A model generated the notes under the pieces. The model saw nothing but the letters and a program-made list of their open reading frames with translations, was not told the origin of the DNA and ran no database searches. 64,000 bases of DNA from Lysobacter sp. Root76. Lineage in GTDB: Bacteria > Pseudomonadota > Gammaproteobacteria > Xanthomonadales > Xanthomonadaceae. The stretch spans positions 657,288 through 721,287 of the forward strand of contig NZ_LMIK01000001.1 in NCBI RefSeq assembly GCF_001428685.1. Reading direction: 5' to 3'. A program made the position numbers and the translations under genes. Of this stretch, positions 1 to 64,000 are shown piece by piece. Numbering within the stretch: position 1 is the first letter of the stretch; each line of letters starts with the position of its first letter.

Positions 1-241
1 GCTGCGGCGGCGCCGCGTCGCGCGCGAACAGGTCCTCGACGTACAGGCCGGTGCTGGACTTGTTGGCGGCGAAGTCGACCTTGCGCTTGGCGAACACCAG
101 ACGGCGGCCGTCCTCGGACACGGTCGGCGAGGACACCCGGTCCAGGGTGGCCAGATCGCGTATTTCAAAGCCGCGCTGAGCGGCGGTGGCGGGCAGCGCG
201 GCCGCGATCAGCAGCGGCAGGACGGCGTGACGCAGGTTCAT
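1..241 (-). CDS. S9 family peptidase, N-terminal fragment (runs off the window)
   Basis: Only the first 80 codons are present; the gene continues past position 1. The frame starts at the ATG at 241 with a signal peptide (charged NLRH, then a hydrophobic stretch ending near ALPATAA). It goes on with RGFEIRDLATLDRVSSPTVS and then a DGRRLVFAKR strand, the usual start of the beta-propeller of secreted prolyl-oligopeptidase-type (S9) peptidases. The catalytic domain lies outside the window. It would be the third S9 peptidase within 6.4 kb. It is divergent from the peptide transporter at 369, so the 241-369 gap should hold both promoters. Family assignment rests on the propeller start only. Confidence 0.7.
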   Translation of the reverse strand, partial: MNLRHAVLPLLIAAALPATAAQRGFEIRDLATLDRVSSPTVSEDGRRLVFAKRKVDFAANKSSTGLYVEDLFARDAAPPQ

Positions 242-368
242 GGGAACTCCGGGCGGGGCCAAAACGCCGATGGTAGGGGTCCGGGCCGGGGGCCGCAAAG
301 GCCGCAGCCGGGTCGGGGCGGGTCCGGCCGGCCCCGCCCGCGCCGCTATACTCCATCGATTGTCCCGA

Positions 369-2120
369 ATGCCCCTCCCTACGGAGCCCGTTGTGACCGT
401 ACCCGCAACCGCACCTCCGCCGGTCCACGGCGAGTTCTTCGGCCATCCCAAAGGCCTGTACGTCTGCTTCTTCACCGAAATGTGGGAGCGCTTCTCGTTC
501 TACGGAATGAAGGCGCTGCTGTTGCTGTACCTGCTGAAGTACCACCGATTCACCGACGACGACGGCTACGACCTGCTCGGCGCCTACGGCGGCCTGGTCT
601 ATGCCATGCCGGTGATCGGCGGCCTGCTGGCCGACCGCTACCTGGGCATGCGCAAGGCGGTGGTGCTGGGCGGCGTGCTGCTGGTCCTGGGCCACCTGGG
701 CATGGCCTACGAGGGCCACGCGGCCACCGTCGTCAACGGCGTGGTCCACCGCGACCAGGGCGCGCTGCAGGTGTTCTACCTGTCGCTGGCGCTGATCATC
801 ATGGGCGTGGGCTTCCTCAAGCCGAACATCTCGACCATCGTCGGCAAGCTGTACCCGGAAAACGATCCGCGCCGCGATTCGGGCTTCACCCTGTTCTACG
901 CCGGCATCAACATCGGCGCGCTGTTCGCCAGCCTGATCTGCGCCTTCCTGGGCGAGACCTACGGCTGGAAGTACGGCTTCGGCGCCGCCGGCGTCGGCAT
1001 GGTCGCCGGCCTGATCATGTTCATCTGGGGCCAGAAGTACCTCTACGGCCACGCCGAACCGAACAACCCGGCGCTGCTGCGCGAGCGCGTCGCCGGCCTG
1101 GCGCGCGAGTGGTGGATCTACCTGGGCGCCATCGGCGGCGTGGCGGTGGTGTGGCAGCTGATCCAGCGCACCTGGACCGTGCACGGCGCCATGCATCTGA
1201 TCGCGGCCGGATTCCTGGCCTGGTTCATCTGGTTCCTGGTCGCCAAGTGCAACAAGGTCCAGCGTGAACAGATGATCTCGCTGGTGCTGATGATCGTCGG
1301 CGTGCTGATCTTCTTCACCCTGTACGAGCAGACCTACGGCAGCTGGATCACGTTCACCGACCGTCTGCTGACCAAGGACCTGTTCCCCAGCCTCAGCAAC
1401 GTGAGCACCAGCACGCTGCCGTGGTCGCTGTTCCTGCTCGCGGCCAGCCCGTTCCTGATGATCGTGGCCCTGAAGGCCAGCGACAATAACAACGCCGGCT
1501 TGGCCAAGGGCATGGTGGCGCTGCTGACGCTGGGCCTGGGCGTGGCCTGCTTCCACGACGTGGTGCTGGTCCCGCAAACCGCGGGCTCGCTGACCTTCCT
1601 GGGCGCGTTCTTCATCGTCGTGCTCTCGCCGATCTTCGCCTGGCTGTGGCCGTGGCTGGAAAATCGCGGGCTCAACCCGAGCAAACCGGCCAAGATGGCG
1701 ATCGGCCTGATCGTCGCCGGCCTGGCCTTCGTGCCGCTGATGCTGGCCGCGCAAGCCACCGCCGGCGGCGCCATGGCCAGCGTGTGGTGGCTGGTGCTGG
1801 CCTACTTTGTGCTGGAAGTCGGCGAGATGTGCCTGTCGCCGATCGGCTTGTCCGCGGTCACCCAGCTGTCGGTGGCGCGCGTGGTCGGCCTGATGATGGG
1901 CGGCTTCTGGCTCGCGACCGCGTACTCGGAAGTGCTGGCCGCGCAGTTCGGCAAGCTGGCCTCGCTGGACCTGCCGGAAGGCGCCGCGGTCGACTTCGCC
2001 ACTGCGAGCGCCAAGTACGGCGACCTGTTCCAGCTGATGATGTGGATCGGCATCGGCTCGGGCGTGCTGTACTTCGTGATCTCGCCGCTGCTGCGCAAGT
2101 GGATGCATGGGGTGAAGTAA
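369..2120 (+). CDS. POT-family proton-dependent oligopeptide transporter
   Basis: A 583-aa polytopic inner-membrane protein of the proton-coupled di-/tripeptide transporter family (PTR2/DtpA type, MFS fold). The motif FFTEMWERFSFYGMKALLLLYL near the N-terminus is the POT ExxER signature on TM1. FYAGINIGAL follows in TM5, and many hydrophobic segments run to the C-terminus. The open frame extends upstream to 240, but that part is arginine/glycine-rich without family similarity. I prefer the ATG at 369; a GTG at 393 is also possible. It presumably imports peptides released by the neighbouring secreted S9 peptidases. A strong hairpin terminator follows 30 bp after the stop. Confidence 0.93.
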   Translation: MPLPTEPVVTVPATAPPPVHGEFFGHPKGLYVCFFTEMWERFSFYGMKALLLLYLLKYHRFTDDDGYDLLGAYGGLVYAMPVIGGLLADRYLGMRKAVVLGGVLLVLGHLGMAYEGHAATVVNGVVHRDQGALQVFYLSLALIIMGVGFLKPNISTIVGKLYPENDPRRDSGFTLFYAGINIGALFASLICAFLGETYGWKYGFGAAGVGMVAGLIMFIWGQKYLYGHAEPNNPALLRERVAGLAREWWIYLGAIGGVAVVWQLIQRTWTVHGAMHLIAAGFLAWFIWFLVAKCNKVQREQMISLVLMIVGVLIFFTLYEQTYGSWITFTDRLLTKDLFPSLSNVSTSTLPWSLFLLAASPFLMIVALKASDNNNAGLAKGMVALLTLGLGVACFHDVVLVPQTAGSLTFLGAFFIVVLSPIFAWLWPWLENRGLNPSKPAKMAIGLIVAGLAFVPLMLAAQATAGGAMASVWWLVLAYFVLEVGEMCLSPIGLSAVTQLSVARVVGLMMGGFWLATAYSEVLAAQFGKLASLDLPEGAAVDFATASAKYGDLFQLMMWIGIGSGVLYFVISPLLRKWMHGVK

Positions 2121-2149
2121 GGGCCCGGCCTTCCGCGCAGGATCCAAAG

Positions 2150-2179
2150 AAAAACGGCGCCTCGCGGCGCCGTTTTTTT
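2150..2179. terminator. bidirectional rho-independent terminator
   Basis: The perfect inverted repeat ACGGCGCC/GGCGCCGT closes a TCGC loop, flanked by an A-run on the left and seven Ts on the right. It can end transcription of the peptide transporter on + and of the S9 peptidase (stop at 2234) on -. Confidence 0.9.
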
Positions 2180-2233
2180 GTGGCGGATCGCTGCAGCCGG
2201 ACTCGAAGCGAACCCGACTTTCGGCCCGGCCGC

Positions 2234-4222
2234 TTACTTCCCCGCAGCGGGCTTCGCCGCCGCAGGCGCGGTCGCGACCTGGCCGCCGAGGCTGCGCGCC
2301 AGGAACGCCAGCAGCTTGGTGTAGTACTCGCGCTGATGGGCAGCGGTGTAGAAGCCGTGGCCTTCGGTGTCGTAGTACAGCGTTTCCACCGGCGTACCGG
2401 CCTTGCGTAGCGCCTGCTCCATCATCTTGCTGTGCGAGATCGGCGCGCGCTCGTCCTCGCCGCCCGCGGCCAGAAACACCGGTACCTTGATCCGGTCGGC
2501 CATGCGCGTGGGCGACACCGCGCCGAGTTCCTCGCGGCTGCCGATCCACTCGCGCAAGTAGGTTTCGCCCGAACCGCGACGCTGGATATCGCCGGTGTTG
2601 TGCATGCTGGGCAGGTCGTAGACGCCGACGTAGCCGGCCGCGCACTTGTACAGGGTCGGCTCCTTGGCCGCACCCATCAAGGCCGCATAGGCACCGTAGC
2701 TGGCACCGTAGATGCAGATGCGGCCGCTGTCGGCGACGCCCTGCTGGATCGCCCAACGGGTCGCGTCGGTGACATCGTCCTGCATCTTGCCGCCCCACTC
2801 GCGCGCGCCGGCGTGGACGAAGGCGCGGCCATACCCGCCCGAACCGCGGAAATCGACCTGCAGCACCGCATAGCCGGCGGCGGCCAGCATCTGCGCTTCC
2901 TCGTCGAAGCCCCACGGATCCTGGATGCCATACGGTCCGCCATGGGGCATTACCACCATCGGCAGATTCTTGCCGCTGCTGCTCTTGGGAATGCTCAAGT
3001 AACCCTGCAATGCCAGGCCATCGCGCGCCTTGAGCGATATGCTGCGCTTCTCCGCCATTTCCGCCGGATCGAACCAGTCGCGCCGGCTGAGCAGGTGCTC
3101 GGCCCTCTTCGCGGTGGTGTCGAACAAAAAGAAGTCGCCGGGATTGTTGCCGCCGGACACTTCGACCAGGGCCAGGCGCTGATCGCTGGTGCGCGAGGTG
3201 ATGCGCACCGGATCGCCGCCGAACGCAGATTCCAGACTCTTGTACAGGCGCGATTCCGGCGCGGCGGTATCGAAGAACTTGGTGATGCGCTTGCCGTCGA
3301 CGAAGAACGCGCCGACCGGCGTCGCCGAATTGCTGCGGTAAATGAAACCGGCCGGATCGACCTTGGCATCCTGTAGCAAATCGGTGCGCTTCTGGGTAGC
3401 GATGTCGTAGGCGACGATCGCGTCCGGCCCATTCTTGCGCTCAGCCTGGAAGTAGGCCGTCTTGTCGTCGGCAGAGAAACCGATCGGGTATTCGATGCCT
3501 TCGCCGGTGTTCTCGGCGCTGATCATCTCCCATTCCGCACTCTCGCTCTTGCGGTAGTAGAGCTTGCGGATACGGTCGATGCCGAAACCGCTGGCGAAAC
3601 GCACCAGTCCCTGGTTGTCGGTGATGAAATCGGCGTTGCGCACCGGCGCGCGCGCGAGAGGCAAGCGGCGGCCGGTGTAGACGTCCATCTTTTCGACCCG
3701 GGTATAGGGATCGTCGGCGAACGGCTGCACCGAGATGATGATGTTCTTGTCGTCGTTCGGCAGGTCGTCGACCACGAAAGCTGCGATCTGCTCGACCTTC
3801 TTGGGCTGGATCTTGGTGCCGAGCCCTGCACCCTGCACGCTCTGGCCCACCAGCAAGCCCGGCTGGGTGCCGTCTGCATTGATCGCGTAAAGGTTGCCGT
3901 CGAGCCGCGGCTGATCGAGCGCACCGATCTTGCGCGCCATGCTGATCACCACGCGATCCGGATTGACCCACCAGAAATCGTCGACGTGCGTGTTCTTTTC
4001 AAGACGGAAGTTCGCCGTGACCTTATTGTCGGCCCGGCGCAGGATCACCAGCGCGGTCTTGTCCTCGAACGGAACGGTCGCGGCCAGGTAATCGCCGTTG
4101 GGCGAAATCTTGACGTCGTTGAACTGATCCTTCTTGATGTAGGCATCGACATTGACCGCCGACGCCATCGGCGCCGCAATCAGGCCGGCGCACAGCGCGG
4201 CCGCACTCAACCACTGCTTCAT
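2234..4222 (-). CDS. secreted S9 prolyl-oligopeptidase-family peptidase
   Basis: A 662-aa protein with a signal peptide (cleavage near PMASA-VN). The N-terminal two thirds form the family beta-propeller and the C-terminal third is an alpha/beta-hydrolase. The triad is visible: Ser in GASYGAYA near residue 508, Asp in GGEDERAP near 589 and His in TEGHGFYTA near 622. The HGGPYG oxyanion region precedes the Ser. Likely a periplasmic or extracellular dipeptidyl/acylaminoacyl-type peptidase; exact specificity cannot be read from the sequence. AGGAAATG places the ATG at 4222 well. It lies downstream of a second S9 gene, but a terminator at 4267-4303 separates them, so it probably has its own promoter. 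It ends in a short Ala/Lys/Pro-rich tail. Confidence 0.93.
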   Translation of the reverse strand: MKQWLSAAALCAGLIAAPMASAVNVDAYIKKDQFNDVKISPNGDYLAATVPFEDKTALVILRRADNKVTANFRLEKNTHVDDFWWVNPDRVVISMARKIGALDQPRLDGNLYAINADGTQPGLLVGQSVQGAGLGTKIQPKKVEQIAAFVVDDLPNDDKNIIISVQPFADDPYTRVEKMDVYTGRRLPLARAPVRNADFITDNQGLVRFASGFGIDRIRKLYYRKSESAEWEMISAENTGEGIEYPIGFSADDKTAYFQAERKNGPDAIVAYDIATQKRTDLLQDAKVDPAGFIYRSNSATPVGAFFVDGKRITKFFDTAAPESRLYKSLESAFGGDPVRITSRTSDQRLALVEVSGGNNPGDFFLFDTTAKRAEHLLSRRDWFDPAEMAEKRSISLKARDGLALQGYLSIPKSSSGKNLPMVVMPHGGPYGIQDPWGFDEEAQMLAAAGYAVLQVDFRGSGGYGRAFVHAGAREWGGKMQDDVTDATRWAIQQGVADSGRICIYGASYGAYAALMGAAKEPTLYKCAAGYVGVYDLPSMHNTGDIQRRGSGETYLREWIGSREELGAVSPTRMADRIKVPVFLAAGGEDERAPISHSKMMEQALRKAGTPVETLYYDTEGHGFYTAAHQREYYTKLLAFLARSLGGQVATAPAAAKPAAGK

Positions 4223-4266
4223 TTCCTAACTCCCCTGATTTCTATGTACCTGTAGGCACGCCCTGC

Positions 4267-4303
4267 GGAAAACGACTGCGGCCACCCGGATGGGTGGCCG
4301 CAG
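4267..4303 (-). terminator. rho-independent terminator of the upstream S9 gene
   Basis: A perfect 12-bp stem (4276-4287 with 4292-4303, arm CTGCGGCCACCC) closes a 4-nt loop. Read on the minus strand it is followed by TCGTTTTCC. It sits between the stop of the gene at 4332 and the start of the gene at 4222. Confidence 0.85.
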
Positions 4304-4331
4304 ATGCAACGGACGAACGCGCGCGAAGGGC

Positions 4332-6338
4332 TCAATTGGCCTTCGACGCGCCCCCGACCTTGACCTTGCCGCCGATATGGCGGTCGAAGAAGTTCAGCAT
4401 CTCAGTGTACAGACGCTGGTTGTTCTCTTCCTTATAGAAACCGTGCATTTCGCCGGACTGGATGATCATGCCTTCCGGCGGATTGCCGGCCGCGATCAGC
4501 GCCTTGTTCATCGACTCGGTGTTTTCCGGCGGGCAGCGCGGATCGCGCGCGCCGGCGGCGAGGTAGACCGGAATCTTGAACTTGTCGGCGTGCTTGACCG
4601 GCGACATCGCGTCCTGCTCGGCCTTGGTCTTGCCGAAAGCACGGGCCATGTAGCGACGGCCGCTTTCGCGGTCGGAGGTATCGCTCTTGGTCAGCTGCAC
4701 GTCGATGTCGTAGGCGCCGACGTAACCGAACGAGCACTTGAACAGCGTCTGGTCGATGGTCGGCGCCATCAGCGAGGCGTAGCCGCCGAAGCTGCCGCCG
4801 TAGATGCAGACGCGGTCGCCGTCGGCGTAACCCTGGTTGATGGTCCACTTCGTGGCGTCGATGATGTCGTTCATGATGCCGGTGGCCCAGGTGCCGTAGC
4901 CCATGTCCTGGAAGCCCTTGCCGAAGCCGCCCGAGCCGCGGTAATTGATCTGCATCACCAGGTAGCCGCGGCTGGCGAGCATCTGGGTTTCCCAATTGAA
5001 CGCCCAGTCGTCGCGCGGGCCCATCGGGCCGCCGTGCACGTTGACGATCATCGGCAGGTTCTTGCCGTCGGAACCGTTCGGGATGGTCAGGTAGCCATGG
5101 ATCTTGAGGCCGTCGCGGGTGGTCATCGAGAACGGCTTGACGCTCGCCATCTTCTTCGGGTCCAGCCACTTGCGGCCCTGCATCAGGAAGCGCGCCTTGC
5201 CGGTGTCGCGGTCGTACAGATAGAGCTCGCCCGGGTTCTTGTCGCTGACCACCGAGACCACGATCTTCTTGCCGTCCTTGGTCGCGCTGGAGAAACGCAC
5301 CAGCTGGCCCGGGAACGCGCCGGCGAGCGAGGCGTAGATCTCGGCGTCGGGATGCTTTTCATCGACCATGGTCACGCGCGGCGCGCCGGCCTCGGTGATC
5401 ACGCCGAGGATGGTGTCGCCGTCGGCCGAAGTGATGTAGCCGGCCGGGTCGGAGACCGCGTCTTCGAACAGGCTATTGAAGACGCCGGTGGCTGGGTCGA
5501 TGGTGCCCAGGGCTTCGGGCTTCTTGCCGTCGCTCTGGTTGGCGTAGATCAGGCCGTCGGTGGAGGTGCCGATCACGCTCAGGTGCTTGCCCGAGCTCTT
5601 GGAACTGTTGATCAAGGTCCACTTGCCGTCGTCGCCGCGGCGGTAGAGCTCGTTCTGGCTGTCGAAATTGCCCTGGGCGTCTTCGTCGTCGTAGCAGATG
5701 GCGAAGCGCGGCGCCTTGGCGGCATCCAGCGCGATCTCGCAATTCTCGCGCGGCGCGCGCGCCAGCGACTTGCGGCGGCCGGTCAGGGTGTCGAACAGTA
5801 CCAGTTCGGTGCCCGAGCCTTCGCTGGAACGCGGCGAGGTCACCGCCATGATCACATTGACGTCGTCGTCGCGCAGCGTGTCCAGCAACTGGAAGCGCTC
5901 GTTACCGACCTGCTTGCCGCGCTGGGTGGCGTCGCGGGTGCCGTAGAACACCAGCGGTCGCGGCTGGGTGCCGTCGGCGTTGACGCCGTACCACTCGCCG
6001 GTACCGAAGGGCTGGGCATAGCGGCCGAGCTTCTTGACCGAATTGAAGATCAGACGCTCGGGACTGACCCATTCGAACTGACCCACGCTCTTCTCGTCCG
6101 GCAGCTGATTGACCTTGACCACGCTCAGGTCCTTGGTGCGCAGCACGGTCAGGACGTCCTGGTCGCCGCGGTCGACGGTCAGCGCCAGATACTCGCCGCT
6201 GGGCGAGATCTTGGCGCCGCTGTAGGTCGGATGGCGGACGAAGTCGGCGATCGAGGGCGCGCCGGACGGCGCATCGGCGGCTTGCGCAGAGGCCGCGCAC
6301 AGCGCCAGGCCCAGCACCGCGAGGTGCAGCTTTTTCAT
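4332..6338 (-). CDS. secreted S9 prolyl-oligopeptidase-family peptidase (paralogue)
   Basis: A 668-aa protein with a signal peptide (KKLHLAVLGLALCAASAQAA), an S9 propeller and a C-terminal alpha/beta-hydrolase. The triad is Ser in GGSFGGYA near residue 517, Asp in ARDPRCPP near 598 and His in MHGFYKEE near 631; VHGGPMGP supplies the oxyanion region. It shares its start-of-domain pattern (KISPxGxYLA) and C-terminal layout with the gene at 2234, so the pair probably arose by duplication. The two differ in the nucleophile motif (GGSFGG against GASYGA), which may mean different peptide preference. It has its own terminator and probably its own promoter in 6339-6450. Confidence 0.93.
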   Translation of the reverse strand: MKKLHLAVLGLALCAASAQAADAPSGAPSIADFVRHPTYSGAKISPSGEYLALTVDRGDQDVLTVLRTKDLSVVKVNQLPDEKSVGQFEWVSPERLIFNSVKKLGRYAQPFGTGEWYGVNADGTQPRPLVFYGTRDATQRGKQVGNERFQLLDTLRDDDVNVIMAVTSPRSSEGSGTELVLFDTLTGRRKSLARAPRENCEIALDAAKAPRFAICYDDEDAQGNFDSQNELYRRGDDGKWTLINSSKSSGKHLSVIGTSTDGLIYANQSDGKKPEALGTIDPATGVFNSLFEDAVSDPAGYITSADGDTILGVITEAGAPRVTMVDEKHPDAEIYASLAGAFPGQLVRFSSATKDGKKIVVSVVSDKNPGELYLYDRDTGKARFLMQGRKWLDPKKMASVKPFSMTTRDGLKIHGYLTIPNGSDGKNLPMIVNVHGGPMGPRDDWAFNWETQMLASRGYLVMQINYRGSGGFGKGFQDMGYGTWATGIMNDIIDATKWTINQGYADGDRVCIYGGSFGGYASLMAPTIDQTLFKCSFGYVGAYDIDVQLTKSDTSDRESGRRYMARAFGKTKAEQDAMSPVKHADKFKIPVYLAAGARDPRCPPENTESMNKALIAAGNPPEGMIIQSGEMHGFYKEENNQRLYTEMLNFFDRHIGGKVKVGGASKAN

Positions 6339-6397
6339 TTCGGTTATCCCCTAAAACGACGCGAAAAAACGGCTCGCGCCTAGCCTACCGCATCCAA

Positions 6398-6432
6398 CGC
6401 GCTTGGGCACCCGGCCCCCTACCCCAAGCGCG
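6398..6432 (-). terminator. hairpin after the rml operon (weak terminator)
   Basis: A perfect 10-bp inverted repeat, CGCGCTTGGG with CCCAAGCGCG, around a 15-nt loop, starting 19 bp after the rmlD stop. No T-run follows on the minus strand, so it may be a rho-assisted end or a stability hairpin. Confidence 0.45.
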
Positions 6433-6450
6433 CCGACACGGAGACTTTGC

Positions 6451-7341
6451 CTAATCTGTCGCCAGAGTACGGTCCAGGGCCGCGCGCCAGTCCGGCAGGT
6501 CCAGACCGTAATCGCGGCGCAGGCGCGTGGTGTCCAGCACCGAATAGGCCGGACGCCGGGCACGCGTGGGGTAGTCGGCGGTGGCGATCGGATGCACGCT
6601 CGGCCGGCGTGCGATCAGGCCGCGCTCGAAAGCGCTTTCGAAGATCGCCTCGGCGAAGCCGTGCCAAGTGGTTTCGCCGCCCGCGACGAGATGCCGTATG
6701 CCGGACTCGGCCACGCCCTGGCGCAGGATCTGCGCGCTGACGTCTGCGATCAGCCAGGCCGGCGTCGGCGATCCGATCTGGTCGGCGACCACGCGCAGTT
6801 CGTCGCGCTCGGCGCCGACCCGCAGCATGGTGCGCAGGAAATTGGCGCCGTGGGTGGCGTAGACCCAGGCCGTGCGCAGGATCAGATGACGCGTGCCGCT
6901 GACCGTGATTTCGCGCTCGCCGGCGAGCTTGCTGGCGCCGTACACGCCCAGCGGCGCGGTGGCGTCGTCTTCGCGATAAGGGCGCGTGCCGCTGCCGTCG
7001 AACACATAGTCCGTCGAGTAATGCAGCAGCGGCGCGCCGCGCATCGCGCAGGCCCGCGCGATGCGCCCCGGCGCCTCGGCGTTGATGCGAAACGCCAGCT
7101 CGGGTTCGTCCTCGGCACGGTCGACTGCGGTATGCGCGGTCGCATTGACCACGATGTCGGGCGCGACCCGCTGGAACAACGGCGCGATCGCGTCGAGTTC
7201 GGCCAGGTCCAAGGCCTCGCAGCGGCCGCCGTCGGGCAGCTCGCCGCTGCGCGTGGTGACCACGACCTCGCCCAACGGGGCCAGGCTGCGCCGCAGTTCC
7301 TGGCCGACCTGGCCGTTGCCGCCCAGCAGCAGGATCTTCAT
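6451..7341 (-). CDS. rmlD: dTDP-4-dehydrorhamnose reductase
   Basis: A 296-aa cytoplasmic enzyme for the last step of dTDP-L-rhamnose synthesis: NAD(P)H reduction of dTDP-4-keto-L-rhamnose. The start [16 protein letters not shown] is the RmlD Rossmann motif GxxGQVG. NATAHTAVDRAE, HYSTDYVFDG and the catalytic YGASKLAGE (Tyr-x-x-x-Lys) follow in family order. Length is normal. The start at 7341 overlaps the rmlC stop by four bases (ATGA), so translation is coupled. The open frame extends further upstream, but that part only re-reads rmlC in another frame. Confidence 0.97.
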   Translation of the reverse strand: MKILLLGGNGQVGQELRRSLAPLGEVVVTTRSGELPDGGRCEALDLAELDAIAPLFQRVAPDIVVNATAHTAVDRAEDEPELAFRINAEAPGRIARACAMRGAPLLHYSTDYVFDGSGTRPYREDDATAPLGVYGASKLAGEREITVSGTRHLILRTAWVYATHGANFLRTMLRVGAERDELRVVADQIGSPTPAWLIADVSAQILRQGVAESGIRHLVAGGETTWHGFAEAIFESAFERGLIARRPSVHPIATADYPTRARRPAYSVLDTTRLRRDYGLDLPDWRAALDRTLATD

Positions 7342-7895
7342 GCGGAATAGACAGGCAGGCGGTCCGCCGGGACCTCGGCCAGCAAGGGCGCGCGCGCGTC
7401 CTTGTCCGACAGGCTCGGCTCGCTGATCGGCCAGTCGATCGCCAGCGCCGGGTCGTCCCAGCGGATGCCGGCGTCGGCCTTGGCATCGTAGGTCGCGGTG
7501 CACAGGTAGGTGAACACCGCGCGCTCGCTGAGCACGGCGAAACCGTGGGCGAAGCCTTCCGGTATCCAGAAGTGGCGCTTGTTCTCGGCGCTCAGCAGCA
7601 CCGCGGCCCAACGGCCGTAGTGCGGCGAGCCGCGGCGGATGTCGACCGCGACGTCCCAGACTTCGCCTTCGATCACCGACACGTACTTGCCCTGCGGATT
7701 GGGCCACTGGTAGTGCAGGCCGCGCAGCACGCCGCGCGCCGACGAGGACATGTTGCCCTGGACGAAGTTCGGCGACAGACCGTGCTCGGCGAGCTTGTCG
7801 CGGTTGAACGATTCGAAGAAATAGCCGCGCGCGTCGCCGAACACCTGCGGTTCGATGACCACGCAGCCCGGCAGATCGGTTTCGATCACTTTCAC
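7338..7895 (-). CDS. rmlC: dTDP-4-dehydrorhamnose 3,5-epimerase
   Basis: A 185-aa cupin enzyme that epimerises dTDP-4-keto-6-deoxyglucose at C3 and C5. Diagnostic stretches are [13 protein letters not shown] at the start, [10 protein letters not shown] with the catalytic His, [15 protein letters not shown] and the [14 protein letters not shown] core strand. It overlaps rmlA by four bases upstream and rmlD by four bases downstream. Length is typical. Nothing is missing. Confidence 0.97.
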
Positions 7896-8776
7896 GGCAC
7901 GAACCCCCGCTTGGCCAGGCCCAGCAGATATTGGCCGTAGCCGTTCTTGGCCAGCGGCGCGGCCAGTTCGATCAGGCGGTCGCCGTCGATCCAGCCGTTG
8001 TTCCAGGCGATCTCCTCGGGACAGCAGATGCGCAGCCCCTGGCGCGCTTCGATGGTCTCGATGAAGTTGGACGCTTCCAGCAGCGACTGGTGGGTACCGG
8101 TGTCGAGCCAGGCATAACCGCGGCCGAGCTGCTCCAGATGCAAGGAGCCTTCTTCGAGATAGCGGCGGTTGAGATCGGTGATTTCCAGCTCGCCGCGCGG
8201 CGAAGGCTTGAGATCGGCGGCGAAGTCGCTGGCGCGGCCATCGTAGAAGTACAGGCCGGTCACCGCATAGTTGGAACGCGGCTGCTCCGGCTTTTCTTCC
8301 AAGCCGATCACCCGGCCCTCGCCATCGAACTCGGCCACGCCGTAGCGCTCCGGATCGTTGACCCAGTAGCCGAATACGGTTGCGCCCTGTTCGCGCTGGT
8401 CGGCGCGCTTGAGCATCGCGGTCAGGCCCGGGCCGTGGAAGATGTTGTCGCCCAGGACCAGACAGCTGGGACCGCCGGCCAGGAACTCGCGGCCGATCAG
8501 GAACGCCTGCGCCAGGCCGTCGGGGCTGGGCTGCGCGGCGTATTCGATGTTCATGCCCCAGCGCGAACCGTCGCCGAGCAAGTGGCGGAACAGCGCCTGC
8601 TCGTGCGGGGTGTTGATGATCAGCACGTCGCGAATGCCCGCCAGCATCAGCACGCTGAGCGGGTAATAGATCATCGGCTTGTCGTACACCGGCAGCAGCT
8701 GCTTGCTGATCGCCTGGGTGATCGGATACAGCCGGGTGCCGGAGCCGCCGGCGAGGATGATGCCCTTACGATTCAT
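7892..8776 (-). CDS. rmlA: glucose-1-phosphate thymidylyltransferase
   Basis: A 294-aa nucleotidyltransferase that makes dTDP-glucose from glucose-1-phosphate and dTTP. The start [18 protein letters not shown] is the sugar-nucleotide pyrophosphorylase signature; [24 protein letters not shown] and GLEEKPEQP follow. The start is the ATG at 8776. Frame upstream of it overlaps the end of rmlB and is not family-like. It lies 8 bp after the rmlB stop and overlaps rmlC by four bases. Confidence 0.97.
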
Positions 8777-8784
8777 GGTCGTCC

Positions 8785-9837
8785 TCAAGCCTGGCCGATG
8801 CGTTCGAGTCGGTAGCTGCCGTCGAGCACGCGCTGCACCCACGGCTGCTGCTCGAGGTACCAGTCGACGGTGCGCGCCATGCCCTCCTCGAAGGTCACGG
8901 TCGGCGCCCAGCCCAGTTCGCCCTGCAGCTTGGAAGCGTCGATCGCGTAGCGGCGGTCGTGACCCGGGCGATCCTTGACGTAGGTGATCAGCGACTCGCG
9001 CTTGCGGCCGTCGGCGAGCGGGCGACGCTGGTCGAGCAAGGCGCAGACGGTCTTGACCACGACGATGTTCTGGCGCTCGGCGTCGCCGCCGACGTTGTAG
9101 GTCTCGCCCAGGCGACCGGCTTCGAGCACGCGCCGGATCGCGGCGCAGTGGTCGCCGACGTACAGCCAGTCGCGCACGTTGAGGCCGTCGCCATAGACCG
9201 GCAGCGGCTCGCCGGCCAGCGCCTTGGCGATGATCAGCGGAATGAGCTTTTCCGGGAACTGGTACGGACCGTAGTTGTTCGAGCAGTTGGTGGTCAGCAC
9301 CGGCAGGCCGTAGGTGTGGTGGAAGGCCCGCACCAGATGATCGGACGCGGCCTTGGACGCCGAGTACGGCGAATTCGGCGCGTAAGGCGTGGTCTCGGTG
9401 AATTTGCCGGTATCGCCGAGGGTGCCGTACACCTCGTCGGTGGACACGTGCAGGAAACGGAACGCGTCGCGGCCCGGCGCATCCAGCGATTTCCAGTAGT
9501 CGCGGCTCTGCTCCAGCAGGCTCAGGGTGCCGACCACGTTGGTATGCACGAACGCGGCCGGGCCGTCGATCGAACGATCGACGTGGCTCTCGGCGGCGAA
9601 GTTGATCACTGCGTCGGGACGGTGCTCGCGCAGCAGGCGTGCGACCAGTTCGGCATCGCCGATGTCGCCCTGCACGAACACATGGCGCTCGTCGCCGTCC
9701 AGCGGGCCCAGAGTGTCGAGGTTGCCCGCATAGGTCAGCGCGTCCAGGTTCACGACCTTGACGCCGCGCTGCACCGCTTCGAGTACGAAATTACCGCCAA
9801 TGAACCCGGCGCCGCCGGTCACCAACCAAGTAGACAC
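8785..9837 (-). CDS. rmlB: dTDP-glucose 4,6-dehydratase
   Basis: A 350-aa extended short-chain dehydrogenase that converts dTDP-glucose to the 4-keto-6-deoxy sugar, the second step toward dTDP-rhamnose. It has [13 protein letters not shown] at the N-terminus, [20 protein letters not shown] with the dehydratase Asp-Glu pair, [12 protein letters not shown] (Tyr/Lys) and [15 protein letters not shown]. The start is a GTG at 9837 preceded at good distance by AGGGAG. First gene of the rmlBACD operon; its promoter should lie in the region just above 9838. The product supplies rhamnose for LPS O-antigen or exopolysaccharide. Confidence 0.97.
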
Positions 9838-10382
9838 TCAACCACTCCCTGCTCAAGAAAATTAGACCGTACGTCCCCGCCGTGACCGGCCCACCCCTAT
9901 GGCGCGGACCGGGCCGGATCGGAAACCGCCGGAACGATACGGCAGGCGACCTGAAAGGACCCATCACACCGGTGAGCAGCCGGGGTCCGGCAGCGCCCGA
10001 GTCATGCAAGCGAATGATTCTAATACTTTCTTTTTACGGCCGATGCCGCGCAGGGCCGGCCTGGGCGCCGTTTCGGCGCGCGCCCCGCGGGCCGGCCAGC
10101 GGGCTCGTTCAGGCATCGCCACGGGGGCAAAGCCTTGCGCGGCAAGGCCCGGGGACGAGGATCCGGCAGCCAGGGACGGGCCTGCCTGAACGAAGGACTC
10201 GGACACCCATGCACGCTGCGGGTACGCGAATTCAGGCGCCAACCCACGGAAAATATGGCGATTCGGTGCTGAAGCTGTGGCCTGGGCCCCTGCCCGCCGA
10301 CGGAATGCAGGCTTTGCGACGGCGCTCGCGTTTCCGGGGCCGACGATTCGGCGGGATGCGCTGCCGCCGCAGCGGGCAGCGC
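9838..10382. other. 545-bp region without a convincing gene
   Basis: It lies between the rmlB start and the stop of the CoA-transferase, both minus strand, so it should hold the rml promoter. It has a small T-rich island (10020-10036) in otherwise very GC-rich sequence, a 7-bp hairpin GCCTTGC/GCAAGGC at 10132-10148 and an 8-bp inverted repeat at 10358-10382 abutting the CoA-transferase stop. Short open frames occur on both strands, but none resembles a protein family. I see no tRNA or IS remnant. Confidence 0.5.
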
Positions 10383-11582
10383 TCAGTCGGCGTCCGTACC
10401 GGCCTCGACCGCCGCCCGCACAGCCTCGGTGTCCTGCCCCAGCATCGGCGCGGCGAACGGCGCCGGCCCCGGCGTGCGGCCGAACTTGATCGACTGCGCG
10501 ACCGCGCGGTAGCGGCCGACGCGCGGGTGCTCGATGGTGCCGACGATGCCCTCGGCCAGCACCTGCGGATGCTCGAACATGTCTTCGATGCGGCGCGCCG
10601 CCGCGCACGGCACCTCATCGCCGAACAGCGTCTCCCATTCCATCGCCCCGCGCTGCGCCAGTGCTTCGTGCAGGCGCGGCACGATCTCGGCCGCATGTTC
10701 GGCGCGTTTGCGCACGCTGTCGTAGCGCGCCTGCGCCGCAAAGTCGTCCAGCCCGGTCTTCTCGCATAGCGCCTTCCAGAAGCGCGGGGTGTTGGCGGAG
10801 ATGTAGATGTGGCCGTCGCGGGTGGGATGAATGCCGGTGACGCCGCCGGAACGCATGTCGCGACCGATGTCCAGGGACTCGCCCTCGGCCCAGATCATCC
10901 GTGCCGACTGCATGGTCAGGGCGCTGCGCAGCAAGGACACGCCGACGAACTGGCCCTGACCGCTGCGCTCGCGCTCGAACAGCGCCGAGGATACGCCGGC
11001 GGCCAGCAAGGCCGCGGTGTAGTAGTCGACGACCGAGCCGTAGATGATTTCCGGCGGCCCGCCGCGCCGGCCTTGCAGCGCGCACATGCCGGTCATGGTC
11101 TGCAGCACCTGGTCGTAGCCGGCCTTGTCCTTCATCGGACCGGTCTCGCCATAGCCGGTCACCGCGCAATAGATCAGGCGCGGATTGATCAGGCTCAGGC
11201 GCTCGAAATCGATCCCCAGCCGCTGCGGCACGCTCGGGCGGAAGTTATGCACCAGCACGTCGGCGTCGCGCACCAGCTTGAGCAGGACGGCATGGTCGGC
11301 AGCCTGCTTGAGGTCGAGCACGATGCCGCGCTTGCTGCGGTTCACGCCGAGAAAGGCGCGGCTTTCGCTGGGCAGCGTCGACGGGTACTGGCGCAGGTTG
11401 TCGCCGTCGGGCGGCTCGATCTTGATCACGTCCGCACCCTGGTCGGCCAACAAGGCGCAACCGTAGGGACCGGCGATATAGGCGCTCAGGTCGAGCACGC
11501 GCACGCCGGCGAGCGGACCGGACGGATTGGCGCGCGCGGCGCCCGGATCAGGTGGGAATGCGTCCATACGCTGCGTATCCAT
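10383..11582 (-). CDS. CaiB/BaiF family (class III) CoA-transferase
   Basis: A 399-aa cytoplasmic enzyme that moves CoA between carboxylic acids. GPLAGVRVLDLSAYIAGPYG at the start, LADQGADVIKIEPPDGDNLR, NRSKRGIVLDLK and the KAGYDQVLQTMTGM segment, whose Asp is the family nucleophile, are all present. The start at 11582 is chosen because AGGAG lies seven bases upstream; an ATG at 11567 is also possible. Substrate is unknown. A CitE-like CoA-ester lyase at 24104 could act on the same acid, but no hydratase was seen between them. The upstream GH127 gene is 114 bp away, so it may be cotranscribed or have its own promoter. Confidence 0.92.
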   Translation of the reverse strand: MDTQRMDAFPPDPGAARANPSGPLAGVRVLDLSAYIAGPYGCALLADQGADVIKIEPPDGDNLRQYPSTLPSESRAFLGVNRSKRGIVLDLKQAADHAVLLKLVRDADVLVHNFRPSVPQRLGIDFERLSLINPRLIYCAVTGYGETGPMKDKAGYDQVLQTMTGMCALQGRRGGPPEIIYGSVVDYYTAALLAAGVSSALFERERSGQGQFVGVSLLRSALTMQSARMIWAEGESLDIGRDMRSGGVTGIHPTRDGHIYISANTPRFWKALCEKTGLDDFAAQARYDSVRKRAEHAAEIVPRLHEALAQRGAMEWETLFGDEVPCAAARRIEDMFEHPQVLAEGIVGTIEHPRVGRYRAVAQSIKFGRTPGPAPFAAPMLGQDTEAVRAAVEAGTDAD

Positions 11583-11696
11583 GAAACTCCTGACGTGGTG
11601 CCCGATGCACTTTGCGCCTTGGGCGCGAACCGAACCAGACAGGCCGCATATGTTCTGGCGCCACAAAATCTTGCTTGGCGATTCGCGCGCCTGCGC

Positions 11697-13553
11697 TCAT
11701 GGCGTCGGCTCCGGCGCCAGCGACATCCAGGTCAGCCGCCAGGCGCCGTCGACGCGGCCGCCGGCGCGGTAATAAGGCGCGAACACCAGCGGCGAGCGGT
11801 AGCCCAGGCGCAGCTCGATGGTCGGCTCGCCGTCCCTGTCCTGCGCCGGCAACAGCCAGTTCTCCTCCGGCGTCGAGGGCAGCCGCAGCGTTTCCTCGGT
11901 CTTGAAGCCGTCGATCAAGCCGGATGCGTAGACCAGCGGTCCGCGGCTGATGCCCAGGTATTCGAAATGCAGCACTTCCTGGCGCACCGGGCTGCCGTCG
12001 GGCGCGCGCGATTCCTGCACGTTGCGGTTGATCGCGCGATGACTGCGCGGCGCCATCGGAAAATGCAGGCTCACCACGTCGCCGTCGCGCCAGACGCGGT
12101 CGAGCACGGCATAGGCGCCCTGCTCGACCGCGGCGCTGGCCGTTTCGCCGTCGACGCGCACGGTCGCGCCTTCGGCCCAGGACGGCACACGCAACTTCAA
12201 AGTGAACTGCGCCTCGCGCTCGACGCTGACGCGCAGCTGCACGTCGCCCTCGAACGGGTAGCCGGTCGCCTGCTCCAGGCGCACGCGGCCCGCCGGGCCC
12301 AGCTCGATCTCGGCCCGGCCCGGCCCGTACAGATTCACCGCGAGGGTGGCCTCGTCGATGCGCGCATAGGCGATCGCCGGCAGTTCCTCCAGCGCCATCG
12401 CGCCGCTGGACTTGCAGCAGCGCCAATAGGTGGTATGCACGCGGCGCCCGTTCGGGTACACGTAATAGCACCAGTCCTCGCCGTTGGGCGCCTGCGCGCC
12501 GAGCAGGTCGTTATAGGCCGAACGCTCGATCTCCTCGGCGTAGCGCGGGTCGCCGTCGATCGCGAGCAGCTCGCGGTTCAACTGAATCCAGGCCAGGGTC
12601 GAACAGGTCTCGACGTAGCCGTGCGGACTGAATGCGCCCGGCGCGTTGAACACTTCGCGCGAGCGATGCGCGACGCCGCCCCAGGGACCGCCGCCCAGAG
12701 TCAGATGCTGTTCGCGGATGCTGCGCCACAGGCGCTCGACCGCTTCGCGATAGGCGGAAATGCCGGTGGCGCGATGCAGCTTGGCCAGGCCGACCAGGTT
12801 CCAGGCCAGCTGATAGGCCTTGCCGGTCGCGATCTCGGCCGCATCGGCGCCGGCCAGGGCACGGCTGAGCAGTGCCAGTTGCGGATGCCGGTCGGCCTGC
12901 TCCAGCACCGTCGTCGCCAGGTCTAGATAGCGGCGCTCGCCGGTCGCGAAGTAGAGCTCGGTGGCGGGGTCCATCAGCACCGTCGCCGACATGCCGTGGT
13001 GGTTGCCCAGTTCGGTGATGTCGATGCCGCCCTCGCCCAGCGTGCGCGCGCACAAGTCGCCGATGCGGCGCGCGGCCTCCAGATAACGCGCCTCCGGGAA
13101 ATGGCGGTTGATTTCCAGCAGCCCCAGGATCAGATAAGCGTGGGTCCAGATGTCCCAGGTGCGAACGCTGGGCGCGCCGTCCCAGCTGATCGGCTTGGGC
13201 GGCTGCTTGCGCATGAAGCGTCGCTCGGGCGCATAGGTGCCGAGATAGCCATCGGCCTCCTGGCTCGCGACCAGGAAATCGGCCACGCGCCGCAGCCGCG
13301 CCAGCAGGTCGGCATCGCCAGAGCGCGCCGCGGCCTTGGCGGCGGCGACCATCCACTTGCCCGCGTGTTCGCCGTACCAGTCGCCTTCGCGGTTCTGCGC
13401 GCGCAGCTCCGGGGCGAAGATCGCGATCGCGGGGCTATGTTCGTCGACGATGAAACGCGACAGGCGCCCGGCGAGGTTGGCGTCGAGCGCGTCGCCGAGC
13501 AAGCCGTCGAGGTGGACGGCGATCGCCGCGTTGCTGGCGGGAATCCGGCTCAT
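11697..13553 (-). CDS. GH127-like glycoside hydrolase (DUF1680, beta-L-arabinofuranosidase type)
   Basis: A 618-aa protein with the alpha/alpha-barrel pattern of the DUF1680/GH127 family. It has GDWYGEHAGKWMVAAA, DGYLGTY, WDIWTHAYLILGLLE and LGNHHGMSA. The region GEDWCYYVYPNG then HTTYWRCCKSSGA fits the Glu and Cys cluster that holds zinc and the nucleophilic Cys in characterised family members. The C-terminal third is beta-sandwich-like. No signal peptide is visible, so it is probably cytoplasmic and acts on imported oligosaccharide. I chose the ATG at 13553, four bases after the upstream stop; an ATG at 13568 would overlap that gene. Sugar specificity is inferred from family only. Confidence 0.85.
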   Translation of the reverse strand: MSRIPASNAAIAVHLDGLLGDALDANLAGRLSRFIVDEHSPAIAIFAPELRAQNREGDWYGEHAGKWMVAAAKAAARSGDADLLARLRRVADFLVASQEADGYLGTYAPERRFMRKQPPKPISWDGAPSVRTWDIWTHAYLILGLLEINRHFPEARYLEAARRIGDLCARTLGEGGIDITELGNHHGMSATVLMDPATELYFATGERRYLDLATTVLEQADRHPQLALLSRALAGADAAEIATGKAYQLAWNLVGLAKLHRATGISAYREAVERLWRSIREQHLTLGGGPWGGVAHRSREVFNAPGAFSPHGYVETCSTLAWIQLNRELLAIDGDPRYAEEIERSAYNDLLGAQAPNGEDWCYYVYPNGRRVHTTYWRCCKSSGAMALEELPAIAYARIDEATLAVNLYGPGRAEIELGPAGRVRLEQATGYPFEGDVQLRVSVEREAQFTLKLRVPSWAEGATVRVDGETASAAVEQGAYAVLDRVWRDGDVVSLHFPMAPRSHRAINRNVQESRAPDGSPVRQEVLHFEYLGISRGPLVYASGLIDGFKTEETLRLPSTPEENWLLPAQDRDGEPTIELRLGYRSPLVFAPYYRAGGRVDGAWRLTWMSLAPEPTP

Positions 13554-13557
13554 CGCG

Positions 13558-15765
13558 TCAGGCCGCATCGACGACGCAGCGGAAACCGATGCAGCCCGAG
13601 CGGTCCTTGCTCGGCGCCATCAACAGATATTTTCCGTGCTGGTCCAGCCGGTGCGCTTGCGGGAAATACCAATGCGAGGTCTGCGGCTGGTAGGAGCTGC
13701 CGCCGCGCAGGATCGCCGCGCGCGTGTGTTCGTCCTGGTACTCGTCGGTCCATTGCCAGACGTTGCCGACCAGGTCGAGCACGCCGAAAGGACTGGCCCC
13801 GGCCGGATGCGCGTCGACATCGTCGGGCGCACGCAGATGTCGGCCGCGGTTCGTAGCAGGCACCGCATCCTCGCGCCAGGCATCGCCCCAGGGGTAGCGA
13901 CGGCCGTCGCCGCCCTGCGCTGCGTACTGCCACTCCCATTCGTGCGGCAGGCGTTTGCCGGCCCAGTGCGCGTAGGCGCGTGCGTCTTCGAGCCCGACCC
14001 AGGTCACCGGCTTGCGTTCCCAGCCCGGCGGCGGCGCACCGTCGATCCAGTCGCGCAGGTAATTGTGGGAATCGCGCGGGCGATAGCCGCTGGCCTCGAC
14101 GAAGCGCCGGTATTCAGCGTTGGTCACCGGCGTGCGGTCGATATGGAACGGCCGCATGCGCATGCGCTGACGATGACCGCGACGCGCGCTGGACTCCCAG
14201 GGGTATTGCACGTCCACGCCTTCCCAGGTCTGGCCCTCGATCTCGACGCCGCCGACCACGAAGTCGAAGTCGCCGGCGGGGATCGCGATCATGCCCGGCG
14301 GCGGCGTCTGCGCCGGCGCGGTCGACTCGATCGGCACCAGCACCTGAGCCAACGCGCGCCACTGGTTCGAATAGTCGCGCAAGGGCGTGGCCGCGCGTTC
14401 GGCCATGCCGGCGAGGAAGGCGCCGAGCCCCTCGACTTCGGCACCGGGCGCCAGCGCCGCGACCGCACCGAAGCCGCGGCCTTCGATCGCGAACTCGAAC
14501 ACGGCGCGGCCGCCATCGATCCGCGGCGCCAGAGCGACACCGTTCCAGGCATCGTAGTAACGCGTTCCTTCGATGTGCGGCACCGCCAACTGCTCGCCCG
14601 CGACTTCGTACTCGTTACGGTTGACCAGCGTCCACAGGGTCACGCCGTCGCGCGGGAAGCGGCTGGCGAACACGCCTGCCTGCAAGGTGCGCTCGTACGG
14701 GCGCCAGTCCAGGCTGACCATGCAGTCGGCGAAGCGGCGCTCGATCGCGGCGATGCCGCGCAATGCCTCGGCGTCGCGCGGGGTGAGCTGGTTCCACAGG
14801 CCCCAGATGTTTTCCCAGGCGTTGTAACCCACGCCGTTGAAGAAGATGTATTGCAGGTCGTGGTTGCGGTCGCGGCCCCAGCGGTTCTCGTAGTTGATCA
14901 TGTGGCGCGGTTCCAGCCACTTGAACTTGGCCACCGGCGGCACGACTTCGTTCGGCGCCTTCTTGCCCCAGCTCTGCACGTTCCAGATCAACGCCTCCTC
15001 GGCGCTGATGGTCGATTCCGGTTGCAGTACCACGGGGTGACCGAGCGCATCGCAGGCGTCGAAGAAGGCGCGCGGCACGCCGTTGTAGGTGTCGCCGTTG
15101 ATGCCGTCGGCGCCGACCGCCTTGACCAGCTCGGCCATCGACTCCCAGTCGTTGCGGCCGTCGTCGCGGGTGCCGTTGTCCCAGGGCATGGTCGGCAGCA
15201 GCACGCGCACGCCATGGCGATGGAATTCGGCGATGGCGCCGCGCAGGCCCTCGATGCCGCCCGGCAGGTCGCCGGCCAGGTCGAACTGGTTGCGATCGTC
15301 GACGCCGATGTTCGGATACACGTGCCAGATCAGCACGCTGTCGATGCCGCCGTAGCGGCGCTTGAGGTCGTCGAGGTAACGCTCGACGGTATAGCGGCCT
15401 TCGACCGGATCGTAGAAGTAGCGGTCCTCGGCCATCATCTGGGCATGGACGAAGTTGCGCTGGGCCCATTGCAGCTCGGGGCGGCGGTAATTGGCGTCGT
15501 CGTAGCCGATCCGGGTCAGGTGCTCGCGGCGCCAGTCGATCAGCTCGGCGATCCAGTCGTCGACCGAGCCGTCGACATCCATCTTCCAATGCCCGATCTC
15601 GGCGAATGGCCAGCCCGGCGCCTTGCCCGGCAGCGGCAGGTAGCGCTGGGTGGTGACGTGCGAGAACTTGTACTCGCTGCGCACCGGGCGGCGCTCGTCG
15701 CTGTCTGTGCCGTTGGGGTCGGATGCGGGTTGGTCGGGGCTGGGATTCATCGGTTCGGGCGGCAT
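13558..15765 (-). CDS. TIM-barrel-like domain fused to a formylglycine-enzyme-like (SUMF1) domain
   Basis: A 735-aa two-part protein. Residues 1-480 look like a glycoside-hydrolase-type TIM barrel: YGGIDSVLIWHVYPNIGVD, GVRVLLPTMPWDNGTRDDG, GADGINGDTYNGVP and LQPESTISAEEAL, with many acidic and aromatic residues. I cannot name the GH family. From about residue 488 (PPGMIAIPAGDFDF) to the end it is FGE-sulfatase-like: RTPVTNAEYRRFVEASGY, GKRLPHEWEWQYAAQG, LDLVGNVWQWTDEY, LRGGSSY and a final GFRCVV. The cysteine pair that formylglycine-generating enzymes carry after GGSY is absent (QPQTSHWYFPQAHR), so sulfatase activation is unlikely and ligand binding more so. No signal peptide. It ends four bases before the GH127 start, so the two are surely cotranscribed. 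Start codon (15765 or 15750) is uncertain. Confidence 0.75.
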   Translation of the reverse strand: MPPEPMNPSPDQPASDPNGTDSDERRPVRSEYKFSHVTTQRYLPLPGKAPGWPFAEIGHWKMDVDGSVDDWIAELIDWRREHLTRIGYDDANYRRPELQWAQRNFVHAQMMAEDRYFYDPVEGRYTVERYLDDLKRRYGGIDSVLIWHVYPNIGVDDRNQFDLAGDLPGGIEGLRGAIAEFHRHGVRVLLPTMPWDNGTRDDGRNDWESMAELVKAVGADGINGDTYNGVPRAFFDACDALGHPVVLQPESTISAEEALIWNVQSWGKKAPNEVVPPVAKFKWLEPRHMINYENRWGRDRNHDLQYIFFNGVGYNAWENIWGLWNQLTPRDAEALRGIAAIERRFADCMVSLDWRPYERTLQAGVFASRFPRDGVTLWTLVNRNEYEVAGEQLAVPHIEGTRYYDAWNGVALAPRIDGGRAVFEFAIEGRGFGAVAALAPGAEVEGLGAFLAGMAERAATPLRDYSNQWRALAQVLVPIESTAPAQTPPPGMIAIPAGDFDFVVGGVEIEGQTWEGVDVQYPWESSARRGHRQRMRMRPFHIDRTPVTNAEYRRFVEASGYRPRDSHNYLRDWIDGAPPPGWERKPVTWVGLEDARAYAHWAGKRLPHEWEWQYAAQGGDGRRYPWGDAWREDAVPATNRGRHLRAPDDVDAHPAGASPFGVLDLVGNVWQWTDEYQDEHTRAAILRGGSSYQPQTSHWYFPQAHRLDQHGKYLLMAPSKDRSGCIGFRCVVDAA

Positions 15766-15800
15766 CGAAAGAACGGAAAGGGGGACGATACGAATCGGGA

Positions 15801-16718
15801 TCAGGGCGGCGCGGCGGCAGCTGCCGGCACCGCCTGTTCGCCTGCGAGCAAGGCATCGACCTCGGCGCGCGCGGGCACGCTGGATTGTGCGCCCGCGCGC
15901 GTGCAGGCGAGCGCCGACGCTGCGCTGGCCCGGCGCAGCGCGGCGGCGTAGTCCTCGCCCGCGGCCAGCGCCGCTGCCAGTGTGCCGCAGAACGTGTCGC
16001 CGGCGGCGGTCGTATCCACCGCCGCGACCGGGTACGCAGCCTGATGCAGAAACTCGCCGCCGACACGCGCGCAGCAGCCGCGCGCGCCCAGGGTGACGAT
16101 CACGCACGGTATGTCCAGGCGCGCCAGCGCGGCTTCCAGATCGCCGCGCACGCCGGTGATCGCAGCGAGTTCGCCTTCGTTGACCACCAGTACGTCGACC
16201 GCTTGCAGAAGACCGGGAGGCAGGGCGCCGGCAGGCGCCGCGTTCAAGATCACCGTCGTCCCGGCGGCACGCGCGGCCCGAGCCCAGGCTTCGACCGTCG
16301 CCAGCGGCGTTTCCAACTGCAGCAGCAGGTGGCTGACCCCACCCAGGTTCGGCAGGTGCTCGGGACGCAGCGCGGCGTTCGCACCCGGCGCCACGGTGAT
16401 CGCGTTCTCGGCGTCGTCGGACACGCAGATGAAGGCGGTGCCGGTCGCGCAGCCGGCCATGCGCAGTGCGTGCAGGTTCACCCCGGCCGCCTGCAGCGAA
16501 CGTTCGATCACTGCGGCGTGGTCGTCGTCGCCGAACGCAGCCAGCATGCGGGTAGGCGCGCCCGCGCGCGCGCAGGCCACGGCCTGGTTCGCGCCCTTGC
16601 CGCCGGGATAGGTCGCGAAATCGCGCCCGAGTACGGTCTCGCCCGGTGCGGGCACATGCGCGGCGCGGACCACGAAGTCCAGATTGGCCGAGCCGGCCAC
16701 CAGCACGGTACCGCTCAT
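15801..16718 (-). CDS. ribokinase-like PfkB sugar kinase
   Basis: A 305-aa PfkB-family kinase, the size of ribokinase. Family signatures: SANLDFVVRAAHVPAPGET, YPGGKGANQAVACARAG, LNAAPAGALP, VVNEGELAAITG and the ATP/anion-hole motif VDTTAAGDTFCGTL, where the Ala-Ala-Gly-Asp form is normal for ribokinases. It phosphorylates ribose or a related pentose or nucleoside sugar; the context with a GH127-like enzyme could suggest another pentose. The start at 16718 overlaps the stop of the serine-hydrolase gene by four bases, and the next gene begins 35 bp downstream, so it sits inside one operon. Confidence 0.88.
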   Translation of the reverse strand: MSGTVLVAGSANLDFVVRAAHVPAPGETVLGRDFATYPGGKGANQAVACARAGAPTRMLAAFGDDDHAAVIERSLQAAGVNLHALRMAGCATGTAFICVSDDAENAITVAPGANAALRPEHLPNLGGVSHLLLQLETPLATVEAWARAARAAGTTVILNAAPAGALPPGLLQAVDVLVVNEGELAAITGVRGDLEAALARLDIPCVIVTLGARGCCARVGGEFLHQAAYPVAAVDTTAAGDTFCGTLAAALAAGEDYAAALRRASAASALACTRAGAQSSVPARAEVDALLAGEQAVPAAAAAPP

Positions 16719-17989
16719 GGCGCCAGTCCTTGATAGACCAGCGCATAGAAGCGTCGCGCGATCCGCGGCAGATCGACGCGGTCCTCGCGCGGCAAATGTT
16801 GCAGCATCAGGATAGCGACCAGCTTCTCCTGCGGATCGAGGGTGTAGCTGGTGGAGGCCGCACCCGACCAGCCGAATTGCCCCACCGATCCCGCCTGGCC
16901 GCGCCGCGCCGGATCCAGCACCACATAGCCGCCCAGGCCGAAGCCCTCGGCATCGCTGAACTGGGTCACCGGCGGATCGAGCATGGTCAGATGATTGCGC
17001 AGCATCAGCTCGACGGTCTTGCGGCCGAGCAGGGTTTCGCCGTCCAGCGTGCCGCCGTCGAGCAGCATCTGGCAGAAGCGCGCGTAGTCGCCGGCGGTCG
17101 AATACAGGCCGCCGGCGCCGCTGCTGTAGGCATTGAGCGGCGCCCCGGGTTCGCGCGCGCTGGGCCCGTCGTCCAGGCGCAAACGGCCGTCGTCGCCCAT
17201 CGTGCTGATATCGACCACGCGTGCCCGCTGCGCCATCGGCACCTGGAAGCCGGTGTCGCGCATTCGCAAAGGGCTGAAGACGCGTTGCTGCAGGAACACG
17301 TCGAACGGCTGACCGCTCACGACCTCGACCAGGCGCGCCGCGGTTTCCAGCGCCGCGCCGTCGTAGCCGAAGCGGGTGCCCGGGTCGGCAGCCAGCGGCA
17401 CCCGGCTCAGGCGCTCGACGAAGCCGCGCAGATCGCCGGCCGCGTGCGGATCGGCGCGCCGCAATAGTTGCAAGGCGATATCGTCGCCGGGACGCCCGGC
17501 GGCGAAGCCGGCGGTGTGGGTGAGCAAGTGCTCGATCGTGATCGGCCGGGCTGCGGGGCGCAGCTGCGGCGCGTCGGCGCTGCCGCCGGCGACCACCTGC
17601 GATGCATCGAAATCCGGCAGATAGCGCGAGATCGGATCGTCCAGCGAGATCCTGCCCTCCTCCATCAGCATCAGCACCGCGACCGAAGTGACGGTCTTGG
17701 TCATGGAGTAGATGCGAAAGATGTCGTCGCGCCGCATCGGCTGGCTGCGTGCCAGATCGCGATAGCCGTAGGCGCGCCAATCGACGATGCGGCCGTTGCG
17801 AGCGATCAGGGTCACGCCGCCGAGATAGCCGCGCTCGTCGGTGGCCTGAGCCATAAACTCGTGCAACCGCTCCAGGCGTGGCGCCGAATAGCCCTCGCTG
17901 GCCGGTGCCACCTGTGGTAGGGCCGCAAGCTCCGCCGCATGCCCGGACGCCATGGCGAACGCGCACCACGCCGCCATGCCCATCGCCAT
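16715..17989 (-). CDS. secreted serine hydrolase, beta-lactamase/class C (EstB) family
   Basis: A 424-aa penicillin-binding-protein-like serine hydrolase with an N-terminal signal peptide (MAAWCAFAMASGHAA). The S-x-x-K nucleophile motif is SMTKTVTSVAVLML, with the partner Tyr expected near GTRFGYDGAAL. It has ISRYLPDF, IEHLLTHTAGF and FGWSGAASTSY, usual for the EstB/DD-peptidase-like group. Substrate may be an ester, a lactam or a D-amino-acid peptide; not determinable. Three ATGs (17989, 17983, 17977) could be the start. First gene of the operon continuing into the kinase, fusion protein and GH127 gene, directly after the terminator of the TonB receptor. Confidence 0.88.
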   Translation of the reverse strand: MAMGMAAWCAFAMASGHAAELAALPQVAPASEGYSAPRLERLHEFMAQATDERGYLGGVTLIARNGRIVDWRAYGYRDLARSQPMRRDDIFRIYSMTKTVTSVAVLMLMEEGRISLDDPISRYLPDFDASQVVAGGSADAPQLRPAARPITIEHLLTHTAGFAAGRPGDDIALQLLRRADPHAAGDLRGFVERLSRVPLAADPGTRFGYDGAALETAARLVEVVSGQPFDVFLQQRVFSPLRMRDTGFQVPMAQRARVVDISTMGDDGRLRLDDGPSAREPGAPLNAYSSGAGGLYSTAGDYARFCQMLLDGGTLDGETLLGRKTVELMLRNHLTMLDPPVTQFSDAEGFGLGGYVVLDPARRGQAGSVGQFGWSGAASTSYTLDPQEKLVAILMLQHLPREDRVDLPRIARRFYALVYQGLAP

Positions 17990-18010
17990 CCCGCGGCGCC
18001 CGGCAACGCG

Positions 18011-18050
18011 GAAAAAAGAGCCGCCGCGGGACGGGGACCCGACGGCGGCG
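18011..18050 (-). terminator. rho-independent terminator of the TonB receptor gene
   Basis: On the minus strand, GCCGCCGTCGGG pairs with CCCGCGGCGGC around a short loop (one mismatch) and is followed by CTCTTTTTTCC. It starts about 28 bases after the receptor stop at 18079. Confidence 0.85.
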
Positions 18051-18078
18051 ATTCGAAGGTGTCGCGCCACTTTCTGTG

Positions 18079-20355
18079 TCAGAACTTGATCGTGTGAGTG
18101 AGCGAGACCATGCGGCCGCGACCGGCCCAGTAGTTCTGGAAGCCGCCCGGCGGCTGCGACCAGCTCAGGATGTACTGCTTGTCGAGCAGATTCTCGATGC
18201 CCAGCGAGAAACGGCCCCAGCGTTCGGTCTCGTAGTTCATGCCCAGGTCGAACAAGGTGTAGCCGTTGGTCTTCTCGGTGAAGCTGAAGTTCTGGCCGTC
18301 GAACGCCCGCACGTCGGTACCCGACAACTTGCGCGAGAACAACGTGGTCGCGCCCAGGGTGATGTCGCCGTGCGGGACGAAGTTCCAGGTCACCGACCAG
18401 GCGAACTTGTCGGGATTGATGTCGAGCACGCCCATGGGCCGGTTCAGGCCGCCCGCCGGATAACGGCCGGCCGCGTCGGCGGACCAGAACGAGGTCTTGC
18501 CGCGGGTATGCGAATAGACCGCGCTGAACTTCCAGGCCTCGGAGAAACGGTAATCGCCGGCCAGCTCGTAGCCCTTGATCCGCACCGGCGCACGCAGCAG
18601 CACGAAGTCGTTGGTGATGGGATCGATCGACAGCGACTGGCCGAAGTCGGACTTGGAATCGTAGTGCGAGGCGCTCAGCGAGCCGCGGCTGCCGCGCCAG
18701 TTGAAGCCGAACTCGGTGTTGTCGACCACGATCGCGTTGAGGTCGAGCAGGTCGCCGACGCTGATCTGCGGATCGTTCGGGCAGCCGTCGGGCTGGGTGC
18801 CGTCCGGGTTGTCGTTGGAGCACTGGATGTTGCGCAGCGGGATGCCGACATTGGCCAGGGTGAAGCCCTCGCCGTAAGAGCCGAACACCGAGAAGCCCTC
18901 GTTGATGCGCCAGACCACGCCGCCGTTGACCAGGTTTTCCTGGTAGTCGAGGGTGCCTCCCTTGACGAAGCGACGGTCGCGGAACCAGGTGGTGGTGTAG
19001 TCGTCGACGTGCAGCTCGCCGTCCTCGCGGCGGATGCCGCCGCTGAAGGTCAGCGGGCCGACGTCCCAGGACAGCTGCATCCACGGCGCCCGGCTCTTGT
19101 ATTCCATCGGCGGCACCCAGACCCGGTTGGTCAGGGCCAGGCGCTGCTCGGCGGTGTCCTCGACCAGGTCCAGGCCGACGCGCAGTTCCAGCCCGGCGAC
19201 CGAGAACAGCGACGGCCGGGTCCAGGACGTGCGCAGGCCCTTCTTGTTTGTCACGATTTCGGACTGATCGTAGATCGTGCCGATCGGCGCGATCAGCGGG
19301 TCCTGGCGGTCGGACGAATTCTCGACCAGGTAACGCATCGCCTGATCGGCCTTGTAGGCGTTGACCAGCAGGGTGCCGCCGCCGAGATCGAAGTGGCTGT
19401 AGGTCAGCTGATACTGCTTGAAATCGTTGAACGCGGCCTTGGAGCCGAAGATCTGCCCGGGCTCGGACGTGTTGGTGCGGGTCTCGCCGCAGATCGCGAA
19501 CTCTTCGGGCCGGCAGCCCAGCACCTGGATGTAGTTGGCCTTGCCTTCGATCTTGAAGTGACTGACCGAACCTTCGATGCGCTGCGAGCCGTCGGCGCCG
19601 AAGTTGTAGCCGGCCTTGAGAAACAGGTTGCGCGCTTCGGAGTCGGCGACCGAGCCGCTGGTGTTCATGCCAACGCGGCGGCCGTCGGCGTCGTAGCTGA
19701 TGCCGCGGTCGATGATCGAGGCGCTGGCGAGCATGTCGAACTCGCCGTCCTTGCGGGCGAAGTTCAGGCCCAGCTTCCAGCCGTCGCTGTCGTCGCCGAA
19801 CTGGGTCGAGTAGCGCGAGATCAGGGTGACCTCGTTGCCTTCTTTGGTCGGCGCCGCCGACAGATAGTTGATGATGCCGCCGGCCGCGCCGATGCCTTCG
19901 GAGGCCGAGGGACCGTTGATGACCTCGATCCGACCGACGATGCCCATATCGGTGAAGGTGGCGTTGCGGGTGCCCTCACGCAGCGGCGAGCCCTGCGGCA
20001 CGCCGTCGAACAGACGCAGCGCGACGCGGCCGCGCAGGTTCTCGCCGGTGTTGCTCATCGCCTGCGAGGATTCGGCGTAGCCCGGCACCGAGCGCGCCAG
20101 CACCGCGGTCGCGTCCTCGGTCAGGACCAGGCTGCGCTGCACTTCTTCCTTCGACACCAGGGTGATCGCGCCCGGGATCTTGTCGACCGCCTTCGGGCTG
20201 CGCGTACCGGTGACGACGACGCTGTCCAGGTCGACCGCGGAGCTGTCCTTGCTTTCGCTGTCGGCGGCCGTTTCGGCGTCCTGCGCACGGGCTTGTCCGG
20301 AGATGACGGAGAGCAGCAGGATGCTGCCGATCGCGGCGCTGAGTGGCTTGACCAT
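18079..20355 (-). CDS. TonB-dependent outer-membrane receptor
   Basis: A 758-aa receptor with a signal peptide (ILLLSVISGQARA). It has a TonB-box-like segment (DLDSVVVTGTRSPKAVDKIP), a plug domain with IEVINGPSASEGIGAAGGIINYL, a 22-strand-type barrel and the C-terminal signature ending in Phe (MVSLTHTIKF). The plug resembles siderophore/small-ligand receptors more than the carbohydrate SusC type, but the ligand is unknown. It lies downstream of a LysR gene with a 306-bp leader holding the shared box at 20555-20577, so it is probably controlled by that regulator. It likely feeds the periplasm for the symporter at 21603. Confidence 0.93.
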   Translation of the reverse strand: MVKPLSAAIGSILLLSVISGQARAQDAETAADSESKDSSAVDLDSVVVTGTRSPKAVDKIPGAITLVSKEEVQRSLVLTEDATAVLARSVPGYAESSQAMSNTGENLRGRVALRLFDGVPQGSPLREGTRNATFTDMGIVGRIEVINGPSASEGIGAAGGIINYLSAAPTKEGNEVTLISRYSTQFGDDSDGWKLGLNFARKDGEFDMLASASIIDRGISYDADGRRVGMNTSGSVADSEARNLFLKAGYNFGADGSQRIEGSVSHFKIEGKANYIQVLGCRPEEFAICGETRTNTSEPGQIFGSKAAFNDFKQYQLTYSHFDLGGGTLLVNAYKADQAMRYLVENSSDRQDPLIAPIGTIYDQSEIVTNKKGLRTSWTRPSLFSVAGLELRVGLDLVEDTAEQRLALTNRVWVPPMEYKSRAPWMQLSWDVGPLTFSGGIRREDGELHVDDYTTTWFRDRRFVKGGTLDYQENLVNGGVVWRINEGFSVFGSYGEGFTLANVGIPLRNIQCSNDNPDGTQPDGCPNDPQISVGDLLDLNAIVVDNTEFGFNWRGSRGSLSASHYDSKSDFGQSLSIDPITNDFVLLRAPVRIKGYELAGDYRFSEAWKFSAVYSHTRGKTSFWSADAAGRYPAGGLNRPMGVLDINPDKFAWSVTWNFVPHGDITLGATTLFSRKLSGTDVRAFDGQNFSFTEKTNGYTLFDLGMNYETERWGRFSLGIENLLDKQYILSWSQPPGGFQNYWAGRGRMVSLTHTIKF

Positions 20356-20661
20356 GTCGTGTCTCGTAATGGGTTCGGATGGCGACGGATCGCGCCGTCG
20401 CGGCGTTGTCCGTGATCGATGCTGCGTGATCGGTAATGCGTTGGAACCGCGCTGGCCGCGCTTCGCTCTGGCGACGCCCCCCGACGTCCCGGCAGTCCGT
20501 TGTAGTGCAAGCGAGCGTATGCGCTAGGCCGCGGGCATAGAACCGCTGCGGGCTATGTTCAGAGACTAGGTTTTGTTGCTTGAGTGCGCAGGAAAAATGT
20601 CGCATTGCAACATTTCCACGCGGACCGCGTTCGGCGCGACACGCACGACCGCTGCGCGGGA
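20356..20661 (-). promoter_or_regulatory. leader region of the TonB receptor with two candidate operators
   Basis: This 306-bp non-coding stretch lies between the LysR stop and the receptor start. It contains the 23-bp element also found upstream of the CitE-like gene (20555-20577) and, 20 bp away, the near-perfect 17-bp inverted repeat ATGTCGCATTGCAACAT at 20597-20613 (seven of eight pairs match). On the minus strand CTGAAC, 17 bases and TATGCC form a possible -35/-10 pair starting inside the shared element. No open frame of note. Confidence 0.6.
20555..20577 (-). promoter_or_regulatory. shared 23-bp element, copy 1 (candidate LysR box)
   Basis: The plus-strand sequence begins ATGTTCA and ends TAGGTTTTGTT. 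It matches the copy at 25032-25054 at 19 of 23 positions, without gaps. It lies about 200 bp upstream of the receptor start. Confidence 0.65.
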
Positions 20662-21543
20662 TCAGCCCTTCTGCACCTGCATCGCCTTTCGGCTTTCCTG
20701 CAGGAACACCGTCACCAGCCGCACCCGCACGCTCGAGCGCGACCATACGATGCCGATACGGCGCGTGGCCGAAGCGTCGGGCAGCGGGATGCGCGCGAGC
20801 TTGAGGCCTTCCGGCCAGGGCTTGGCCCAGTCCGGAACCAGCGACACGCCCAGGCCGCGATCGACCATCACCGCGATCGCGTTGAGCGCATTGAGTTCGA
20901 AGCGCTCGCGCGGAACGATGTTGGCCGCGCGCAGGTACTCGTCGGCCTGGCGCCCGCCCCACTGGTGGCGGTCGTAACGGATCAGCGGCTGGGTCGCGAG
21001 CAGTTCGTGCGGGTCGCGCTCGGCCATGCTCTGCGGCGCCAGCACGATCAGCGGCTCCTCGCGCAGCAGCTGCCATTCGCAGGTCTTGGGCAGCGGGAAC
21101 GGCGCCTGCAACACCACCGCAGCGTCGAGGTCGCCCTTTTCCACCGCATGATAGAGATCGGCCGAATAGCCCGGCTTGATGAACACGTTGATCTGCGGAA
21201 AGGTCTCGACCATGCGCGCGAGCACGTCGGGCAGCATGCCGGCCAGCGCGGTCGGACAGGCGCCCAGGCGCAGCTCGCCGGAGACCCCGCTTTCGTTGGC
21301 CACGCTGCGCAGGTCGGCGACGCTGCGCAGCAGTTCGCGCGTGCGCGGCAGGATCCGCGAACCCTCCTCGGTGACACTGACCGTGCGGCCGACGCGGGCG
21401 ATCAGCGGGGCGCCGATCTCGCGCTCCAGGGTCCGGATCTGCTGCGCGACCGCGGCCGGAGTAATGCCCAGCACGCGCGCCGCCGCGGCCATGGAGCCCT
21501 GGTCGACGACGGTCACGAAAGTGTTGAGGAACTGGGTTTCCAC
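20662..21543 (-). CDS. LysR-family transcriptional regulator
   Basis: A 293-aa regulator. The N-terminal winged helix reads LNTFVTVVDQGSMAAAARVLGITPAAVAQQIRTLEREIG. The LysR substrate-binding domain starts near residue 90 (GELRLGACPTALAGMLPDVLARM). The recognition helix has Ala-Ala-Val-Ala-Gln in place of the common Ser-Gln-Pro-Ala-Ser pattern, a variant seen in part of the family. It lies between the receptor gene and the symporter gene, 59 bp after the symporter stop, so it may be read through from the CitE-like/symporter operon and autoregulated. The 23-bp element in front of both flanking transcripts is its best candidate target. The effector is unknown. Confidence 0.95.
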   Translation of the reverse strand: METQFLNTFVTVVDQGSMAAAARVLGITPAAVAQQIRTLEREIGAPLIARVGRTVSVTEEGSRILPRTRELLRSVADLRSVANESGVSGELRLGACPTALAGMLPDVLARMVETFPQINVFIKPGYSADLYHAVEKGDLDAAVVLQAPFPLPKTCEWQLLREEPLIVLAPQSMAERDPHELLATQPLIRYDRHQWGGRQADEYLRAANIVPRERFELNALNAIAVMVDRGLGVSLVPDWAKPWPEGLKLARIPLPDASATRRIGIVWSRSSVRVRLVTVFLQESRKAMQVQKG

Positions 21544-21602
21544 GGCGGCTCGCTGCTGCTGTCCGGCAGGCTACACGAGGGCTCGCGCAGGCGCGAGTGC
21601 GC

Positions 21603-24107
21603 TCAGGGCCGCGACGCCTCGGCTTCGGCGGCAGCTGCGGCGGCCGCCGCGGCCGCGGCCGCTTGCTTGCGGCCGTAGATCGTCAGCCCTTCCAGCGAAC
21701 GGGTCGGTGCCGGGAACATCAGACTGGCCAGGTAGCCGATCACGATGCACAGCAGGATCGATATCGCCAGGTAGAAGTACGGATGGACCAGATGGAACGA
21801 CCAGATCACCAGGGTCAGCACGATGCTGGCGCCGATGCCGATCGCCACGCCCGGCGAATTGGCCCGGCGCGTGAACATGCCCAGGGTGTAGGCCCCGGCG
21901 AAACCGCCGCCGAGCAGGCCGGCCAGTTCGATCGAGACGTCGAACAGCGAATGGATGTCGAAGCGCGACAGCAGCAGCGCGGTGCCGATGCCGACCAGGC
22001 CCACCACCACCGTCATCAGCTCGGCGAAAAACACGCTCTTCTTCGGCGTGCGGTTCTTGGCCAGCTTCTCGTAGAAGTCGACCGAGATCAGGGTCGCCAC
22101 CGAGTTCATGATCCCCGACAAAGTCGCCATGGCCGCGGCGAAGATGCCGGCGATGATCAGTCCGGTCACGCCGACCGGCAGTTCGGCGGCGATGAACATC
22201 GGAAAGGTTGCGTCTATCGGCAGCAGCGGGTTCATCCGCTCCGGGTTGGCCTTGTAGTAGACGAACAGCGCGGTGCCGATGGTGTAGAAGATGATGCCGC
22301 CGGGAATCATGATCGCGGCGAAGGCCCAGATCGAGCGCCCGGCCTCGCGGTCGGACTTGGTCGACAGGGTGCGCTGCATCAGCACCTGGTCCTTGGGGAA
22401 GGTCAGCACGACTTCGAACAGGACCAGGAAGATGAAGCCCCAGACCGTGGCCTTGGTCAGGTCGAAGCTGAAATCGAAGGTGTGCATCTTGTCCTGGGCC
22501 ATGGCCGTGGACCAGAACTCGCCGAATCCGCCGCGCAGGCTCCAGATCATGAAGCCGATGGCGAAGATCGCGCCGCCCATCTTGACGATCACCTGGACGA
22601 AATCGGTCCAGATCACCGCCTTCATGCCGCCCATCGCGGTGTAGACGATGGTGAAGCCGCCCATCAGGATCACGCTCCAGAACACGCTGATGCCGGTGAT
22701 GGTGGCGATCGCCAGCGCGGGCAGGAACAGGATCACGCTCATCCGGCTGCCGATCTGCACGAACACGCACAAGGCGCTGGCGAGCATGCGGATCGAGGGA
22801 TGGAAACGCGTTTCCAGGTAGGAGAACACCGACATCAGGTCCAGGCGCCGCAGCAGCGGTACGATCCACACCGCCACGAACATCAGGCCGAACACCGCGA
22901 TGACATTGTTGGCCATGTACTGCCAATTGGTCTCGAAAGCCTTGGCCGGAATCGCGATGAAGCTGATCGAGCTGGTATTGGCCGCGTACAGGCTGATGCC
23001 GGCGGCCCAGAACGGAATGGTGCGGCCGCCGACGAAGAAGTTGCTGGTCGAGTTGCGTTTCTCGCGCAGATAGAAGTACAGGCCGATGCCGATCATGCCG
23101 GCCAGGTAGAACACGATCACCACCCAGTCCAGCCAGTGCAGGCGCAGCTTGCTGGACTGAACCTGCGCGGTGGCGAAGGCGATGCCGCGGCCTCCGGTGC
23201 CGGCCTGAGCCCATACCAGGCCGTCGGGCCAGGCGGCCGTGGCGATCGTGGCGCCGGTCTGCGCGCCGGGCAGCGTCGCCCAACCGGCGGTGATGGTCTG
23301 GTAGGTCATGAACTTCGCTGGCGCACGCGCATCGGCACCGTCGCCCACCAGATAGAGGATGTGCGCCTGTCCCGTCGCGCGGCCCGAGCCGGCGACGACG
23401 CGGCCCGGAGCGCGGCCCGCTTCGGTCCAACCTTGGTCGGTCGACCAGCGCAGCATGCGGTCGTTGCCGCCGGCTTCCGGCACCACCGCGAACAGCGCCC
23501 TGGTCTGTGCGACCAGCGAACTCGCGGGCGCACCGCCCGGCCATACCGTCAGCGGCGCCCAATGCGGGCGCTCGTCGTCGAAGCGCAGTTGCAGTAGACG
23601 GGTCGTGCCGTCGCCGGCCTTGCCGGCGATATAGAAGGCCTCCGCCGACAAAGCACCGCGCGGCTCCTGCAACGCGACCGGCAGGGACGGCAGCGGTTGC
23701 ATGGCGAGCGCGCCCTCGTTCACGCTCAGCTGCCCGACCCGCATCGCCGCGCGATCCTCGCCCTGGCTCAGCAGCAGATAAGCGCGCTGACCGTCCTGAA
23801 CCACGGCGACGATCTGGGTCGGGACGACATCCGCCGGCCACCGCAGCGGCGACCAGGCCCGACCGCCCTCTTCCAGCGACCAGGCGCCGTCGGCCGAGAT
23901 CGCGACCGCGCGACCATCGATGCGGGCGATGCCGGTCAGCGAGTTGGTGCCGGCCAGAGCCGGCAAGCGGTCCGGACGCATCGGCGTCAGGGCCTCGGCC
24001 TGCAATGGCCCGATCACGCTCAACAGCAACAGGAACAACAGAGCGCGCCATGAGGCCAGCGTCGCGAACGCGGAGACCCGAGGGCCAGACAACGGACGCG
24101 CGCTCAT
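21603..24107 (-). CDS. periplasmic beta-propeller fused to a sodium:solute symporter (SSS)
   Basis: An 834-aa fusion. After a signal sequence (ALLFLLLLSVIGPLQA) residues 40-325 form repeated strands with bladed-propeller spacing, similar in layout to the cyclically permuted mutarotase/NanM-like Kelch proteins that accompany some symporters. From residue 335 (WLDWVVIVFYLAGMIGIGLYFY) it is a canonical SSS transporter with about 13 helices, including NFFVGGRTIPFWAAGISLYAANTSSISFIAIPAKAF and IAGIFAAAMATLSGIMNSVATLISVDFY (Na2-site helix). The tail holds a run of 13 alanines. The propeller would face the periplasm and may bind or mutarotate the sugar or acid to be imported. The start overlaps the CitE-like stop by four bases, so the two are translationally coupled. 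Confidence 0.9.
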   Translation of the reverse strand: MSARPLSGPRVSAFATLASWRALLFLLLLSVIGPLQAEALTPMRPDRLPALAGTNSLTGIARIDGRAVAISADGAWSLEEGGRAWSPLRWPADVVPTQIVAVVQDGQRAYLLLSQGEDRAAMRVGQLSVNEGALAMQPLPSLPVALQEPRGALSAEAFYIAGKAGDGTTRLLQLRFDDERPHWAPLTVWPGGAPASSLVAQTRALFAVVPEAGGNDRMLRWSTDQGWTEAGRAPGRVVAGSGRATGQAHILYLVGDGADARAPAKFMTYQTITAGWATLPGAQTGATIATAAWPDGLVWAQAGTGGRGIAFATAQVQSSKLRLHWLDWVVIVFYLAGMIGIGLYFYLREKRNSTSNFFVGGRTIPFWAAGISLYAANTSSISFIAIPAKAFETNWQYMANNVIAVFGLMFVAVWIVPLLRRLDLMSVFSYLETRFHPSIRMLASALCVFVQIGSRMSVILFLPALAIATITGISVFWSVILMGGFTIVYTAMGGMKAVIWTDFVQVIVKMGGAIFAIGFMIWSLRGGFGEFWSTAMAQDKMHTFDFSFDLTKATVWGFIFLVLFEVVLTFPKDQVLMQRTLSTKSDREAGRSIWAFAAIMIPGGIIFYTIGTALFVYYKANPERMNPLLPIDATFPMFIAAELPVGVTGLIIAGIFAAAMATLSGIMNSVATLISVDFYEKLAKNRTPKKSVFFAELMTVVVGLVGIGTALLLSRFDIHSLFDVSIELAGLLGGGFAGAYTLGMFTRRANSPGVAIGIGASIVLTLVIWSFHLVHPYFYLAISILLCIVIGYLASLMFPAPTRSLEGLTIYGRKQAAAAAAAAAAAAEAEASRP

Positions 24108-24952
24108 CGGCGGCCCGCCGTGGCGAGCAGCGCCTGCGCGCGTTTCAGGAACGGCAGATCGACCATGCGTCCATCTACCACGAACACCCCGCGTTCCGGC
24201 GCCCGCGCCGCAGCTTCGACGATGCGCCGCGCCGCTTCCAGCTCGGCCTCGGTCGCGGCGAAGGCGGCGTTGGCCAGGGCGACCTGGCGCGGATGCACGC
24301 AGGTCTTGCCGAGGAAGCCCAACCGCCGCGCCATCGCGGCCTCGGCGCGGTAGCCGTCGTCGTCGTGGAGATCGGCGTACGCGCCGTCCAGTGCGAACAC
24401 TCCGGCCTGAGCCGCGGCCATGCGCAGGGCGAACATCGCCGCGTGCACGTTGGCCCGGTCGCTCCGCTCCACGCCTTCAGGCTCGAACAGATCGCCCAGG
24501 CCCAACTGCAGCCCGGCCACGCGCGGATGCGCGGCCGCGATCCCGGCCGCGGCGGCGAGCGCGCGCGGGGTTTCGATATTGATCAGCAGGCCGATCGGGC
24601 GTTCGACGCCATTGCCGGCCTCGGCGACTTCGATCTGCGCGACCGCGGCCAGCAAGGCTACGCCCGATTCGATCTTGGGCAGGTTGAGCAAGTCCACGCC
24701 CGGGCGCGCGACCGCGGCCAGGTCGGCGGCGAACCAGGGCGAGTCCGGCGCGTTGACGCGCACGATCGCGAGTTTGGCGCTGGCCGCCACCGCGTCGGAG
24801 CCGACGAACTCGGCGACCGCGGCACGCGCGGCGCCCTTGCGTTCGGCGGCGACCGCGTCCTCCAGATCGAACGACAGCGCATCGGCCTCGCCGGCCAGCG
24901 CCTTGGCGAACAGCTCCGGCCGCGTCCCGGGCACGAACAGTTTGCTACGCAT
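24104..24952 (-). CDS. HpcH/HpaI (CitE-like) CoA-ester lyase or aldolase
   Basis: A 282-aa TIM-barrel enzyme of the CitE group. MRSKLFVPGTRPELFAKALAGEADALSFDLEDAV is the characteristic start. LLNLPKIESG, GLLINIETPRAL (metal-binding Glu) and LGLGDLF, then KTCVHPRQV near the end, complete the pattern. Relatives cleave citryl-, malyl- or citramalyl-CoA, or act as malyl-CoA thioesterases or aldolases. It overlaps the symporter gene by four bases, suggesting the imported solute is the acid it processes. The shared 23-bp element lies 80-103 bp upstream of its start. Confidence 0.9.
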   Translation of the reverse strand: MRSKLFVPGTRPELFAKALAGEADALSFDLEDAVAAERKGAARAAVAEFVGSDAVAASAKLAIVRVNAPDSPWFAADLAAVARPGVDLLNLPKIESGVALLAAVAQIEVAEAGNGVERPIGLLINIETPRALAAAAGIAAAHPRVAGLQLGLGDLFEPEGVERSDRANVHAAMFALRMAAAQAGVFALDGAYADLHDDDGYRAEAAMARRLGFLGKTCVHPRQVALANAAFAATEAELEAARRIVEAAARAPERGVFVVDGRMVDLPFLKRAQALLATAGRR

Positions 24953-25031
24953 GGAGCGGCCGGGCCTGGGTCGTCTGGGTCATGGCCCGAAGTGTGCGCC
25001 AAGGCAAAGATAGCGGACGCACAGGGCAGGC

Positions 25032-25054
25032 ATGTTCAAACGATAGGTTTTGTT
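25032..25054 (-). promoter_or_regulatory. shared 23-bp element, copy 2 (candidate LysR box)
   Basis: Same ends as copy 1 (ATGTTCA and TAGGTTTTGTT on +), differing at only four central positions. It sits 80 bp above the CitE-like start, in the 184-bp gap that should hold the promoter of the lyase-symporter operon. Confidence 0.65.
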
Positions 25055-25136
25055 TCTATTCCTGCATCGCCCTGCATCGGCGCTGCTGCAAAAATCTCGT
25101 CGAATCAAGGCCGTTGCAGCGCGGCAGGCACGACGC

Positions 25137-26696
25137 TCAGTCGCAGCCGCCCACGCGAACGAAGGCCAGGTCCTCGTAGTCGTAACTGAAGTCGGCCTCT
25201 GGATCGACCTTGGCCATCTTCATGGTTCCCGTATCCGGTGCGGCGCCGAAGTCCAGCCAGGCTTCGGCGTCGACGCTGACGTCGTCCCAGTCGACCAGCC
25301 AGCGCGCGTCGACGCGCTGCACGGTGCCGCTGAGCATCGGCGACTTCCGCGAAACGAAACGCACCCGTGCGCCCTGGGCGCACAGCGAGACTTCGCCGAA
25401 CCAGGGGTCGCCATAGCGGCCGAGCCAGGGGCGCATGGCGTCGGTCGTGGCCGGTTTGCGCGCCGAGGTGTCGGGCGCGCGCTGCGCGGGCGGGGTCGCG
25501 GCGCGCTCGCGCTCCAATGCCTGCGCGTAGTAAGCGACATCGCGGCGCTGTGCGGGCGCGCTGTAGCGCTTGACCAGCACCTGGTTCAGCACCGTCCGCG
25601 CTTCCTCGGCCTCGCCGTTGATCAGGACCACGAAGCCGACGTCGCGCTCCGGCAGCATGGTTACCACCGAGTACATGCCCATCAGGGTGCCGGTGTGCGA
25701 GACCTTGAAAGTGCCGTCGACGTCGGCCAGGCGCCAGCCGTAGCCATAGGCGCTGTAATGACTGCCGTCCCAATCGCGCTGGCGCTGCGAGACCGGCATC
25801 GACATCTGCGCCGACCATAGCGCGCGGCGCTGTTCTGCCGACAGCCAGGGCGCGGCGGCGTTGTCAGGGCGCAACCAGGTGCGGACCCAAGTCAGCATGT
25901 CGTCCAGACTGCAGCGCACGCCGCCGGCCGCGGCCATGGTGGTATTGGCGACGACGGCGCCGTCCTCGCGCACCGGAAGGTTGCGGTCGCCTTCGCGCCG
26001 GTGCGGCTGGGCGACGTTGCCGACGCTGTCGCGATTCCACTCGCCGATCCGGCAGCGCTGCAGCCCCAGCGGCTCGAATACCTCGCGCTGCAGCAGGATT
26101 TCGTAGGGTGCGCCGCCCGCCGCGGCCGCGACTTCGCCGGCGACGATGTACATCAGGTTGTCGTAGTCGTAGCGCGAGCGGAAGCTGTGCACCGGCTTGA
26201 GATAGCGCAGGCCGTGGATCACGTCGGCGCGGCTGAAGCTGTTGGGCTCGGGCCACAGCATCAGGTCGCCGGCGCCCGCGCGCAGACCGCTGTCGTGGAT
26301 CAGCAGGTCGCGCACCTGCATCTCGCGCGTGACCCAGTCGTCGTACATGCGGAACTGCGGCAAGTGCTTGGTGACCGGGTCGTCCCAGCGCAGCTTGCCG
26401 GCGTCGACCAGGCGCGCGAGCAGTGCGGTGGTCATGGACTTGCTGTTGGAAGCGATCTTGAACAGGGTCTCGGGCGTGACCGGTTCACCGCTGCCGGCGA
26501 CCAGCTCGCCCACGCCGCGCCGGTACACAACCTCGCCGTGCTCGATCACACCGATCGCGAGCCCGGGCAATCGGTAGCGCGCGACCACCTCGTCGACGAT
26601 GGCATCGAGCTCGGGCCGCGACGCCGTCGCCGTCTGCGCGAAAGCGGGGGTCGCGAAGCCGACCGCCGCAACCAGAAGCCACCCAATACGTTTCAT
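25137..26696 (-). CDS. secreted serine hydrolase, beta-lactamase/DD-peptidase-like
   Basis: A 519-aa protein with a signal peptide (ending VGFATPAFA). The penicillin-binding-protein-type hydrolase domain runs from about residue 25 to 370: SNSKSMTTALLARL (S-x-x-K), YDYDNLMYIVAGEV (Y-x-N) and VSHTGTLMGMYS as the third element (H-T-G). All three catalytic motifs are intact. The roughly 120-residue C-terminal extension has the lipocalin-like beta pattern seen in D-aminopeptidase/DUF3471-type proteins. The ATG at 26696 overlaps the lysA-like stop by four bases. The coupling to a diaminopimelate enzyme suggests a D-amino-acid or peptidoglycan peptide substrate, which is inference. Confidence 0.88.
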   Translation of the reverse strand: MKRIGWLLVAAVGFATPAFAQTATASRPELDAIVDEVVARYRLPGLAIGVIEHGEVVYRRGVGELVAGSGEPVTPETLFKIASNSKSMTTALLARLVDAGKLRWDDPVTKHLPQFRMYDDWVTREMQVRDLLIHDSGLRAGAGDLMLWPEPNSFSRADVIHGLRYLKPVHSFRSRYDYDNLMYIVAGEVAAAAGGAPYEILLQREVFEPLGLQRCRIGEWNRDSVGNVAQPHRREGDRNLPVREDGAVVANTTMAAAGGVRCSLDDMLTWVRTWLRPDNAAAPWLSAEQRRALWSAQMSMPVSQRQRDWDGSHYSAYGYGWRLADVDGTFKVSHTGTLMGMYSVVTMLPERDVGFVVLINGEAEEARTVLNQVLVKRYSAPAQRRDVAYYAQALERERAATPPAQRAPDTSARKPATTDAMRPWLGRYGDPWFGEVSLCAQGARVRFVSRKSPMLSGTVQRVDARWLVDWDDVSVDAEAWLDFGAAPDTGTMKMAKVDPEADFSYDYEDLAFVRVGGCD

Positions 26697-27946
26697 GCGG
26701 TCAGCCACTCCTGCGCCGGGCGCTCGTCGGCGATCATGGCATCGAAATCCTGGCGTTGCCGCACCACCGCATAGCGGCCGCGGTCGAGCATGACCTCGGC
26801 GGCCAGCGGCCGCGAATTGTAGGTCGAAGCCATGGCCGCGCCGTAAGCGCCGGCGCCCGCGATCGCGATCAGGTCGCCGGCCCGGCAGGCCGGCATTCGC
26901 CGCTGCACCGCGAAGGTATCGCCGGTTTCGCAGACCGGTCCGACCACGTCGTAGGCGACCGACTCGGCTGCGCGACCGTGCAGGGGCAGGATGTCGTGCC
27001 AGGCGTCGTACAGCGCCGGCCGCTGCAAATCGTTCATCGCCGCGTCGACGATCAGGAAATCGCGCTGCTGGCCGGGCTTGATCCGGATTACCCGGGTCAG
27101 CAGCAGCCCGGCCTCGGCGACCAGGTAACGACCGGGCTCCAGGATCAAGGTGCCGGCGAATCCCGAGAAGATCTCGCGCAGCATGGCTGCGTACTCGCCG
27201 GCGGTCAGCGGCGGATCCTGATCCTGCCGGTAACGCACTCCGAGACCGCCGCCGACGTCGATACAGGCCAGGGCGTGGCCATGCCCGGCCAGCTCTCGAG
27301 CGAACGCCGCCACGCGCTGTAGGGCCAGCCGGAACGGCTCCAGGCTCAGGATCTGCGAACCGATATGCGCGTGCAGGCCATCGAGGCGGACGTTCGCGTA
27401 CTGCGCGGAGTCGGCGAACCAACTCCGGGCCTCTTCGATGGACACTCCGAACTTGTTCTCCGACTTTCCGGTGGAGATCTTGGCGTGGGTGCCCGCATCC
27501 ACGTCCGGATTGATGCGGACCGAGGCGCGGGCGATCGCGCCCCGGCCGGCCGCGACGCGCTGCATGGTTTGCAGTTCGTCGCGGGATTCGACATTGAAGC
27601 GCCAAACGCCGGCGTCCAAGGCCTCGGCGATCTCGTCGGCGGTCTTGCCCACGCCCGAGAACACGATGCGCTCTGCCGAAATGCCGGCCCGCAACGCTCG
27701 TCTGAGCTCGCCGGCCGACACGATATCCGCGCCGACGCCCTGCTCGGCCATCAGCTGCAGGATGGCGAGATTGGAATTGGCTTTGACTGCGTAGCAGATG
27801 CGCGCGTCCAGCCCCAGTAGTGCCGCTTGCAGGCCCTGAACACGCTCGCGGATCGCAGTGGCGGAATACACGTAGCAAGGCGTGGCGATCTGCTCGGCCA
27901 GAGCCCGCAGATCGACGCCACCGAAAACAGCATATTCTTCGATCAT
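26693..27946 (-). CDS. lysA: diaminopimelate decarboxylase (PLP fold III)
   Basis: A 417-aa enzyme converting meso-diaminopimelate to L-lysine and CO2. The PLP lysine is in CYAVKANSNLAIL near residue 53. SGVGKTADEI, GLHAHIGSQI, CIDVGGGLGVRY, EPGRYLVAEAG (PLP phosphate contact), GPVCETGDTF (substrate Cys-Glu) and GAYGAAMASTYNSRP follow in LysA order. Length is typical. It is coupled to a secreted serine hydrolase downstream and lies next to an Oar-like receptor, not among lysine biosynthesis genes. This may therefore be a catabolic copy acting on diaminopimelate released from peptidoglycan, or simply the housekeeping gene. Confidence 0.92.
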   Translation of the reverse strand: MIEEYAVFGGVDLRALAEQIATPCYVYSATAIRERVQGLQAALLGLDARICYAVKANSNLAILQLMAEQGVGADIVSAGELRRALRAGISAERIVFSGVGKTADEIAEALDAGVWRFNVESRDELQTMQRVAAGRGAIARASVRINPDVDAGTHAKISTGKSENKFGVSIEEARSWFADSAQYANVRLDGLHAHIGSQILSLEPFRLALQRVAAFARELAGHGHALACIDVGGGLGVRYRQDQDPPLTAGEYAAMLREIFSGFAGTLILEPGRYLVAEAGLLLTRVIRIKPGQQRDFLIVDAAMNDLQRPALYDAWHDILPLHGRAAESVAYDVVGPVCETGDTFAVQRRMPACRAGDLIAIAGAGAYGAAMASTYNSRPLAAEVMLDRGRYAVVRQRQDFDAMIADERPAQEWLTA

Positions 27947-27981
27947 TCGGCGCCTGGATCGGGTCTGACGATTTACCCGCC

Positions 27982-28011
27982 AAAAGAGGCGGACTGCGCC
28001 TGCAGTCCGCC
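27982..28011 (-). terminator. rho-independent terminator of the Oar-like receptor gene
   Basis: A perfect 10-bp stem (GGCGGACTGC with GCAGTCCGCC, 4-nt loop) followed on the minus strand by TCTTTTGG. It starts just after the stop at 28019 and ends before the lysA-like start, so lysA needs its own promoter or readthrough. Confidence 0.85.
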
Positions 28012-28018
28012 GAGGGGG

Positions 28019-30970
28019 TTAGAACGCAACCGAGAGAATGAACTGGACGTAGCGTGGCGATTGATAGTCCGTTCCGTCGCCGAAGAACGGATTCGGAGTG
28101 CCGATGCTGTTCTGCGCCTCGCGCACCTCGTTCACCTCGGTCACTCGCTGCTCGTTGGTCAAGTTATAGACGGCCAACTTGGCATTGAGTTTGGCCCGGC
28201 CGAAGGTCGCGTTGTAGGACACGCTGGCGCCCAGGGAATAGGTCCAGGGCAGCCGATCGTAAGCGCCGCGGCGAGACAGCCGATAGACGCGCTCGGATGG
28301 GGCGAAGTCTTCCGAGCAGTTCCTCTCGCAGATGTAGTAGCTGAGAAACTCCGTGGCGTCGTAGGGATTGCCGGTACCGAACTCGCTGACCGGACGTCCG
28401 GACTGCACGTCCAGGGTCGCACCGACCGACCAATGGTCGTCGAACGCATACGCGCCTCGGAACTTGAATTGATGGCGGTGATCGTTCGGCAGAAAGCCGT
28501 AGCTGCCAATCTCGACGAAGGGATTGTCGAAAGCCTCGGTACGACCGCTATCGGAGAAATCGGTGTCCGAGTTGACCGGGCCTTCGGCATTGCCCTTGCT
28601 GTAAGACAGCGTATACGAAGCATTGAATGCCCACTTCTCGTCCCAGGCGCGGTCGATCATGAACTCCAGGGCGCGATAGGTGCGCTTGGCTTTGCCCCAG
28701 CCGCGCTGGCCGACCAGATTGCCGTCATCGTCGTACAAAGCCCAGCCTTCCTTCGAAGTGTCGATGGTGACGAAGGCATCGTTCACACCGTCGCAGGTCG
28801 GATCGGTGTCGGTGAAGAAGGTCAGATTCTTGCCGGGATTGCCCATCACGAAAGTATCGATCTCGCAATGGCCGTTGTGGGTGATCTGCATGTCATCGAT
28901 GGCTTCGTGCAGCCGCCGATATATGCCGCGCACGCCCCAGGACCAATTGTCCCCGAACATCGACTGGAACCCGAGTATCACCTCGTCCTGATAGACCGGA
29001 TCCATATCCCTGTCGACTTCGCCGCTCAGGTCGCCGACCTGGCCGTTGCCCTGCGAGTCGTCCACCGCACCGATCTGCGGGCCCAGGATCGGATCAGGAT
29101 AGACCTGGCCGGTGGCCGGGTTGGTGAAGGTGCCAAAGCCGTTGAATTCGTAAAAGGTGCGCGCATCCAGGAACGGTCCGGCCTGCTTGATGTTGATGAC
29201 GTTGGCCACCGGCAGGTAGTAGCGGCCCACATTGCCGTACAGCTTGGTGCGGCCGTCGCCGTTGACGTCCCAGGAAAACCCGAAACGTGGGGCGACCATG
29301 TCGTCCATCTTGATGTAGCTGCGTCCGTCGGCGTCCTTGTTGTCGAAAGCCTCCCAACGCACACCCAGGTTGAGCACCAGGTTGGGGGTAACCGACCAGT
29401 TGTCTTCGATGTAATAGGCTTCGTTCTCGGTTTCGAACGTACCCTGGTTGGCAACTTGGCGCGTACGTACGTAGGCATCTAACCCGTCGCGCACGCGAAC
29501 GCCGTTTACGCGTCGACTGAGAGGTACGTTGCTGACCTCGTAGCGCAGGCCATTACCTGGGTAGTGACTGGAATAGTCCGACGTGTTGTTCTCGTGATCC
29601 GCGCCGAAGCGCAGGTAGTGATTGCCCAGCGTCCACTCGAAGTCCAGGCGCATGGCTTTGCGCTTGTCGTTTCGGTCAATCACCGCGGTATTGCTGGAGC
29701 AGCCGATGAAACTGCTCCCTACACGGCGGTCCTGAACGAGATTGCAGGCGGCGTCGTTCAGGCTACTGACTGAAGCAGCCCGTTCGTTCTCGCCGTACAT
29801 TGCCTTCATCGAAAGGTCGTTGGTCAAGTAACCCGTGTAGGTAAGCGCCCAGTTGTCGCCGCCGTTCTTGGTAAATGTTCGATTCTCGCGACCCGAAGTG
29901 CGTTTACCGGTGATCGGATCGAACACATAGTTGTCCTGGACCGTTTCGCTCTTGTCGGAGAACGCGAGCAGCTCCAGCAAGTTCTTGTCGTTGATCTGCC
30001 AGTCCAGCTTGGCGCCCCAGAAATCGTTGTTCCCGCTGTCGATGAACAGGTTCCTGCCGCCGTCGTCGGTGCTCTGGCCGTCGAGATCGCGCTTTTCGTA
30101 AATGCCGAAGAAGAAAAGACGGTCCTGAACCAGCGCGCCCGAACCCCATGCCGCGTAGTTGTTCTGTTCGTTTTCGTCGTACTTGGCGACGCGTCCTGGG
30201 TGATTCTTCGCATCCGATTGCGCCAGATTGTCGAACAGCAGATCGACACCGCCGTGGAATTCGTTGGAACCCTTGCGGGTCACGGCGTTGATCACACCGC
30301 CGGTGGTGCGCCCGAACTCGACCGAATAGCCGCCGGTCTTGACCTGGAATTCCTGGAGGAAGGAGAACGGCATCGAGGAGAAGCCGACCCGGTTGTAGAA
30401 GTCCGTGACGTTCAGACCGTTGACGTAGACCGAATTCTCGGCCACGGACGAACCACCGAACGACACACCGCCGAACTCACCGCGGTTTACACCGGGAGCC
30501 AAGGTCGCAACGTCAGTGATGTCCCGCGGCACAGGCAGTCGCGCCATTTCCTCACGGGTAACGTTGGTCGCCGACTCCGTCGAGGACACGTCCACCGGAC
30601 TGATCCCGCGCGTCCCCACGACCTGCACCGCCGCAAGGTCGGTCGCGGCTTGCGAACCCGCATTCACGTTGGTCGTCGTACCCAGCAGAACTCTCACCGG
30701 CGTAGGCTCGCTCGCCGCGCCGCCGACGCTGGTCTGCAAGGTGTACTGCCCCACCGGCAGGAACGGGAAGCGGTAGTTGCCCTGTTCGTCGGCCTTGACC
30801 GTGCGGGTGAAGCCGGTGTCCGGGCTGCGGATCGTGACTTCGGCGCCGGGCGTGGTACGGCCGGCCAGCGAGCCGTCGTTGTTGGCCGCCAGCGCGCTCA
30901 TGGACATCGAACCGAAGCAGAGCCCCATCGCGATGCAGAGCGCGGTCTTCCTCATCGTTGTTGCGCGCAT
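28019..30970 (-). CDS. Oar-like TonB-dependent receptor with N-terminal carboxypeptidase-regulatory domain
   Basis: A 983-aa outer-membrane protein. A signal peptide (ending MSMSALA) is followed by a carboxypeptidase-regulatory-like domain, residues 30-95 (GSLAGRTTPGAEVTIRSPDTGFTR, YRFPFLPVGQYTLQ). The plug (DLAAVQVVGTRGISPVDVSSTES, FQVKTGGYSVEFGRTTGGVINAV) and a large barrel ending in Phe (YVQFILSVAF) complete it. This is the Oar/TonB layout common in Lysobacter and Xanthomonas for uptake of large or peptide ligands. AGGGGAAA precedes the ATG at 30970; a second ATG at 30955 is possible. It is close to a transglutaminase-like gene upstream (39 bp) and has its own terminator, so the two may form an operon. 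Confidence 0.93.
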   Translation of the reverse strand: MRATTMRKTALCIAMGLCFGSMSMSALAANNDGSLAGRTTPGAEVTIRSPDTGFTRTVKADEQGNYRFPFLPVGQYTLQTSVGGAASEPTPVRVLLGTTTNVNAGSQAATDLAAVQVVGTRGISPVDVSSTESATNVTREEMARLPVPRDITDVATLAPGVNRGEFGGVSFGGSSVAENSVYVNGLNVTDFYNRVGFSSMPFSFLQEFQVKTGGYSVEFGRTTGGVINAVTRKGSNEFHGGVDLLFDNLAQSDAKNHPGRVAKYDENEQNNYAAWGSGALVQDRLFFFGIYEKRDLDGQSTDDGGRNLFIDSGNNDFWGAKLDWQINDKNLLELLAFSDKSETVQDNYVFDPITGKRTSGRENRTFTKNGGDNWALTYTGYLTNDLSMKAMYGENERAASVSSLNDAACNLVQDRRVGSSFIGCSSNTAVIDRNDKRKAMRLDFEWTLGNHYLRFGADHENNTSDYSSHYPGNGLRYEVSNVPLSRRVNGVRVRDGLDAYVRTRQVANQGTFETENEAYYIEDNWSVTPNLVLNLGVRWEAFDNKDADGRSYIKMDDMVAPRFGFSWDVNGDGRTKLYGNVGRYYLPVANVINIKQAGPFLDARTFYEFNGFGTFTNPATGQVYPDPILGPQIGAVDDSQGNGQVGDLSGEVDRDMDPVYQDEVILGFQSMFGDNWSWGVRGIYRRLHEAIDDMQITHNGHCEIDTFVMGNPGKNLTFFTDTDPTCDGVNDAFVTIDTSKEGWALYDDDGNLVGQRGWGKAKRTYRALEFMIDRAWDEKWAFNASYTLSYSKGNAEGPVNSDTDFSDSGRTEAFDNPFVEIGSYGFLPNDHRHQFKFRGAYAFDDHWSVGATLDVQSGRPVSEFGTGNPYDATEFLSYYICERNCSEDFAPSERVYRLSRRGAYDRLPWTYSLGASVSYNATFGRAKLNAKLAVYNLTNEQRVTEVNEVREAQNSIGTPNPFFGDGTDYQSPRYVQFILSVAF

Positions 30971-31009
30971 GTTTCCATTTCCCCTAGAGCATGGCCGTGT
31001 GAGCTGCCG

Positions 31010-32479
31010 CTACGGCGCGTGGCCGGGCAGCGGCAGTACTTGTGCTTTGAAGCGGTAATCCCACCGGTCGAAGTAGAGGTTGCCCCCCGCCCACTCCACT
31101 TCGCCGCGCTGCGAATCCACGGTTTCCGATCGGAAGTGCCGTTTCGCCGGGACCAGGTCGGTCCCGTAGTCGTCGTTGAACGCGATGCGGTAGGCATCGA
31201 GTCCGCCGAGATAGAACCACTCGACGCCGGGATCCTTGGCGTCTTGGAACCGTCCCGTGGTGACGTCCATCGGGACCCAGCCGTAGGGCGCCAGGTACAG
31301 CCAGCCCCAGTCGTGCAGGTTGTCGTAGTCGCCGTCGGAATAGACCATGCCCGACTGCCAGCGCGCGGGAATACCGTTCAAACGCAGCAGGGCCATCAGC
31401 AGCAAGGTCTGCTGGCCGCAATCGGCGTGGCCGGCGTGCAGGGCGTAGTCGCTGATGTTGGACAGCGTCGAGTACTCGCGCGCGCCGGCCCAGGGAATGC
31501 GGTCGACGGCGGCGTACAGCTTCTGCGCGATGCGCGCCGGATTGGTCTCGTCGCCGACGACTTCGCGCGAATAGCGGCGCAGCGCGTCGGTGTAGACGAT
31601 GTGCGGCGCGCGCTCGCCCAGGTAGGGCGCGAGGTCGGGACGGTCGCCCAGCGCCTGGACCCGGTCCGGGTCGATGCGATGGACCTGGCCGTAGACGGTG
31701 AGTTCGTAGCTGATCGAAAACGTAGTCGGCTGTCCGGCTTTCGCGGCCTGCTCCAGGTAGACCGTGCGCTGCTGGGTGGATTCGGGCGCGATCCGGTGCG
31801 TGGCGGGCGTGCTGGCCAGAAAGACGAGGCCCTCCTGCTGGCCCGGCCGCAGGCGCGGGTACGGGATCCACGCGCGCAGGGTTTCGCCGGCCGGCACCGC
31901 ATCGGCATCGACGACGATGGACTGGGTCACGCGCACCCGGCGCGGGGCGACGCTGGTCTTGCCGCTCGCGCGCGCCTCGCGCAGCGCTTCGTCGTGATAG
32001 GCGTTGGCGCTTTCCATCGGCCCGCTGCTGGGCTTGCGCGGCGGACGCCGGCGCGCATCGGCGACGGGATCGAGCAGGAACAGGTTGGAGACGGCGCGGC
32101 TGAAGTAATACGGCTGGCCGTCGATGACCAGGTGTTCGAGCAGGTTCGCGCGCTTCCAGGCCACGAACTCGTCGTCGCGCAGATCGGGCACCAGTTCGCC
32201 GAGCTTGCGCCGGGCGTCGGCTTCGGTCAGCGGGAAGTCGAGACGGATGCGGCGCATGCGCTCGCGCTGGAATTCCAGGGCCGCGCGCTGGTCCGCGCTC
32301 AAGCCCGGCTGCGCAAGCGCGGCGTCGATCGCCAGGCCGGCGTCGCGGAAATGACCGGCGTCGATCATGGCGACGATGTCGCTGGGACCGCGGTCGTAGC
32401 CGGCCCAGACCGCGGGCAGCGCGAGCATCAGCCCGGCCAGGCACAGGCTGCGCGCAGCCCGGCGCCAAGCGCGGGGCAT
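31010..32479 (-). CDS. secreted transglutaminase-like protein
   Basis: A 489-aa protein if the ATG at 32479 is used, which begins a clean signal peptide (RRAARSLCLAGLMLALPAVWA); an ATG at 32527 would add 16 residues, and neither has a good ribosome site. The C-terminal half is a transglutaminase-like domain: HADCGQQTLLLMALLRLNGIPARW with the nucleophile Cys, then LHDWGWLYLAPYGWVPMDV with His and Asp. The N-terminal half is a beta-rich region with a WIPYP segment. Prokaryotic relatives are mostly peptidases or peptidoglycan-linked amidases rather than cross-linkers. It is divergent from the DUF819/NlpC/epimerase operon and shares its control region, which argues for a peptide-utilisation role. 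Confidence 0.85.
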   Translation of the reverse strand: MPRAWRRAARSLCLAGLMLALPAVWAGYDRGPSDIVAMIDAGHFRDAGLAIDAALAQPGLSADQRAALEFQRERMRRIRLDFPLTEADARRKLGELVPDLRDDEFVAWKRANLLEHLVIDGQPYYFSRAVSNLFLLDPVADARRRPPRKPSSGPMESANAYHDEALREARASGKTSVAPRRVRVTQSIVVDADAVPAGETLRAWIPYPRLRPGQQEGLVFLASTPATHRIAPESTQQRTVYLEQAAKAGQPTTFSISYELTVYGQVHRIDPDRVQALGDRPDLAPYLGERAPHIVYTDALRRYSREVVGDETNPARIAQKLYAAVDRIPWAGAREYSTLSNISDYALHAGHADCGQQTLLLMALLRLNGIPARWQSGMVYSDGDYDNLHDWGWLYLAPYGWVPMDVTTGRFQDAKDPGVEWFYLGGLDAYRIAFNDDYGTDLVPAKRHFRSETVDSQRGEVEWAGGNLYFDRWDYRFKAQVLPLPGHAP

Positions 32480-32570
32480 CGCCGAATCGAGCGGAAGCAC
32501 GGAACGTTCCACGTCGCAGCCGACCATCTGAGGACCGAGTCACGGCTGTGTAACATGGCCGGACGGGCTG

Positions 32571-32590
32571 GTCAATAATTTATTCTTGAC
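32571..32590. promoter_or_regulatory. 20-bp imperfect palindrome, candidate RpiR/MurR operator
   Basis: GTCAATAATTTATTCTTGAC has eight of ten symmetric pairs matching. It is AT-rich in a GC-rich genome and covers the -35 hexamer of the promoter at 32586-32614. It lies in the divergent region between the transglutaminase-like gene and the DUF819 operon, which encodes an RpiR-family regulator. The link to that regulator is inference. Confidence 0.6.
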
Positions 32591-32614
32591 AAATTCTCGT
32601 TGTGAAGTATGTAT
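32586..32614 (+). promoter_or_regulatory. sigma-70-type promoter of the muropeptide operon
   Basis: A consensus -35 (TTGACA at 32586-32591), 16 bases, then TATGTA at 32608-32613 as the -10. This places transcription start near 32620, about 40 bases before the DUF819 ATG at 32663, which has a GAGGGGA ribosome site. Confidence 0.6.
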
Positions 32615-32662
32615 TCCCACTGAGCCGGTCGCGATGATCGCCGGCGCGAACGAGGGGACGCG

Positions 32663-33820
32663 ATGATCGAAACGGTCTGGCCTTATCTGGCGGTGGTGCT
32701 GCTGGCGGCCGGGCTGTTTCCGTCGCTGGAGCGGCGCTACGGCTGGCGGCTGTTCTCGGTGCTGCCGCCGATCGTGCTGACCTATCTGCTGGTGACCGCG
32801 CTGGCGGTGGCGGGCCTGTGGCAGAGCACGACGGAGATCGCCGCCGCCCAGCGCCACCTGACCTCGCAGCTGCTGCCGGCGCTGCTGTTCCTGTTGATGG
32901 TCGGCTGCGACCTGCGCGCGATCCTGGCGCTGGGGCCGCGCATGCTGGCGGTATTCGTCTGTGCGATGGCCAGCATCCTGGCCGCGATCGTGCTGGCCTA
33001 CCTGATCTACCGGAACGCCCTGCCCGCCGACGGCTGGAAGATGCTGGCCGCGCTCAGCGCGACCTGGACCGGCGGTTCGGCCAACCTGGTCGCGGTCAAG
33101 CAATCGATCGGCCTGCCCGACAACCTGCTGCCGCCGGTGCTGCTGGCCGACGCGCTGTGCTATTCGGTGTGGGTGGTGCTGCTGTTCTCGGCGGTGCGCT
33201 TCGCGCCCGCGTTCAATCGCTGGACCCGCGCCAACGAGCGCGCGCTGCCGGTCGCGGCCGCTCCGCGCGCGAACAGCGAAGCCGGCGCTGGCGGCGTGCT
33301 GCTGTGGCTGGGCATCGCCCTGCTGGTCGGCAATGGCGCCATGGCGCTGGCCGCTTTGCTACCGACGCAAGGTTTCTTGACCGTCACCGCGTGGACCGTG
33401 CTGATCGCGACCGTCGCCGGGCTGGCACTCGCGCGCACGCCGCTGGCGGCATCGCCGGTGCCGGCGCCGCTGGCCGGCGCGCTGTTGGCTTGCCTGGTCG
33501 CAGTGCTGGCCTCGCAGAGCAACTTCGCCGGAATGTCGGCCGCACCGCTGTTCGTGCTGGTCGGCTTCACCGTGCTGGTGCTGCACGTCGGCCTGTTCGC
33601 GCTGGCGGCGCGGGCGTTCCGTTTCGACCTGTACCTGTGCGGGATCTCTTCGCTGGCCCAGATCGGCGGCATGGCCACCGCACCGGTGCTGGCGGCGACC
33701 TACTCGCGCGCGCTGGTGCCGGCGGCGGTGTTGTTGGCGATGCTGGGCCTGGTGCTGGGCACCGGCATCGGTTTGTTCATGGCCGGCGTGCTGTCCGGCC
33801 TTTCGCCCACGGGAGGCTGA
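32663..33820 (+). CDS. DUF819 family integral membrane protein
   Basis: A 385-aa protein with about 10-11 predicted membrane helices. The DUF819 (YjcL-like) hallmark is LSATWTGGSANLVAVKQSIGLPD near residue 130, with a repeat-like second half (GISSLAQIGGMATAPVLAATYSRALVPAAVLLAMLGLVLG). The inverted-repeat look suggests a transporter. DUF819 genes recur beside dipeptide-epimerase genes, and here it heads an operon with an NlpC/P60 peptidase and an epimerase. I infer it may carry L-Ala-D-Glu or a murein peptide across the inner membrane. Four bases separate it from the next gene. Confidence 0.9.
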   Translation: MIETVWPYLAVVLLAAGLFPSLERRYGWRLFSVLPPIVLTYLLVTALAVAGLWQSTTEIAAAQRHLTSQLLPALLFLLMVGCDLRAILALGPRMLAVFVCAMASILAAIVLAYLIYRNALPADGWKMLAALSATWTGGSANLVAVKQSIGLPDNLLPPVLLADALCYSVWVVLLFSAVRFAPAFNRWTRANERALPVAAAPRANSEAGAGGVLLWLGIALLVGNGAMALAALLPTQGFLTVTAWTVLIATVAGLALARTPLAASPVPAPLAGALLACLVAVLASQSNFAGMSAAPLFVLVGFTVLVLHVGLFALAARAFRFDLYLCGISSLAQIGGMATAPVLAATYSRALVPAAVLLAMLGLVLGTGIGLFMAGVLSGLSPTGG

Positions 33821-33824
33821 TCCG

Positions 33825-35228
33825 ATGCGTCCGCTCCTCGTCCTGCTCGCCGCCGCCGGCCTGTTCGGCGCCGCGCTGCAGCCGCTCGCGGCGGCTCCGC
33901 CCGCTGCGCTCCCCATCCCCGCCCACGGCGTAATCGGCGTGGAGGAACGCCAATTGAATGCGGAATTCTGGATCCAGCGCCAGGCGCGCGCGGATCGCGT
34001 GATATTGAACACAGCCGCGATCGCGGCGCAGAACGCCAAGCTGCGCGAACTGGACGCGTCGGTGCACGATCTGCAGGCCCTGCCGGAAACGGTGACCCGC
34101 GAGCAGATCCGAAGCTGGATAGCGTCGGTGTCGGAGCGCCCGACCCAGGCGCTGTACGACGAGCGCGGCCGGCCCATCGCCAGCGGCGTGCTCGACGATC
34201 TTCAGGACGCGCTCGACCTGGGCGCGATCCCGGAGCGGCAGCCGCTGCGCTACGGCCTGATCGTGCACCGCGCCGATCTGCGCGCGTTTCCGACGCCGCT
34301 GCGCGTGTTCAATTCGCCCGACGATCACGACATCGACCGTTTCCAGGAGAGCGGCCTGTTCCCCGGCGATCCGGTCGCGATCGCCCACGAGAGCCGCGAC
34401 CGCCAGTGGTGGTTCGTGGTCAGCCCGCTGTATACGGCCTGGGTCGAGAAGCGCTACGTCGCCCAGGGCGATGCGGCGGCGGTGTTCGGTTACGGGCAGC
34501 GCACGCCGCAACTGATCGTCACCGGGGCGACCGCGCGCACCGTGTACACGCCGGAGCAGCCGAAGCTGTCGCAGTTGCAGCTCGACATGGGCGTACGCGC
34601 GCCCCTGCTGGCCGACTGGCCGGCCGACCGTCCGGTCAACGGCCAGCATCCCTACACCGCGCACGTGATCGAACTGCCGGTGCGCGGCGACGACGGCCGC
34701 CTGAGCTTCGCGCCGGCGCTGCTGCCCAAGAATCAGGACACCGCCGAGCGCTACCTGCCGCTGACCAAGGCCAACCTGCTGCGCCAGGGTTTCAAGTTCC
34801 TCGGCGAGCGCTACGGCTGGGGCCATTCCTACAACGCGCGCGACTGCAGCGGCTTCGTGTCCGACGTCTACCGCAGCTTCGGAGTGACGCTGCCGCGCAA
34901 TACCCGCGACCAGGCGGTGAGCCCGGCGCTGAACCGTATCGCCTTCGGCGATCGGGACGACCGCGCGGCGCGCATGAAAGCGGTGCGCGAGCTGCAAGTC
35001 GGCGACCTGATCTATATCCCCGGTCACGTGATGATGGTGATCGGCGATCAGCACGGCGAGCCCTACGTGATCCACGACACCACCGGCATCAGCTATCGCG
35101 ACGCCGAGGGCCGCATGGCCCGCGCCCATCTCAACGGGGTATCGGTGTCGCCGCTGACTCCGCTGCTGTTCGACGAGGCGCATAGCTACGTCGACCGCAT
35201 CACCAGCATCCAGCGCATCCGCCCCTGA
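33825..35228 (+). CDS. secreted SH3b-NlpC/P60 endopeptidase
   Basis: A 467-aa protein with a signal peptide (LLVLLAAAGLFGAALQPLAAA). Two SH3b-like regions follow (around residues 140-210 and 215-290, with WWFVVSPLYTAWVEKRYV in the first). The C-terminal NlpC/P60 domain has the nucleophile in YNARDCSGFVSDVYRSFG near 347, the His in YIPGHVMMVIGD near 403 and the third polar site in VIHDTTGI near 420. Enzymes of this layout cut gamma-D-Glu-diaminopimelate bonds in stem peptides, releasing L-Ala-D-Glu, the substrate of the next gene's product. Spacing to neighbours (4 and 33 bp) supports one operon. Confidence 0.92.
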   Translation: MRPLLVLLAAAGLFGAALQPLAAAPPAALPIPAHGVIGVEERQLNAEFWIQRQARADRVILNTAAIAAQNAKLRELDASVHDLQALPETVTREQIRSWIASVSERPTQALYDERGRPIASGVLDDLQDALDLGAIPERQPLRYGLIVHRADLRAFPTPLRVFNSPDDHDIDRFQESGLFPGDPVAIAHESRDRQWWFVVSPLYTAWVEKRYVAQGDAAAVFGYGQRTPQLIVTGATARTVYTPEQPKLSQLQLDMGVRAPLLADWPADRPVNGQHPYTAHVIELPVRGDDGRLSFAPALLPKNQDTAERYLPLTKANLLRQGFKFLGERYGWGHSYNARDCSGFVSDVYRSFGVTLPRNTRDQAVSPALNRIAFGDRDDRAARMKAVRELQVGDLIYIPGHVMMVIGDQHGEPYVIHDTTGISYRDAEGRMARAHLNGVSVSPLTPLLFDEAHSYVDRITSIQRIRP

Positions 35229-35261
35229 GCGCCCCACTACTTACGAAGCGATCGGAGCTCC

Positions 35262-36359
35262 ATGAAAATTACCGATATCCGGTTCGGCATGCTGCGCGTC
35301 CCGCTGAAGACGCCGTTCAAGACCGCGCTGCGCACCGTCGACACGGTCGAGGACATCGTCGTGTCGGTGCATACCGACAGCGGCCAGGTCGGCTACGGCG
35401 AGGCCGCGGCGACCGCGGTGATCACCGGCGACACCCACGGCTCCATCGTCGAGGCGATCCGCAAGTTCATCGCGCCGCGCCTGATCGGCGAGGACATCGC
35501 CGACCTCAACCGCCTGACCCAGCTGATCCAGAGCGCGCTGGAGAAGAACACCAGCGCCAAGGCCGCGGTCGAGATCGCGATCTACGACCTGTGGGGCCAG
35601 CTGTACGGGGCACCGCTGTACAAGATGCTCGGCGGCGGCGACCCGGTCATCGCCACCGACATCACCATCAGCGTCGACTACATCGACAAGATGGTGGCCG
35701 ACTCGATGAGCGCGGTCGAACGCGGCTTCGAATCGCTGAAGATCAAGGTCGGCAAGGACATCGGCGTCGACATCGAGCGGGTCAAGGCGATCTACGCCGC
35801 GGTCGAGGGCCGTGCCCTGCTGCGCCTGGACGCCAATCAGGGCTGGACCGCCAAGCAGGCGGTGTACGCGATCCAGCAACTGGAGGACGCCGGGGTGCGC
35901 CTGGAGCTGGTCGAGCAACCGGTCAAGGCGCAGGACCTTGACGGCATGAAGTACGTGACCGAGCGCGTGCATACTCCGATCATGGCCGACGAGAGCGTGT
36001 TCGGCCCCACCGAGGTCATCGATCTGATCCGCATGCGCGCCGCCGACATCATCAACATAAAGCTGATGAAGACCGGCGGGATCTCCAATGCCATCCGCAT
36101 CGCCGACATCGCCGCGCTGTACGGGGTGGAATGCATGATCGGCTGCATGATCGAGACCAGCATCAGTGTGGCCGCGGCCGTGCACGTGGCGGTGGCCAAG
36201 TCCAACGTCATTACCAAGGTCGATCTGGACGGGCCGTCGCTGTGCGCGTTCAACCCGGTCGACGGCGGGGTGAATTTCAACGAGTCGGAGATCTCGGTCG
36301 CCGATGCGCCCGGCCTGGGCATCCGCGAGATCCGCGGCCTCGAAGCCCTGCCCGGCTGA
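35262..36359 (+). CDS. L-Ala-D/L-Glu (dipeptide) epimerase, enolase superfamily
   Basis: A 365-aa enzyme of the muconate-lactonising subgroup. The catalytic lysine pair is in ESLKIKVGKD (K-x-K). Metal ligands are in LRLDANQGW, LELVEQPV and PIMADESVFG; the second general base is Lys in INIKLMKTGG. C-terminal MIGCMIETSIS is typical of dipeptide epimerases. It would convert L-Ala-D-Glu from murein into L-Ala-L-Glu, which ordinary dipeptidases can cleave. GGAGCTCC precedes the ATG. The upstream endopeptidase and downstream RpiR regulator support this specificity over other epimerases of the group, though related enzymes accept other dipeptides. Confidence 0.92.
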   Translation: MKITDIRFGMLRVPLKTPFKTALRTVDTVEDIVVSVHTDSGQVGYGEAAATAVITGDTHGSIVEAIRKFIAPRLIGEDIADLNRLTQLIQSALEKNTSAKAAVEIAIYDLWGQLYGAPLYKMLGGGDPVIATDITISVDYIDKMVADSMSAVERGFESLKIKVGKDIGVDIERVKAIYAAVEGRALLRLDANQGWTAKQAVYAIQQLEDAGVRLELVEQPVKAQDLDGMKYVTERVHTPIMADESVFGPTEVIDLIRMRAADIINIKLMKTGGISNAIRIADIAALYGVECMIGCMIETSISVAAAVHVAVAKSNVITKVDLDGPSLCAFNPVDGGVNFNESEISVADAPGLGIREIRGLEALPG

Positions 36360-36377
36360 GCCCAGGACCGTCAGGAC

Positions 36378-37229
36378 ATGTCGCCGCTACTCAAAATCCG
36401 CGCCGAGCGCGATCGCATGTCGGCGATCGAGCGCCGCATCGCCGATTTCCTGCTCGACAACGCCCATCTGCTGCGCGACTACTCCTCGCAGCAGCTGGCC
36501 AACGCGCTGGGGATCAGCCAGTCCAGCGTGGTCAAGTTCAGCCAGAAGCTGGGCTTCAAGGGCTACCCGGACCTCAAGTATTCGATCGGCGAAGCGGTCG
36601 CGCGCGGCAACGGCAACGGCGAGGACCACCTGCCGACCGCCGCGGCCGCGGACGATCCGCACACCGCGCTGGCCGAGGACTTGTGGCACCTCAAGGCCCT
36701 GGCCGAGGCCGAGACCCGGCTGATCAATCCGGCCGACCGCATCGACGCGATCGCCGCGGCGATCGAGCAGGCCGGCAAGGTCTACATCATCGGCCTCGGC
36801 GAGGACGGCATCCCGGCGCGCGCGTTCGCGACCCGGCTGTCGATGCTGGGCATCGTCACCGTGCACTACGTCGATGCGATGCTGATGCAGGCCGGCATCT
36901 CCAGCGCCGCGGCCGGCGATGTGCTGCTGGTGTTCTCCGAGCACGGCCGCCAGCCGGCGCTGTGCCAGATCGGCCGGCGCTTCCGCGAGCGCGTGGGCAA
37001 GGTCATCACCGTGACCCGTCACACTCCCAACCCGCTGCGCGCGCATGCCGACGCGGCCCTGGTGGTGTCGGCGCACGACGAGCGCCGGCATATCGAGCCG
37101 CTGCTGTACCAATCGGCGCTGCAGCACCTGCTCGACCTGATCTTCGTGCTGCTGTGCGACGCCAGCGAAGCCCGGCGCCGCCAGCTCGACCTCAACCTCG
37201 AGCGCATGCAGGATCTGCTCGACAGCTGA
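36378..37229 (+). CDS. MurR/RpiR-family transcriptional regulator (HTH + SIS)
   Basis: A 283-aa regulator. The HTH_6 domain at residues 1-77 contains MSAIERRIADFLLDN and SSQQLANALGISQSSVVKFSQKLGFKGYPDLK. A SIS sugar-phosphate domain from about 120 to 250 contains GKVYIIGLGEDGIPARAFATRLSMLG and GDVLLVFSEHGRQPALCQIG. Family members sense phosphosugars such as MurNAc-6-phosphate, which fits a peptidoglycan-recycling operon. The SIS motif GLGEDG departs from the common GxGxS, so the ligand may differ. Likely controls the operon through the palindrome at 32571. Confidence 0.93.
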   Translation: MSPLLKIRAERDRMSAIERRIADFLLDNAHLLRDYSSQQLANALGISQSSVVKFSQKLGFKGYPDLKYSIGEAVARGNGNGEDHLPTAAAADDPHTALAEDLWHLKALAEAETRLINPADRIDAIAAAIEQAGKVYIIGLGEDGIPARAFATRLSMLGIVTVHYVDAMLMQAGISSAAAGDVLLVFSEHGRQPALCQIGRRFRERVGKVITVTRHTPNPLRAHADAALVVSAHDERRHIEPLLYQSALQHLLDLIFVLLCDASEARRRQLDLNLERMQDLLDS

Positions 37230-37247
37230 CCGCCGGGACGAGACCGC

Positions 37248-38009
37248 ATGCGCACCCTGCTCCGCACCGCCCTGCTGATGCCTGCCCTCGCTCTGGCCGC
37301 CTGTGCCGGCATGTCCGCGCCGAGCGCATCGACGCCCTGGGGCAACGCGCGCCAGCTCGTGCTGGTGACCACCGACGGCTGGGACGCGAGCGAGGGCCGC
37401 CTGCGCCGCTACCAACGCGACGGCGGCGGCTGGCGCGAGGTCGGCTCGGCGAGCTCGGTCACGGTCGGGCGTAACGGCAGTGCCTGGGGCCTGGGCCTGC
37501 ATCCCAGCCAGACCGACGGGCCGCAGAAGCGCGAAGGCGACGGCCGCGCGCCGGCCGGCGTGTTCGCGCTCGGCACCGCGTTCGGCTACGGCGCCAGCGC
37601 GGCGACGCCGATGCCCTACCAGGCCATGGGCGCCGACGACTACTGCATCGACGTCAACGCCTCGCCGCTGTACAACCGCATCGTCGATGCCGGCGAGGTC
37701 GGCCAGGCCGCCGTCGCCGAATCCACCGAACCCATGCGCCGGGACCTGCACGCCGGCGGCGACCAGCGCTACCGGCTGGGCTTGGTGATCGATCACAACC
37801 CGCAGCGCGTTCCCGGCGCCGGCAGCTGCATCTTCGCCCACCTGTGGAAGGCACCCGGCGAGCCCACCGCAGGCTGCACCGCGATGGCCGATCCGGCGAT
37901 GGAAGCCCTGCTGGCCTGGCTGCGCCCGCAGCAGCATCCGGTATTCGTGCTGCTGCCGCAGGCGGAACTGCGCCGTCTGCGGCAGGATTGGCATCTGCCG
38001 GCGCCCTGA
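37248..38009 (+). CDS. YkuD-like L,D-transpeptidase/carboxypeptidase lipoprotein
   Basis: A 253-aa protein with a lipobox (LMPALALAACAG, Cys near residue 19), so it is probably anchored in the envelope. The catalytic pattern is HLWKAPGEPTAGCTAM: a His, then a Thr-x-Gly-Cys near residue 206, the L,D-transpeptidase active site of the COG3786 type. GDGRAPAGVFALGTAFGYG is the family glycine-rich strand. It may cut or exchange stem-peptide bonds and so supply substrate to the endopeptidase and epimerase of the same operon. It follows the regulator by 18 bp. Confidence 0.85.
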   Translation: MRTLLRTALLMPALALAACAGMSAPSASTPWGNARQLVLVTTDGWDASEGRLRRYQRDGGGWREVGSASSVTVGRNGSAWGLGLHPSQTDGPQKREGDGRAPAGVFALGTAFGYGASAATPMPYQAMGADDYCIDVNASPLYNRIVDAGEVGQAAVAESTEPMRRDLHAGGDQRYRLGLVIDHNPQRVPGAGSCIFAHLWKAPGEPTAGCTAMADPAMEALLAWLRPQQHPVFVLLPQAELRRLRQDWHLPAP

Positions 38010-38048
38010 GCCGCCCTCCGTCCACCACCACACAGAGCCCCGCCCCGC

Positions 38049-39293
38049 ATGTCGATGACCACCCGCGTCCTGCTCGCGCTGATCGCCGGCGCCGCCGCCG
38101 GCCTGATCCTGGTCGCGCTAGCGCCCGAGGTCGCGCAAAGTACCGCGGCGGTGATGCAGCCGATCGGCAAGCTCTGGCTCAATGCCCTGCAGATGACGGT
38201 AGTGCCGCTGGTGGTGTCGCTGGTGGTGATCGGGGTGACCTCGGCCAGCGATGCGGCGGCCTCCGGACGCACGGCGCGGCGCGCGATCGTGGTCTTCATC
38301 GTGCTGCTGAGCCTGGGCGCCGCCTTCGCCGCGATCGCCGCGCCGGCCCTGCTGTCGCTGCTGCCGCGCGACGAGGCGCTGGTGCAGTCGTTCCGCACCG
38401 CCACGTCGGTACCGACGGCCGCGCCGCCGGCGCTGGGCGACTGGTTGTCGGCGGTGATTCCCAGCAACGTGATCGCGGCCGCCGCGGCCAGCGCGATGCT
38501 GCCGCTGGTGGTGTTCGCGCTGTTCTTCGGTTTCGCCCTGACCCGCATCGATCCGGCCCGGCGCGCGCGCCTGGTCGAACTGTTCCAGGCCATCGCCGAC
38601 ACCATGATCGTGATCGTGCGCTGGCTGCTGTGGATCGCGCCGCTGGGCGTGTTCGCGCTGATGTTCGCGGTCTGCGCCCACGTCGGCGTGGGCATGCTGG
38701 GCGCGGTCGGCTACTACATCGCGCTGCAGTGCACGCTGTATATCTCGGTCACGCTGATGCTGTATCTGGTCGCCGCGGCCTCGGGCACGCCGTTGCGGCG
38801 CTTCGCCGCCGGCGTGCTGCCGGCGCAGACCATCGCCGCCAGCACCCAATCTTCGCTAGCCTCGTTGCCGGCGATGGTGGACAGCGCGCGGATGCGGCTC
38901 GGCTATCCGCTGGAGATCGCTTCATTGGTGCTGCCGATGGCGGTATCGCTGTTCCGCATCACCAGCCCGATCCAGTACATCGGCGTGACCGCGTTCGTGG
39001 CCTGGATCTACGGCATCGACCTGGGCGCGGCGCAACTGGCCGGCTGCGCCGCGCTGGCGGTGGTGATCAGTCTGGGGTCGGTGGGCCTGCCCGGCCAGGT
39101 CAGCTTCATGGCGACCAACATGCCGGTGGTGCAGGCCGCGAGCCTGCCGGTGGAGCCGCTGGGCTTGCTGCTCGCGGTCGACACCCTGCCCGACGTGTTC
39201 GCGACCCTGGGCAACGTCACCGGCGACATCGCCGCGACCGGCGTGGTGGCCGGACGCGAGCGCGCTGCGACGACGGGCGACGGCACGGGCTGA
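38049..39293 (+). CDS. atypical dicarboxylate/amino-acid:cation symporter (DAACS family)
   Basis: A 414-aa membrane protein with the eight-helix plus two-hairpin layout of glutamate transporters: ALQMTVVPLVVSLVVIGV early, STQSSLASLP in hairpin 1, GLPGQVSFMATNMP in hairpin 2 and NVTGD in TM8. The NMDGT sodium/substrate motif of TM7 is replaced by FRITSP, and the TM8 arginine that binds the acidic side chain is replaced by Ala (LPDVFATLGNVTGD against D-x-x-R-T). It therefore probably does not carry glutamate or aspartate in the usual way. A neutral amino acid or small peptide is plausible, given its place at the end of the muropeptide operon. A terminator follows at 39351. Confidence 0.85.
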   Translation: MSMTTRVLLALIAGAAAGLILVALAPEVAQSTAAVMQPIGKLWLNALQMTVVPLVVSLVVIGVTSASDAAASGRTARRAIVVFIVLLSLGAAFAAIAAPALLSLLPRDEALVQSFRTATSVPTAAPPALGDWLSAVIPSNVIAAAAASAMLPLVVFALFFGFALTRIDPARRARLVELFQAIADTMIVIVRWLLWIAPLGVFALMFAVCAHVGVGMLGAVGYYIALQCTLYISVTLMLYLVAAASGTPLRRFAAGVLPAQTIAASTQSSLASLPAMVDSARMRLGYPLEIASLVLPMAVSLFRITSPIQYIGVTAFVAWIYGIDLGAAQLAGCAALAVVISLGSVGLPGQVSFMATNMPVVQAASLPVEPLGLLLAVDTLPDVFATLGNVTGDIAATGVVAGRERAATTGDGTG

Positions 39294-39350
39294 GTTCGGG
39301 GTCGGCGCGGGCGTCGCTGCTCGTCGTTGCGAATCGACGCCACAAAAACC

Positions 39351-39380
39351 GACGCCCCGTGGCTCGCGCTCCGGGGCGTC
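39351..39380. terminator. terminator between convergent transcripts
   Basis: GACGCCCCG pairs perfectly with CGGGGCGTC across a 12-nt loop. It lies between the + symporter gene and the - OmpA-like gene. The A-run just before it (CACAAAAACC) gives a T-run on the minus strand, so it best terminates the OmpA-like operon. Confidence 0.7.
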
Positions 39381-39422
39381 GTTCGTGTCGCTGCAGCGGC
39401 CTGAATCCCTGCCGCCGCCCGT

Positions 39423-40421
39423 TCAAGGGGCTGGCGACACCTGGAAGACCACCGCGACGCGGCGATTCGGCAGCAGGCATTCACGCAGCGCCTCCGGCTG
39501 CCTCACGCCGGAGCAGTCCTGCACCTGCTCGGTGTCGCCCTTGTACTGGTAGCGGATCGAGTCGGCAGGCACACCGCGTTCGATCAATAGCGCGCGCACC
39601 GTCTCGGCGCGACGCTTGGACAGGTCGACGTTGTACTGCGCGCCGCGGCCCTGCAGACGGTCGGCATGGCCTTCCAGCGCTACCGAATCGATGCGCAGGC
39701 CCTCTTCGCGGATGCGTGCGAACGCACGGTCGAGGCTCTGCAGCGCGTAGCCGCGGATATCGCCGCGGCCGTCGCGGTCGAACTCGAACAGAATGTTGGC
39801 GGTCAGGTCCATGTTCTGCGCGTTCGGGACGGCCTGCGCGGGCATGCCGCAGGTCCGCGCCAGCGCCTCGGCATCCCCGACGAGATCCTCCGCGATCTGG
39901 ATGTAGGGCTTGGCGTGGCGCCATTGCTGCTGGTTCAGTTCGTTGCCGGCGTGCACCAGTTCGACCTCGCCGCAGGCCACCGCCTGCTGCGCGCAGGCGA
40001 AGCCGGGCGTGCCGTGGATCGCGCCCAGGCGCTTCCACAGGTCCTCGCGGACGCGTGCGGCGTCGTTCACCAGCGGCGTGTCGGTCGGCAACGGCGATGC
40101 GCCCTGCTCCATCAGCCCGATCAGCCGCGCGGATTGTTCGAGCGCGGCCTGCGGGAAGGCGCTACGGTCGTTGCGCGAGTATTCGTGGAACGACACGTCG
40201 AGCCAGCACTGCGCCTTGGCGAGGTGATAGTCGCGAACGGGGCGGCCGCTGTCGTTGAGCGCACGGATGCGGTCCTGCGTGCCCTCGTAGACCGAATGAT
40301 CGCGATAGATCGCTTCGTCGCTGATGCGCTCGGCCGGTGGCGCCAGGACGGGCGTCTGCGCCTGGGCCGCCGGCAGCAGAGCCGCGAGAAGAGGAAGGGT
40401 GTAGGTAAGAATGGGTTTCAT
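39423..40421 (-). CDS. OmpA-like peptidoglycan-associated protein
   Basis: A 332-aa secreted protein (signal peptide ending LLPAAQA). The N-terminal 200 residues form a Cys-containing alpha-helical region of unknown fold (AQCWLDVSFHEYSRND, ACAQQAVACGEVEL). The OmpA C-terminal domain, residues 212-325, shows ILFEFDRDGRGDIR, SVALEGHADRLQGR, the peptidoglycan contacts in YNVDLSKRRAETVRALL and a final LPNRRVAVVF. I chose the ATG at 40421 over 40427 because GGAG lies seven bases before it. Last gene of a three-gene operon with the barrel protein and giant DUF11 protein. It would tie the assembly to the cell wall. Confidence 0.9.
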   Translation of the reverse strand: MKPILTYTLPLLAALLPAAQAQTPVLAPPAERISDEAIYRDHSVYEGTQDRIRALNDSGRPVRDYHLAKAQCWLDVSFHEYSRNDRSAFPQAALEQSARLIGLMEQGASPLPTDTPLVNDAARVREDLWKRLGAIHGTPGFACAQQAVACGEVELVHAGNELNQQQWRHAKPYIQIAEDLVGDAEALARTCGMPAQAVPNAQNMDLTANILFEFDRDGRGDIRGYALQSLDRAFARIREEGLRIDSVALEGHADRLQGRGAQYNVDLSKRRAETVRALLIERGVPADSIRYQYKGDTEQVQDCSGVRQPEALRECLLPNRRVAVVFQVSPAP

Positions 40422-40433
40422 CGTCATGCTCCG

Positions 40434-43400
40434 TCAGCGCACCGGATCGCGGTAGCGCACGTCATCCCGCCGGAAAAGATCTTCGTCGAATTTGAACCGC
40501 AGACGCAGATAGACGCCGTCGCGGGTGTATTCGTAGCCATTGAGGTCCGGGTCGCCTGCGAAGCCGGCCCAGTTGTAGCCGGCCGACAGCCAGAGGTTCT
40601 GCCGCAGCAGACGGCCGACCTCGATGCCGTAGGCGTACTGATTCGCGCCGAAGTCGCCGCGGAAGGTCGCGCCCATCACCCCGACGTCCCAGTTTTCGGT
40701 CACGTCGTACACGACGCGCCCGGACAACAGCACGCCGCGGAAGCGGCTTTCGACCGTGCCGCCGTCGGCATAGGCGAAGCGATCTTCCTGCCACTTGCCC
40801 GCCACCCGGCCGGTGAGCCACCAGGGACGGCTCGGATGCCAGTCGGCATGGGCGGACACGATGTGCGCGCGCATTTCCAGGTCGTCCCCGGCCTGCACCA
40901 GGCCCGTGCCGCTCTCGTCGCGCTCGAGCTTGTATTCGTAGCGTGCGAGGGCGTTGACGCGGTTGCGGTCGGTGTCGCGATAGGCGACGCCGATCTGGAA
41001 CCGATCCTGCAGCACGTCGCCGCGCGCAGCGTAGTCGGTGCGCAGCAGGTAATTCCGCAACAGCAGGGTCCAGTCGCGGCTCATCTTGCGCGCCGCCATG
41101 AACTGCAGCAGCGTCGTGTCGAAGGCCTCGTCGCCGGCGGTGCGCTCGACATCGCCGGATATCCGGTGCTCCAGGCGGATCGCCCCGCGCCACAGCGGGC
41201 TGGCGCTATAGTCCAGGCCGAAGGCGAGCCCCGTGGCATCGCCCGTGGCACCGTCGATCACGTTCACGTGCTCGACCGAACTGGTGAGGCGGACACCTTC
41301 GGCGACATCCCAGGTGTTGCGGATGCCGGAAGCGGCCTGCAGGTCGCGACCGGCGATGGCATCGCGCATGCGGTACTCGGTGAACGCTTGCGTGTCCTTG
41401 AGGAAGGTCGTATCCACGCCCAGCACGAGCGCGTCGGCCTCGCGGTCGCGGGTGGTCACTCCGAACGCGCTGGTCAGGCCGGTCTGGCGCTCGTAACGGC
41501 CGTACAGCCGGCTGCGCTCGCGCCATTGGTAGTCCGCGCCGAGTGCGATCCGGTTGCGCTCTTCACCGCTCACGTCCTGCTCGATCTCGCCGCCTACCAC
41601 CAGGCGCTCGCCGGCCTTGTAGCCCGCGCCGATGCGCACCGTGTCGCTGGACAGTTCGGTTCCCACCGGCAGATCGCTGGTGGGAACGGTGCCGCCGCTG
41701 CGGATGATCGGCAGACCGGTCAGGGGATCGAGCGGCTGCTGTCCGTAACCGAGCGCCCCGCCGCCCGCCCCGCTGCCGAGGGAGCCGCCGAGGCCGAGCG
41801 TGTCGCCGAACGGGGACCCGCTCGACCATGGCGAATACGCTCCGACCGTCTCGCGGATGGCGCGGTAACCGAAGTCCAGGCTCAGACGCGGCGTGGCCTG
41901 CAGCTTGACGCCCGCGGAGGCCGCGTCGCGTTCGCCGCCGTTGGGATTCCGGTCCTCGCTGCGGATCGCCTCGGCGTACAGTTCGACGCGCTCTCCAGCG
42001 CGCCAACCGAGTTCGACGTTGTACTCGCCGCGTCCGCCGTACAGCGGCGAGGCAGCGTTGTTGAACGCGGGATCCGTGCGCGCCGCGAAGATGCTGGCAT
42101 CGAATCGCTCGCCGTCGTGGCCGAACTCGACGCGCCAGGCGTCGCCTTCGGCTTCGCCACTGAATCCCTGCAGCGCCGGAGTGGCATACTGGTTGACCGG
42201 ATTGGTGTTGACCTCGCTGCGCGTACGCGCGAACTCGGCGACCAGATAGGTATTCGGGCCGAAGCGCAGACCCGCGTTCACGCTGCCCATCTCGAAGCCG
42301 GCGAACGGATTGCGGTCGTCGACATAGGCACCGCCGATCTCGAAGCGCTCGCCCAGCTTCATCTGCGCATCGGCGCCCAGCACCAGGAACTTCTCGGTGC
42401 CCTGGTCCACCTCGTAGGTGATGCGCAGCGACACCGGGTTGAGGTCGCTGTCGAATCCCGGCAGGAAGGTGTTGAGCAGGATCCGGCCGGAGAACGGCTC
42501 GAAGCTGTAGTCGACGAGGCGGCCGAGCGGCCGCACCGAGACGATGCGGGACGGCTGGTTGCGATCGCGCACGACGACTTCCACCCGCTCGCTGCCTTCC
42601 AGGACCGCGTTGTTGCGCAGGCCGTACGGGCCGCTGCCCTGGGAGGGGAACTCTTCCACTACCTGGCGCAGCGAGTCCTCAACGGCGAACACGTTGCCGC
42701 GCACACCTGCGTTCTCGAAATGCCAGCCCAGGCCGGTCGCGGTACGGTTGTAGACACCTAGGCTGCGCTGCGGCACGGGCCCGCGGGCGCCGACGCCCGT
42801 CGACGTCGCCAGCGTGTCGCCGGTCTGGAAATCGCCGTAGAGGACATAGCTGCGGCCCTTGTCCACGCGCACGTACAGGCGCTCGGCCGAACGCGCGTCG
42901 AAGCCGGTGAGCGAACTGTCGCCGTAGACCGGATAGAACTCGTCCGGGCGGATGTCGCGCAGCAGGCGCTCGCGGGTGTCCTTGTCGGAGTCGTAGGCGG
43001 CGGTGAGCAGGTATTCGCCCTTGATCCGGCCCTTGACGAAGAACGCCGTACGCGCGGCCGCATTGGCCTTGCCGTTGTTGAACTGGCGCTCCCAGCGGCG
43101 CAGGTCGCGCTCGAAGCCGTCGTCGCGGCGCGCGGGATCGATCACGCCGGAACCGCTTCCGCTGCGGAAATTGACGATGCCTTCGATCAGGCCGGTGGCG
43201 ATCAGTTCGCGCATTTCCGGCACGAAGCTCACCACGCCCTCCACCGTCTCGGCCCCGGCGGTGATGCGCAGGGTGACGTCCTGCGCGTCGTTGGGCGCCA
43301 GCAGGTCGAACGCAGCCACGCCGTCGCGCAGCGGAAGCTGCACGCCGGGGGTGGCGCGATCGGCGTCCAGGCGCGCGGGGCCGAACTCGTCGGTGCCCGC

Positions 43401-43814
43401 GCGCTCAAGACGGACGCGCCCGCCGCTGTGTTCGATGGTGGCGTAAGCCTGGCCCGCTATCGGCCGGCCGGCTGCGTCGAGCAGCCGGACACGGACGTGC
43501 ACGGGCGTCTGGCCATCGGCCGGCGCCGCAGCGCGGTCGAGTTCGACCTCGATGCGATCGACGACGCCGTTGGCGGCGTAGTCCACGGCGCCCGAACGCA
43601 CCGGCGTGACTTGCGGCGGCAGGTTCCGGCTGGATTCCGTCGCGGGGTGCAGGGAATCGGCCGTGCCCAGCACCGGAGTGAAGCGGCGACCGTCCGCCAC
43701 GTCCTGGGCGAACGCCGGCAGGGCCAGCGTCAGGGCGAGTGCGAGCGCGGTGGCGCGCGGCAGCGGAAGGGCGTGTGCGCGCGCGGCGGCGCGGCCCGGG
43801 TTCATGCGGCTCAT
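40434..43814 (-). CDS. large outer-membrane beta-barrel protein with N-terminal Ig-like domain
   Basis: A 1126-aa protein. After a signal peptide (RATALALALTLALPAFAQ), residues 60-220 are an Ig/invasin-like beta-sandwich (VHVRVRLLDAAGRPIAGQAYATI). The rest is rich in alternating hydrophobic strands ending in aromatic residues (YVLYGDFQTGDT, WHFENAGVRGNVF, RSRLYGRYERQTG, RNRVNALARYEYKLE, WLSAGYNWAGFAGD), the signature of a large barrel. I see no plug domain or TonB box. A Gly/Ser-rich linker near residue 660 may be a loop. It overlaps the giant gene's stop by four bases and lies 12 bp from the OmpA-like gene, so the three are made together. It may anchor or export the giant protein; that is inference. 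Confidence 0.8.
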   Translation of the reverse strand: MSRMNPGRAAARAHALPLPRATALALALTLALPAFAQDVADGRRFTPVLGTADSLHPATESSRNLPPQVTPVRSGAVDYAANGVVDRIEVELDRAAAPADGQTPVHVRVRLLDAAGRPIAGQAYATIEHSGGRVRLERAGTDEFGPARLDADRATPGVQLPLRDGVAAFDLLAPNDAQDVTLRITAGAETVEGVVSFVPEMRELIATGLIEGIVNFRSGSGSGVIDPARRDDGFERDLRRWERQFNNGKANAAARTAFFVKGRIKGEYLLTAAYDSDKDTRERLLRDIRPDEFYPVYGDSSLTGFDARSAERLYVRVDKGRSYVLYGDFQTGDTLATSTGVGARGPVPQRSLGVYNRTATGLGWHFENAGVRGNVFAVEDSLRQVVEEFPSQGSGPYGLRNNAVLEGSERVEVVVRDRNQPSRIVSVRPLGRLVDYSFEPFSGRILLNTFLPGFDSDLNPVSLRITYEVDQGTEKFLVLGADAQMKLGERFEIGGAYVDDRNPFAGFEMGSVNAGLRFGPNTYLVAEFARTRSEVNTNPVNQYATPALQGFSGEAEGDAWRVEFGHDGERFDASIFAARTDPAFNNAASPLYGGRGEYNVELGWRAGERVELYAEAIRSEDRNPNGGERDAASAGVKLQATPRLSLDFGYRAIRETVGAYSPWSSGSPFGDTLGLGGSLGSGAGGGALGYGQQPLDPLTGLPIIRSGGTVPTSDLPVGTELSSDTVRIGAGYKAGERLVVGGEIEQDVSGEERNRIALGADYQWRERSRLYGRYERQTGLTSAFGVTTRDREADALVLGVDTTFLKDTQAFTEYRMRDAIAGRDLQAASGIRNTWDVAEGVRLTSSVEHVNVIDGATGDATGLAFGLDYSASPLWRGAIRLEHRISGDVERTAGDEAFDTTLLQFMAARKMSRDWTLLLRNYLLRTDYAARGDVLQDRFQIGVAYRDTDRNRVNALARYEYKLERDESGTGLVQAGDDLEMRAHIVSAHADWHPSRPWWLTGRVAGKWQEDRFAYADGGTVESRFRGVLLSGRVVYDVTENWDVGVMGATFRGDFGANQYAYGIEVGRLLRQNLWLSAGYNWAGFAGDPDLNGYEYTRDGVYLRLRFKFDEDLFRRDDVRYRDPVR

Positions 43815-46800
43815 GGGCGGCCCTCCTCGTGCGTCGCATCCCGCGGCGGCGTCGGCCTCGGGTCGACGATGGGGTGCTGGTTGGCGGAATCGGTGCCCTG
43901 CTGCGGACTGCGCGCGGGCTTGCTTTCCAGGCGCAGCGGGCGCGTTCTGGTCTCGGTTTCCGGTGCGCTCACTTCGCCCTGCGTGCGCCGGGCCTTGACC
44001 TGCTCGAGCACAGGGTTCGAACAACTGCCCTCGACGAAGTCGGCGCGATGCAGTTCGCCGTTCTTCAGGTCGAGGAACAGGCTGTCCGCATCGCCCAGGT
44101 TGCGGTTGCTGCTGGTGGTCAGGCGCGCGCCGACCGGCAGCGTGGCCGCGTCGACCTTCAGCGTGTGGCTCATCGGCGGCAGGCCCGCGTAGCTGTACTT
44201 GCCTTCCGAGTCGCTGATCATCCAGGTGCCGTCGCTGAAGTAGAGGCGCACACCGGGGATGCCCAGTTCCTCGCGGTCCTGCACGTGGTTGGCGTTGCAG
44301 TCGACGAAGATCTTGCCGAGCACGAGCGTCTCGTCGGAGAACACGCCGCCGGTGACGCGCACGCGGTACTCCGCACGGTTGGACGGGATCACCGACGGCC
44401 TGGGTTGCAGCGTCGCCGGGTCCACGCAGCCGCCGGCGATCGAGCAGCCGAAGGCCTGCGCGCGGTTGATGCCGTCGCCCTGCTGACTGCCCACGCCGAC
44501 GCGGACGCGGTAGGTCAGTACGGTCTGGCCGCCGACGGCCAGCGGACCGGTATCGAACGACAAGGTCGGGCCCGGACGGCCGAGCGGTTCGGCGATCGCC
44601 GCGCCGTTGGCCCGCGCAGTGCCGGCGATGTAGGTGAAGCCCGGCGGCAGGCGGTCGAGGACGTTGACGGTCTGCACGGCGGCGCCCGCGGTCTGGCGGA
44701 TGGTGATCGTGTAGAGCACGGTGTCGCCCACTTCCGCGATGCGGCGGTCGCCGGTCTTGACGATCACCAGGCCCGGTGCGATCGCCGGGTCCAGCGGAAT
44801 GTGGTTGTGGACCACGCCCGCGGTGCCCGACCCGGTGCTCAGGGTGAGGTAGTAGGTCGTGCCCGTGCCCACCGGAGCGGTCGGCGCGGTCGGGTTCGGC
44901 TGCACCTGGTAGGTCGTGCCGGGCGCACCTGGCGGCGACAGTGTTGTGGTCTCGACCGGAATCAGCGTCGAGCGGAACGTGTAGCCCGCTGGCGGCGTCA
45001 CCGCGAGCAGGAACTCGCAGCGGCTCGGCGCGCCGGGCGCGAACAGGAACTGGTAGAAGCCCTGGCTGCCGACGGTCATCGAGATCGACGCGCCGTTGAG
45101 CGTGTAACCACCGCCGGCCGCATTGAGGATGCTCGTGGCCGGGTCGTAGCCGGCGCAGGTGCCGACCGGCGTCAGCGTCACGATCGAGCCCGGAACCGGG
45201 TCGCGCGTGACCGCATCGTAGACCACGCCGTTCGGATCCACTGGCAGACTCTGCTGCGGCAGTTCCCGGCCGGGCGCGAGCACGACCTCGAGCTGGGTCA
45301 GGTTGCCATCGGTGATGCGGCAGCTGCTCTGGGTGCCGCCGGCGATCGCCGCGGCCGCATCGCAAGGCGCGGCCGGGCCCGCGGCGGTCTCGCCGCTGAC
45401 GGGCAGGCCCCAGACCGCGCGCGTGTCGGGATCGCGGAAGCGGATGGTCCAGCGCACGCCGGGCACGACGTCGGCGAAACGGTAGCGGCCGCCGGCGCCG
45501 GTGGTCGTGGTTTTCGCCACGATGCCGGTTGCCGGGTCGACCAGTTCCACGGTCCACCCGTCGAGACGGCGGTCGCCGCCGTCCAGCAGCGTGTCGTCGC
45601 CGCCGATGTCGTACCACACGGTACCCGACACCGCAGCGGCGACCTGCACCTGCGTCGGCAGGCGGCAGGCGTTCTGCGTGATCGCGGGGTCGCAAACGGG
45701 CAGCGTGGCGACATCGCCCTCGAAGCCGCCGCGTTCCACGGCGGTCGGACGGTGCGCAGCGTCTTCTCCGCCGCCTTCGACCAGCACGGCGTTGTGAATC
45801 GTCCCATTCGCGCCGGCGTTCGCGCCGACCAGCACCGGAACATCGATGCGATCGGCGCGGGTGGCGCCGCTGGCGATCACGACCGCGCTGGTGCAGGCGA
45901 AGCGGTCCGCGCCGGCGGCGCCGGTGCAGGTCCAGCCGCTGCCGACCGGCGTCGCGGTCAAGGTGACGCCCGGCGGCAGACGGTCCTCGACAGTGTAGTC
46001 GCCCGAGCTGGCCTTCGGACCGACGTTGCGCACCGTGATGGTGTAACGCGCCGCGTTGTTGGCGGTGAAGCGCGCCGGGTCGGCGGTCTTGCCGACCACC
46101 AGGTCCGGCGAATCGGCGACCTCGCCGAAGTTGTTGTCGATCGAATGCGCGCCCGGCGCCAGCACGATGCCGCTGATGGCCGAGGGCGTGGTGCTTTGCG
46201 GGGTCGAGGTGCCGGTGGAGGCGCCGCCGATCGTGCCCGGCGTGGTGATGCCGTTGGTGCTGCCCGGCGGCTGCGTCGGTTCGGTGACGATATACGTGCC
46301 CGGACGCAGGGTCGGGAATGCGTAGCGGCCGTCGGCATCGGTAGTCGCGGTCAGATTGACGGCGGCGCCCAGGTCGTCCGTGCCCGTCAACACCACGGTC
46401 ACGTTCGGGATGCCGGTCTCGTCGCTGTCGATCACGCCGTCGTTGTCGTTGTCGAAGTACACGCGGCCGCTGATGGCGCTGGACGCCTGCACCGGGGTCT
46501 CGATGCGGCAGGCGTTCTGGGTGATCGCCGGATCGCACACGGGCAGGCCGCCGACGTTGCCGTCGAAATCGGTCTGTTCCGTCGGCGTGGGCAGGCGCGC
46601 CGGCGATTCGCCGCCGCCGCGCACGATCACCGCATTGATGAGCGGCGAAGCGGCGGCCGCGGCGGCGGTGACGTCCACGCGCACGTCGATGTCGCCCGGA
46701 TGCGTGTCGCCCGCGGCGAGCGCCTGGGTGCTGGCGCACTGGAAGCTCACCGCACCGGCGGCGCCCGTGCAGGTCCAGCCCGTGCCGCCGGGCGTGGCGG

Positions 46801-49800
46801 CGAGCACGACGCCCGCAGGCAGGCGATCGTCGACGGTATACGAGCCGACGGTCGCCGCGTTGCCGGCGTTGCGCACGCGCACCGTGTAGTGGCTCTCGGT
46901 ACCGACGGTGAAGGTCCCCGGAGTGGCGGCCTTGGTCACGCGCAGGTCGGGGGAATCGGCGATCTCGCCGAAATTGTTGTCGATGGACGACTGCCCCGCA
47001 GGCAGCACGATCGCGCTGATCGCGGACGGCAGGGTGCCGCGCGGCGTCGCAGTGCCGCTGGTGGCGCCGCCTACCGTGCCCGCCGTGGCGAGGCCGTTGG
47101 AGGTCGCCGGCGGTTGGGTCGGCTCGGTCACGGTGTAGGTGCCGGGGCGCAGGCCCGAGAAGACGTAGGCGCCGTCGGCGTCGGTGGTGGTGGTGAGGCT
47201 GACCGCGGCGCCATCGGCATCGGTGCCGGTCAGCGTGACGGTGACGCCCGCGATACCGGTTTCGCCGCTGTCGATCGTGCCGTCGTCGTCGTGGTCGAAG
47301 TACACGCGGCCGCTGAGGCTCGCGGGCATGATCTCGCCGAAGTTGTAGTCCACCGCAGCCTGGTTGACGCCGAGCGCGATCGCGGTGATCGCCGACGGAG
47401 TCACCGACGGCACGGTCGCGGCGCCGCCGACGCTGCCCGCCACGGTGCGGCCATTGAGCGTGCCGGTCGGCTGGCTCGGCTCGGTCACCACGTAGCTGCC
47501 CGGCAGCAGGCCGGTGAAGCTGTAGGAACCGTCCGGCGCCGTCGTCGTGGTGCGGTTGACCGGGTTGCCGTCCTGGTCGGTGCCGCTGAGGACGATCGTC
47601 ACCCCGGCGATGCCCGCCTCGCTGGCGTCGATGACGCCGTCGTTGTCGGGATCCAGCCATACGCGGCCGGCCAGCGACGAGCCGCTCGGCGTCTCGCCGA
47701 AGTTGAATTCGGTGGCGCTGGCGCCGGTGCTCAGGTCGATCTGCGAAATGCGGTCGGTGGTGGCCGCGTCCGGCGACACGCCGGTGCCGGGCGCGCAGCC
47801 TGTGGCGCAGGCGACGCCGTCGATCAGGCCCGGATTCACCGCGGTCGGACGATTGATGTAATTCCCGGCCGGCAGCGTTTCCCGCAGCGTGTAGACGATC
47901 GTCGGATCGAGATCGCTGAACTGGTAGAAGCCGTTCGCATCGGTGACGGCGGTGGTGATCACCGCACCGGTGGCGGCGTTGAGCAGCTCGACGGGGGTGC
48001 TGGCGATCGGGCTGTCGGTGCCGGCGTTGCGCACGTTGTTGAAGTCGTTGTCGACATAGACGAAGCCCGACAGGCTCGCGCGCCGCAACTCGGGGAAGTT
48101 GTAGCGCACGCCGTCGACGTCGGCGCCGACCACGATGCCGGTGTAGGCCGAATTCGGCGTGCCGGCGGCGTAGCTGCCGCCGAGCGACGGCGCATCCGGG
48201 CCCGCGCTAGGGGGATCGACCGGGCCGTTGTTATAGCCGGTCGGCTGCGACTGGGTGATCGTGTAGCCGGCGCCGCCAGACGGCGCCAGATTGTCGAAGC
48301 GATAGTTGCCGTCCGCATCGGTGGTGGCGGTCAGGTTGACCGGGTTGCCGTAAGCGTCGACGCCGGTCAGTGCGATGGCTACACCGGCCAGGCGCGGCTC
48401 GCCCGCAGCGGCCTGCGGCGTGCCGCCGTTGCTGCCCGCGCGGTCGCGGTCGTTGAATACGGTGCCGGCGAGCGAAGAGCCCGTGACCGCGAGCGGCACG
48501 GTGGTCGTGTTGTTGCTCGGATCTTCTTCGACCTGCTCGGTCGTGACCGTGGCCGTGTTGTTCGCCGTTCCACCGGCCGGGACCACGTCCCAACGCGACG
48601 GCACCAGGACGCGCACGCGGCCGAGGTCGCCCGGGGTGAAGGTGAGATCGCCCAGGTTGCAGGTGACGGTGCTGCCCGCCAGCACGCAGGTGCCGGTGCC
48701 GTTGGGCACCTCGTCGCCGCCCAGGCTCGGACCGACCTTCTGCCAGGTAATCGGGCCGGTCACCACCAGACCCGCCGGCAGCGTATCGGCGATCACCGTG
48801 CCGGTGCCGTTGAGCGGGCTCGAACCGGAGCGGTCGAGCGAAAGGCTCGAGCCCGGCCCGGCGTTGGCGCCTTCCACCACATAGACGAAGGGCTGGCGCA
48901 CGGTGACCGTGGCGACCTGAGCCGGCAATGCGACGGTGGGGTCGTTGCTCGGCGCAGGCGCCGCCAGCACGATGCGCTTGGCGATACGCAGGTCCGAACG
49001 CGAGCGGATCGTGGTCGACTCGCCCTCTTCGTTGTTGGCCGGGTTGGTGTCCGATTCGACGGAAGACGCGACCGCGATGTTCTGCAGCGTGTCGCCCGCC
49101 GCGCCCGGCGGCGTTTCGTACTGGTAGCGCAGGTACAGTGCGCCGGTCGCGCCCGCGGCGACCACGCCTTCCACGTTGCTGGCGAAACCCGCGCCCGGCA
49201 CGGGACACACCACGGTCAGCGGCGCGCCGACCATGGGGTTGGTGCCGGCGGTGATGGTGCAAGCGGCCACGGAGAACGGGCCGCCCGGGGTGGCGGAGGC
49301 GCCGATGAAGCGCACCGTGCGACCGACCGGCGGGGTCATCGTGTCGGTGATGGCCACGCCGTTGGCGACCGAGGGGCCGTTGTTGGTGACGCGCACCCGG
49401 TACGTGAGGGCGTTGCGGCTCAGGTCGTTCGGATCGAAACCGAGCGGATCGAGACCGCCGGCGAAACCGGTGTCGACCTTGTTGGTCAACAGGTCGACCG
49501 CATTGCCCGAGAAGGTCAGCGTGGCCGACTTCTGGTCGTCGGCCGCCGTCGCGACCGCGTTGTATTCGAAGTCGCCCGAGGCGTCGGTGCCGCTGCTCGG
49601 GCCCGAGAACGCGAAATCGGCGACGTTGGTGAACTGCCGGCCCGCGCTGCCGCCGGGATTGTTGTTCGGCCGGATGACCAGGTTGAGGCTCTGGGTGTTG
49701 CCGCTGGCCATATTCAGCGCCGGGCACGTCACCGTCACGGTGCCGCTGGCGCCGGAGGTGAAATACGAGGTGCCGCCGGCGGCCGGCGCGGTGCTCACGC

Positions 49801-52354
49801 CCGCATCGGCAGCGACCGTGCACGCGGTGGTACCGGGCGTGCGCGTCGCGGAAATCAGCACGAAGCCCGCATCGGTCGCTGGCAGGGTGATGATGTCGCG
49901 ATAGACGACGCCGTTGGCCGCGGACGGACCGGCGTTGCGATAGTCGATGCGATAGGTCGAGTTCACGCCTTCCTGGCCGACCGCACCGGAGGTGATGACC
50001 TTGGCCGTCGTCTGCACGTTGGCCACGCGCGGAATCCGCACGAAGTCCTGCGCGCTGTTGTTGCTGGCGTCGATTTCGCCGACCGAGCCGGCCACCGCAG
50101 CGTCCACACCCACGCCCGCCGTGTTGCAGCGCGCGCCGGTGCGGATCGCGCCATTGCAGTTCGGATTCTGGCCGACGCTGTCGGTCAGCGGCCCGGTAAC
50201 GTCGACCGTGATGGTCGCGCTCGCGCCCGCGGCAAGCGCGTTGGCGCCCGAGCGGCAGGTCACGCTGCCGCCGGCGGTGACGCCGCAGGTCCAACCCGCC
50301 GGCCCGCTCACCGTGGCGCTGGAGCGCCCGTTGATCCAGCCCGGAATGGCCGGATCGTTGACGACCACACCGGCAGTCGCATCGGGGCCGGCGTTCGAGA
50401 CGACGAGCGTGTAGCTCATCGTCGTGTACGTCGTCGGCAAGGTGTTGTCGGCGTCGCCCGGGCCGTTGGTCTGCTTCGTGATCGAGAGATCGGCGCGCGC
50501 ATCGGTGGTGCGGACGCCGGCGCCGGCGCAGTCGTTCGAGGTGTTCGGATCGATATCCAGACCGCCGCCGGTCAACGGCTCGCGCGAGCCGCCGGAGCCA
50601 CCCGTGCAGGCATTGTTGGTGAGCGTGCCGGGCGCGCGAGCCCGGGTCACCAGCGCAAGTGCCGGCGCATTGGCTCCGGCTACCAGCGGCAACGCGGACG
50701 CATTGAGCGAACAGGTCACGATCTGCTGCGCGGGCGGGCCGCCATAGGCGTTCGCCGAACAGGTCCAAGGGCCGGAGGCGCTGACGAATTCCTCGCCGGG
50801 CGCCAGCGTGTCGACGATGTCCACCTGCCCGGTGCTGGGACGCGGGCCGATATTGCGCAGGTTGATCGTCGAGGTCATGCGGCTGTCGGCATCGGAGCCG
50901 ATGCCGTTCCACACCGCGACCACGCCCGGCACTTTGGTCTTGCCGCTGAGCTGCAGATCGGCACCGTCGGTAAGCACGGTGAACGTCGCGCTGCCGGTAT
51001 TGTTCGCGGGGTTCGGATCGGCGGTCGTGGAGGTGATGGTCGCGGTATTGGTCTGATTGCCGCTGCTGCCGGGGCCGCTGGCCGGCACCAAGGCCTGCAC
51101 GGTGAAGGTATCGGTGGCGCCGCTGGCGTAGTTGCTCGCACGGCTGCAGGTGATGACGGTGTCGCCCGACGAGACCGCGCAAGTCCAGCCCGCCGGTGCG
51201 ACATGGCCGGTGATCAGGAAGCCCGCCGGCATCGTGTCGGAGAAGCTGACGTTGGCCGCCGCGTTCGGGCCGCTGTTGTGCGTGGTCAGGGTGAAGGTGA
51301 TCGCCTGACCGGAAATCGCCGGGGCCGGCGCCGCCGTCTTGGCGATGTCCAGGTCCGCGCCCGGGACGACGGCTGTGCCGACATCGTCGGTGTTGTCGCC
51401 CGGAATCGGATCGGGGGTGCCGCTGGCGTTGACGGTCGCGCTGTTGACGATCGTGCCGCCGCTGGCCGTCACCCGTGCGCGGAACGTGTAGCTGGCCGTG
51501 GCGTTGACCGCCAGCGTGCCCGCGAACGTGCCGTTGGCGCCCGAGAACGTCCAGCCGGCGCCCGTCGCGCTACCCGCCACGAACGTCGTGCCCGAGGGCA
51601 GCGTGTCGACGACGTTGAAATTGGTCGAGGCGGACGGCCCGTTGTTGCGGACCTGGATCGTGTAGGTGATCTCGGCGCCGGCGACTACGGGATCGGGGTT
51701 GGCGGTCTTGGCGATCGAAAGATTGCCCGCGTTGGTCAAGGTCGTGACCTGTACCGCGCTGTTGTTCGCGGCGTTGGTGTCGCCGGCGAAAAACGGATCG
51801 GCCGGGCTCAGGCCTGCGAGCGGCGTGGACGCCGGCGGCACCGGCGCGCGGCCGATGGCGCTGCGCACCGTAATGACCCCGGGACTCAGGCCGACCGTCG
51901 AGACCTGCAACTGGAAGCTCATTGGCGCGCCGCCGCCGAGCGTTCCGACGAGCGTGCCGACGTTGCAGCGGATGCGCGTCGGCGTGCCGACGTCCGCGGC
52001 GCAGAACGCAGGCAGGTTCACCGCCGTCGTGCCCGCGGGAATGTCGAACAGCGCGACGACGTTCGCCGCCGTATCAGCCGCGCCGTTCTGGATCGTGTAG
52101 TCGTAGGTGACGATGCCGCCGGCGGGCGTCGGGTCGGACGCGCCGTCGGAGAGATCGGTGATCTGCAGATCGACGGCGAGCGCAGCGGGCGCCCAGCCGA
52201 CGAGCATCAATACCAGCACCGCGCCGGCGGCGCGCATGGCATGACCGCAGCGGCGTGCGTAGCGGGGCGAGGATCCGCCTTCCAGGCCGCTATCGGCGTC
52301 ATTGCAAGCCGCAGCTTTCGCGCCGGCACGGCGCGACCACATCGTCCATTTCAT
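43811..52354 (-). CDS. giant DUF11/SdrD B-type repeat surface protein
   Basis: A 2847-aa protein. I use the ATG at 52354, with GGGGA upstream; a GTG at 52402 is possible. A long N-region precedes a hydrophobic signal (AVLVLMLVGWAPAALA). Then come about eight DUF11-type domains (such as LSIAKTANPDPVVAGAEITYTIQVRNNGPSAS, cut here to its ends LSIAKTANP and VRNNGP), then a C-terminal half with about seven SdrD B/Cna B-type domains carrying calcium-like loops (DPDNDGVID, DHDDDGTID, DNDNDGVID) and three more DUF11 units. A polar Pro-rich tail has no LPXTG, autotransporter barrel or T1SS repeats. It fits an extended surface adhesin or filament. Length, repeat count and lack of its own anchor suggest dependence on the barrel and OmpA-like proteins downstream. 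Confidence 0.85.
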   Translation of the reverse strand: MKWTMWSRRAGAKAAACNDADSGLEGGSSPRYARRCGHAMRAAGAVLVLMLVGWAPAALAVDLQITDLSDGASDPTPAGGIVTYDYTIQNGAADTAANVVALFDIPAGTTAVNLPAFCAADVGTPTRIRCNVGTLVGTLGGGAPMSFQLQVSTVGLSPGVITVRSAIGRAPVPPASTPLAGLSPADPFFAGDTNAANNSAVQVTTLTNAGNLSIAKTANPDPVVAGAEITYTIQVRNNGPSASTNFNVVDTLPSGTTFVAGSATGAGWTFSGANGTFAGTLAVNATASYTFRARVTASGGTIVNSATVNASGTPDPIPGDNTDDVGTAVVPGADLDIAKTAAPAPAISGQAITFTLTTHNSGPNAAANVSFSDTMPAGFLITGHVAPAGWTCAVSSGDTVITCSRASNYASGATDTFTVQALVPASGPGSSGNQTNTATITSTTADPNPANNTGSATFTVLTDGADLQLSGKTKVPGVVAVWNGIGSDADSRMTSTINLRNIGPRPSTGQVDIVDTLAPGEEFVSASGPWTCSANAYGGPPAQQIVTCSLNASALPLVAGANAPALALVTRARAPGTLTNNACTGGSGGSREPLTGGGLDIDPNTSNDCAGAGVRTTDARADLSITKQTNGPGDADNTLPTTYTTMSYTLVVSNAGPDATAGVVVNDPAIPGWINGRSSATVSGPAGWTCGVTAGGSVTCRSGANALAAGASATITVDVTGPLTDSVGQNPNCNGAIRTGARCNTAGVGVDAAVAGSVGEIDASNNSAQDFVRIPRVANVQTTAKVITSGAVGQEGVNSTYRIDYRNAGPSAANGVVYRDIITLPATDAGFVLISATRTPGTTACTVAADAGVSTAPAAGGTSYFTSGASGTVTVTCPALNMASGNTQSLNLVIRPNNNPGGSAGRQFTNVADFAFSGPSSGTDASGDFEYNAVATAADDQKSATLTFSGNAVDLLTNKVDTGFAGGLDPLGFDPNDLSRNALTYRVRVTNNGPSVANGVAITDTMTPPVGRTVRFIGASATPGGPFSVAACTITAGTNPMVGAPLTVVCPVPGAGFASNVEGVVAAGATGALYLRYQYETPPGAAGDTLQNIAVASSVESDTNPANNEEGESTTIRSRSDLRIAKRIVLAAPAPSNDPTVALPAQVATVTVRQPFVYVVEGANAGPGSSLSLDRSGSSPLNGTGTVIADTLPAGLVVTGPITWQKVGPSLGGDEVPNGTGTCVLAGSTVTCNLGDLTFTPGDLGRVRVLVPSRWDVVPAGGTANNTATVTTEQVEEDPSNNTTTVPLAVTGSSLAGTVFNDRDRAGSNGGTPQAAAGEPRLAGVAIALTGVDAYGNPVNLTATTDADGNYRFDNLAPSGGAGYTITQSQPTGYNNGPVDPPSAGPDAPSLGGSYAAGTPNSAYTGIVVGADVDGVRYNFPELRRASLSGFVYVDNDFNNVRNAGTDSPIASTPVELLNAATGAVITTAVTDANGFYQFSDLDPTIVYTLRETLPAGNYINRPTAVNPGLIDGVACATGCAPGTGVSPDAATTDRISQIDLSTGASATEFNFGETPSGSSLAGRVWLDPDNDGVIDASEAGIAGVTIVLSGTDQDGNPVNRTTTTAPDGSYSFTGLLPGSYVVTEPSQPTGTLNGRTVAGSVGGAATVPSVTPSAITAIALGVNQAAVDYNFGEIMPASLSGRVYFDHDDDGTIDSGETGIAGVTVTLTGTDADGAAVSLTTTTDADGAYVFSGLRPGTYTVTEPTQPPATSNGLATAGTVGGATSGTATPRGTLPSAISAIVLPAGQSSIDNNFGEIADSPDLRVTKAATPGTFTVGTESHYTVRVRNAGNAATVGSYTVDDRLPAGVVLAATPGGTGWTCTGAAGAVSFQCASTQALAAGDTHPGDIDVRVDVTAAAAAASPLINAVIVRGGGESPARLPTPTEQTDFDGNVGGLPVCDPAITQNACRIETPVQASSAISGRVYFDNDNDGVIDSDETGIPNVTVVLTGTDDLGAAVNLTATTDADGRYAFPTLRPGTYIVTEPTQPPGSTNGITTPGTIGGASTGTSTPQSTTPSAISGIVLAPGAHSIDNNFGEVADSPDLVVGKTADPARFTANNAARYTITVRNVGPKASSGDYTVEDRLPPGVTLTATPVGSGWTCTGAAGADRFACTSAVVIASGATRADRIDVPVLVGANAGANGTIHNAVLVEGGGEDAAHRPTAVERGGFEGDVATLPVCDPAITQNACRLPTQVQVAAAVSGTVWYDIGGDDTLLDGGDRRLDGWTVELVDPATGIVAKTTTTGAGGRYRFADVVPGVRWTIRFRDPDTRAVWGLPVSGETAAGPAAPCDAAAAIAGGTQSSCRITDGNLTQLEVVLAPGRELPQQSLPVDPNGVVYDAVTRDPVPGSIVTLTPVGTCAGYDPATSILNAAGGGYTLNGASISMTVGSQGFYQFLFAPGAPSRCEFLLAVTPPAGYTFRSTLIPVETTTLSPPGAPGTTYQVQPNPTAPTAPVGTGTTYYLTLSTGSGTAGVVHNHIPLDPAIAPGLVIVKTGDRRIAEVGDTVLYTITIRQTAGAAVQTVNVLDRLPPGFTYIAGTARANGAAIAEPLGRPGPTLSFDTGPLAVGGQTVLTYRVRVGVGSQQGDGINRAQAFGCSIAGGCVDPATLQPRPSVIPSNRAEYRVRVTGGVFSDETLVLGKIFVDCNANHVQDREELGIPGVRLYFSDGTWMISDSEGKYSYAGLPPMSHTLKVDAATLPVGARLTTSSNRNLGDADSLFLDLKNGELHRADFVEGSCSNPVLEQVKARRTQGEVSAPETETRTRPLRLESKPARSPQQGTDSANQHPIVDPRPTPPRDATHEEGRP
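45660..47335 (-). repeat. tandem duplication of an ~843-bp SdrD B + DUF11 unit
   Basis: Two adjacent units each encode SGRVYFD, an EF-like loop, TEPTQPP, SPDL(R/V)V, a DUF11 domain ending WTCTGAAGA, and VCDPAITQNACR. The same marker codons recur about 843 bp (281 codons) apart, at roughly 46505/45663 and 47291/46449. Both lie in frame within the giant surface gene. Confidence 0.75.
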
Positions 52355-52468
52355 GTTTCGAATCCCCAATCCGCCCGGTAACCGCAGGTCGTCGATATGC
52401 ACAGCTTTGGCGCGAACGCAGGCATGGCCGCATCGCGTCAGCGAGTGCGGCGCCCTGCCCTTATCTGA

Positions 52469-52487
52469 TTCACCGGTAACCGGTGAA
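52469..52487. promoter_or_regulatory. perfect 19-bp palindrome upstream of the giant surface gene
   Basis: TTCACCGGTAACCGGTGAA is an exact inverted repeat of nine bases around a central A. It lies in the 245-bp gap between the giant gene (start 52354) and the response-regulator gene (stop 52600), 115 bp above the giant gene's start. Strong operator candidate; the factor is unknown. Confidence 0.7.
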
Positions 52488-52599
52488 ATCCCCTTCGCGA
52501 TGTACGGCGCGCGATGCGATCAGCGACGCCCAGTGGCGGCACCGTAGAGGCCGATCGGGTTCAACTCAATGACCGATCTTCAAGAAAACTTTCAAATCT

Positions 52600-53322
52600 T
52601 CACGCCGGGGTCGGCGCGGTTTCTTCTTCGGTGGAAAACACGAAGCCCCCGCGGTAGATTGCGCGCACGGGGAGGCGCAGCTGCCTGTTCGACAGTTTTT
52701 TCCGCAAACGGTGTACGAGAACGTCCAGACGATGGGGATCGAAATCCGACGTGCCATCCGACAGGCGTTCGATCAGCGCATCGCGCGCGATCGCCTCGCC
52801 GGGCCGTTCCATGAGACTTTCCAGCAAGATCTTCTCGCTGCCCGAGAGTTCGAACGCTTGGCCATCGGGCGCCCGCAGCGACCAACCGCCGTCGGCGAGC
52901 CGCCATGTCTGCGCCTGCGTCGGCGCTGCGTTTCGCATGCGACGCGCCACGCTGCGCAGGGTGGCCGCAAGTACGATCAGATCCGTGGGCTTGGGCAGAT
53001 ACGCGTCGGCGCCGCTGCTCAGACCGAGCGCCTGCTCGGCCGGCAGCGCACGCGCGGTCAGCATGACCTTTCCGATGTCCATGCGATCGCTCAGGCGCCG
53101 CAGGACGGAATAGCCGTCTTCGCCGGGCAGCCCGACGTCGAGCACCACGAGGTCGAATTCCATTTGTGCGCTGGCGCGCCAGAACGCTTCGGCGCTGGGG
53201 CAGGCGATGACGCGAAAACCATGTTCTTCCAGTCCGGCTGCGAGTTCTTCGAGAAGATCCGGATCGTCTTCGATCACAGCCACCCGCTCTCGAGGCCCGC
53301 GCCCCTGCATCCCTTGCTCCAT
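52600..53322 (-). CDS. OmpR/PhoB-type response regulator
   Basis: A 240-aa regulator. The receiver domain, residues 13-125, has VAVIEDDPDLLEELAAGLEE (acidic pair), LVVLDVGLPGEDGYSVL (phospho-Asp near residue 61), VMLTARA (Thr) and AYLPKPTD (Lys). The C-terminal winged helix, 140-230, reads FELSGSEKILLESLMERPGEAI and DVLVHRLRKKLSNRQLRLPVRAIYRGGFVF. The ATG at 53322 has AGGGGGAG upstream. It is divergent from the histidine kinase gene (116-bp gap) and lies directly upstream of the giant surface operon in the same direction, so it is the natural candidate to control it. Confidence 0.95.
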   Translation of the reverse strand: MEQGMQGRGPRERVAVIEDDPDLLEELAAGLEEHGFRVIACPSAEAFWRASAQMEFDLVVLDVGLPGEDGYSVLRRLSDRMDIGKVMLTARALPAEQALGLSSGADAYLPKPTDLIVLAATLRSVARRMRNAAPTQAQTWRLADGGWSLRAPDGQAFELSGSEKILLESLMERPGEAIARDALIERLSDGTSDFDPHRLDVLVHRLRKKLSNRQLRLPVRAIYRGGFVFSTEEETAPTPA

Positions 53323-53438
53323 CGTCGCTCCCCCTGCGCGTACGCGCCCCCTGCGCGCACACCGCGGGGAGTATACGGCTCCGGGGGACGGCGTAACCTC
53401 GCCGCAAGCGCGCGCCCCCGTTCAGCATCCTGTCCCAG

Positions 53439-55517
53439 ATGAGGCGGCTCGTGCTTTTGTTGTTGGTGCTGTCCATGTCCGTCGCTCTGGCGGGCCCGGT
53501 CCCAGCGCACTCCTCCGATGACGCGACGGACGCGCCGGTCGATCTGTCGGCGGGTGCCGTCTACCTCTACGACCCCGAAGGCGATTTCGATATCGCCACC
53601 GTGCGCCGGCTCGCGCGCGCGGATTTCGGCGCGGCCCGCGGGTTCGGTACCTCGCTCGGATTGAGCGCGCGCGACAGTGCGGCCTGGATCCGCCTGGATG
53701 TCCCGCGCCAGGTCGCCGGCGGCGAGTGGTGGCTTTCGGTGGGCCCGGCGACGGTCACCTCCGTCACCTTGTACGCGCCGGATGCATCGGGTCGCCTGAC
53801 CATGCGCGAACTCGGCGCGTCGACACCGTTCGCGGGTCGCCCGGTACGTTTCCGGCTACCGGTGTTTCCGTTGCGGCTCGCGGCAACGCCGGACGCGCGC
53901 ACGCTTTATCTGCGTGTTTCCGGGCGAAGCACGACGCATGAGGTCGAACCGGTGATGTGGCGGCCGGCGGCCTTCGTGGCCATGGCCGAGCGCGATTACG
54001 CGCTATGGGGCGCGTATTTCGGCATCCTCATGCTGTTGATCACGTTCACCTTGTTCTTCTGGCTGGAATTCCGCTCCGCCGCGTACCTGCGCTACTCGCT
54101 CTACCTCGGCGCGTTCTTCGCGGTGCTCTGGCTGCTGGAAGGTTTCGGTGCGCAATGGCTGTTGCCCGATTCGCCGGAGACCGCGATCTATCTGACCAGG
54201 GCCATCGCCCTGGTCGCGATGGGCTACACCCTGTGGTTCAGCCTGAAGCTGCTGGAACTGGAGCGCAGATTCCCGCTGCTCCACCACATCGCGGCCGCGC
54301 TGTCGCTGGCGCAGGCCGGCGGTGCGCTCGCCATCCTGTTCGTGAACGACGGCGTGGTGCTGCGAACAGCGCTGGTCGCGGCGCTCGCATGGCAGCCCAT
54401 CTTCTTCGTGTTGCTTCGCTATCAATGGCATCGCCGGCCGGACCTGCGACCGGTGATCGTCGCGTTCGCGCCGCAAATGGTGGGCCTGGCGATCGCGGTG
54501 CTGCGGCATGTCGGCGCGGTGCCCGCCGGTTTCTGGTCGTCGCATGCGCTGGAAGCGACGGGCATCGTGCATATGGTGGTGCTGAGCCTGGCGCTCATGC
54601 GCCGGGTGCGCGACTCGGAGCGGCGTGCGCTGCTGCTCGCCAGGGAATCGGAGGAGCGCCTGGACCGCAAGGTCGGCGAACGCACCTCCGAACTGGCCGA
54701 CGCCAACCGTCGCCTGATGTCGGAGATCGCCGAGCGCCGGGCCGCCCAGACGGAACTGGCTAGCTCGCTGAAGTCCGAGCGCAAGATGCTGGACGCACAG
54801 CGCGATTTCGTCGCGATGGTGTCGCACGAATTCCGCACGCCGCTGGCGGTGATCAAGGCGGTGGCGCAGCGCCTGCGGTCGCATTCGGCGCTGCAGGACG
54901 ACGATCTCCAGAACCGCCTGGGCCGGGTAGATCGCGCGACCACGCGGATGACGGCGATGATGGAGACGTATCTGGCGGACGACCGGATGCGCGCGCCCGA
55001 GCGCGAGCGTCGGACCAGCCGATTCCCCGCGGCCGCGCTCGTGTCGGCCGCCGTCGAACACCACGGCGGCAACGCCGATTCGCGTATCAGGCTCGCCACG
55101 GCCGAAGACGCGCCCGACATCGATGGCGACCTGGGCCTGCTCACGGTGGCGCTTGCCAATCTGATCGACAACGCCCTCAAGTACTCCGTCGCCCCCGCCC
55201 CAGTGCGGGTCACGACGACTTGGGAAACGGGCATGCTGTACTTCCGCGTGGCCGATGAGGGCACGGGCGTGACCGAGTCCGAACGGGAGCGCATCTTTCA
55301 GCGTTACGTGCGCGGGTCGGCGAGCAGCGGTCGGGGCGGCGCCGGACTGGGCCTGCATCTGGCCCAGGAGATCGCCAGGCTCCACGGTGGCGACATCACG
55401 ATCGAACAGACGGACCTGGCGGGATCGACGTTCGTCTTGACGGTGCCCGCAGCGCCCGTCGAGCACGTCGAGCCGACGCGCAACGTCGCGACGATGGATC
55501 AACTAGGGGTGCAGTAA
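53439..55517 (+). CDS. 7TMR-DISM sensor histidine kinase
   Basis: A 692-aa sensor. After a signal peptide, a periplasmic 7TMR-DISM extracellular domain spans about 35-170 (WIRLDVPRQVAGGEWWLSVGPATVTSVTLY). Seven helices run from about 188 to 390 (YALWGAYFGILMLLITFTLFFWLEFRSAAYLRYSLY). After a coiled linker come HisKA (FVAMVSHEFRTPLAVIKAV, His near 465) and HATPase: N-box ALANLIDNALKYS, G1 VADEGTGVTESERERIF and G2 GRGGAGLGLHLAQEI. All catalytic boxes look intact. It pairs with the divergent regulator at 52600. DISM ligands are usually carbohydrate-like, but the ligand is unknown here. Its stop TAATG overlaps the next start by one base. Confidence 0.95.
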   Translation: MRRLVLLLLVLSMSVALAGPVPAHSSDDATDAPVDLSAGAVYLYDPEGDFDIATVRRLARADFGAARGFGTSLGLSARDSAAWIRLDVPRQVAGGEWWLSVGPATVTSVTLYAPDASGRLTMRELGASTPFAGRPVRFRLPVFPLRLAATPDARTLYLRVSGRSTTHEVEPVMWRPAAFVAMAERDYALWGAYFGILMLLITFTLFFWLEFRSAAYLRYSLYLGAFFAVLWLLEGFGAQWLLPDSPETAIYLTRAIALVAMGYTLWFSLKLLELERRFPLLHHIAAALSLAQAGGALAILFVNDGVVLRTALVAALAWQPIFFVLLRYQWHRRPDLRPVIVAFAPQMVGLAIAVLRHVGAVPAGFWSSHALEATGIVHMVVLSLALMRRVRDSERRALLLARESEERLDRKVGERTSELADANRRLMSEIAERRAAQTELASSLKSERKMLDAQRDFVAMVSHEFRTPLAVIKAVAQRLRSHSALQDDDLQNRLGRVDRATTRMTAMMETYLADDRMRAPERERRTSRFPAAALVSAAVEHHGGNADSRIRLATAEDAPDIDGDLGLLTVALANLIDNALKYSVAPAPVRVTTTWETGMLYFRVADEGTGVTESERERIFQRYVRGSASSGRGGAGLGLHLAQEIARLHGGDITIEQTDLAGSTFVLTVPAAPVEHVEPTRNVATMDQLGVQ

Positions 55518-57148
55518 TGGGTGTGAGGAACATCGGAGCCGCCTGGCGGCGCGCCTTGCTGATCGCGGCTATTGCGTGCGCTGGATTCGGCAACGCGTCG
55601 GCCGCGGACTGGGTCTATCGGGTGCGGCCCGGCGACAATCTGTGGGATCTGGCCTCGGCACACCTGAAGGCCGACATACCCTGGTCGCGCCTGCAGGCTT
55701 ACAACCGCGTGCCGCATCCGAAACATCTTCCCCCCGGGCAGCGGTTGCGGTTTCCGGTCGAATGGCTGCGCGTGCAGCCCGAGCGCGTGCGCATCGTCGC
55801 CGTGCGCGGTGCGGTCCAGATCGCAATGGACGGTCGCGCGCCGGCGCGCGCGGCAACGGTGGACATGCGGATCGCTACGGATGGCTGGGTCGAAACCGGC
55901 GAGAACGCCAGTGCGACGGTGGAGTTCGCCGACGGTTCGCGCTTACTGCTCGCCAGCCGCAGCCGCGTCGTGTTCGACCGGCTCAGCAGCTTCGGGCGGA
56001 CGGGCATGGTCGACAGCGAGGTCCGGCTCCAGCGCGGACGGGCGACGCACCGGGTCGCGCCGCAGAACGGCCCGGCGGCGCGCTACGAGGTCTCGACGCC
56101 GTCGGCGACATCGAGCGTGCGCGGCACCCGGTTCCGCGTTGCGTACGAGGACGGGCGGGAAACCACCGAAGTCGTCGAAGGCCACGTCGGTGTCGGCGGT
56201 GGATCGGGCTCCGCGGAGCTCCGGGCCGGCTACGGCAGCCGCAACGACGGCAGCGTGCGCGCACGCGCCCTGCTGCCCGCGCCCGCGCTGCCCGCCAGGG
56301 CCTTCGACAGCCTGCCCATCGTGCTCGAATGGCCGTCGGTGCCGGGCGCGAGCGGCTATCAGATCGACGTGGTCCGCGCCGATGCGCCCGAAGTACAGCT
56401 GTTCGAAGCGGCGGCGGCGGCGCCGAAAGCCGGCATCGGCACACTCCCGCCGGGCCATCATCTGATCCGCGTGCGCGCCGTCGATGCCGAGGGCGTCGCG
56501 GGCCTGGACGCGAACCTGCCGATCGAGGTCCCCGAGGGACCGGCGCCGCCGCTGACGATCCGTCCGGCCAATGCCGAGGTGTCCTACCTGCCCAAGCCGC
56601 GATTCGAATGGTCTCGCAGCGAAGGGGCCGAAGGCGCGCACATCCAGATCGCGCGCGATGCGTCGATGGGCGACCTCGTGCAGGAGATCGATTCCGCCTC
56701 GACCCGCGCTCGTCCGACCGTGTCGCTGCCTCCCGGCACGTACTGGTGGCGCGTCGCCTCACGCGATGCACGCGGGCGCCTCGGGCTCTTCGGCGGCGCG
56801 CTTCCGTTCGACGTGCGCGCGATGCCGTCCGATGCGCAGATCGCGGCGCCCTCGGTGAAGGAAGGCGAACTCGTGCTGCGCTGGCGCAGCGTGCCGGAGA
56901 TCACGCGCTACCGCGTCGAGGTGTCGCGCCATGCCGATCTGCGCGAACCGCTGATCGATACGACCGTCGAAACGCCGGAACTGCACATGAAGAAGCCGCG
57001 CGGCGGCCGCTGGTACGTGCGCGTCCACGCGCTGGACGAGGACGGTGCGGCCATGGAGCTGGGGAGCGTCCAGGAGATACGTCTGCCCTGCATGCTTTGC
57101 TACGCAGGCGGCGCCGCGTCGGTCGCGCTGCTGTTGCTGGTGCTATGA
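55517..57148 (+). CDS. LysM-FecR periplasmic protein with Fn3-like C-terminus
   Basis: A 543-aa protein with a signal peptide (ending GFGNASA). LysM, residues 32-78 (YRVRPGDNLWDLASAHLK, LPPGQRLRFP), binds peptidoglycan. FecR-type domain, residues 95-225 (IATDGWVETGENASATVEFADGSRLLLAS, STPSATSSVRGTRFRV). Two Fn3-like segments follow (VLEWPSVPGASGYQIDVV, FEWSRSEGAEGAHIQIA, LRWRSVPEITRYRVEVS). The C-terminus ends in a single hydrophobic helix (SVALLLLVL). It overlaps the kinase stop by one base and the CHASE2 start by four. This LysM-FecR-CHASE2 order recurs beside large surface-protein loci. Its job may be to sense or brace the envelope. Confidence 0.9.
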   Translation: MGVRNIGAAWRRALLIAAIACAGFGNASAADWVYRVRPGDNLWDLASAHLKADIPWSRLQAYNRVPHPKHLPPGQRLRFPVEWLRVQPERVRIVAVRGAVQIAMDGRAPARAATVDMRIATDGWVETGENASATVEFADGSRLLLASRSRVVFDRLSSFGRTGMVDSEVRLQRGRATHRVAPQNGPAARYEVSTPSATSSVRGTRFRVAYEDGRETTEVVEGHVGVGGGSGSAELRAGYGSRNDGSVRARALLPAPALPARAFDSLPIVLEWPSVPGASGYQIDVVRADAPEVQLFEAAAAAPKAGIGTLPPGHHLIRVRAVDAEGVAGLDANLPIEVPEGPAPPLTIRPANAEVSYLPKPRFEWSRSEGAEGAHIQIARDASMGDLVQEIDSASTRARPTVSLPPGTYWWRVASRDARGRLGLFGGALPFDVRAMPSDAQIAAPSVKEGELVLRWRSVPEITRYRVEVSRHADLREPLIDTTVETPELHMKKPRGGRWYVRVHALDEDGAAMELGSVQEIRLPCMLCYAGGAASVALLLLVL

Positions 57149-58728
57149 GGCGCCTCGGCCCGGGGTGGTATCGATGGGCGGCCGCCTTGGTCGCCGGCCT
57201 GTGCGCAATGATGCTGAGCGCATCCGGCGCGATGGCGCCGGTCGACGACGCCCTGTACGCAGCGTATGTCCGCAACGCACCTTTGGCGCGCGACGGCGAG
57301 ACCGTCCTGATCGCAATCGACGATCGCAGCCTGCAGGCGCTGGGGCAATGGCCATGGCCGCGGCGCACTCACGCTCGCCTGGTGAATCTGCTCGATGCGG
57401 CCGGTGCGCGCAGCGTCGCGCTCGACCTGTTGATGCCCGAACGCGACCGGGATCCCGGCAGCGACGACGCCCTCGCCCAGGCGATGCGGACGAGCGGGCG
57501 CGTGGTGCTGCCGGTCAACGCCGGCACCGCGGCGGCCGGCGCTCCGGCGGAGGAACTGGTGCCGGTCGCGCCGCTGGGCGACGCGGCCCGGGCCTTGGGC
57601 CACACCGATCTGGAATCGGGACGGGATTCGGCGTCGGCGCTGTACCTCAAGGCCGGCATAGGCGCGCCCCGCTGGCCCGCTCTGCCGCGCGCGCTGCTGG
57701 GCGTCGAGCGCAACGACCTCGCCGCGCCTCCCAAGCCCGGGCGGAATGCATCGCGGGCCTGGGAGCGAGCGGATCGCGTGCTGTTGCGCTTCTCGGGCCC
57801 GGCCGGTACGTATCCGCAGTATTCGTATGCCGACGTGCTCGACGGCCGGGTTCCGGACGATGCATTCCGCGGCCGTCGCATCATCGTCGGCGCAACGGCG
57901 GCGGGACTGGGTCACGTGATCGCCACGCCGATGCCCGGCGGTCGGATGTCGACGCTCGAGTACCTGGCGAATGCGACCGAAACGCTCGCGCAACGCGCCC
58001 AGGTTCATGCACTGGACCCGGCGACGTGCGCGCTGCTCGCCTTCCTCGCCACGACGCTGGCGGCGGGCCTGGCGCTACAACCTGCGCTTCGTGCGCGCCT
58101 GCTGGTCAATGCGGTCGTCGTCATGGGCCTGGTCGCCGTGAGCCTGCTGGCCGTATCCGCGGCCCAGACGTGGTGGGGACCGTCGGCCGCGGTCGTAGCG
58201 GTCGTCGTACTGGGCGCCGTTTCCCTCGTCGTCGATCTGCGCCGGAGCACCGACCGCGCGCACCTCGACGGCGTCACCGGCCTGTTGTCGCGGAGACGCT
58301 TCCTGCATCGCCTCCGCGGCGCCATCGCGCATGCGGCCGACACCAGCGAGCCGCTGGCCGTGATCAGCCTGGAGTTCTCCGGCTTCGAGCGATACCGCGC
58401 GCGCGCAGGAGAACTCGAAGCCGCCGTGCTGCTGGCGCGCCTCGCGAAACTCATGCACGCCGAGCTGGACGGCGCTGGCGATTTCGCCGGCCGAACCTCC
58501 GATGCCGGCTTGGCCAGCGTCGTGCTCCACCGATCGGACGCAGCCGTGGACGCGATGGTCGACCGCCTTCGAACCCAGGCCGCAGCTGTCGTGCGCAATG
58601 CCGAGGGCGACGACGGCGCCACGGCGCTGCAGGTGCACGTCGGTCGCGCACGCGCGACGTCGGATGCCTGGCTTCCCCTGTTGCGCCGCGCGGCGGCGGA
58701 CGGACGCAGGCCGGCGGTGCGCGCCTGA
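57145..58728 (+). CDS. CHASE2 sensor protein with degenerate GGDEF domain
   Basis: A 527-aa protein. One N-terminal helix leads to a CHASE2 periplasmic domain, about 30-300 (VLIAIDDRSLQALGQWPWPRRTHARLVNLL, IIVGATAAGLGHVIATPMPGGRMSTLEYLANATETLA). Three C-terminal membrane helices follow, then a cytoplasmic GGDEF-like domain from about 370 (DGVTGLLSRRRFLHRLRGAI). At the signature site the sequence reads GRTSDAGL instead of R-x-G-G-D/E-E-F, so it should not make cyclic di-GMP, though it might bind a partner or nucleotide. The usual adenylate cyclase domain of CHASE2 proteins is absent. It overlaps the FecR stop by four bases and ends the operon, followed by a strong terminator. Confidence 0.88.
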   Translation: MRRLGPGWYRWAAALVAGLCAMMLSASGAMAPVDDALYAAYVRNAPLARDGETVLIAIDDRSLQALGQWPWPRRTHARLVNLLDAAGARSVALDLLMPERDRDPGSDDALAQAMRTSGRVVLPVNAGTAAAGAPAEELVPVAPLGDAARALGHTDLESGRDSASALYLKAGIGAPRWPALPRALLGVERNDLAAPPKPGRNASRAWERADRVLLRFSGPAGTYPQYSYADVLDGRVPDDAFRGRRIIVGATAAGLGHVIATPMPGGRMSTLEYLANATETLAQRAQVHALDPATCALLAFLATTLAAGLALQPALRARLLVNAVVVMGLVAVSLLAVSAAQTWWGPSAAVVAVVVLGAVSLVVDLRRSTDRAHLDGVTGLLSRRRFLHRLRGAIAHAADTSEPLAVISLEFSGFERYRARAGELEAAVLLARLAKLMHAELDGAGDFAGRTSDAGLASVVLHRSDAAVDAMVDRLRTQAAAVVRNAEGDDGATALQVHVGRARATSDAWLPLLRRAAADGRRPAVRA

Positions 58729-58759
58729 CCGCGGTTCCCGCAGGCCATCGCCGGTCGAA

Positions 58760-58795
58760 AAGCGAAAAGCCCTGCGAAAGCAGGGCTTTTCGCTT
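58760..58795. terminator. strong terminator after the CHASE2 gene
   Basis: A perfect 16-bp stem closes a GAAA tetraloop (58760-58775 with 58780-58795). It lies 31 bases after the CHASE2 stop. The stem holds A4 and T4 runs, so it may act in both directions, facing the TauE-type gene too. It marks the end of the surface/sensor block. Confidence 0.9.
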
Positions 58796-58985
58796 ATAAA
58801 CCGGTTATTTCCCGGAGGTCTTTCAGAACGGCTCTAGCCACCATCATGTCAATGGCATAGCAAGTTTTTCTCTGGCCTCTAGAACTTGGTTGGCGGCGTG
58901 CGTATCAATGGCTGCTTCCGAGCTATTACGTTGAATAACTCGCCGCGACAGCCTTGAACCTAGGGCGTCGGCCGTCACGGGCGGA

Positions 58986-59786
58986 TCAGAGAACTCCGAA
59001 GACCAAGCCCAGACCGACCGCAAACAGCAGGCCAGCCACGATGCGTTGAACGTGCTGCATGGTGAGCTTGGTGAGGTAGCGGTTCCCCAAGAACGCGCCC
59101 GCGAACGCGGACAACACGGCGCCAGCTAGCAGCAGATAGTCGAGTTCACCGGCCTGGCTCCCCAGCTCAGCCGAGTACACGCCAATCCGCGAGAGGTCGA
59201 TGAGCGCGGCGATGGCAACGCCGGTTCCGATAAATGCCTCCTTGGTAAGGCCAGCTCGAACTAGAAATGCGGAGCGCAGGGCGCCCTGCATGCCGGCCAG
59301 GCCGCCGAAGAAGCCGCTGAGCACGCCCCCAACGGGAAGATATCTGGGAGGGAGCGCGACCCTGCCGAAGCGCTCGGAGACCTCAAGCCCTGCGAACGCG
59401 AGCAACAGTCCGCCGATGGCCAGCTTCACGGGGGTCACGACCGCCAGCTTGCCGAAAATCACATACGACGCGATCGGCGGCACGTCGGCCAGTCGGCTCA
59501 ATACCAGCGCGCCGACGAATGAGGCGACGAATGCCGGCAGCCCGAACCGAATCAGGACCCCCTTGTCGGCTTTTCGCCCCACCAGCCCGAGCTTGAACAA
59601 GCCATTGAGGAGGTGCACGACGCCTGTAAGCGCAACTGCCTGCTCGATCGGGAAGAACAAGGCGAACGCCGGCAACAGCAAGGTCCCGAGGCCGAAGCCG
59701 CTGAAGAACGTCAAGCCCGACGCAAGAAACGCCACGACGCAAATAATGATCAGGGTCACGGGCGGTCCAGATCTTGGGAGCGACAC
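58986..59786 (-). CDS. TauE/SafE-family anion permease
   Basis: A 266-aa inner-membrane protein with about eight helices in two halves, the usual size and shape of the TauE/SafE (DUF81) family of sulfite, sulfonate or sulfoacetate exporters. It has FLASGLTFFSGFGLGTLLLPAFALFFPIEQAVALTG and GGVLSGFFGGLAGMQGALRSAFLVRAGL, the paired glycine-rich repeats of the family. It is divergent from the crcB/DUF190 operon and near a SulP transporter, so it fits an anion-handling group; its actual substrate is unknown. Confidence 0.92.
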   Translation of the reverse strand: MSLPRSGPPVTLIIICVVAFLASGLTFFSGFGLGTLLLPAFALFFPIEQAVALTGVVHLLNGLFKLGLVGRKADKGVLIRFGLPAFVASFVGALVLSRLADVPPIASYVIFGKLAVVTPVKLAIGGLLLAFAGLEVSERFGRVALPPRYLPVGGVLSGFFGGLAGMQGALRSAFLVRAGLTKEAFIGTGVAIAALIDLSRIGVYSAELGSQAGELDYLLLAGAVLSAFAGAFLGNRYLTKLTMQHVQRIVAGLLFAVGLGLVFGVL

Positions 59787-60087
59787 ATTGTCGCACCTTG
59801 ACGATAGCCGCCCGGCTCACGACACCCTCTCGCGCCCCTAATGAATCAACCAGCCGAAGCTATTCCACTGGACACACATCGACCCAGCGTAAATCGACGC
59901 GACGATGAGGCCCCATTTGACGATGGCGAGCGCTTGCGCGAGCCCGGGATGCGGGCCTTAACGCCCTCTGCCTGGATCGTTGCCTTGGGAAGGGCGACAT
60001 TTGTGACCTCACGGGCGATTTGGACCAGGCGCAGCAGACCCAGCGCATCCGCATTTGCGCGCGCCGAACCGGCGCCGTAGCATCGGT
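59787..60087. other. non-coding stretch with possible decayed histidine-kinase fragment
   Basis: Between the TauE-type start and the fluoride riboswitch. It should hold the two divergent promoters. On the minus strand, about 60060-59935, a frame reads LGLLRLVQIAREVTNVALPK, which resembles the N-box helix of NarL-type sensor kinases (LxRxxQExxTNxxKH), then loses similarity through frame breaks. This may be a remnant or chance. No intact gene. Confidence 0.3.
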
Positions 60088-60175
60088 GCAGGAGATGGCA
60101 TTCCTCCTGTCCCCACCGGGGCAAACCGCCGCCTTGGCTGATGATGCCTGCTGACCCCGCTCCGGGGCGCAGGCT
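60088..60175 (+). ncRNA. fluoride riboswitch (crcB motif)
   Basis: The aptamer shows the crcB-RNA landmarks in order: GGAGATGG then ATTCCTCC, the AACCGCC segment, and GGCTGATGATGCCTGC. GGCAT (60097-60101) can pair with ATGCC (60144-60148), as the motif requires. The 3' strand GCCTGC (60146-60151) can instead pair with GCAGGC at 60169-60174, closing an inner CCCCG/CGGGG stem. That competing hairpin is the likely expression platform. It sits directly upstream of the fluoride-exporter gene. Confidence 0.9.
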
Positions 60176-60230
60176 GTGGGCATCACCGCCACTTCGTGCG
60201 CCCCGTGTCACCCCAATTGGGAGTGCGCAC

Positions 60231-60632
60231 GTGCCGATACTGCCTGCCTTGCTGATCTTCTGTGGCGCTGGCCTTGGGGCCTTGGCGCGATGGGGGCTGA
60301 GCCTCGCGCTCAACCCCATCGTGCCGTGGCTGCCGCTGGGCACGTTGGCCGCCAACGTCATCGGCGGCCTGTTGATGGGCGTCGCTTTAGCTTTGTTCAC
60401 CCAGTTCGATGCGCTCTCGCCAGCATGGAGGCTGGCCATTGCCACCGGCTTTCTGGGCGGGTTGACGACATTCTCGACCTATTCGGCCGAGGCCGTAACC
60501 TTGCTGGTACGTGGCGAGTACGGCTGGGCGACCCTGCACATCACCGCGCACGTCGGCGCGTCCCTCGCGGCGACGTTCGCCGGGATGTTCGTCAGCCAAG
60601 CCATACTCCGGACGCTGGGAGGCACTCCATGA
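60231..60632 (+). CDS. crcB: fluoride ion channel/exporter CrcB (Fluc)
   Basis: A 133-aa four-helix protein that lets fluoride leave the cell. Family motifs: GAGLGALARWGLSLAL (helix 1), GTLAANVIGGLLMG with the channel Asn, and GFLGGLTTFSTYSAEAV, the central-sodium and Phe-box region. I place the start at the GTG at 60231 with GGGAG seven bases before it. The frame is open further up to an ATG at 60141, but that ATG lies inside the riboswitch. It overlaps the next gene by four bases. Controlled by the fluoride riboswitch at 60088. Confidence 0.95.
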   Translation: MPILPALLIFCGAGLGALARWGLSLALNPIVPWLPLGTLAANVIGGLLMGVALALFTQFDALSPAWRLAIATGFLGGLTTFSTYSAEAVTLLVRGEYGWATLHITAHVGASLAATFAGMFVSQAILRTLGGTP

Positions 60633-60955
60633 TCGGCATTCACTTGCGGCTCTACACCTACGAGATCCGCCGGCACGACGGCCAACTCGTTTATCAATGG
60701 CTGCTGGATCAGGCCAAGCGCATGGGCATCCACGGCGGCTCGGCGTTTCGCGCCATGGCAGGATTCGGCCGACACGGCCGCCTGCATGAGGCGCACTTTT
60801 TCGAGCTGGCCGGTGAAGAACCGGTCCTGGTGGAGTTCATCGTCACCGACACTCAGGCGCTGCAGTTTCTGGAACTGCTTGAGACTGAGGGCCTGCACCT
60901 GTTCTACGCGAAGCTGCCAACTGAGTATGGTGTGGTTGGGAAGCTCGATCCCTAG
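60629..60955 (+). CDS. DUF190 family protein
   Basis: A 108-aa soluble protein of the DUF190 family (PII-like fold), starting MIGIHLRLYTYEIRRHDGQL and containing LLDQAKRMGIHGGSAFRAMAGFG and PVLVEFIVTDTQALQFLELL. DUF190 genes often sit directly behind crcB. It may modulate the channel or sense its ligand; function is not proven. The ATG overlaps the crcB stop by four bases, so expression is coupled and also under the riboswitch. Confidence 0.92.
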   Translation: MIGIHLRLYTYEIRRHDGQLVYQWLLDQAKRMGIHGGSAFRAMAGFGRHGRLHEAHFFELAGEEPVLVEFIVTDTQALQFLELLETEGLHLFYAKLPTEYGVVGKLDP

Positions 60956-61318
60956 CGCTGCCGAGCGGGGTCCTGCATCGACTCTTCAAGGCACCCCGCC
61001 AAACGCGAAGTTTCAGCGCATGAAGGCGTGCGTTGACCCTGACCGCACCGTTGGGCGAGCAGCGAGGGGCTAGTCACCCGACCCGGTCGATCGACCCCAG
61101 CAGAGTACGGACGTTCGCAAAGACAGAACCGCTACTTCGATCCGTAAATATTCAACGGCGCCGAGGTGCGGATTCCGTTTCAATTGGCGCCAGTGCCGCT
61201 TGGCTCTGAACGGTCTGGTGAGGCTTATCCACGGCTGCTTGTGCTCGAGTGGGCGGCATGTAGCTAAATGCCATGGCGCCTGGGCCACCCAAGCCGCAGG
61301 CTTGCTTACGCGGCCGGA
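60956..61318. other. 363-bp non-coding gap between convergent DUF190 and SulP genes
   Basis: The DUF190 gene ends on + and the SulP gene ends on -. I see no intact gene or strong terminator. Lower local GC (around 61130-61240) and a loose structure suggest scar or acquired DNA, but no terminal inverted repeats or target duplications could be confirmed by eye. Confidence 0.4.
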
Positions 61319-63022
61319 TCAGGCCAGCACATCGGGAGCATCCCCAACGAGCCTTCGCGCAAGGCCCAGCGCGGACTCGAAATCGCCAACGAAATGAAGT
61401 TCGCCGTGCTTGGGGCGCAGATGCATGCCATCGATCACTCGGCGGGGTTGCGACTGAAGGCCGGAAATAATCAGCACAATCCCGCGGCGCCGGCACCGCT
61501 CGAGCAGGGCCTTGAGCGCATGTACGCCACTGGCGTCAATGATTGGCACCAGCCGCATCCGCAGGATGAAGACCTTCGGCGGGTCTCGGAACTGATCGAG
61601 GAGGTTGTCGAGCCGATTGGCAGCGCCAAAGAACAGCGGCCCATTGATCATGAAGGCTTCGACGCCGGCAGGCAGATGATCGCGCTGGGTCAAGTCGGCG
61701 GACACCTCACCGTTCTCCTCAATGAGCCGGATGCCCGACGTCACTTCCACGGCGTCGGCCATGCGGAACATGAAGACGAATGCGGCCACGACAAGGCCGA
61801 CTTCTATCGCGAGCGTCAGGTCGAACAGCACGGTCAGGAAGAAGGTCAGCAGCAACACCAATCGATCTCCCTTCGGGGCCGACAGAGTGTGTCGAAAGTG
61901 CTCGTACTCGCAGATGTTCCATGCCACGACCAGGAGCACGGCCGCCAATGCGGCCAAAGGCACGTAGCGCATCAGCGGGGCGAGCGACACGAGGAACACG
62001 AGCAGGAACAGCGCGTGCAGTATGCCGGCGATCGGCGAACGCCCGCCTGCGCGGATGTTGGTGGCCGTCCGCGCAATGGCGCCCGTGGCCGGAAGCCCCC
62101 CGAACAGCGCCGCGCCGACGTTGGCGAGGCCCTGCGCAACGAGTTCGCCGTTGGACCGATGGCGGCCGCCGGTCATCCCATCGGCCACCACGGCCGATAG
62201 CAATGACTCGACGCCTGCGAGAAAGGCGATGGTGAACGAACTTGGCAGAAGCTCCGCGGTTCGCTCGAACGGAATGTTCGGAAACTCGAAGCTTGGCAAC
62301 GATGTGGGGAGACTGCCAAAACGGCTGCCGATGGTCTCCACCGGCAGCATGAACGCGCTGGAAGCCAGCGTGCAGAGGACCAGCGCGACGAGGAACGCCG
62401 GCCAGTGCGGCCAGCCCCGGCGCAGTGTCACGATGATGGCGATGGACACCAGTGCCAGGGACGCGGCAGCCGGGTTGGCCGTCGTCGCGTGATCTGCGTA
62501 GGCGGCCCAACGCGCCAGGAATTCGGCCGGGACGCTGCCCATCTGCAGGCCGAAAAGGTCTTTGATCTGGCTGGAAACGATGCTCACGGCAATGCCGGCC
62601 GTGAATCCCGTGATCACCGGCTGCGGCATGTACTTCATCAGCGTGCCGAGCCGCATCAGCCCTGCGGCGATCAGCATTAGACCCGCCAACAGTGTGCAAA
62701 GCACAAGTCCGCCGAAGCCGAACTTCTGGATCACTACGAATACCACTGGGATGAACGCCGCGGTGGGCCCGCCGATCTGCACGCGCGAGCCGCCGAACAC
62801 CGAGATCAGGAAGCCCGACACGATCGCCGTGTACAGGCCCGTCTGCGGGGCCGTCCCGCTGGCGATGGCGAGTGCCATGGCCAGCGGCAGAGCCACGATG
62901 GCGACGGTGAGCCCGGCGATTGCGTCCCTTCGCAGGTCGGAGAGCGAATATCCCTCCCGCAGTACCGTCAGGAGCTTGGGTTCGAACTGATGCGCGTACT
63001 GCTTGACGGTGTGGGATGCCAT
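61319..63022 (-). CDS. SulP-family inorganic anion transporter with STAS domain
   Basis: A 567-aa protein. The N-terminal SulP transporter domain (about 12-14 helices) starts with LRRDAIAGLTVAIVALPLAMALAIASG. It then has GLYTAIVSGFLISVFGGSRVQIGGPTAAF, the family anion-site segment. A C-terminal STAS domain runs about 435-550 (FMINGPLFFGAANRLDNLLDQF, VFILRMRLVPIIDASGVHALKALLERC). Members move sulfate, bicarbonate or related anions by symport or exchange. GGGGGAG precedes the ATG. The gene upstream is 30 bp away in the same direction, so they probably form an operon. Confidence 0.94.
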   Translation of the reverse strand: MASHTVKQYAHQFEPKLLTVLREGYSLSDLRRDAIAGLTVAIVALPLAMALAIASGTAPQTGLYTAIVSGFLISVFGGSRVQIGGPTAAFIPVVFVVIQKFGFGGLVLCTLLAGLMLIAAGLMRLGTLMKYMPQPVITGFTAGIAVSIVSSQIKDLFGLQMGSVPAEFLARWAAYADHATTANPAAASLALVSIAIIVTLRRGWPHWPAFLVALVLCTLASSAFMLPVETIGSRFGSLPTSLPSFEFPNIPFERTAELLPSSFTIAFLAGVESLLSAVVADGMTGGRHRSNGELVAQGLANVGAALFGGLPATGAIARTATNIRAGGRSPIAGILHALFLLVFLVSLAPLMRYVPLAALAAVLLVVAWNICEYEHFRHTLSAPKGDRLVLLLTFFLTVLFDLTLAIEVGLVVAAFVFMFRMADAVEVTSGIRLIEENGEVSADLTQRDHLPAGVEAFMINGPLFFGAANRLDNLLDQFRDPPKVFILRMRLVPIIDASGVHALKALLERCRRRGIVLIISGLQSQPRRVIDGMHLRPKHGELHFVGDFESALGLARRLVGDAPDVLA

Positions 63023-63052
63023 GACTCCCCCGGTCAGTGGGCAACGCGTCGG

Positions 63053-63826
63053 TCAACGGCGCTTGGGTGCAGAGCGCCTTCGCTGGATCGGGTTATGCGC
63101 CAACTTCGTCAATATTGCTTCAAAGAGCGGATCGTTGCCGGTGTCTTCGGCCAGCACGTGCCTGGCGGCGGAGGCGGCCACCACCTGGGCCAGTTCCAGA
63201 GGCAACGGTTCGAGCGTCTCGTTCCAGAACTGCAGTTGCAGGTCGCGCAGCCAAGACGCCTCCGGCATCAGCGTCCGGTAACGCCCCAGCTCCTCCAGAC
63301 ACTGCTGGTCGACCGCTTCCGTTTGACTGCGGGACACCAGCAGGGTGCAGGATTGTTGCAGCGGCGTCCTGAGGAACTGGTCATAGACCGACAGGCATTG
63401 GGACAGCGCCTGCTGGGACGTTCCATGGGTCGCTTTGCGGTCGCGGGAATCGAAGACAGAAATGGCGGCCCGCATCGGCGTGCGGGCCAGTAGCGTGGCA
63501 ATCGAGCTTTCCTCGGCCGCTACGGTGCCGGCGAACGGAGCGGCCAATTGCGGAGCGCACGTCCTGACCCATGTCGGTGGCCGGTCGAGACCTGGCACAT
63601 GCGGACCGGGATTGCCTCGGCCCGTCCACAGGGCATGCAACGCGTGCGTGAGGTCAATCCAGGCCGTTGGCAAGGCGGGCCAGCACAGCGATTGCACAAA
63701 GACCGTTTCGCCGGCATCGGTCGATACGCGTGCGGAACCCAGGAATGCAATGCGCGAGACCTGCGGCTTCTGGGCTCTGACCGCCGGGCGGGATCGGGAT
63801 GCACGTGGTGCCGTGGAATGTGTCAT
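63053..63826 (-). CDS. unrecognised soluble protein upstream of the SulP gene
   Basis: A 257-aa protein I cannot assign to a family. The start is probably the ATG at 63826, with AGG six bases before it; one at 63844 adds six residues. It has no signal peptide or membrane helix. The N-terminal 20 residues are Arg/Ser-rich; a mixed alpha/beta region follows (FVQSLCWPALPTAWIDLTHALHALW, MRAAISVFDSRDRKATHG, CTLLVSRSQTEAVD), then a helical C-terminus (QVVAASAARHVLAED, PLFEAILTKLAHNP). It is 30 bp from the SulP gene, so it may be a partner or regulator of it. A 17-bp palindrome lies 70 bp upstream. Confidence 0.7.
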   Translation of the reverse strand: MTHSTAPRASRSRPAVRAQKPQVSRIAFLGSARVSTDAGETVFVQSLCWPALPTAWIDLTHALHALWTGRGNPGPHVPGLDRPPTWVRTCAPQLAAPFAGTVAAEESSIATLLARTPMRAAISVFDSRDRKATHGTSQQALSQCLSVYDQFLRTPLQQSCTLLVSRSQTEAVDQQCLEELGRYRTLMPEASWLRDLQLQFWNETLEPLPLELAQVVAASAARHVLAEDTGNDPLFEAILTKLAHNPIQRRRSAPKRR

Positions 63827-63895
63827 TTGCCTGCAAACGTCCAATCAGGAAGAGGCTTGAAAAGCATCACGAGATGATGTCTCATGCGCTCTATA

Positions 63896-63912
63896 TGATG
63901 CATTGTGCATCA
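63896..63912. promoter_or_regulatory. 17-bp perfect palindrome, candidate operator
   Basis: TGATGCATTGTGCATCA has exact seven-base arms around TTG. It lies 70 bp upstream of the unrecognised gene at 63826 in an AT-rich stretch. No + strand gene starts before the window ends. Probably a repressor site for the SulP operon. Confidence 0.55.
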
Positions 63913-64000
63913 AAATACATGTCTTAACATTAACAGGAGTGGCTTTTTTCGCGGCGCTTCAAGATGATGCGCGTCCAGGCCGCTTAGGCCGGTGACAAAC

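Follow-up and report, generated by a model that had tools for sequence, protein, structure and literature searches.

In Bacillus subtilis ykfABCD (encoding YkfA, YkfB and YkfC) and B. cereus ykfBC, an NlpC/P60 endopeptidase stands beside an L-Ala-D-Glu epimerase; the YkfC of B. cereus has a signal peptide, and the dipeptide was proposed to be taken up in that system (PMC2954226). In Escherichia coli, MpaA, YcjG and PepD together with AmpG and Mpl use the same reactions to convert the tripeptide into L-Ala, L-Glu and DAP, by a route that is cytoplasmic after uptake through AmpG (PMC2954226). A four-domain type of NlpC/P60 enzyme with gamma-D-Glu-mDAP specificity is represented by PnpA of Photobacterium, which is secreted, by DvLysin and by EcgA; DvLysin and PnpA consist of an N-terminal c-clip, two SH3b domains and the NlpC/P60 domain (PMC7860986). 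We know of no epimerase, receptor or operator described in the neighbourhood of these enzymes.

We analyzed a stretch of 64,000 nucleotides from Lysobacter sp. Root76, referred to as the window, and found a divergent cluster of ten genes at positions 25137-39293, in which an NlpC/P60 gene likewise adjoins an L-Ala-D/L-Glu epimerase gene. The original prediction had named these genes and the plus-strand run; the Pfam and NCBIfam names match for all ten, the YkuD match being weak. The minus-strand arm consists of the first four genes below and the plus-strand arm of the remaining six.

25137..26696, minus strand: serine hydrolase of the beta-lactamase/DD-peptidase/D-aminopeptidase fold, with a signal-like N-terminus (PF00144, 2e-64)
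26693..27946, minus strand: LysA, diaminopimelate decarboxylase (TIGR01048, 474.7 bits, cut-off 297.9)
28019..30970, minus strand: Oar-type TonB-dependent outer-membrane receptor (CarboxypepD_reg, Plug, OMP beta-barrel)
31010..32527 (start perhaps internal, 32479), minus strand: transglutaminase-fold (TGase) cysteine protein with a signal-like N-terminus (PF01841, 6.7e-15)
32663..33820, plus strand: DUF819 membrane protein (PF05684, 1.5e-64)
33825..35228, plus strand: predicted NlpC/P60 gamma-D-Glu-mDAP endopeptidase, DvLysin/PnpA-like, with a signal-like N-terminus (SH3_6, NLPC_P60)
35262..36359, plus strand: predicted L-Ala-D/L-Glu epimerase, YkfB-like, without a signal-like N-terminus (nearest solved relative 1jpm, YkfB, 2.2e-103)
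36378..37229, plus strand: RpiR-family regulator, HTH_6 and SIS (PF01418, PF01380)
37248..38009, plus strand: YkuD-like lipoprotein (PF03734, weak, 24.3 bits, cut-off 23.4)
38049..39293, plus strand: SDF-family symporter (PF00375, 7.8e-74)

The order and strand of all ten genes were kept in two genomes of the same genus (L035 and L036), and the CitE, SSF, OmpA and 2408-aa genes had no match in those two stretches. The ten genes therefore form one conserved unit, beyond what chance would give, with a left boundary that is established less securely than the other (about 1.3 kb of sequence beyond the serine hydrolase, compared with about 4.5 kb on the right). We then analyzed the best 80 of at least 573 epimerase loci, counting tblastn matches (E<=1e-10, 30% coverage) anywhere in a stretch reaching about 10 kb to either side; as 12 of these loci were shorter than 19 kb, the counts are lower bounds. 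NlpC was found in 78 loci, RpiR in 76 (three of them distant matches, 34-38%), Oar in 68 (two distant, 37-39%), TGase in 64, the YkuD-like lipoprotein in 60, the serine hydrolase in 48, LysA in 30 and DUF819 in 25. Oar and TGase adjoin each other in most of these best 80 loci. An SDF gene was present in 27 of 29 LysA-positive and 18 of 39 LysA-negative loci among the 68 longer ones, a comparison that ignores relatedness among mutually related loci, so that its P values are optimistic. The same best 80 loci also contained genes for M15 (D-Ala-D-Ala dipeptidase, 36 loci), M19 (dipeptidase, 20 loci) and amidase (13 loci), located within or beside the cluster, which ties the cluster to peptidoglycan. 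A class-wide protein search with NlpC (E<=1e-25) gave matches in 4 of 369 genomes, including its own and all from its own family, suggesting a narrow sequence family despite the wide distribution of the chemistry.

The closest solved relatives of NlpC are 3m1u (DvLysin) and 6sqx (PnpA). At E<=0.001 SH3_6 and NLPC_P60 were matched, and the c-clip and second SH3b domains were not reported. A hydrophobic N-terminus was found in 73 of 78 orthologues, against 7 of 78 for a control stretch, and the triad Cys341, His401 and His417 is conserved. The residues associated with gamma-D-Glu specificity (Tyr226, Trp228, Asp237 and Ser239 in BcYkfC numbering, plus the Cys-His-His triad) are all present, compared by motif rather than by superposition, as YGW, DCSG, GHV and IHD; they are conserved at 95% or more in 79 aligned proteins, except for the Ser, at 80-95%. 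In the YkfC subfamily, an Asp at position 256, together with Tyr118 of the SH3b domain, serves the free L-Ala amine (PMC2954226). The window protein instead reads PRN, with Asn359, as do at least 95% of the 79 proteins. This substitution suggests that NlpC may act on sugar-bearing muropeptides, which would then require an amidase that is missing from the window cluster.

In the epimerase, Arg24, Lys160, Lys162, Asp190, Asp243, Lys267, Asp321 and Asp323 are invariant in 15 sequences and correspond to the YkfB-type residues in a residue-by-residue alignment with 1jpm. We take these to be the catalytic lysines and metal ligands, together with the residues that contact the two ends of the substrate (Arg24 and the Asp-x-Asp pair). 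The protein scores below the NCBIfam equivalog cut-offs, with 257 bits against 500 for NF041118 (Thermotoga type) and 116 against 343 for NF011708 (the PRK15129 model). The NlpC and epimerase families include members with other substrates, and the locus might on that ground handle another gamma-glutamyl or D-amino-acid peptide. We consider this highly improbable, since related loci also encode a D-Ala-D-Ala dipeptidase and an amidase, the NlpC is of the gamma-D-Glu-mDAP type and the epimerase residues are as in YkfB.

The other candidate enzymes are assigned with varying precision. The serine hydrolase has SxxK at 83, YxN at 178 and HTG at 334, all conserved in 46 aligned proteins, and is proposed to trim D-amino acids off stem peptides. 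In the YkuD-like protein, SCIFAH and TxGCTAM are invariant in 25 aligned proteins and His198 and Cys210 are at the expected places; it has TAGC where the usual motif is SHGC. A lipobox, LAAC, could be seen by eye in the window protein and is not present in all orthologues. We propose a candidate L,D-carboxypeptidase or transpeptidase. The triad Cys370, His405 and Asp421 of the TGase-fold protein is invariant in 40 sequences, and its predicted model resembles a putative cysteine protease, 3isr (Z 20.5, 258 residues, 3.3 A), followed by many transglutaminases and, lower, by pseudomurein endoisopeptidases at a Z of about 7, too weak to name a substrate. Triad and modelled fold are those of a transglutaminase-fold cysteine protease, and we propose a cell-wall peptidase. 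Neither this protein nor the YkuD-like protein had a sequence match among solved structures. The only other diaminopimelate decarboxylase match over the cut-off in the genome is an unlinked fused LysC-LysA (aspartokinase-DAPDC, 1338.9 bits against 802). Because the cluster LysA is thus a second copy, the predicted formation of lysine from DAP is plausible, and we propose that it acts catabolically, from mDAP to L-Lys. The original prediction also saw a candidate for every step from stem peptide to L-Ala, L-Glu and lysine. This holds in part: amidase, D-Ala-D-Ala dipeptidase and L-Ala-L-Glu dipeptidase genes were all absent from the window cluster.

The position of the Oar receptor next to TGase in most of the best 80 loci raises the question of the direction of transport. 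In Myxococcus xanthus, Oar is required for secretion of PopC (PMC6434023), and by analogy the receptor could serve here as an outer-membrane exporter, either of the TGase-fold protein or of the serine hydrolase. This is very doubtful: one genome (G022) has an Oar that is separate from TGase, and in some relatives a TonB-dependent receptor of another family takes the place of Oar, which better suits the import of a changing substrate.

On the inner-membrane side, the predicted DUF819 model matched CitS (5xar; Z 25.2, 357 residues, 4.3 A) and AspT (8y1x; Z 25.0, 343 residues, 3.9 A), followed by the oxaloacetate decarboxylase beta subunit (Z 18.0) and Na+/H+ antiporters (about 13). The model thus has the CitS/AspT elevator fold of the CPA/AT clan, in which DUF819 has been placed (PMC8396727). 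By this modelled fold DUF819 would be an elevator-type secondary transporter, and we propose that it imports L-Ala-D-Glu. In a phylum sample, DUF819 matches were found in 37 of 398 genomes, 33 of them over the cut-off. A general link between the whole family and murein was considered and rejected, since 28 of 30 phylum loci (1.5 kb flanks) contained no epimerase, NlpC, M15 or M19 gene; the exceptions were L204/L225 (NlpC and epimerase) and L215 (M15). We took longer stretches for five chosen copies (L225-L229). In L225, DUF819 is followed by NlpC and then the epimerase; a distant epimerase adjoins DUF819 in L226 (34%) and lies about 2 kb away in L228 (29%); L227, which belongs to a closely related DUF819 subgroup, and L229 contain no epimerase.

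The GltP/GltPh acidic amino-acid symporters have an NMDGT motif and an Arg for the side-chain carboxylate. In the window SDF protein these read RITSP and Ala, with 52 orthologues aligned. It is proposed to import an amino-acid product, perhaps mDAP. An APC permease occupies its place in some relatives, and DUF819, SDF and APC are all absent from some loci, including those of L. antibioticus (L064) and L. enzymogenes (L076), so there is no constant inner-membrane importer.

We next analyzed the divergent promoter and identified a palindrome that is newly recognised in the present analysis.

32571..32590, no strand: predicted RpiR operator GTCAATAATTTATTCTTGAC, conserved palindrome GTCAATAAwTTATkCTT
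32547..32575, minus strand: predicted TGase-Oar promoter, TTGACC (32575-32570), 17 nt, TACACA (32552-32547)

Among 73 promoter regions (the window and the 72 of the 80 loci with the divergent pair), the 17-base palindrome was exact in 58, had at most one mismatch in 66 and at most two in 71. The best 5+5 palindrome occurred in 49 regions, compared with 2-4 in five mononucleotide shuffles. It is a single site in the genome at up to three mismatches, and none was found in 100 shuffles of the window. At up to one mismatch it was found in 60 of 149 family genomes, its own included, and the reversed control in none. Leaving out four duplicate loci (L040, L043, L046 and L053), we compared 86 loci that have RpiR with 12 that lack it: the palindrome with at most one mismatch was present in 78 of the former and none of the latter, and with at most three mismatches in 85 of 86 and 5 of 12, respectively. 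The unlinked Oar of G022, 81% identical to a cluster Oar, has the palindrome upstream with one mismatch, and a second palindrome lies upstream of a second receptor in L093, L094 and G520. The regulator scored 95.7 bits against a cut-off of 408 for MurR (PRK15482), making it an RpiR-family regulator and not MurR itself. We predict that RpiR is a local repressor of the cluster and, from the sequence pattern, that the palindrome is its operator; the cluster is probably self-regulated.

The conserved predicted -35 box of the TGase-Oar promoter lies inside the palindrome, and the palindrome could in part be a -35/UP element. That it is only this, and not an RpiR operator, would fit the TACACA that comes 17 nt after TTGAC in 48 of 64 regions (18 nt in 2, and no spacing of 14-20 in 14), the A/T-rich sequence directly upstream and the looser matches in 5 of the 12 loci lacking RpiR. 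A generic promoter scan did not list this promoter. We consider a promoter part alone unlikely, because the dyad symmetry is conserved on both sides, there is one copy in the whole genome searched and the closer matches follow the presence of RpiR.

Turnover of a bacterium's own wall is the steadiest source of murein peptides, and the cluster could recover periplasmic turnover peptides and remodel the wall, with the receptor recapturing leaked peptides; its presence in genera of many different lifestyles and the signal-like N-termini of its peptidases would agree with this. Such a role has an appreciable but lesser chance of being correct. AmpG and Mpl, for standard recycling, are encoded elsewhere in the genome (found for AmpG with a specific model, the MFS_1 profile giving 31 uninformative matches), and a second LysA suits catabolism. 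With AmpG, Mpl and the fused LysC-LysA located elsewhere, the cluster would be an extra, envelope-facing catabolic route, and a conserved outer-membrane receptor sharing the palindrome points outward.

The original prediction had suggested that such a locus could feed on prey cell wall, and Lysobacter, the host genus, is known as bacteriolytic. We found the cluster also in Rhodanobacter, Dyella, Luteibacter, Pseudoxanthomonas and Stenotrophomonas, which to our knowledge are not predators, and a search for the epimerase at E<=1e-60 gave nothing in two genomes of the same genus (G011 and G012). Since many other genera carry the cluster, we consider a predation module quite unlikely.

We regard it as likely that the cluster is a dedicated, envelope-spanning locus for the utilisation of peptidoglycan stem peptides, controlled from within. 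Murein-peptide utilisation, as originally predicted, has good support in sequence from the YkfB-like epimerase, the DvLysin/PnpA-like NlpC, the peptidoglycan genes of relatives and the receptor sharing the predicted operator. In the route that we infer, Oar, or another TonB-dependent receptor in some relatives, would carry muropeptides or peptides into the periplasm. There the exported serine hydrolase and the YkuD-like lipoprotein would trim the D-Ala end, the exported TGase-fold protein would trim stem peptides, with M15, M19 and AmiD-like enzymes added in relatives, and the exported NlpC/P60 would cleave gamma-D-Glu from mDAP. L-Ala-D-Glu would enter via DUF819 where present, the epimerase would yield L-Ala-L-Glu, and housekeeping dipeptidases would then split it; mDAP would enter, perhaps via SDF, and be converted to lysine by LysA. 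RpiR, bound to the palindrome over the -35 box, would hold both arms off, the right arm from a postulated promoter of its own, until a putative inducer appears. More specifically, and only tentatively, we propose TonB-dependent murein-peptide uptake in which Oar is a muropeptide importer, this DUF819 subfamily an L-Ala-D-Glu permease, SDF an mDAP carrier and RpiR a repressor responding to a murein signal at the palindrome. Models of defence systems gave no match for the five proteins tried.

Little is known about how peptidoglycan peptides pass the outer membrane, and no substrate has been assigned to several of the membrane families encoded in such loci. The cluster suggests substrates that can be tested for the DUF819 subfamily, the SDF carrier and the Oar clade, and the predicted single-site operator makes the inducer question simple to address with a reporter. 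If TonB-dependent uptake is true, it would at once give a function to DUF819 members, an Oar clade and an RpiR clade. As many Lysobacterales share the cluster, it is relevant to how these bacteria scavenge nutrients from dead cells and to the murein signals used within the order.

We found no description of the cluster or of TonB-dependent murein-peptide uptake in the openly licensed literature, though one may exist. Compared with the E. coli route, which is cytoplasmic (PMC2954226), cleavage here is predicted to be periplasmic, with AmpG and Mpl separate. The present NlpC also differs from YkfC in lacking the Asp256 of that subfamily (PMC2954226). Unlike the ykf systems, the cluster is Gram-negative, has a TonB receptor, a TGase-fold protein, a YkuD-like lipoprotein, RpiR and the palindrome, and uses DUF819, SDF or APC carriers in place of Dpp/Opp. 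Polysaccharide utilisation loci hold a receptor, an inner-membrane carrier, catabolic enzymes and a local regulator in one unit. The TonB-dependent GlcNAc clusters of Caulobacter bring these components together (PMC13046382), as does the present cluster, which would handle a peptide, not a sugar, and has no SusD partner or PTS among its ten genes. Ykf-type murein-peptide catabolism is known, and the present cluster is a variant with a gene set predicted to span the envelope and to be locally regulated.

The ten genes at 25137-39293 constitute a single conserved unit of two divergent arms, and the identities assigned to them in the original prediction were borne out by Pfam and NCBIfam:

25137-26696, minus strand, serine hydrolase
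26693-27946, minus strand, LysA
28019-30970, minus strand, Oar
31010-32527, minus strand, TGase-fold protein
32663-33820, plus strand, DUF819
33825-35228, plus strand, NlpC/P60
35262-36359, plus strand, epimerase
36378-37229, plus strand, RpiR
37248-38009, plus strand, YkuD-like lipoprotein
38049-39293, plus strand, SDF

The order and strand of all ten genes were preserved in two relatives of the same genus, and the flanking CitE, SSF, OmpA and 2408-aa genes had no match in those two stretches, the left side of which covers only ~1.3 kb. The epimerase was present in 32 of 60 genomes searched, counting the 4.36-Mb genome carrying the window. A scan for relatives returned at least 573 epimerase-encoding stretches, the best 80 of which were retained. 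In these 80, tblastn detected NlpC (78 loci), RpiR (76), Oar (68), TGase (64), YkuD (60), SDF (51), serine hydrolase (48), LysA (30), and DUF819 (25). Six of the 80 come from genera that we take to lie outside Lysobacterales (Pseudidiomarina, Lacimicrobium with two loci, Alkalimonas, Bowmanella, and Kangiella); NlpC was found in five of the six, and TGase, YkuD, and SDF in none at the tblastn threshold used. At two loci, probably from one genome (L230 and L102), NlpC was not detected between DUF819 and the epimerase.

Outside the cluster, an SSF symporter (21603-24952) has ~350 additional N-terminal residues and a frame overlap of a few bases with the CitE-like lyase gene. The region 39423-47660 encodes an OmpA-domain protein and then, on the minus strand, a 2408-aa frame whose only match, to Big_1, is weak; another very long minus-strand frame (43811-52402) overlaps the 2408-aa frame. 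At 53439-57148, a 7TMR-DISM histidine kinase adjoins a FecR and LysM protein.

The nearest solved relative of the epimerase is 1jpm (2.2e-103), which we take to be B. subtilis YkfB. Arg24 and Asp321/Asp323 are retained and, with the catalytic residues, were invariant across 15 homologues. The presumed catalytic residues are also retained in the YkuD-like and TGase-fold proteins. The NlpC protein is closest to DvLysin (3m1u, 2e-29) and PnpA (6sqx, 1.9e-12) among solved structures. Its Asn359 occupies the position of the Asp that, in PMC2954226, defines the YkfC subfamily acting on a free N-terminus, suggesting that this enzyme may accept muropeptides too. A hydrophobic stretch lies within the first 45 residues of 73 of 78 NlpC orthologues, whereas a control stretch contained one in 7 of 78; this matches what would be expected for export. 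PMC2954226 describes a signal peptide in B. cereus YkfC and already proposes cleavage outside with dipeptide import.

Among the best 80 of at least 573 loci, the stretches also contained an M15 D-Ala-D-Ala dipeptidase (36), an M19 dipeptidase (20), or an N-acetylmuramoyl-L-alanine amidase (13), and an LdcA-type carboxypeptidase occurred in the cluster stretch of at least one other genome. These accessory genes point to peptidoglycan as the likely substrate. The N-termini inspected by eye (one M15, two M19, two amidases) were export-like, and both amidases were lipoprotein-like. We consider it likely that the general function of the cluster is murein-peptide utilisation.

AmpG (420 bits against a cut-off of 350) and Mpl (594.4 against 388.7) are encoded outside the cluster, and the other DAP decarboxylase of the genome is fused to an aspartokinase (1338.9 bits against 802). 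Their presence elsewhere argues for the cluster being an additional route facing the periplasm and outer membrane, rather than plain recycling. Feeding on prey cell wall had been suggested for this locus; its peptides may come from prey, from dead cells or from the cell's own turnover, and the spread of the cluster over many genera among the best 80 of at least 573 loci argues against a role in predation alone.

The roles given to the carriers and the receptor are tentative and, taken together, rather doubtful. The DUF819 structure model (pLDDT 88.5) matched CitS (Z 25.2 over 357 residues, 4.3 A) and AspT, which exchanges aspartate for alanine (Z 25.0 over 343 residues), with lower matches to the oxaloacetate decarboxylase beta subunit (Z 18.0) and Na+/H+ antiporters (Z ~13). 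PMC8396727 places DUF819 in CPA/AT, in agreement with these matches. The model fits a candidate carrier for an anionic amino-acid-like substrate. A survey of DUF819 neighbourhoods gave no family-wide link to murein (28 of 30 loci of the phylum lacked a murein-related neighbour), but DUF819 and an epimerase occur together at two loci of one same-class genome from another family. One (L225) encodes DUF819, NlpC, epimerase, and YkuD consecutively; the other (L226) encodes serine hydrolase, M19, serine hydrolase, a distant epimerase (34%), and a divergent DUF819, and appears to be an independent murein-peptide cluster. An M15 peptidase also adjoins DUF819 in one further member of the phylum, and PMC12671195 gives an M15-DUF819 pair for 75 of 128 N. 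meningitidis genomes; together these suggest that DUF819 has a second context linked to murein.

In the SDF protein, neither the NMDGT motif nor the Arg typical of carriers for acidic amino acids is present. Among the 68 longer loci of the best 80 (of at least 573), it is often swapped for an APC permease (SDF only 44, APC only 10, both 1, neither 13). SDF was present in 27 of 29 loci with LysA versus 18 of 39 others, making mDAP a candidate cargo of the SDF carrier. DUF819 co-occurred with M19 (18 of 25 loci versus 2 of 43 others) and avoided M15 (2 of 25 versus 30 of 43). These LysA and DUF819 associations are only suggestive because the loci are related to one another. Oar appears to be a fast-changing receptor. 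Its gene has 60.4% G+C, versus 65-74% for the remaining cluster genes, and its identity to two near relatives is only 63-64%, their other cluster proteins reaching 82-98%.

At 32571-32590, between the two arms, is the sequence GTCAATAATTTATTCTTGAC. The 17-base stretch at its start, GTCAATAAwTTATkCTT, was found exactly in 58 of 73 promoter regions (the window and 72 of the 80 best loci, with a divergent gene pair), with at most one mismatch in 66 and at most two in 71. The best 5+5 palindrome occurred in 49 regions versus 2-4 in five mononucleotide shuffles. At up to three mismatches the 17-base element occurs once in the whole genome; at up to one, 60 of the 149 family genomes (own genome counted) carried it and none carried the reversed pattern. 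After removal of duplicate loci, 78 of the 86 RpiR-containing loci had the element at up to one mismatch and 85 at up to three; of the 12 loci lacking RpiR, none had it at up to one mismatch and 5 at up to three. We infer that the palindromic element is a predicted operator bound by RpiR. On the Oar/TGase strand, 48 of 64 regions have TACACA downstream of the element's TTGAC at a 17-nt spacing and two at 18 nt; in 14 of the 64, TACACA was absent at every spacing of 14-20 nt. With the 17-nt spacing, a repressor bound at the palindrome would cover the -35 of the Oar/TGase side. Extra copies lie upstream of a second receptor (L093, L094, and genome G520), of DUF819 (genome G464), and of a third receptor type (genome G515). 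In genome G022, the element lies upstream of an Oar amid leucine-degradation-like genes, which is 81% identical to a cluster Oar; no Oar was seen in the stretch read of the main cluster of that genome (L044).

The chemistry of this probable murein-peptide utilisation locus is known; its arrangement, with its own outer-membrane receptor and a predicted operator, is new.
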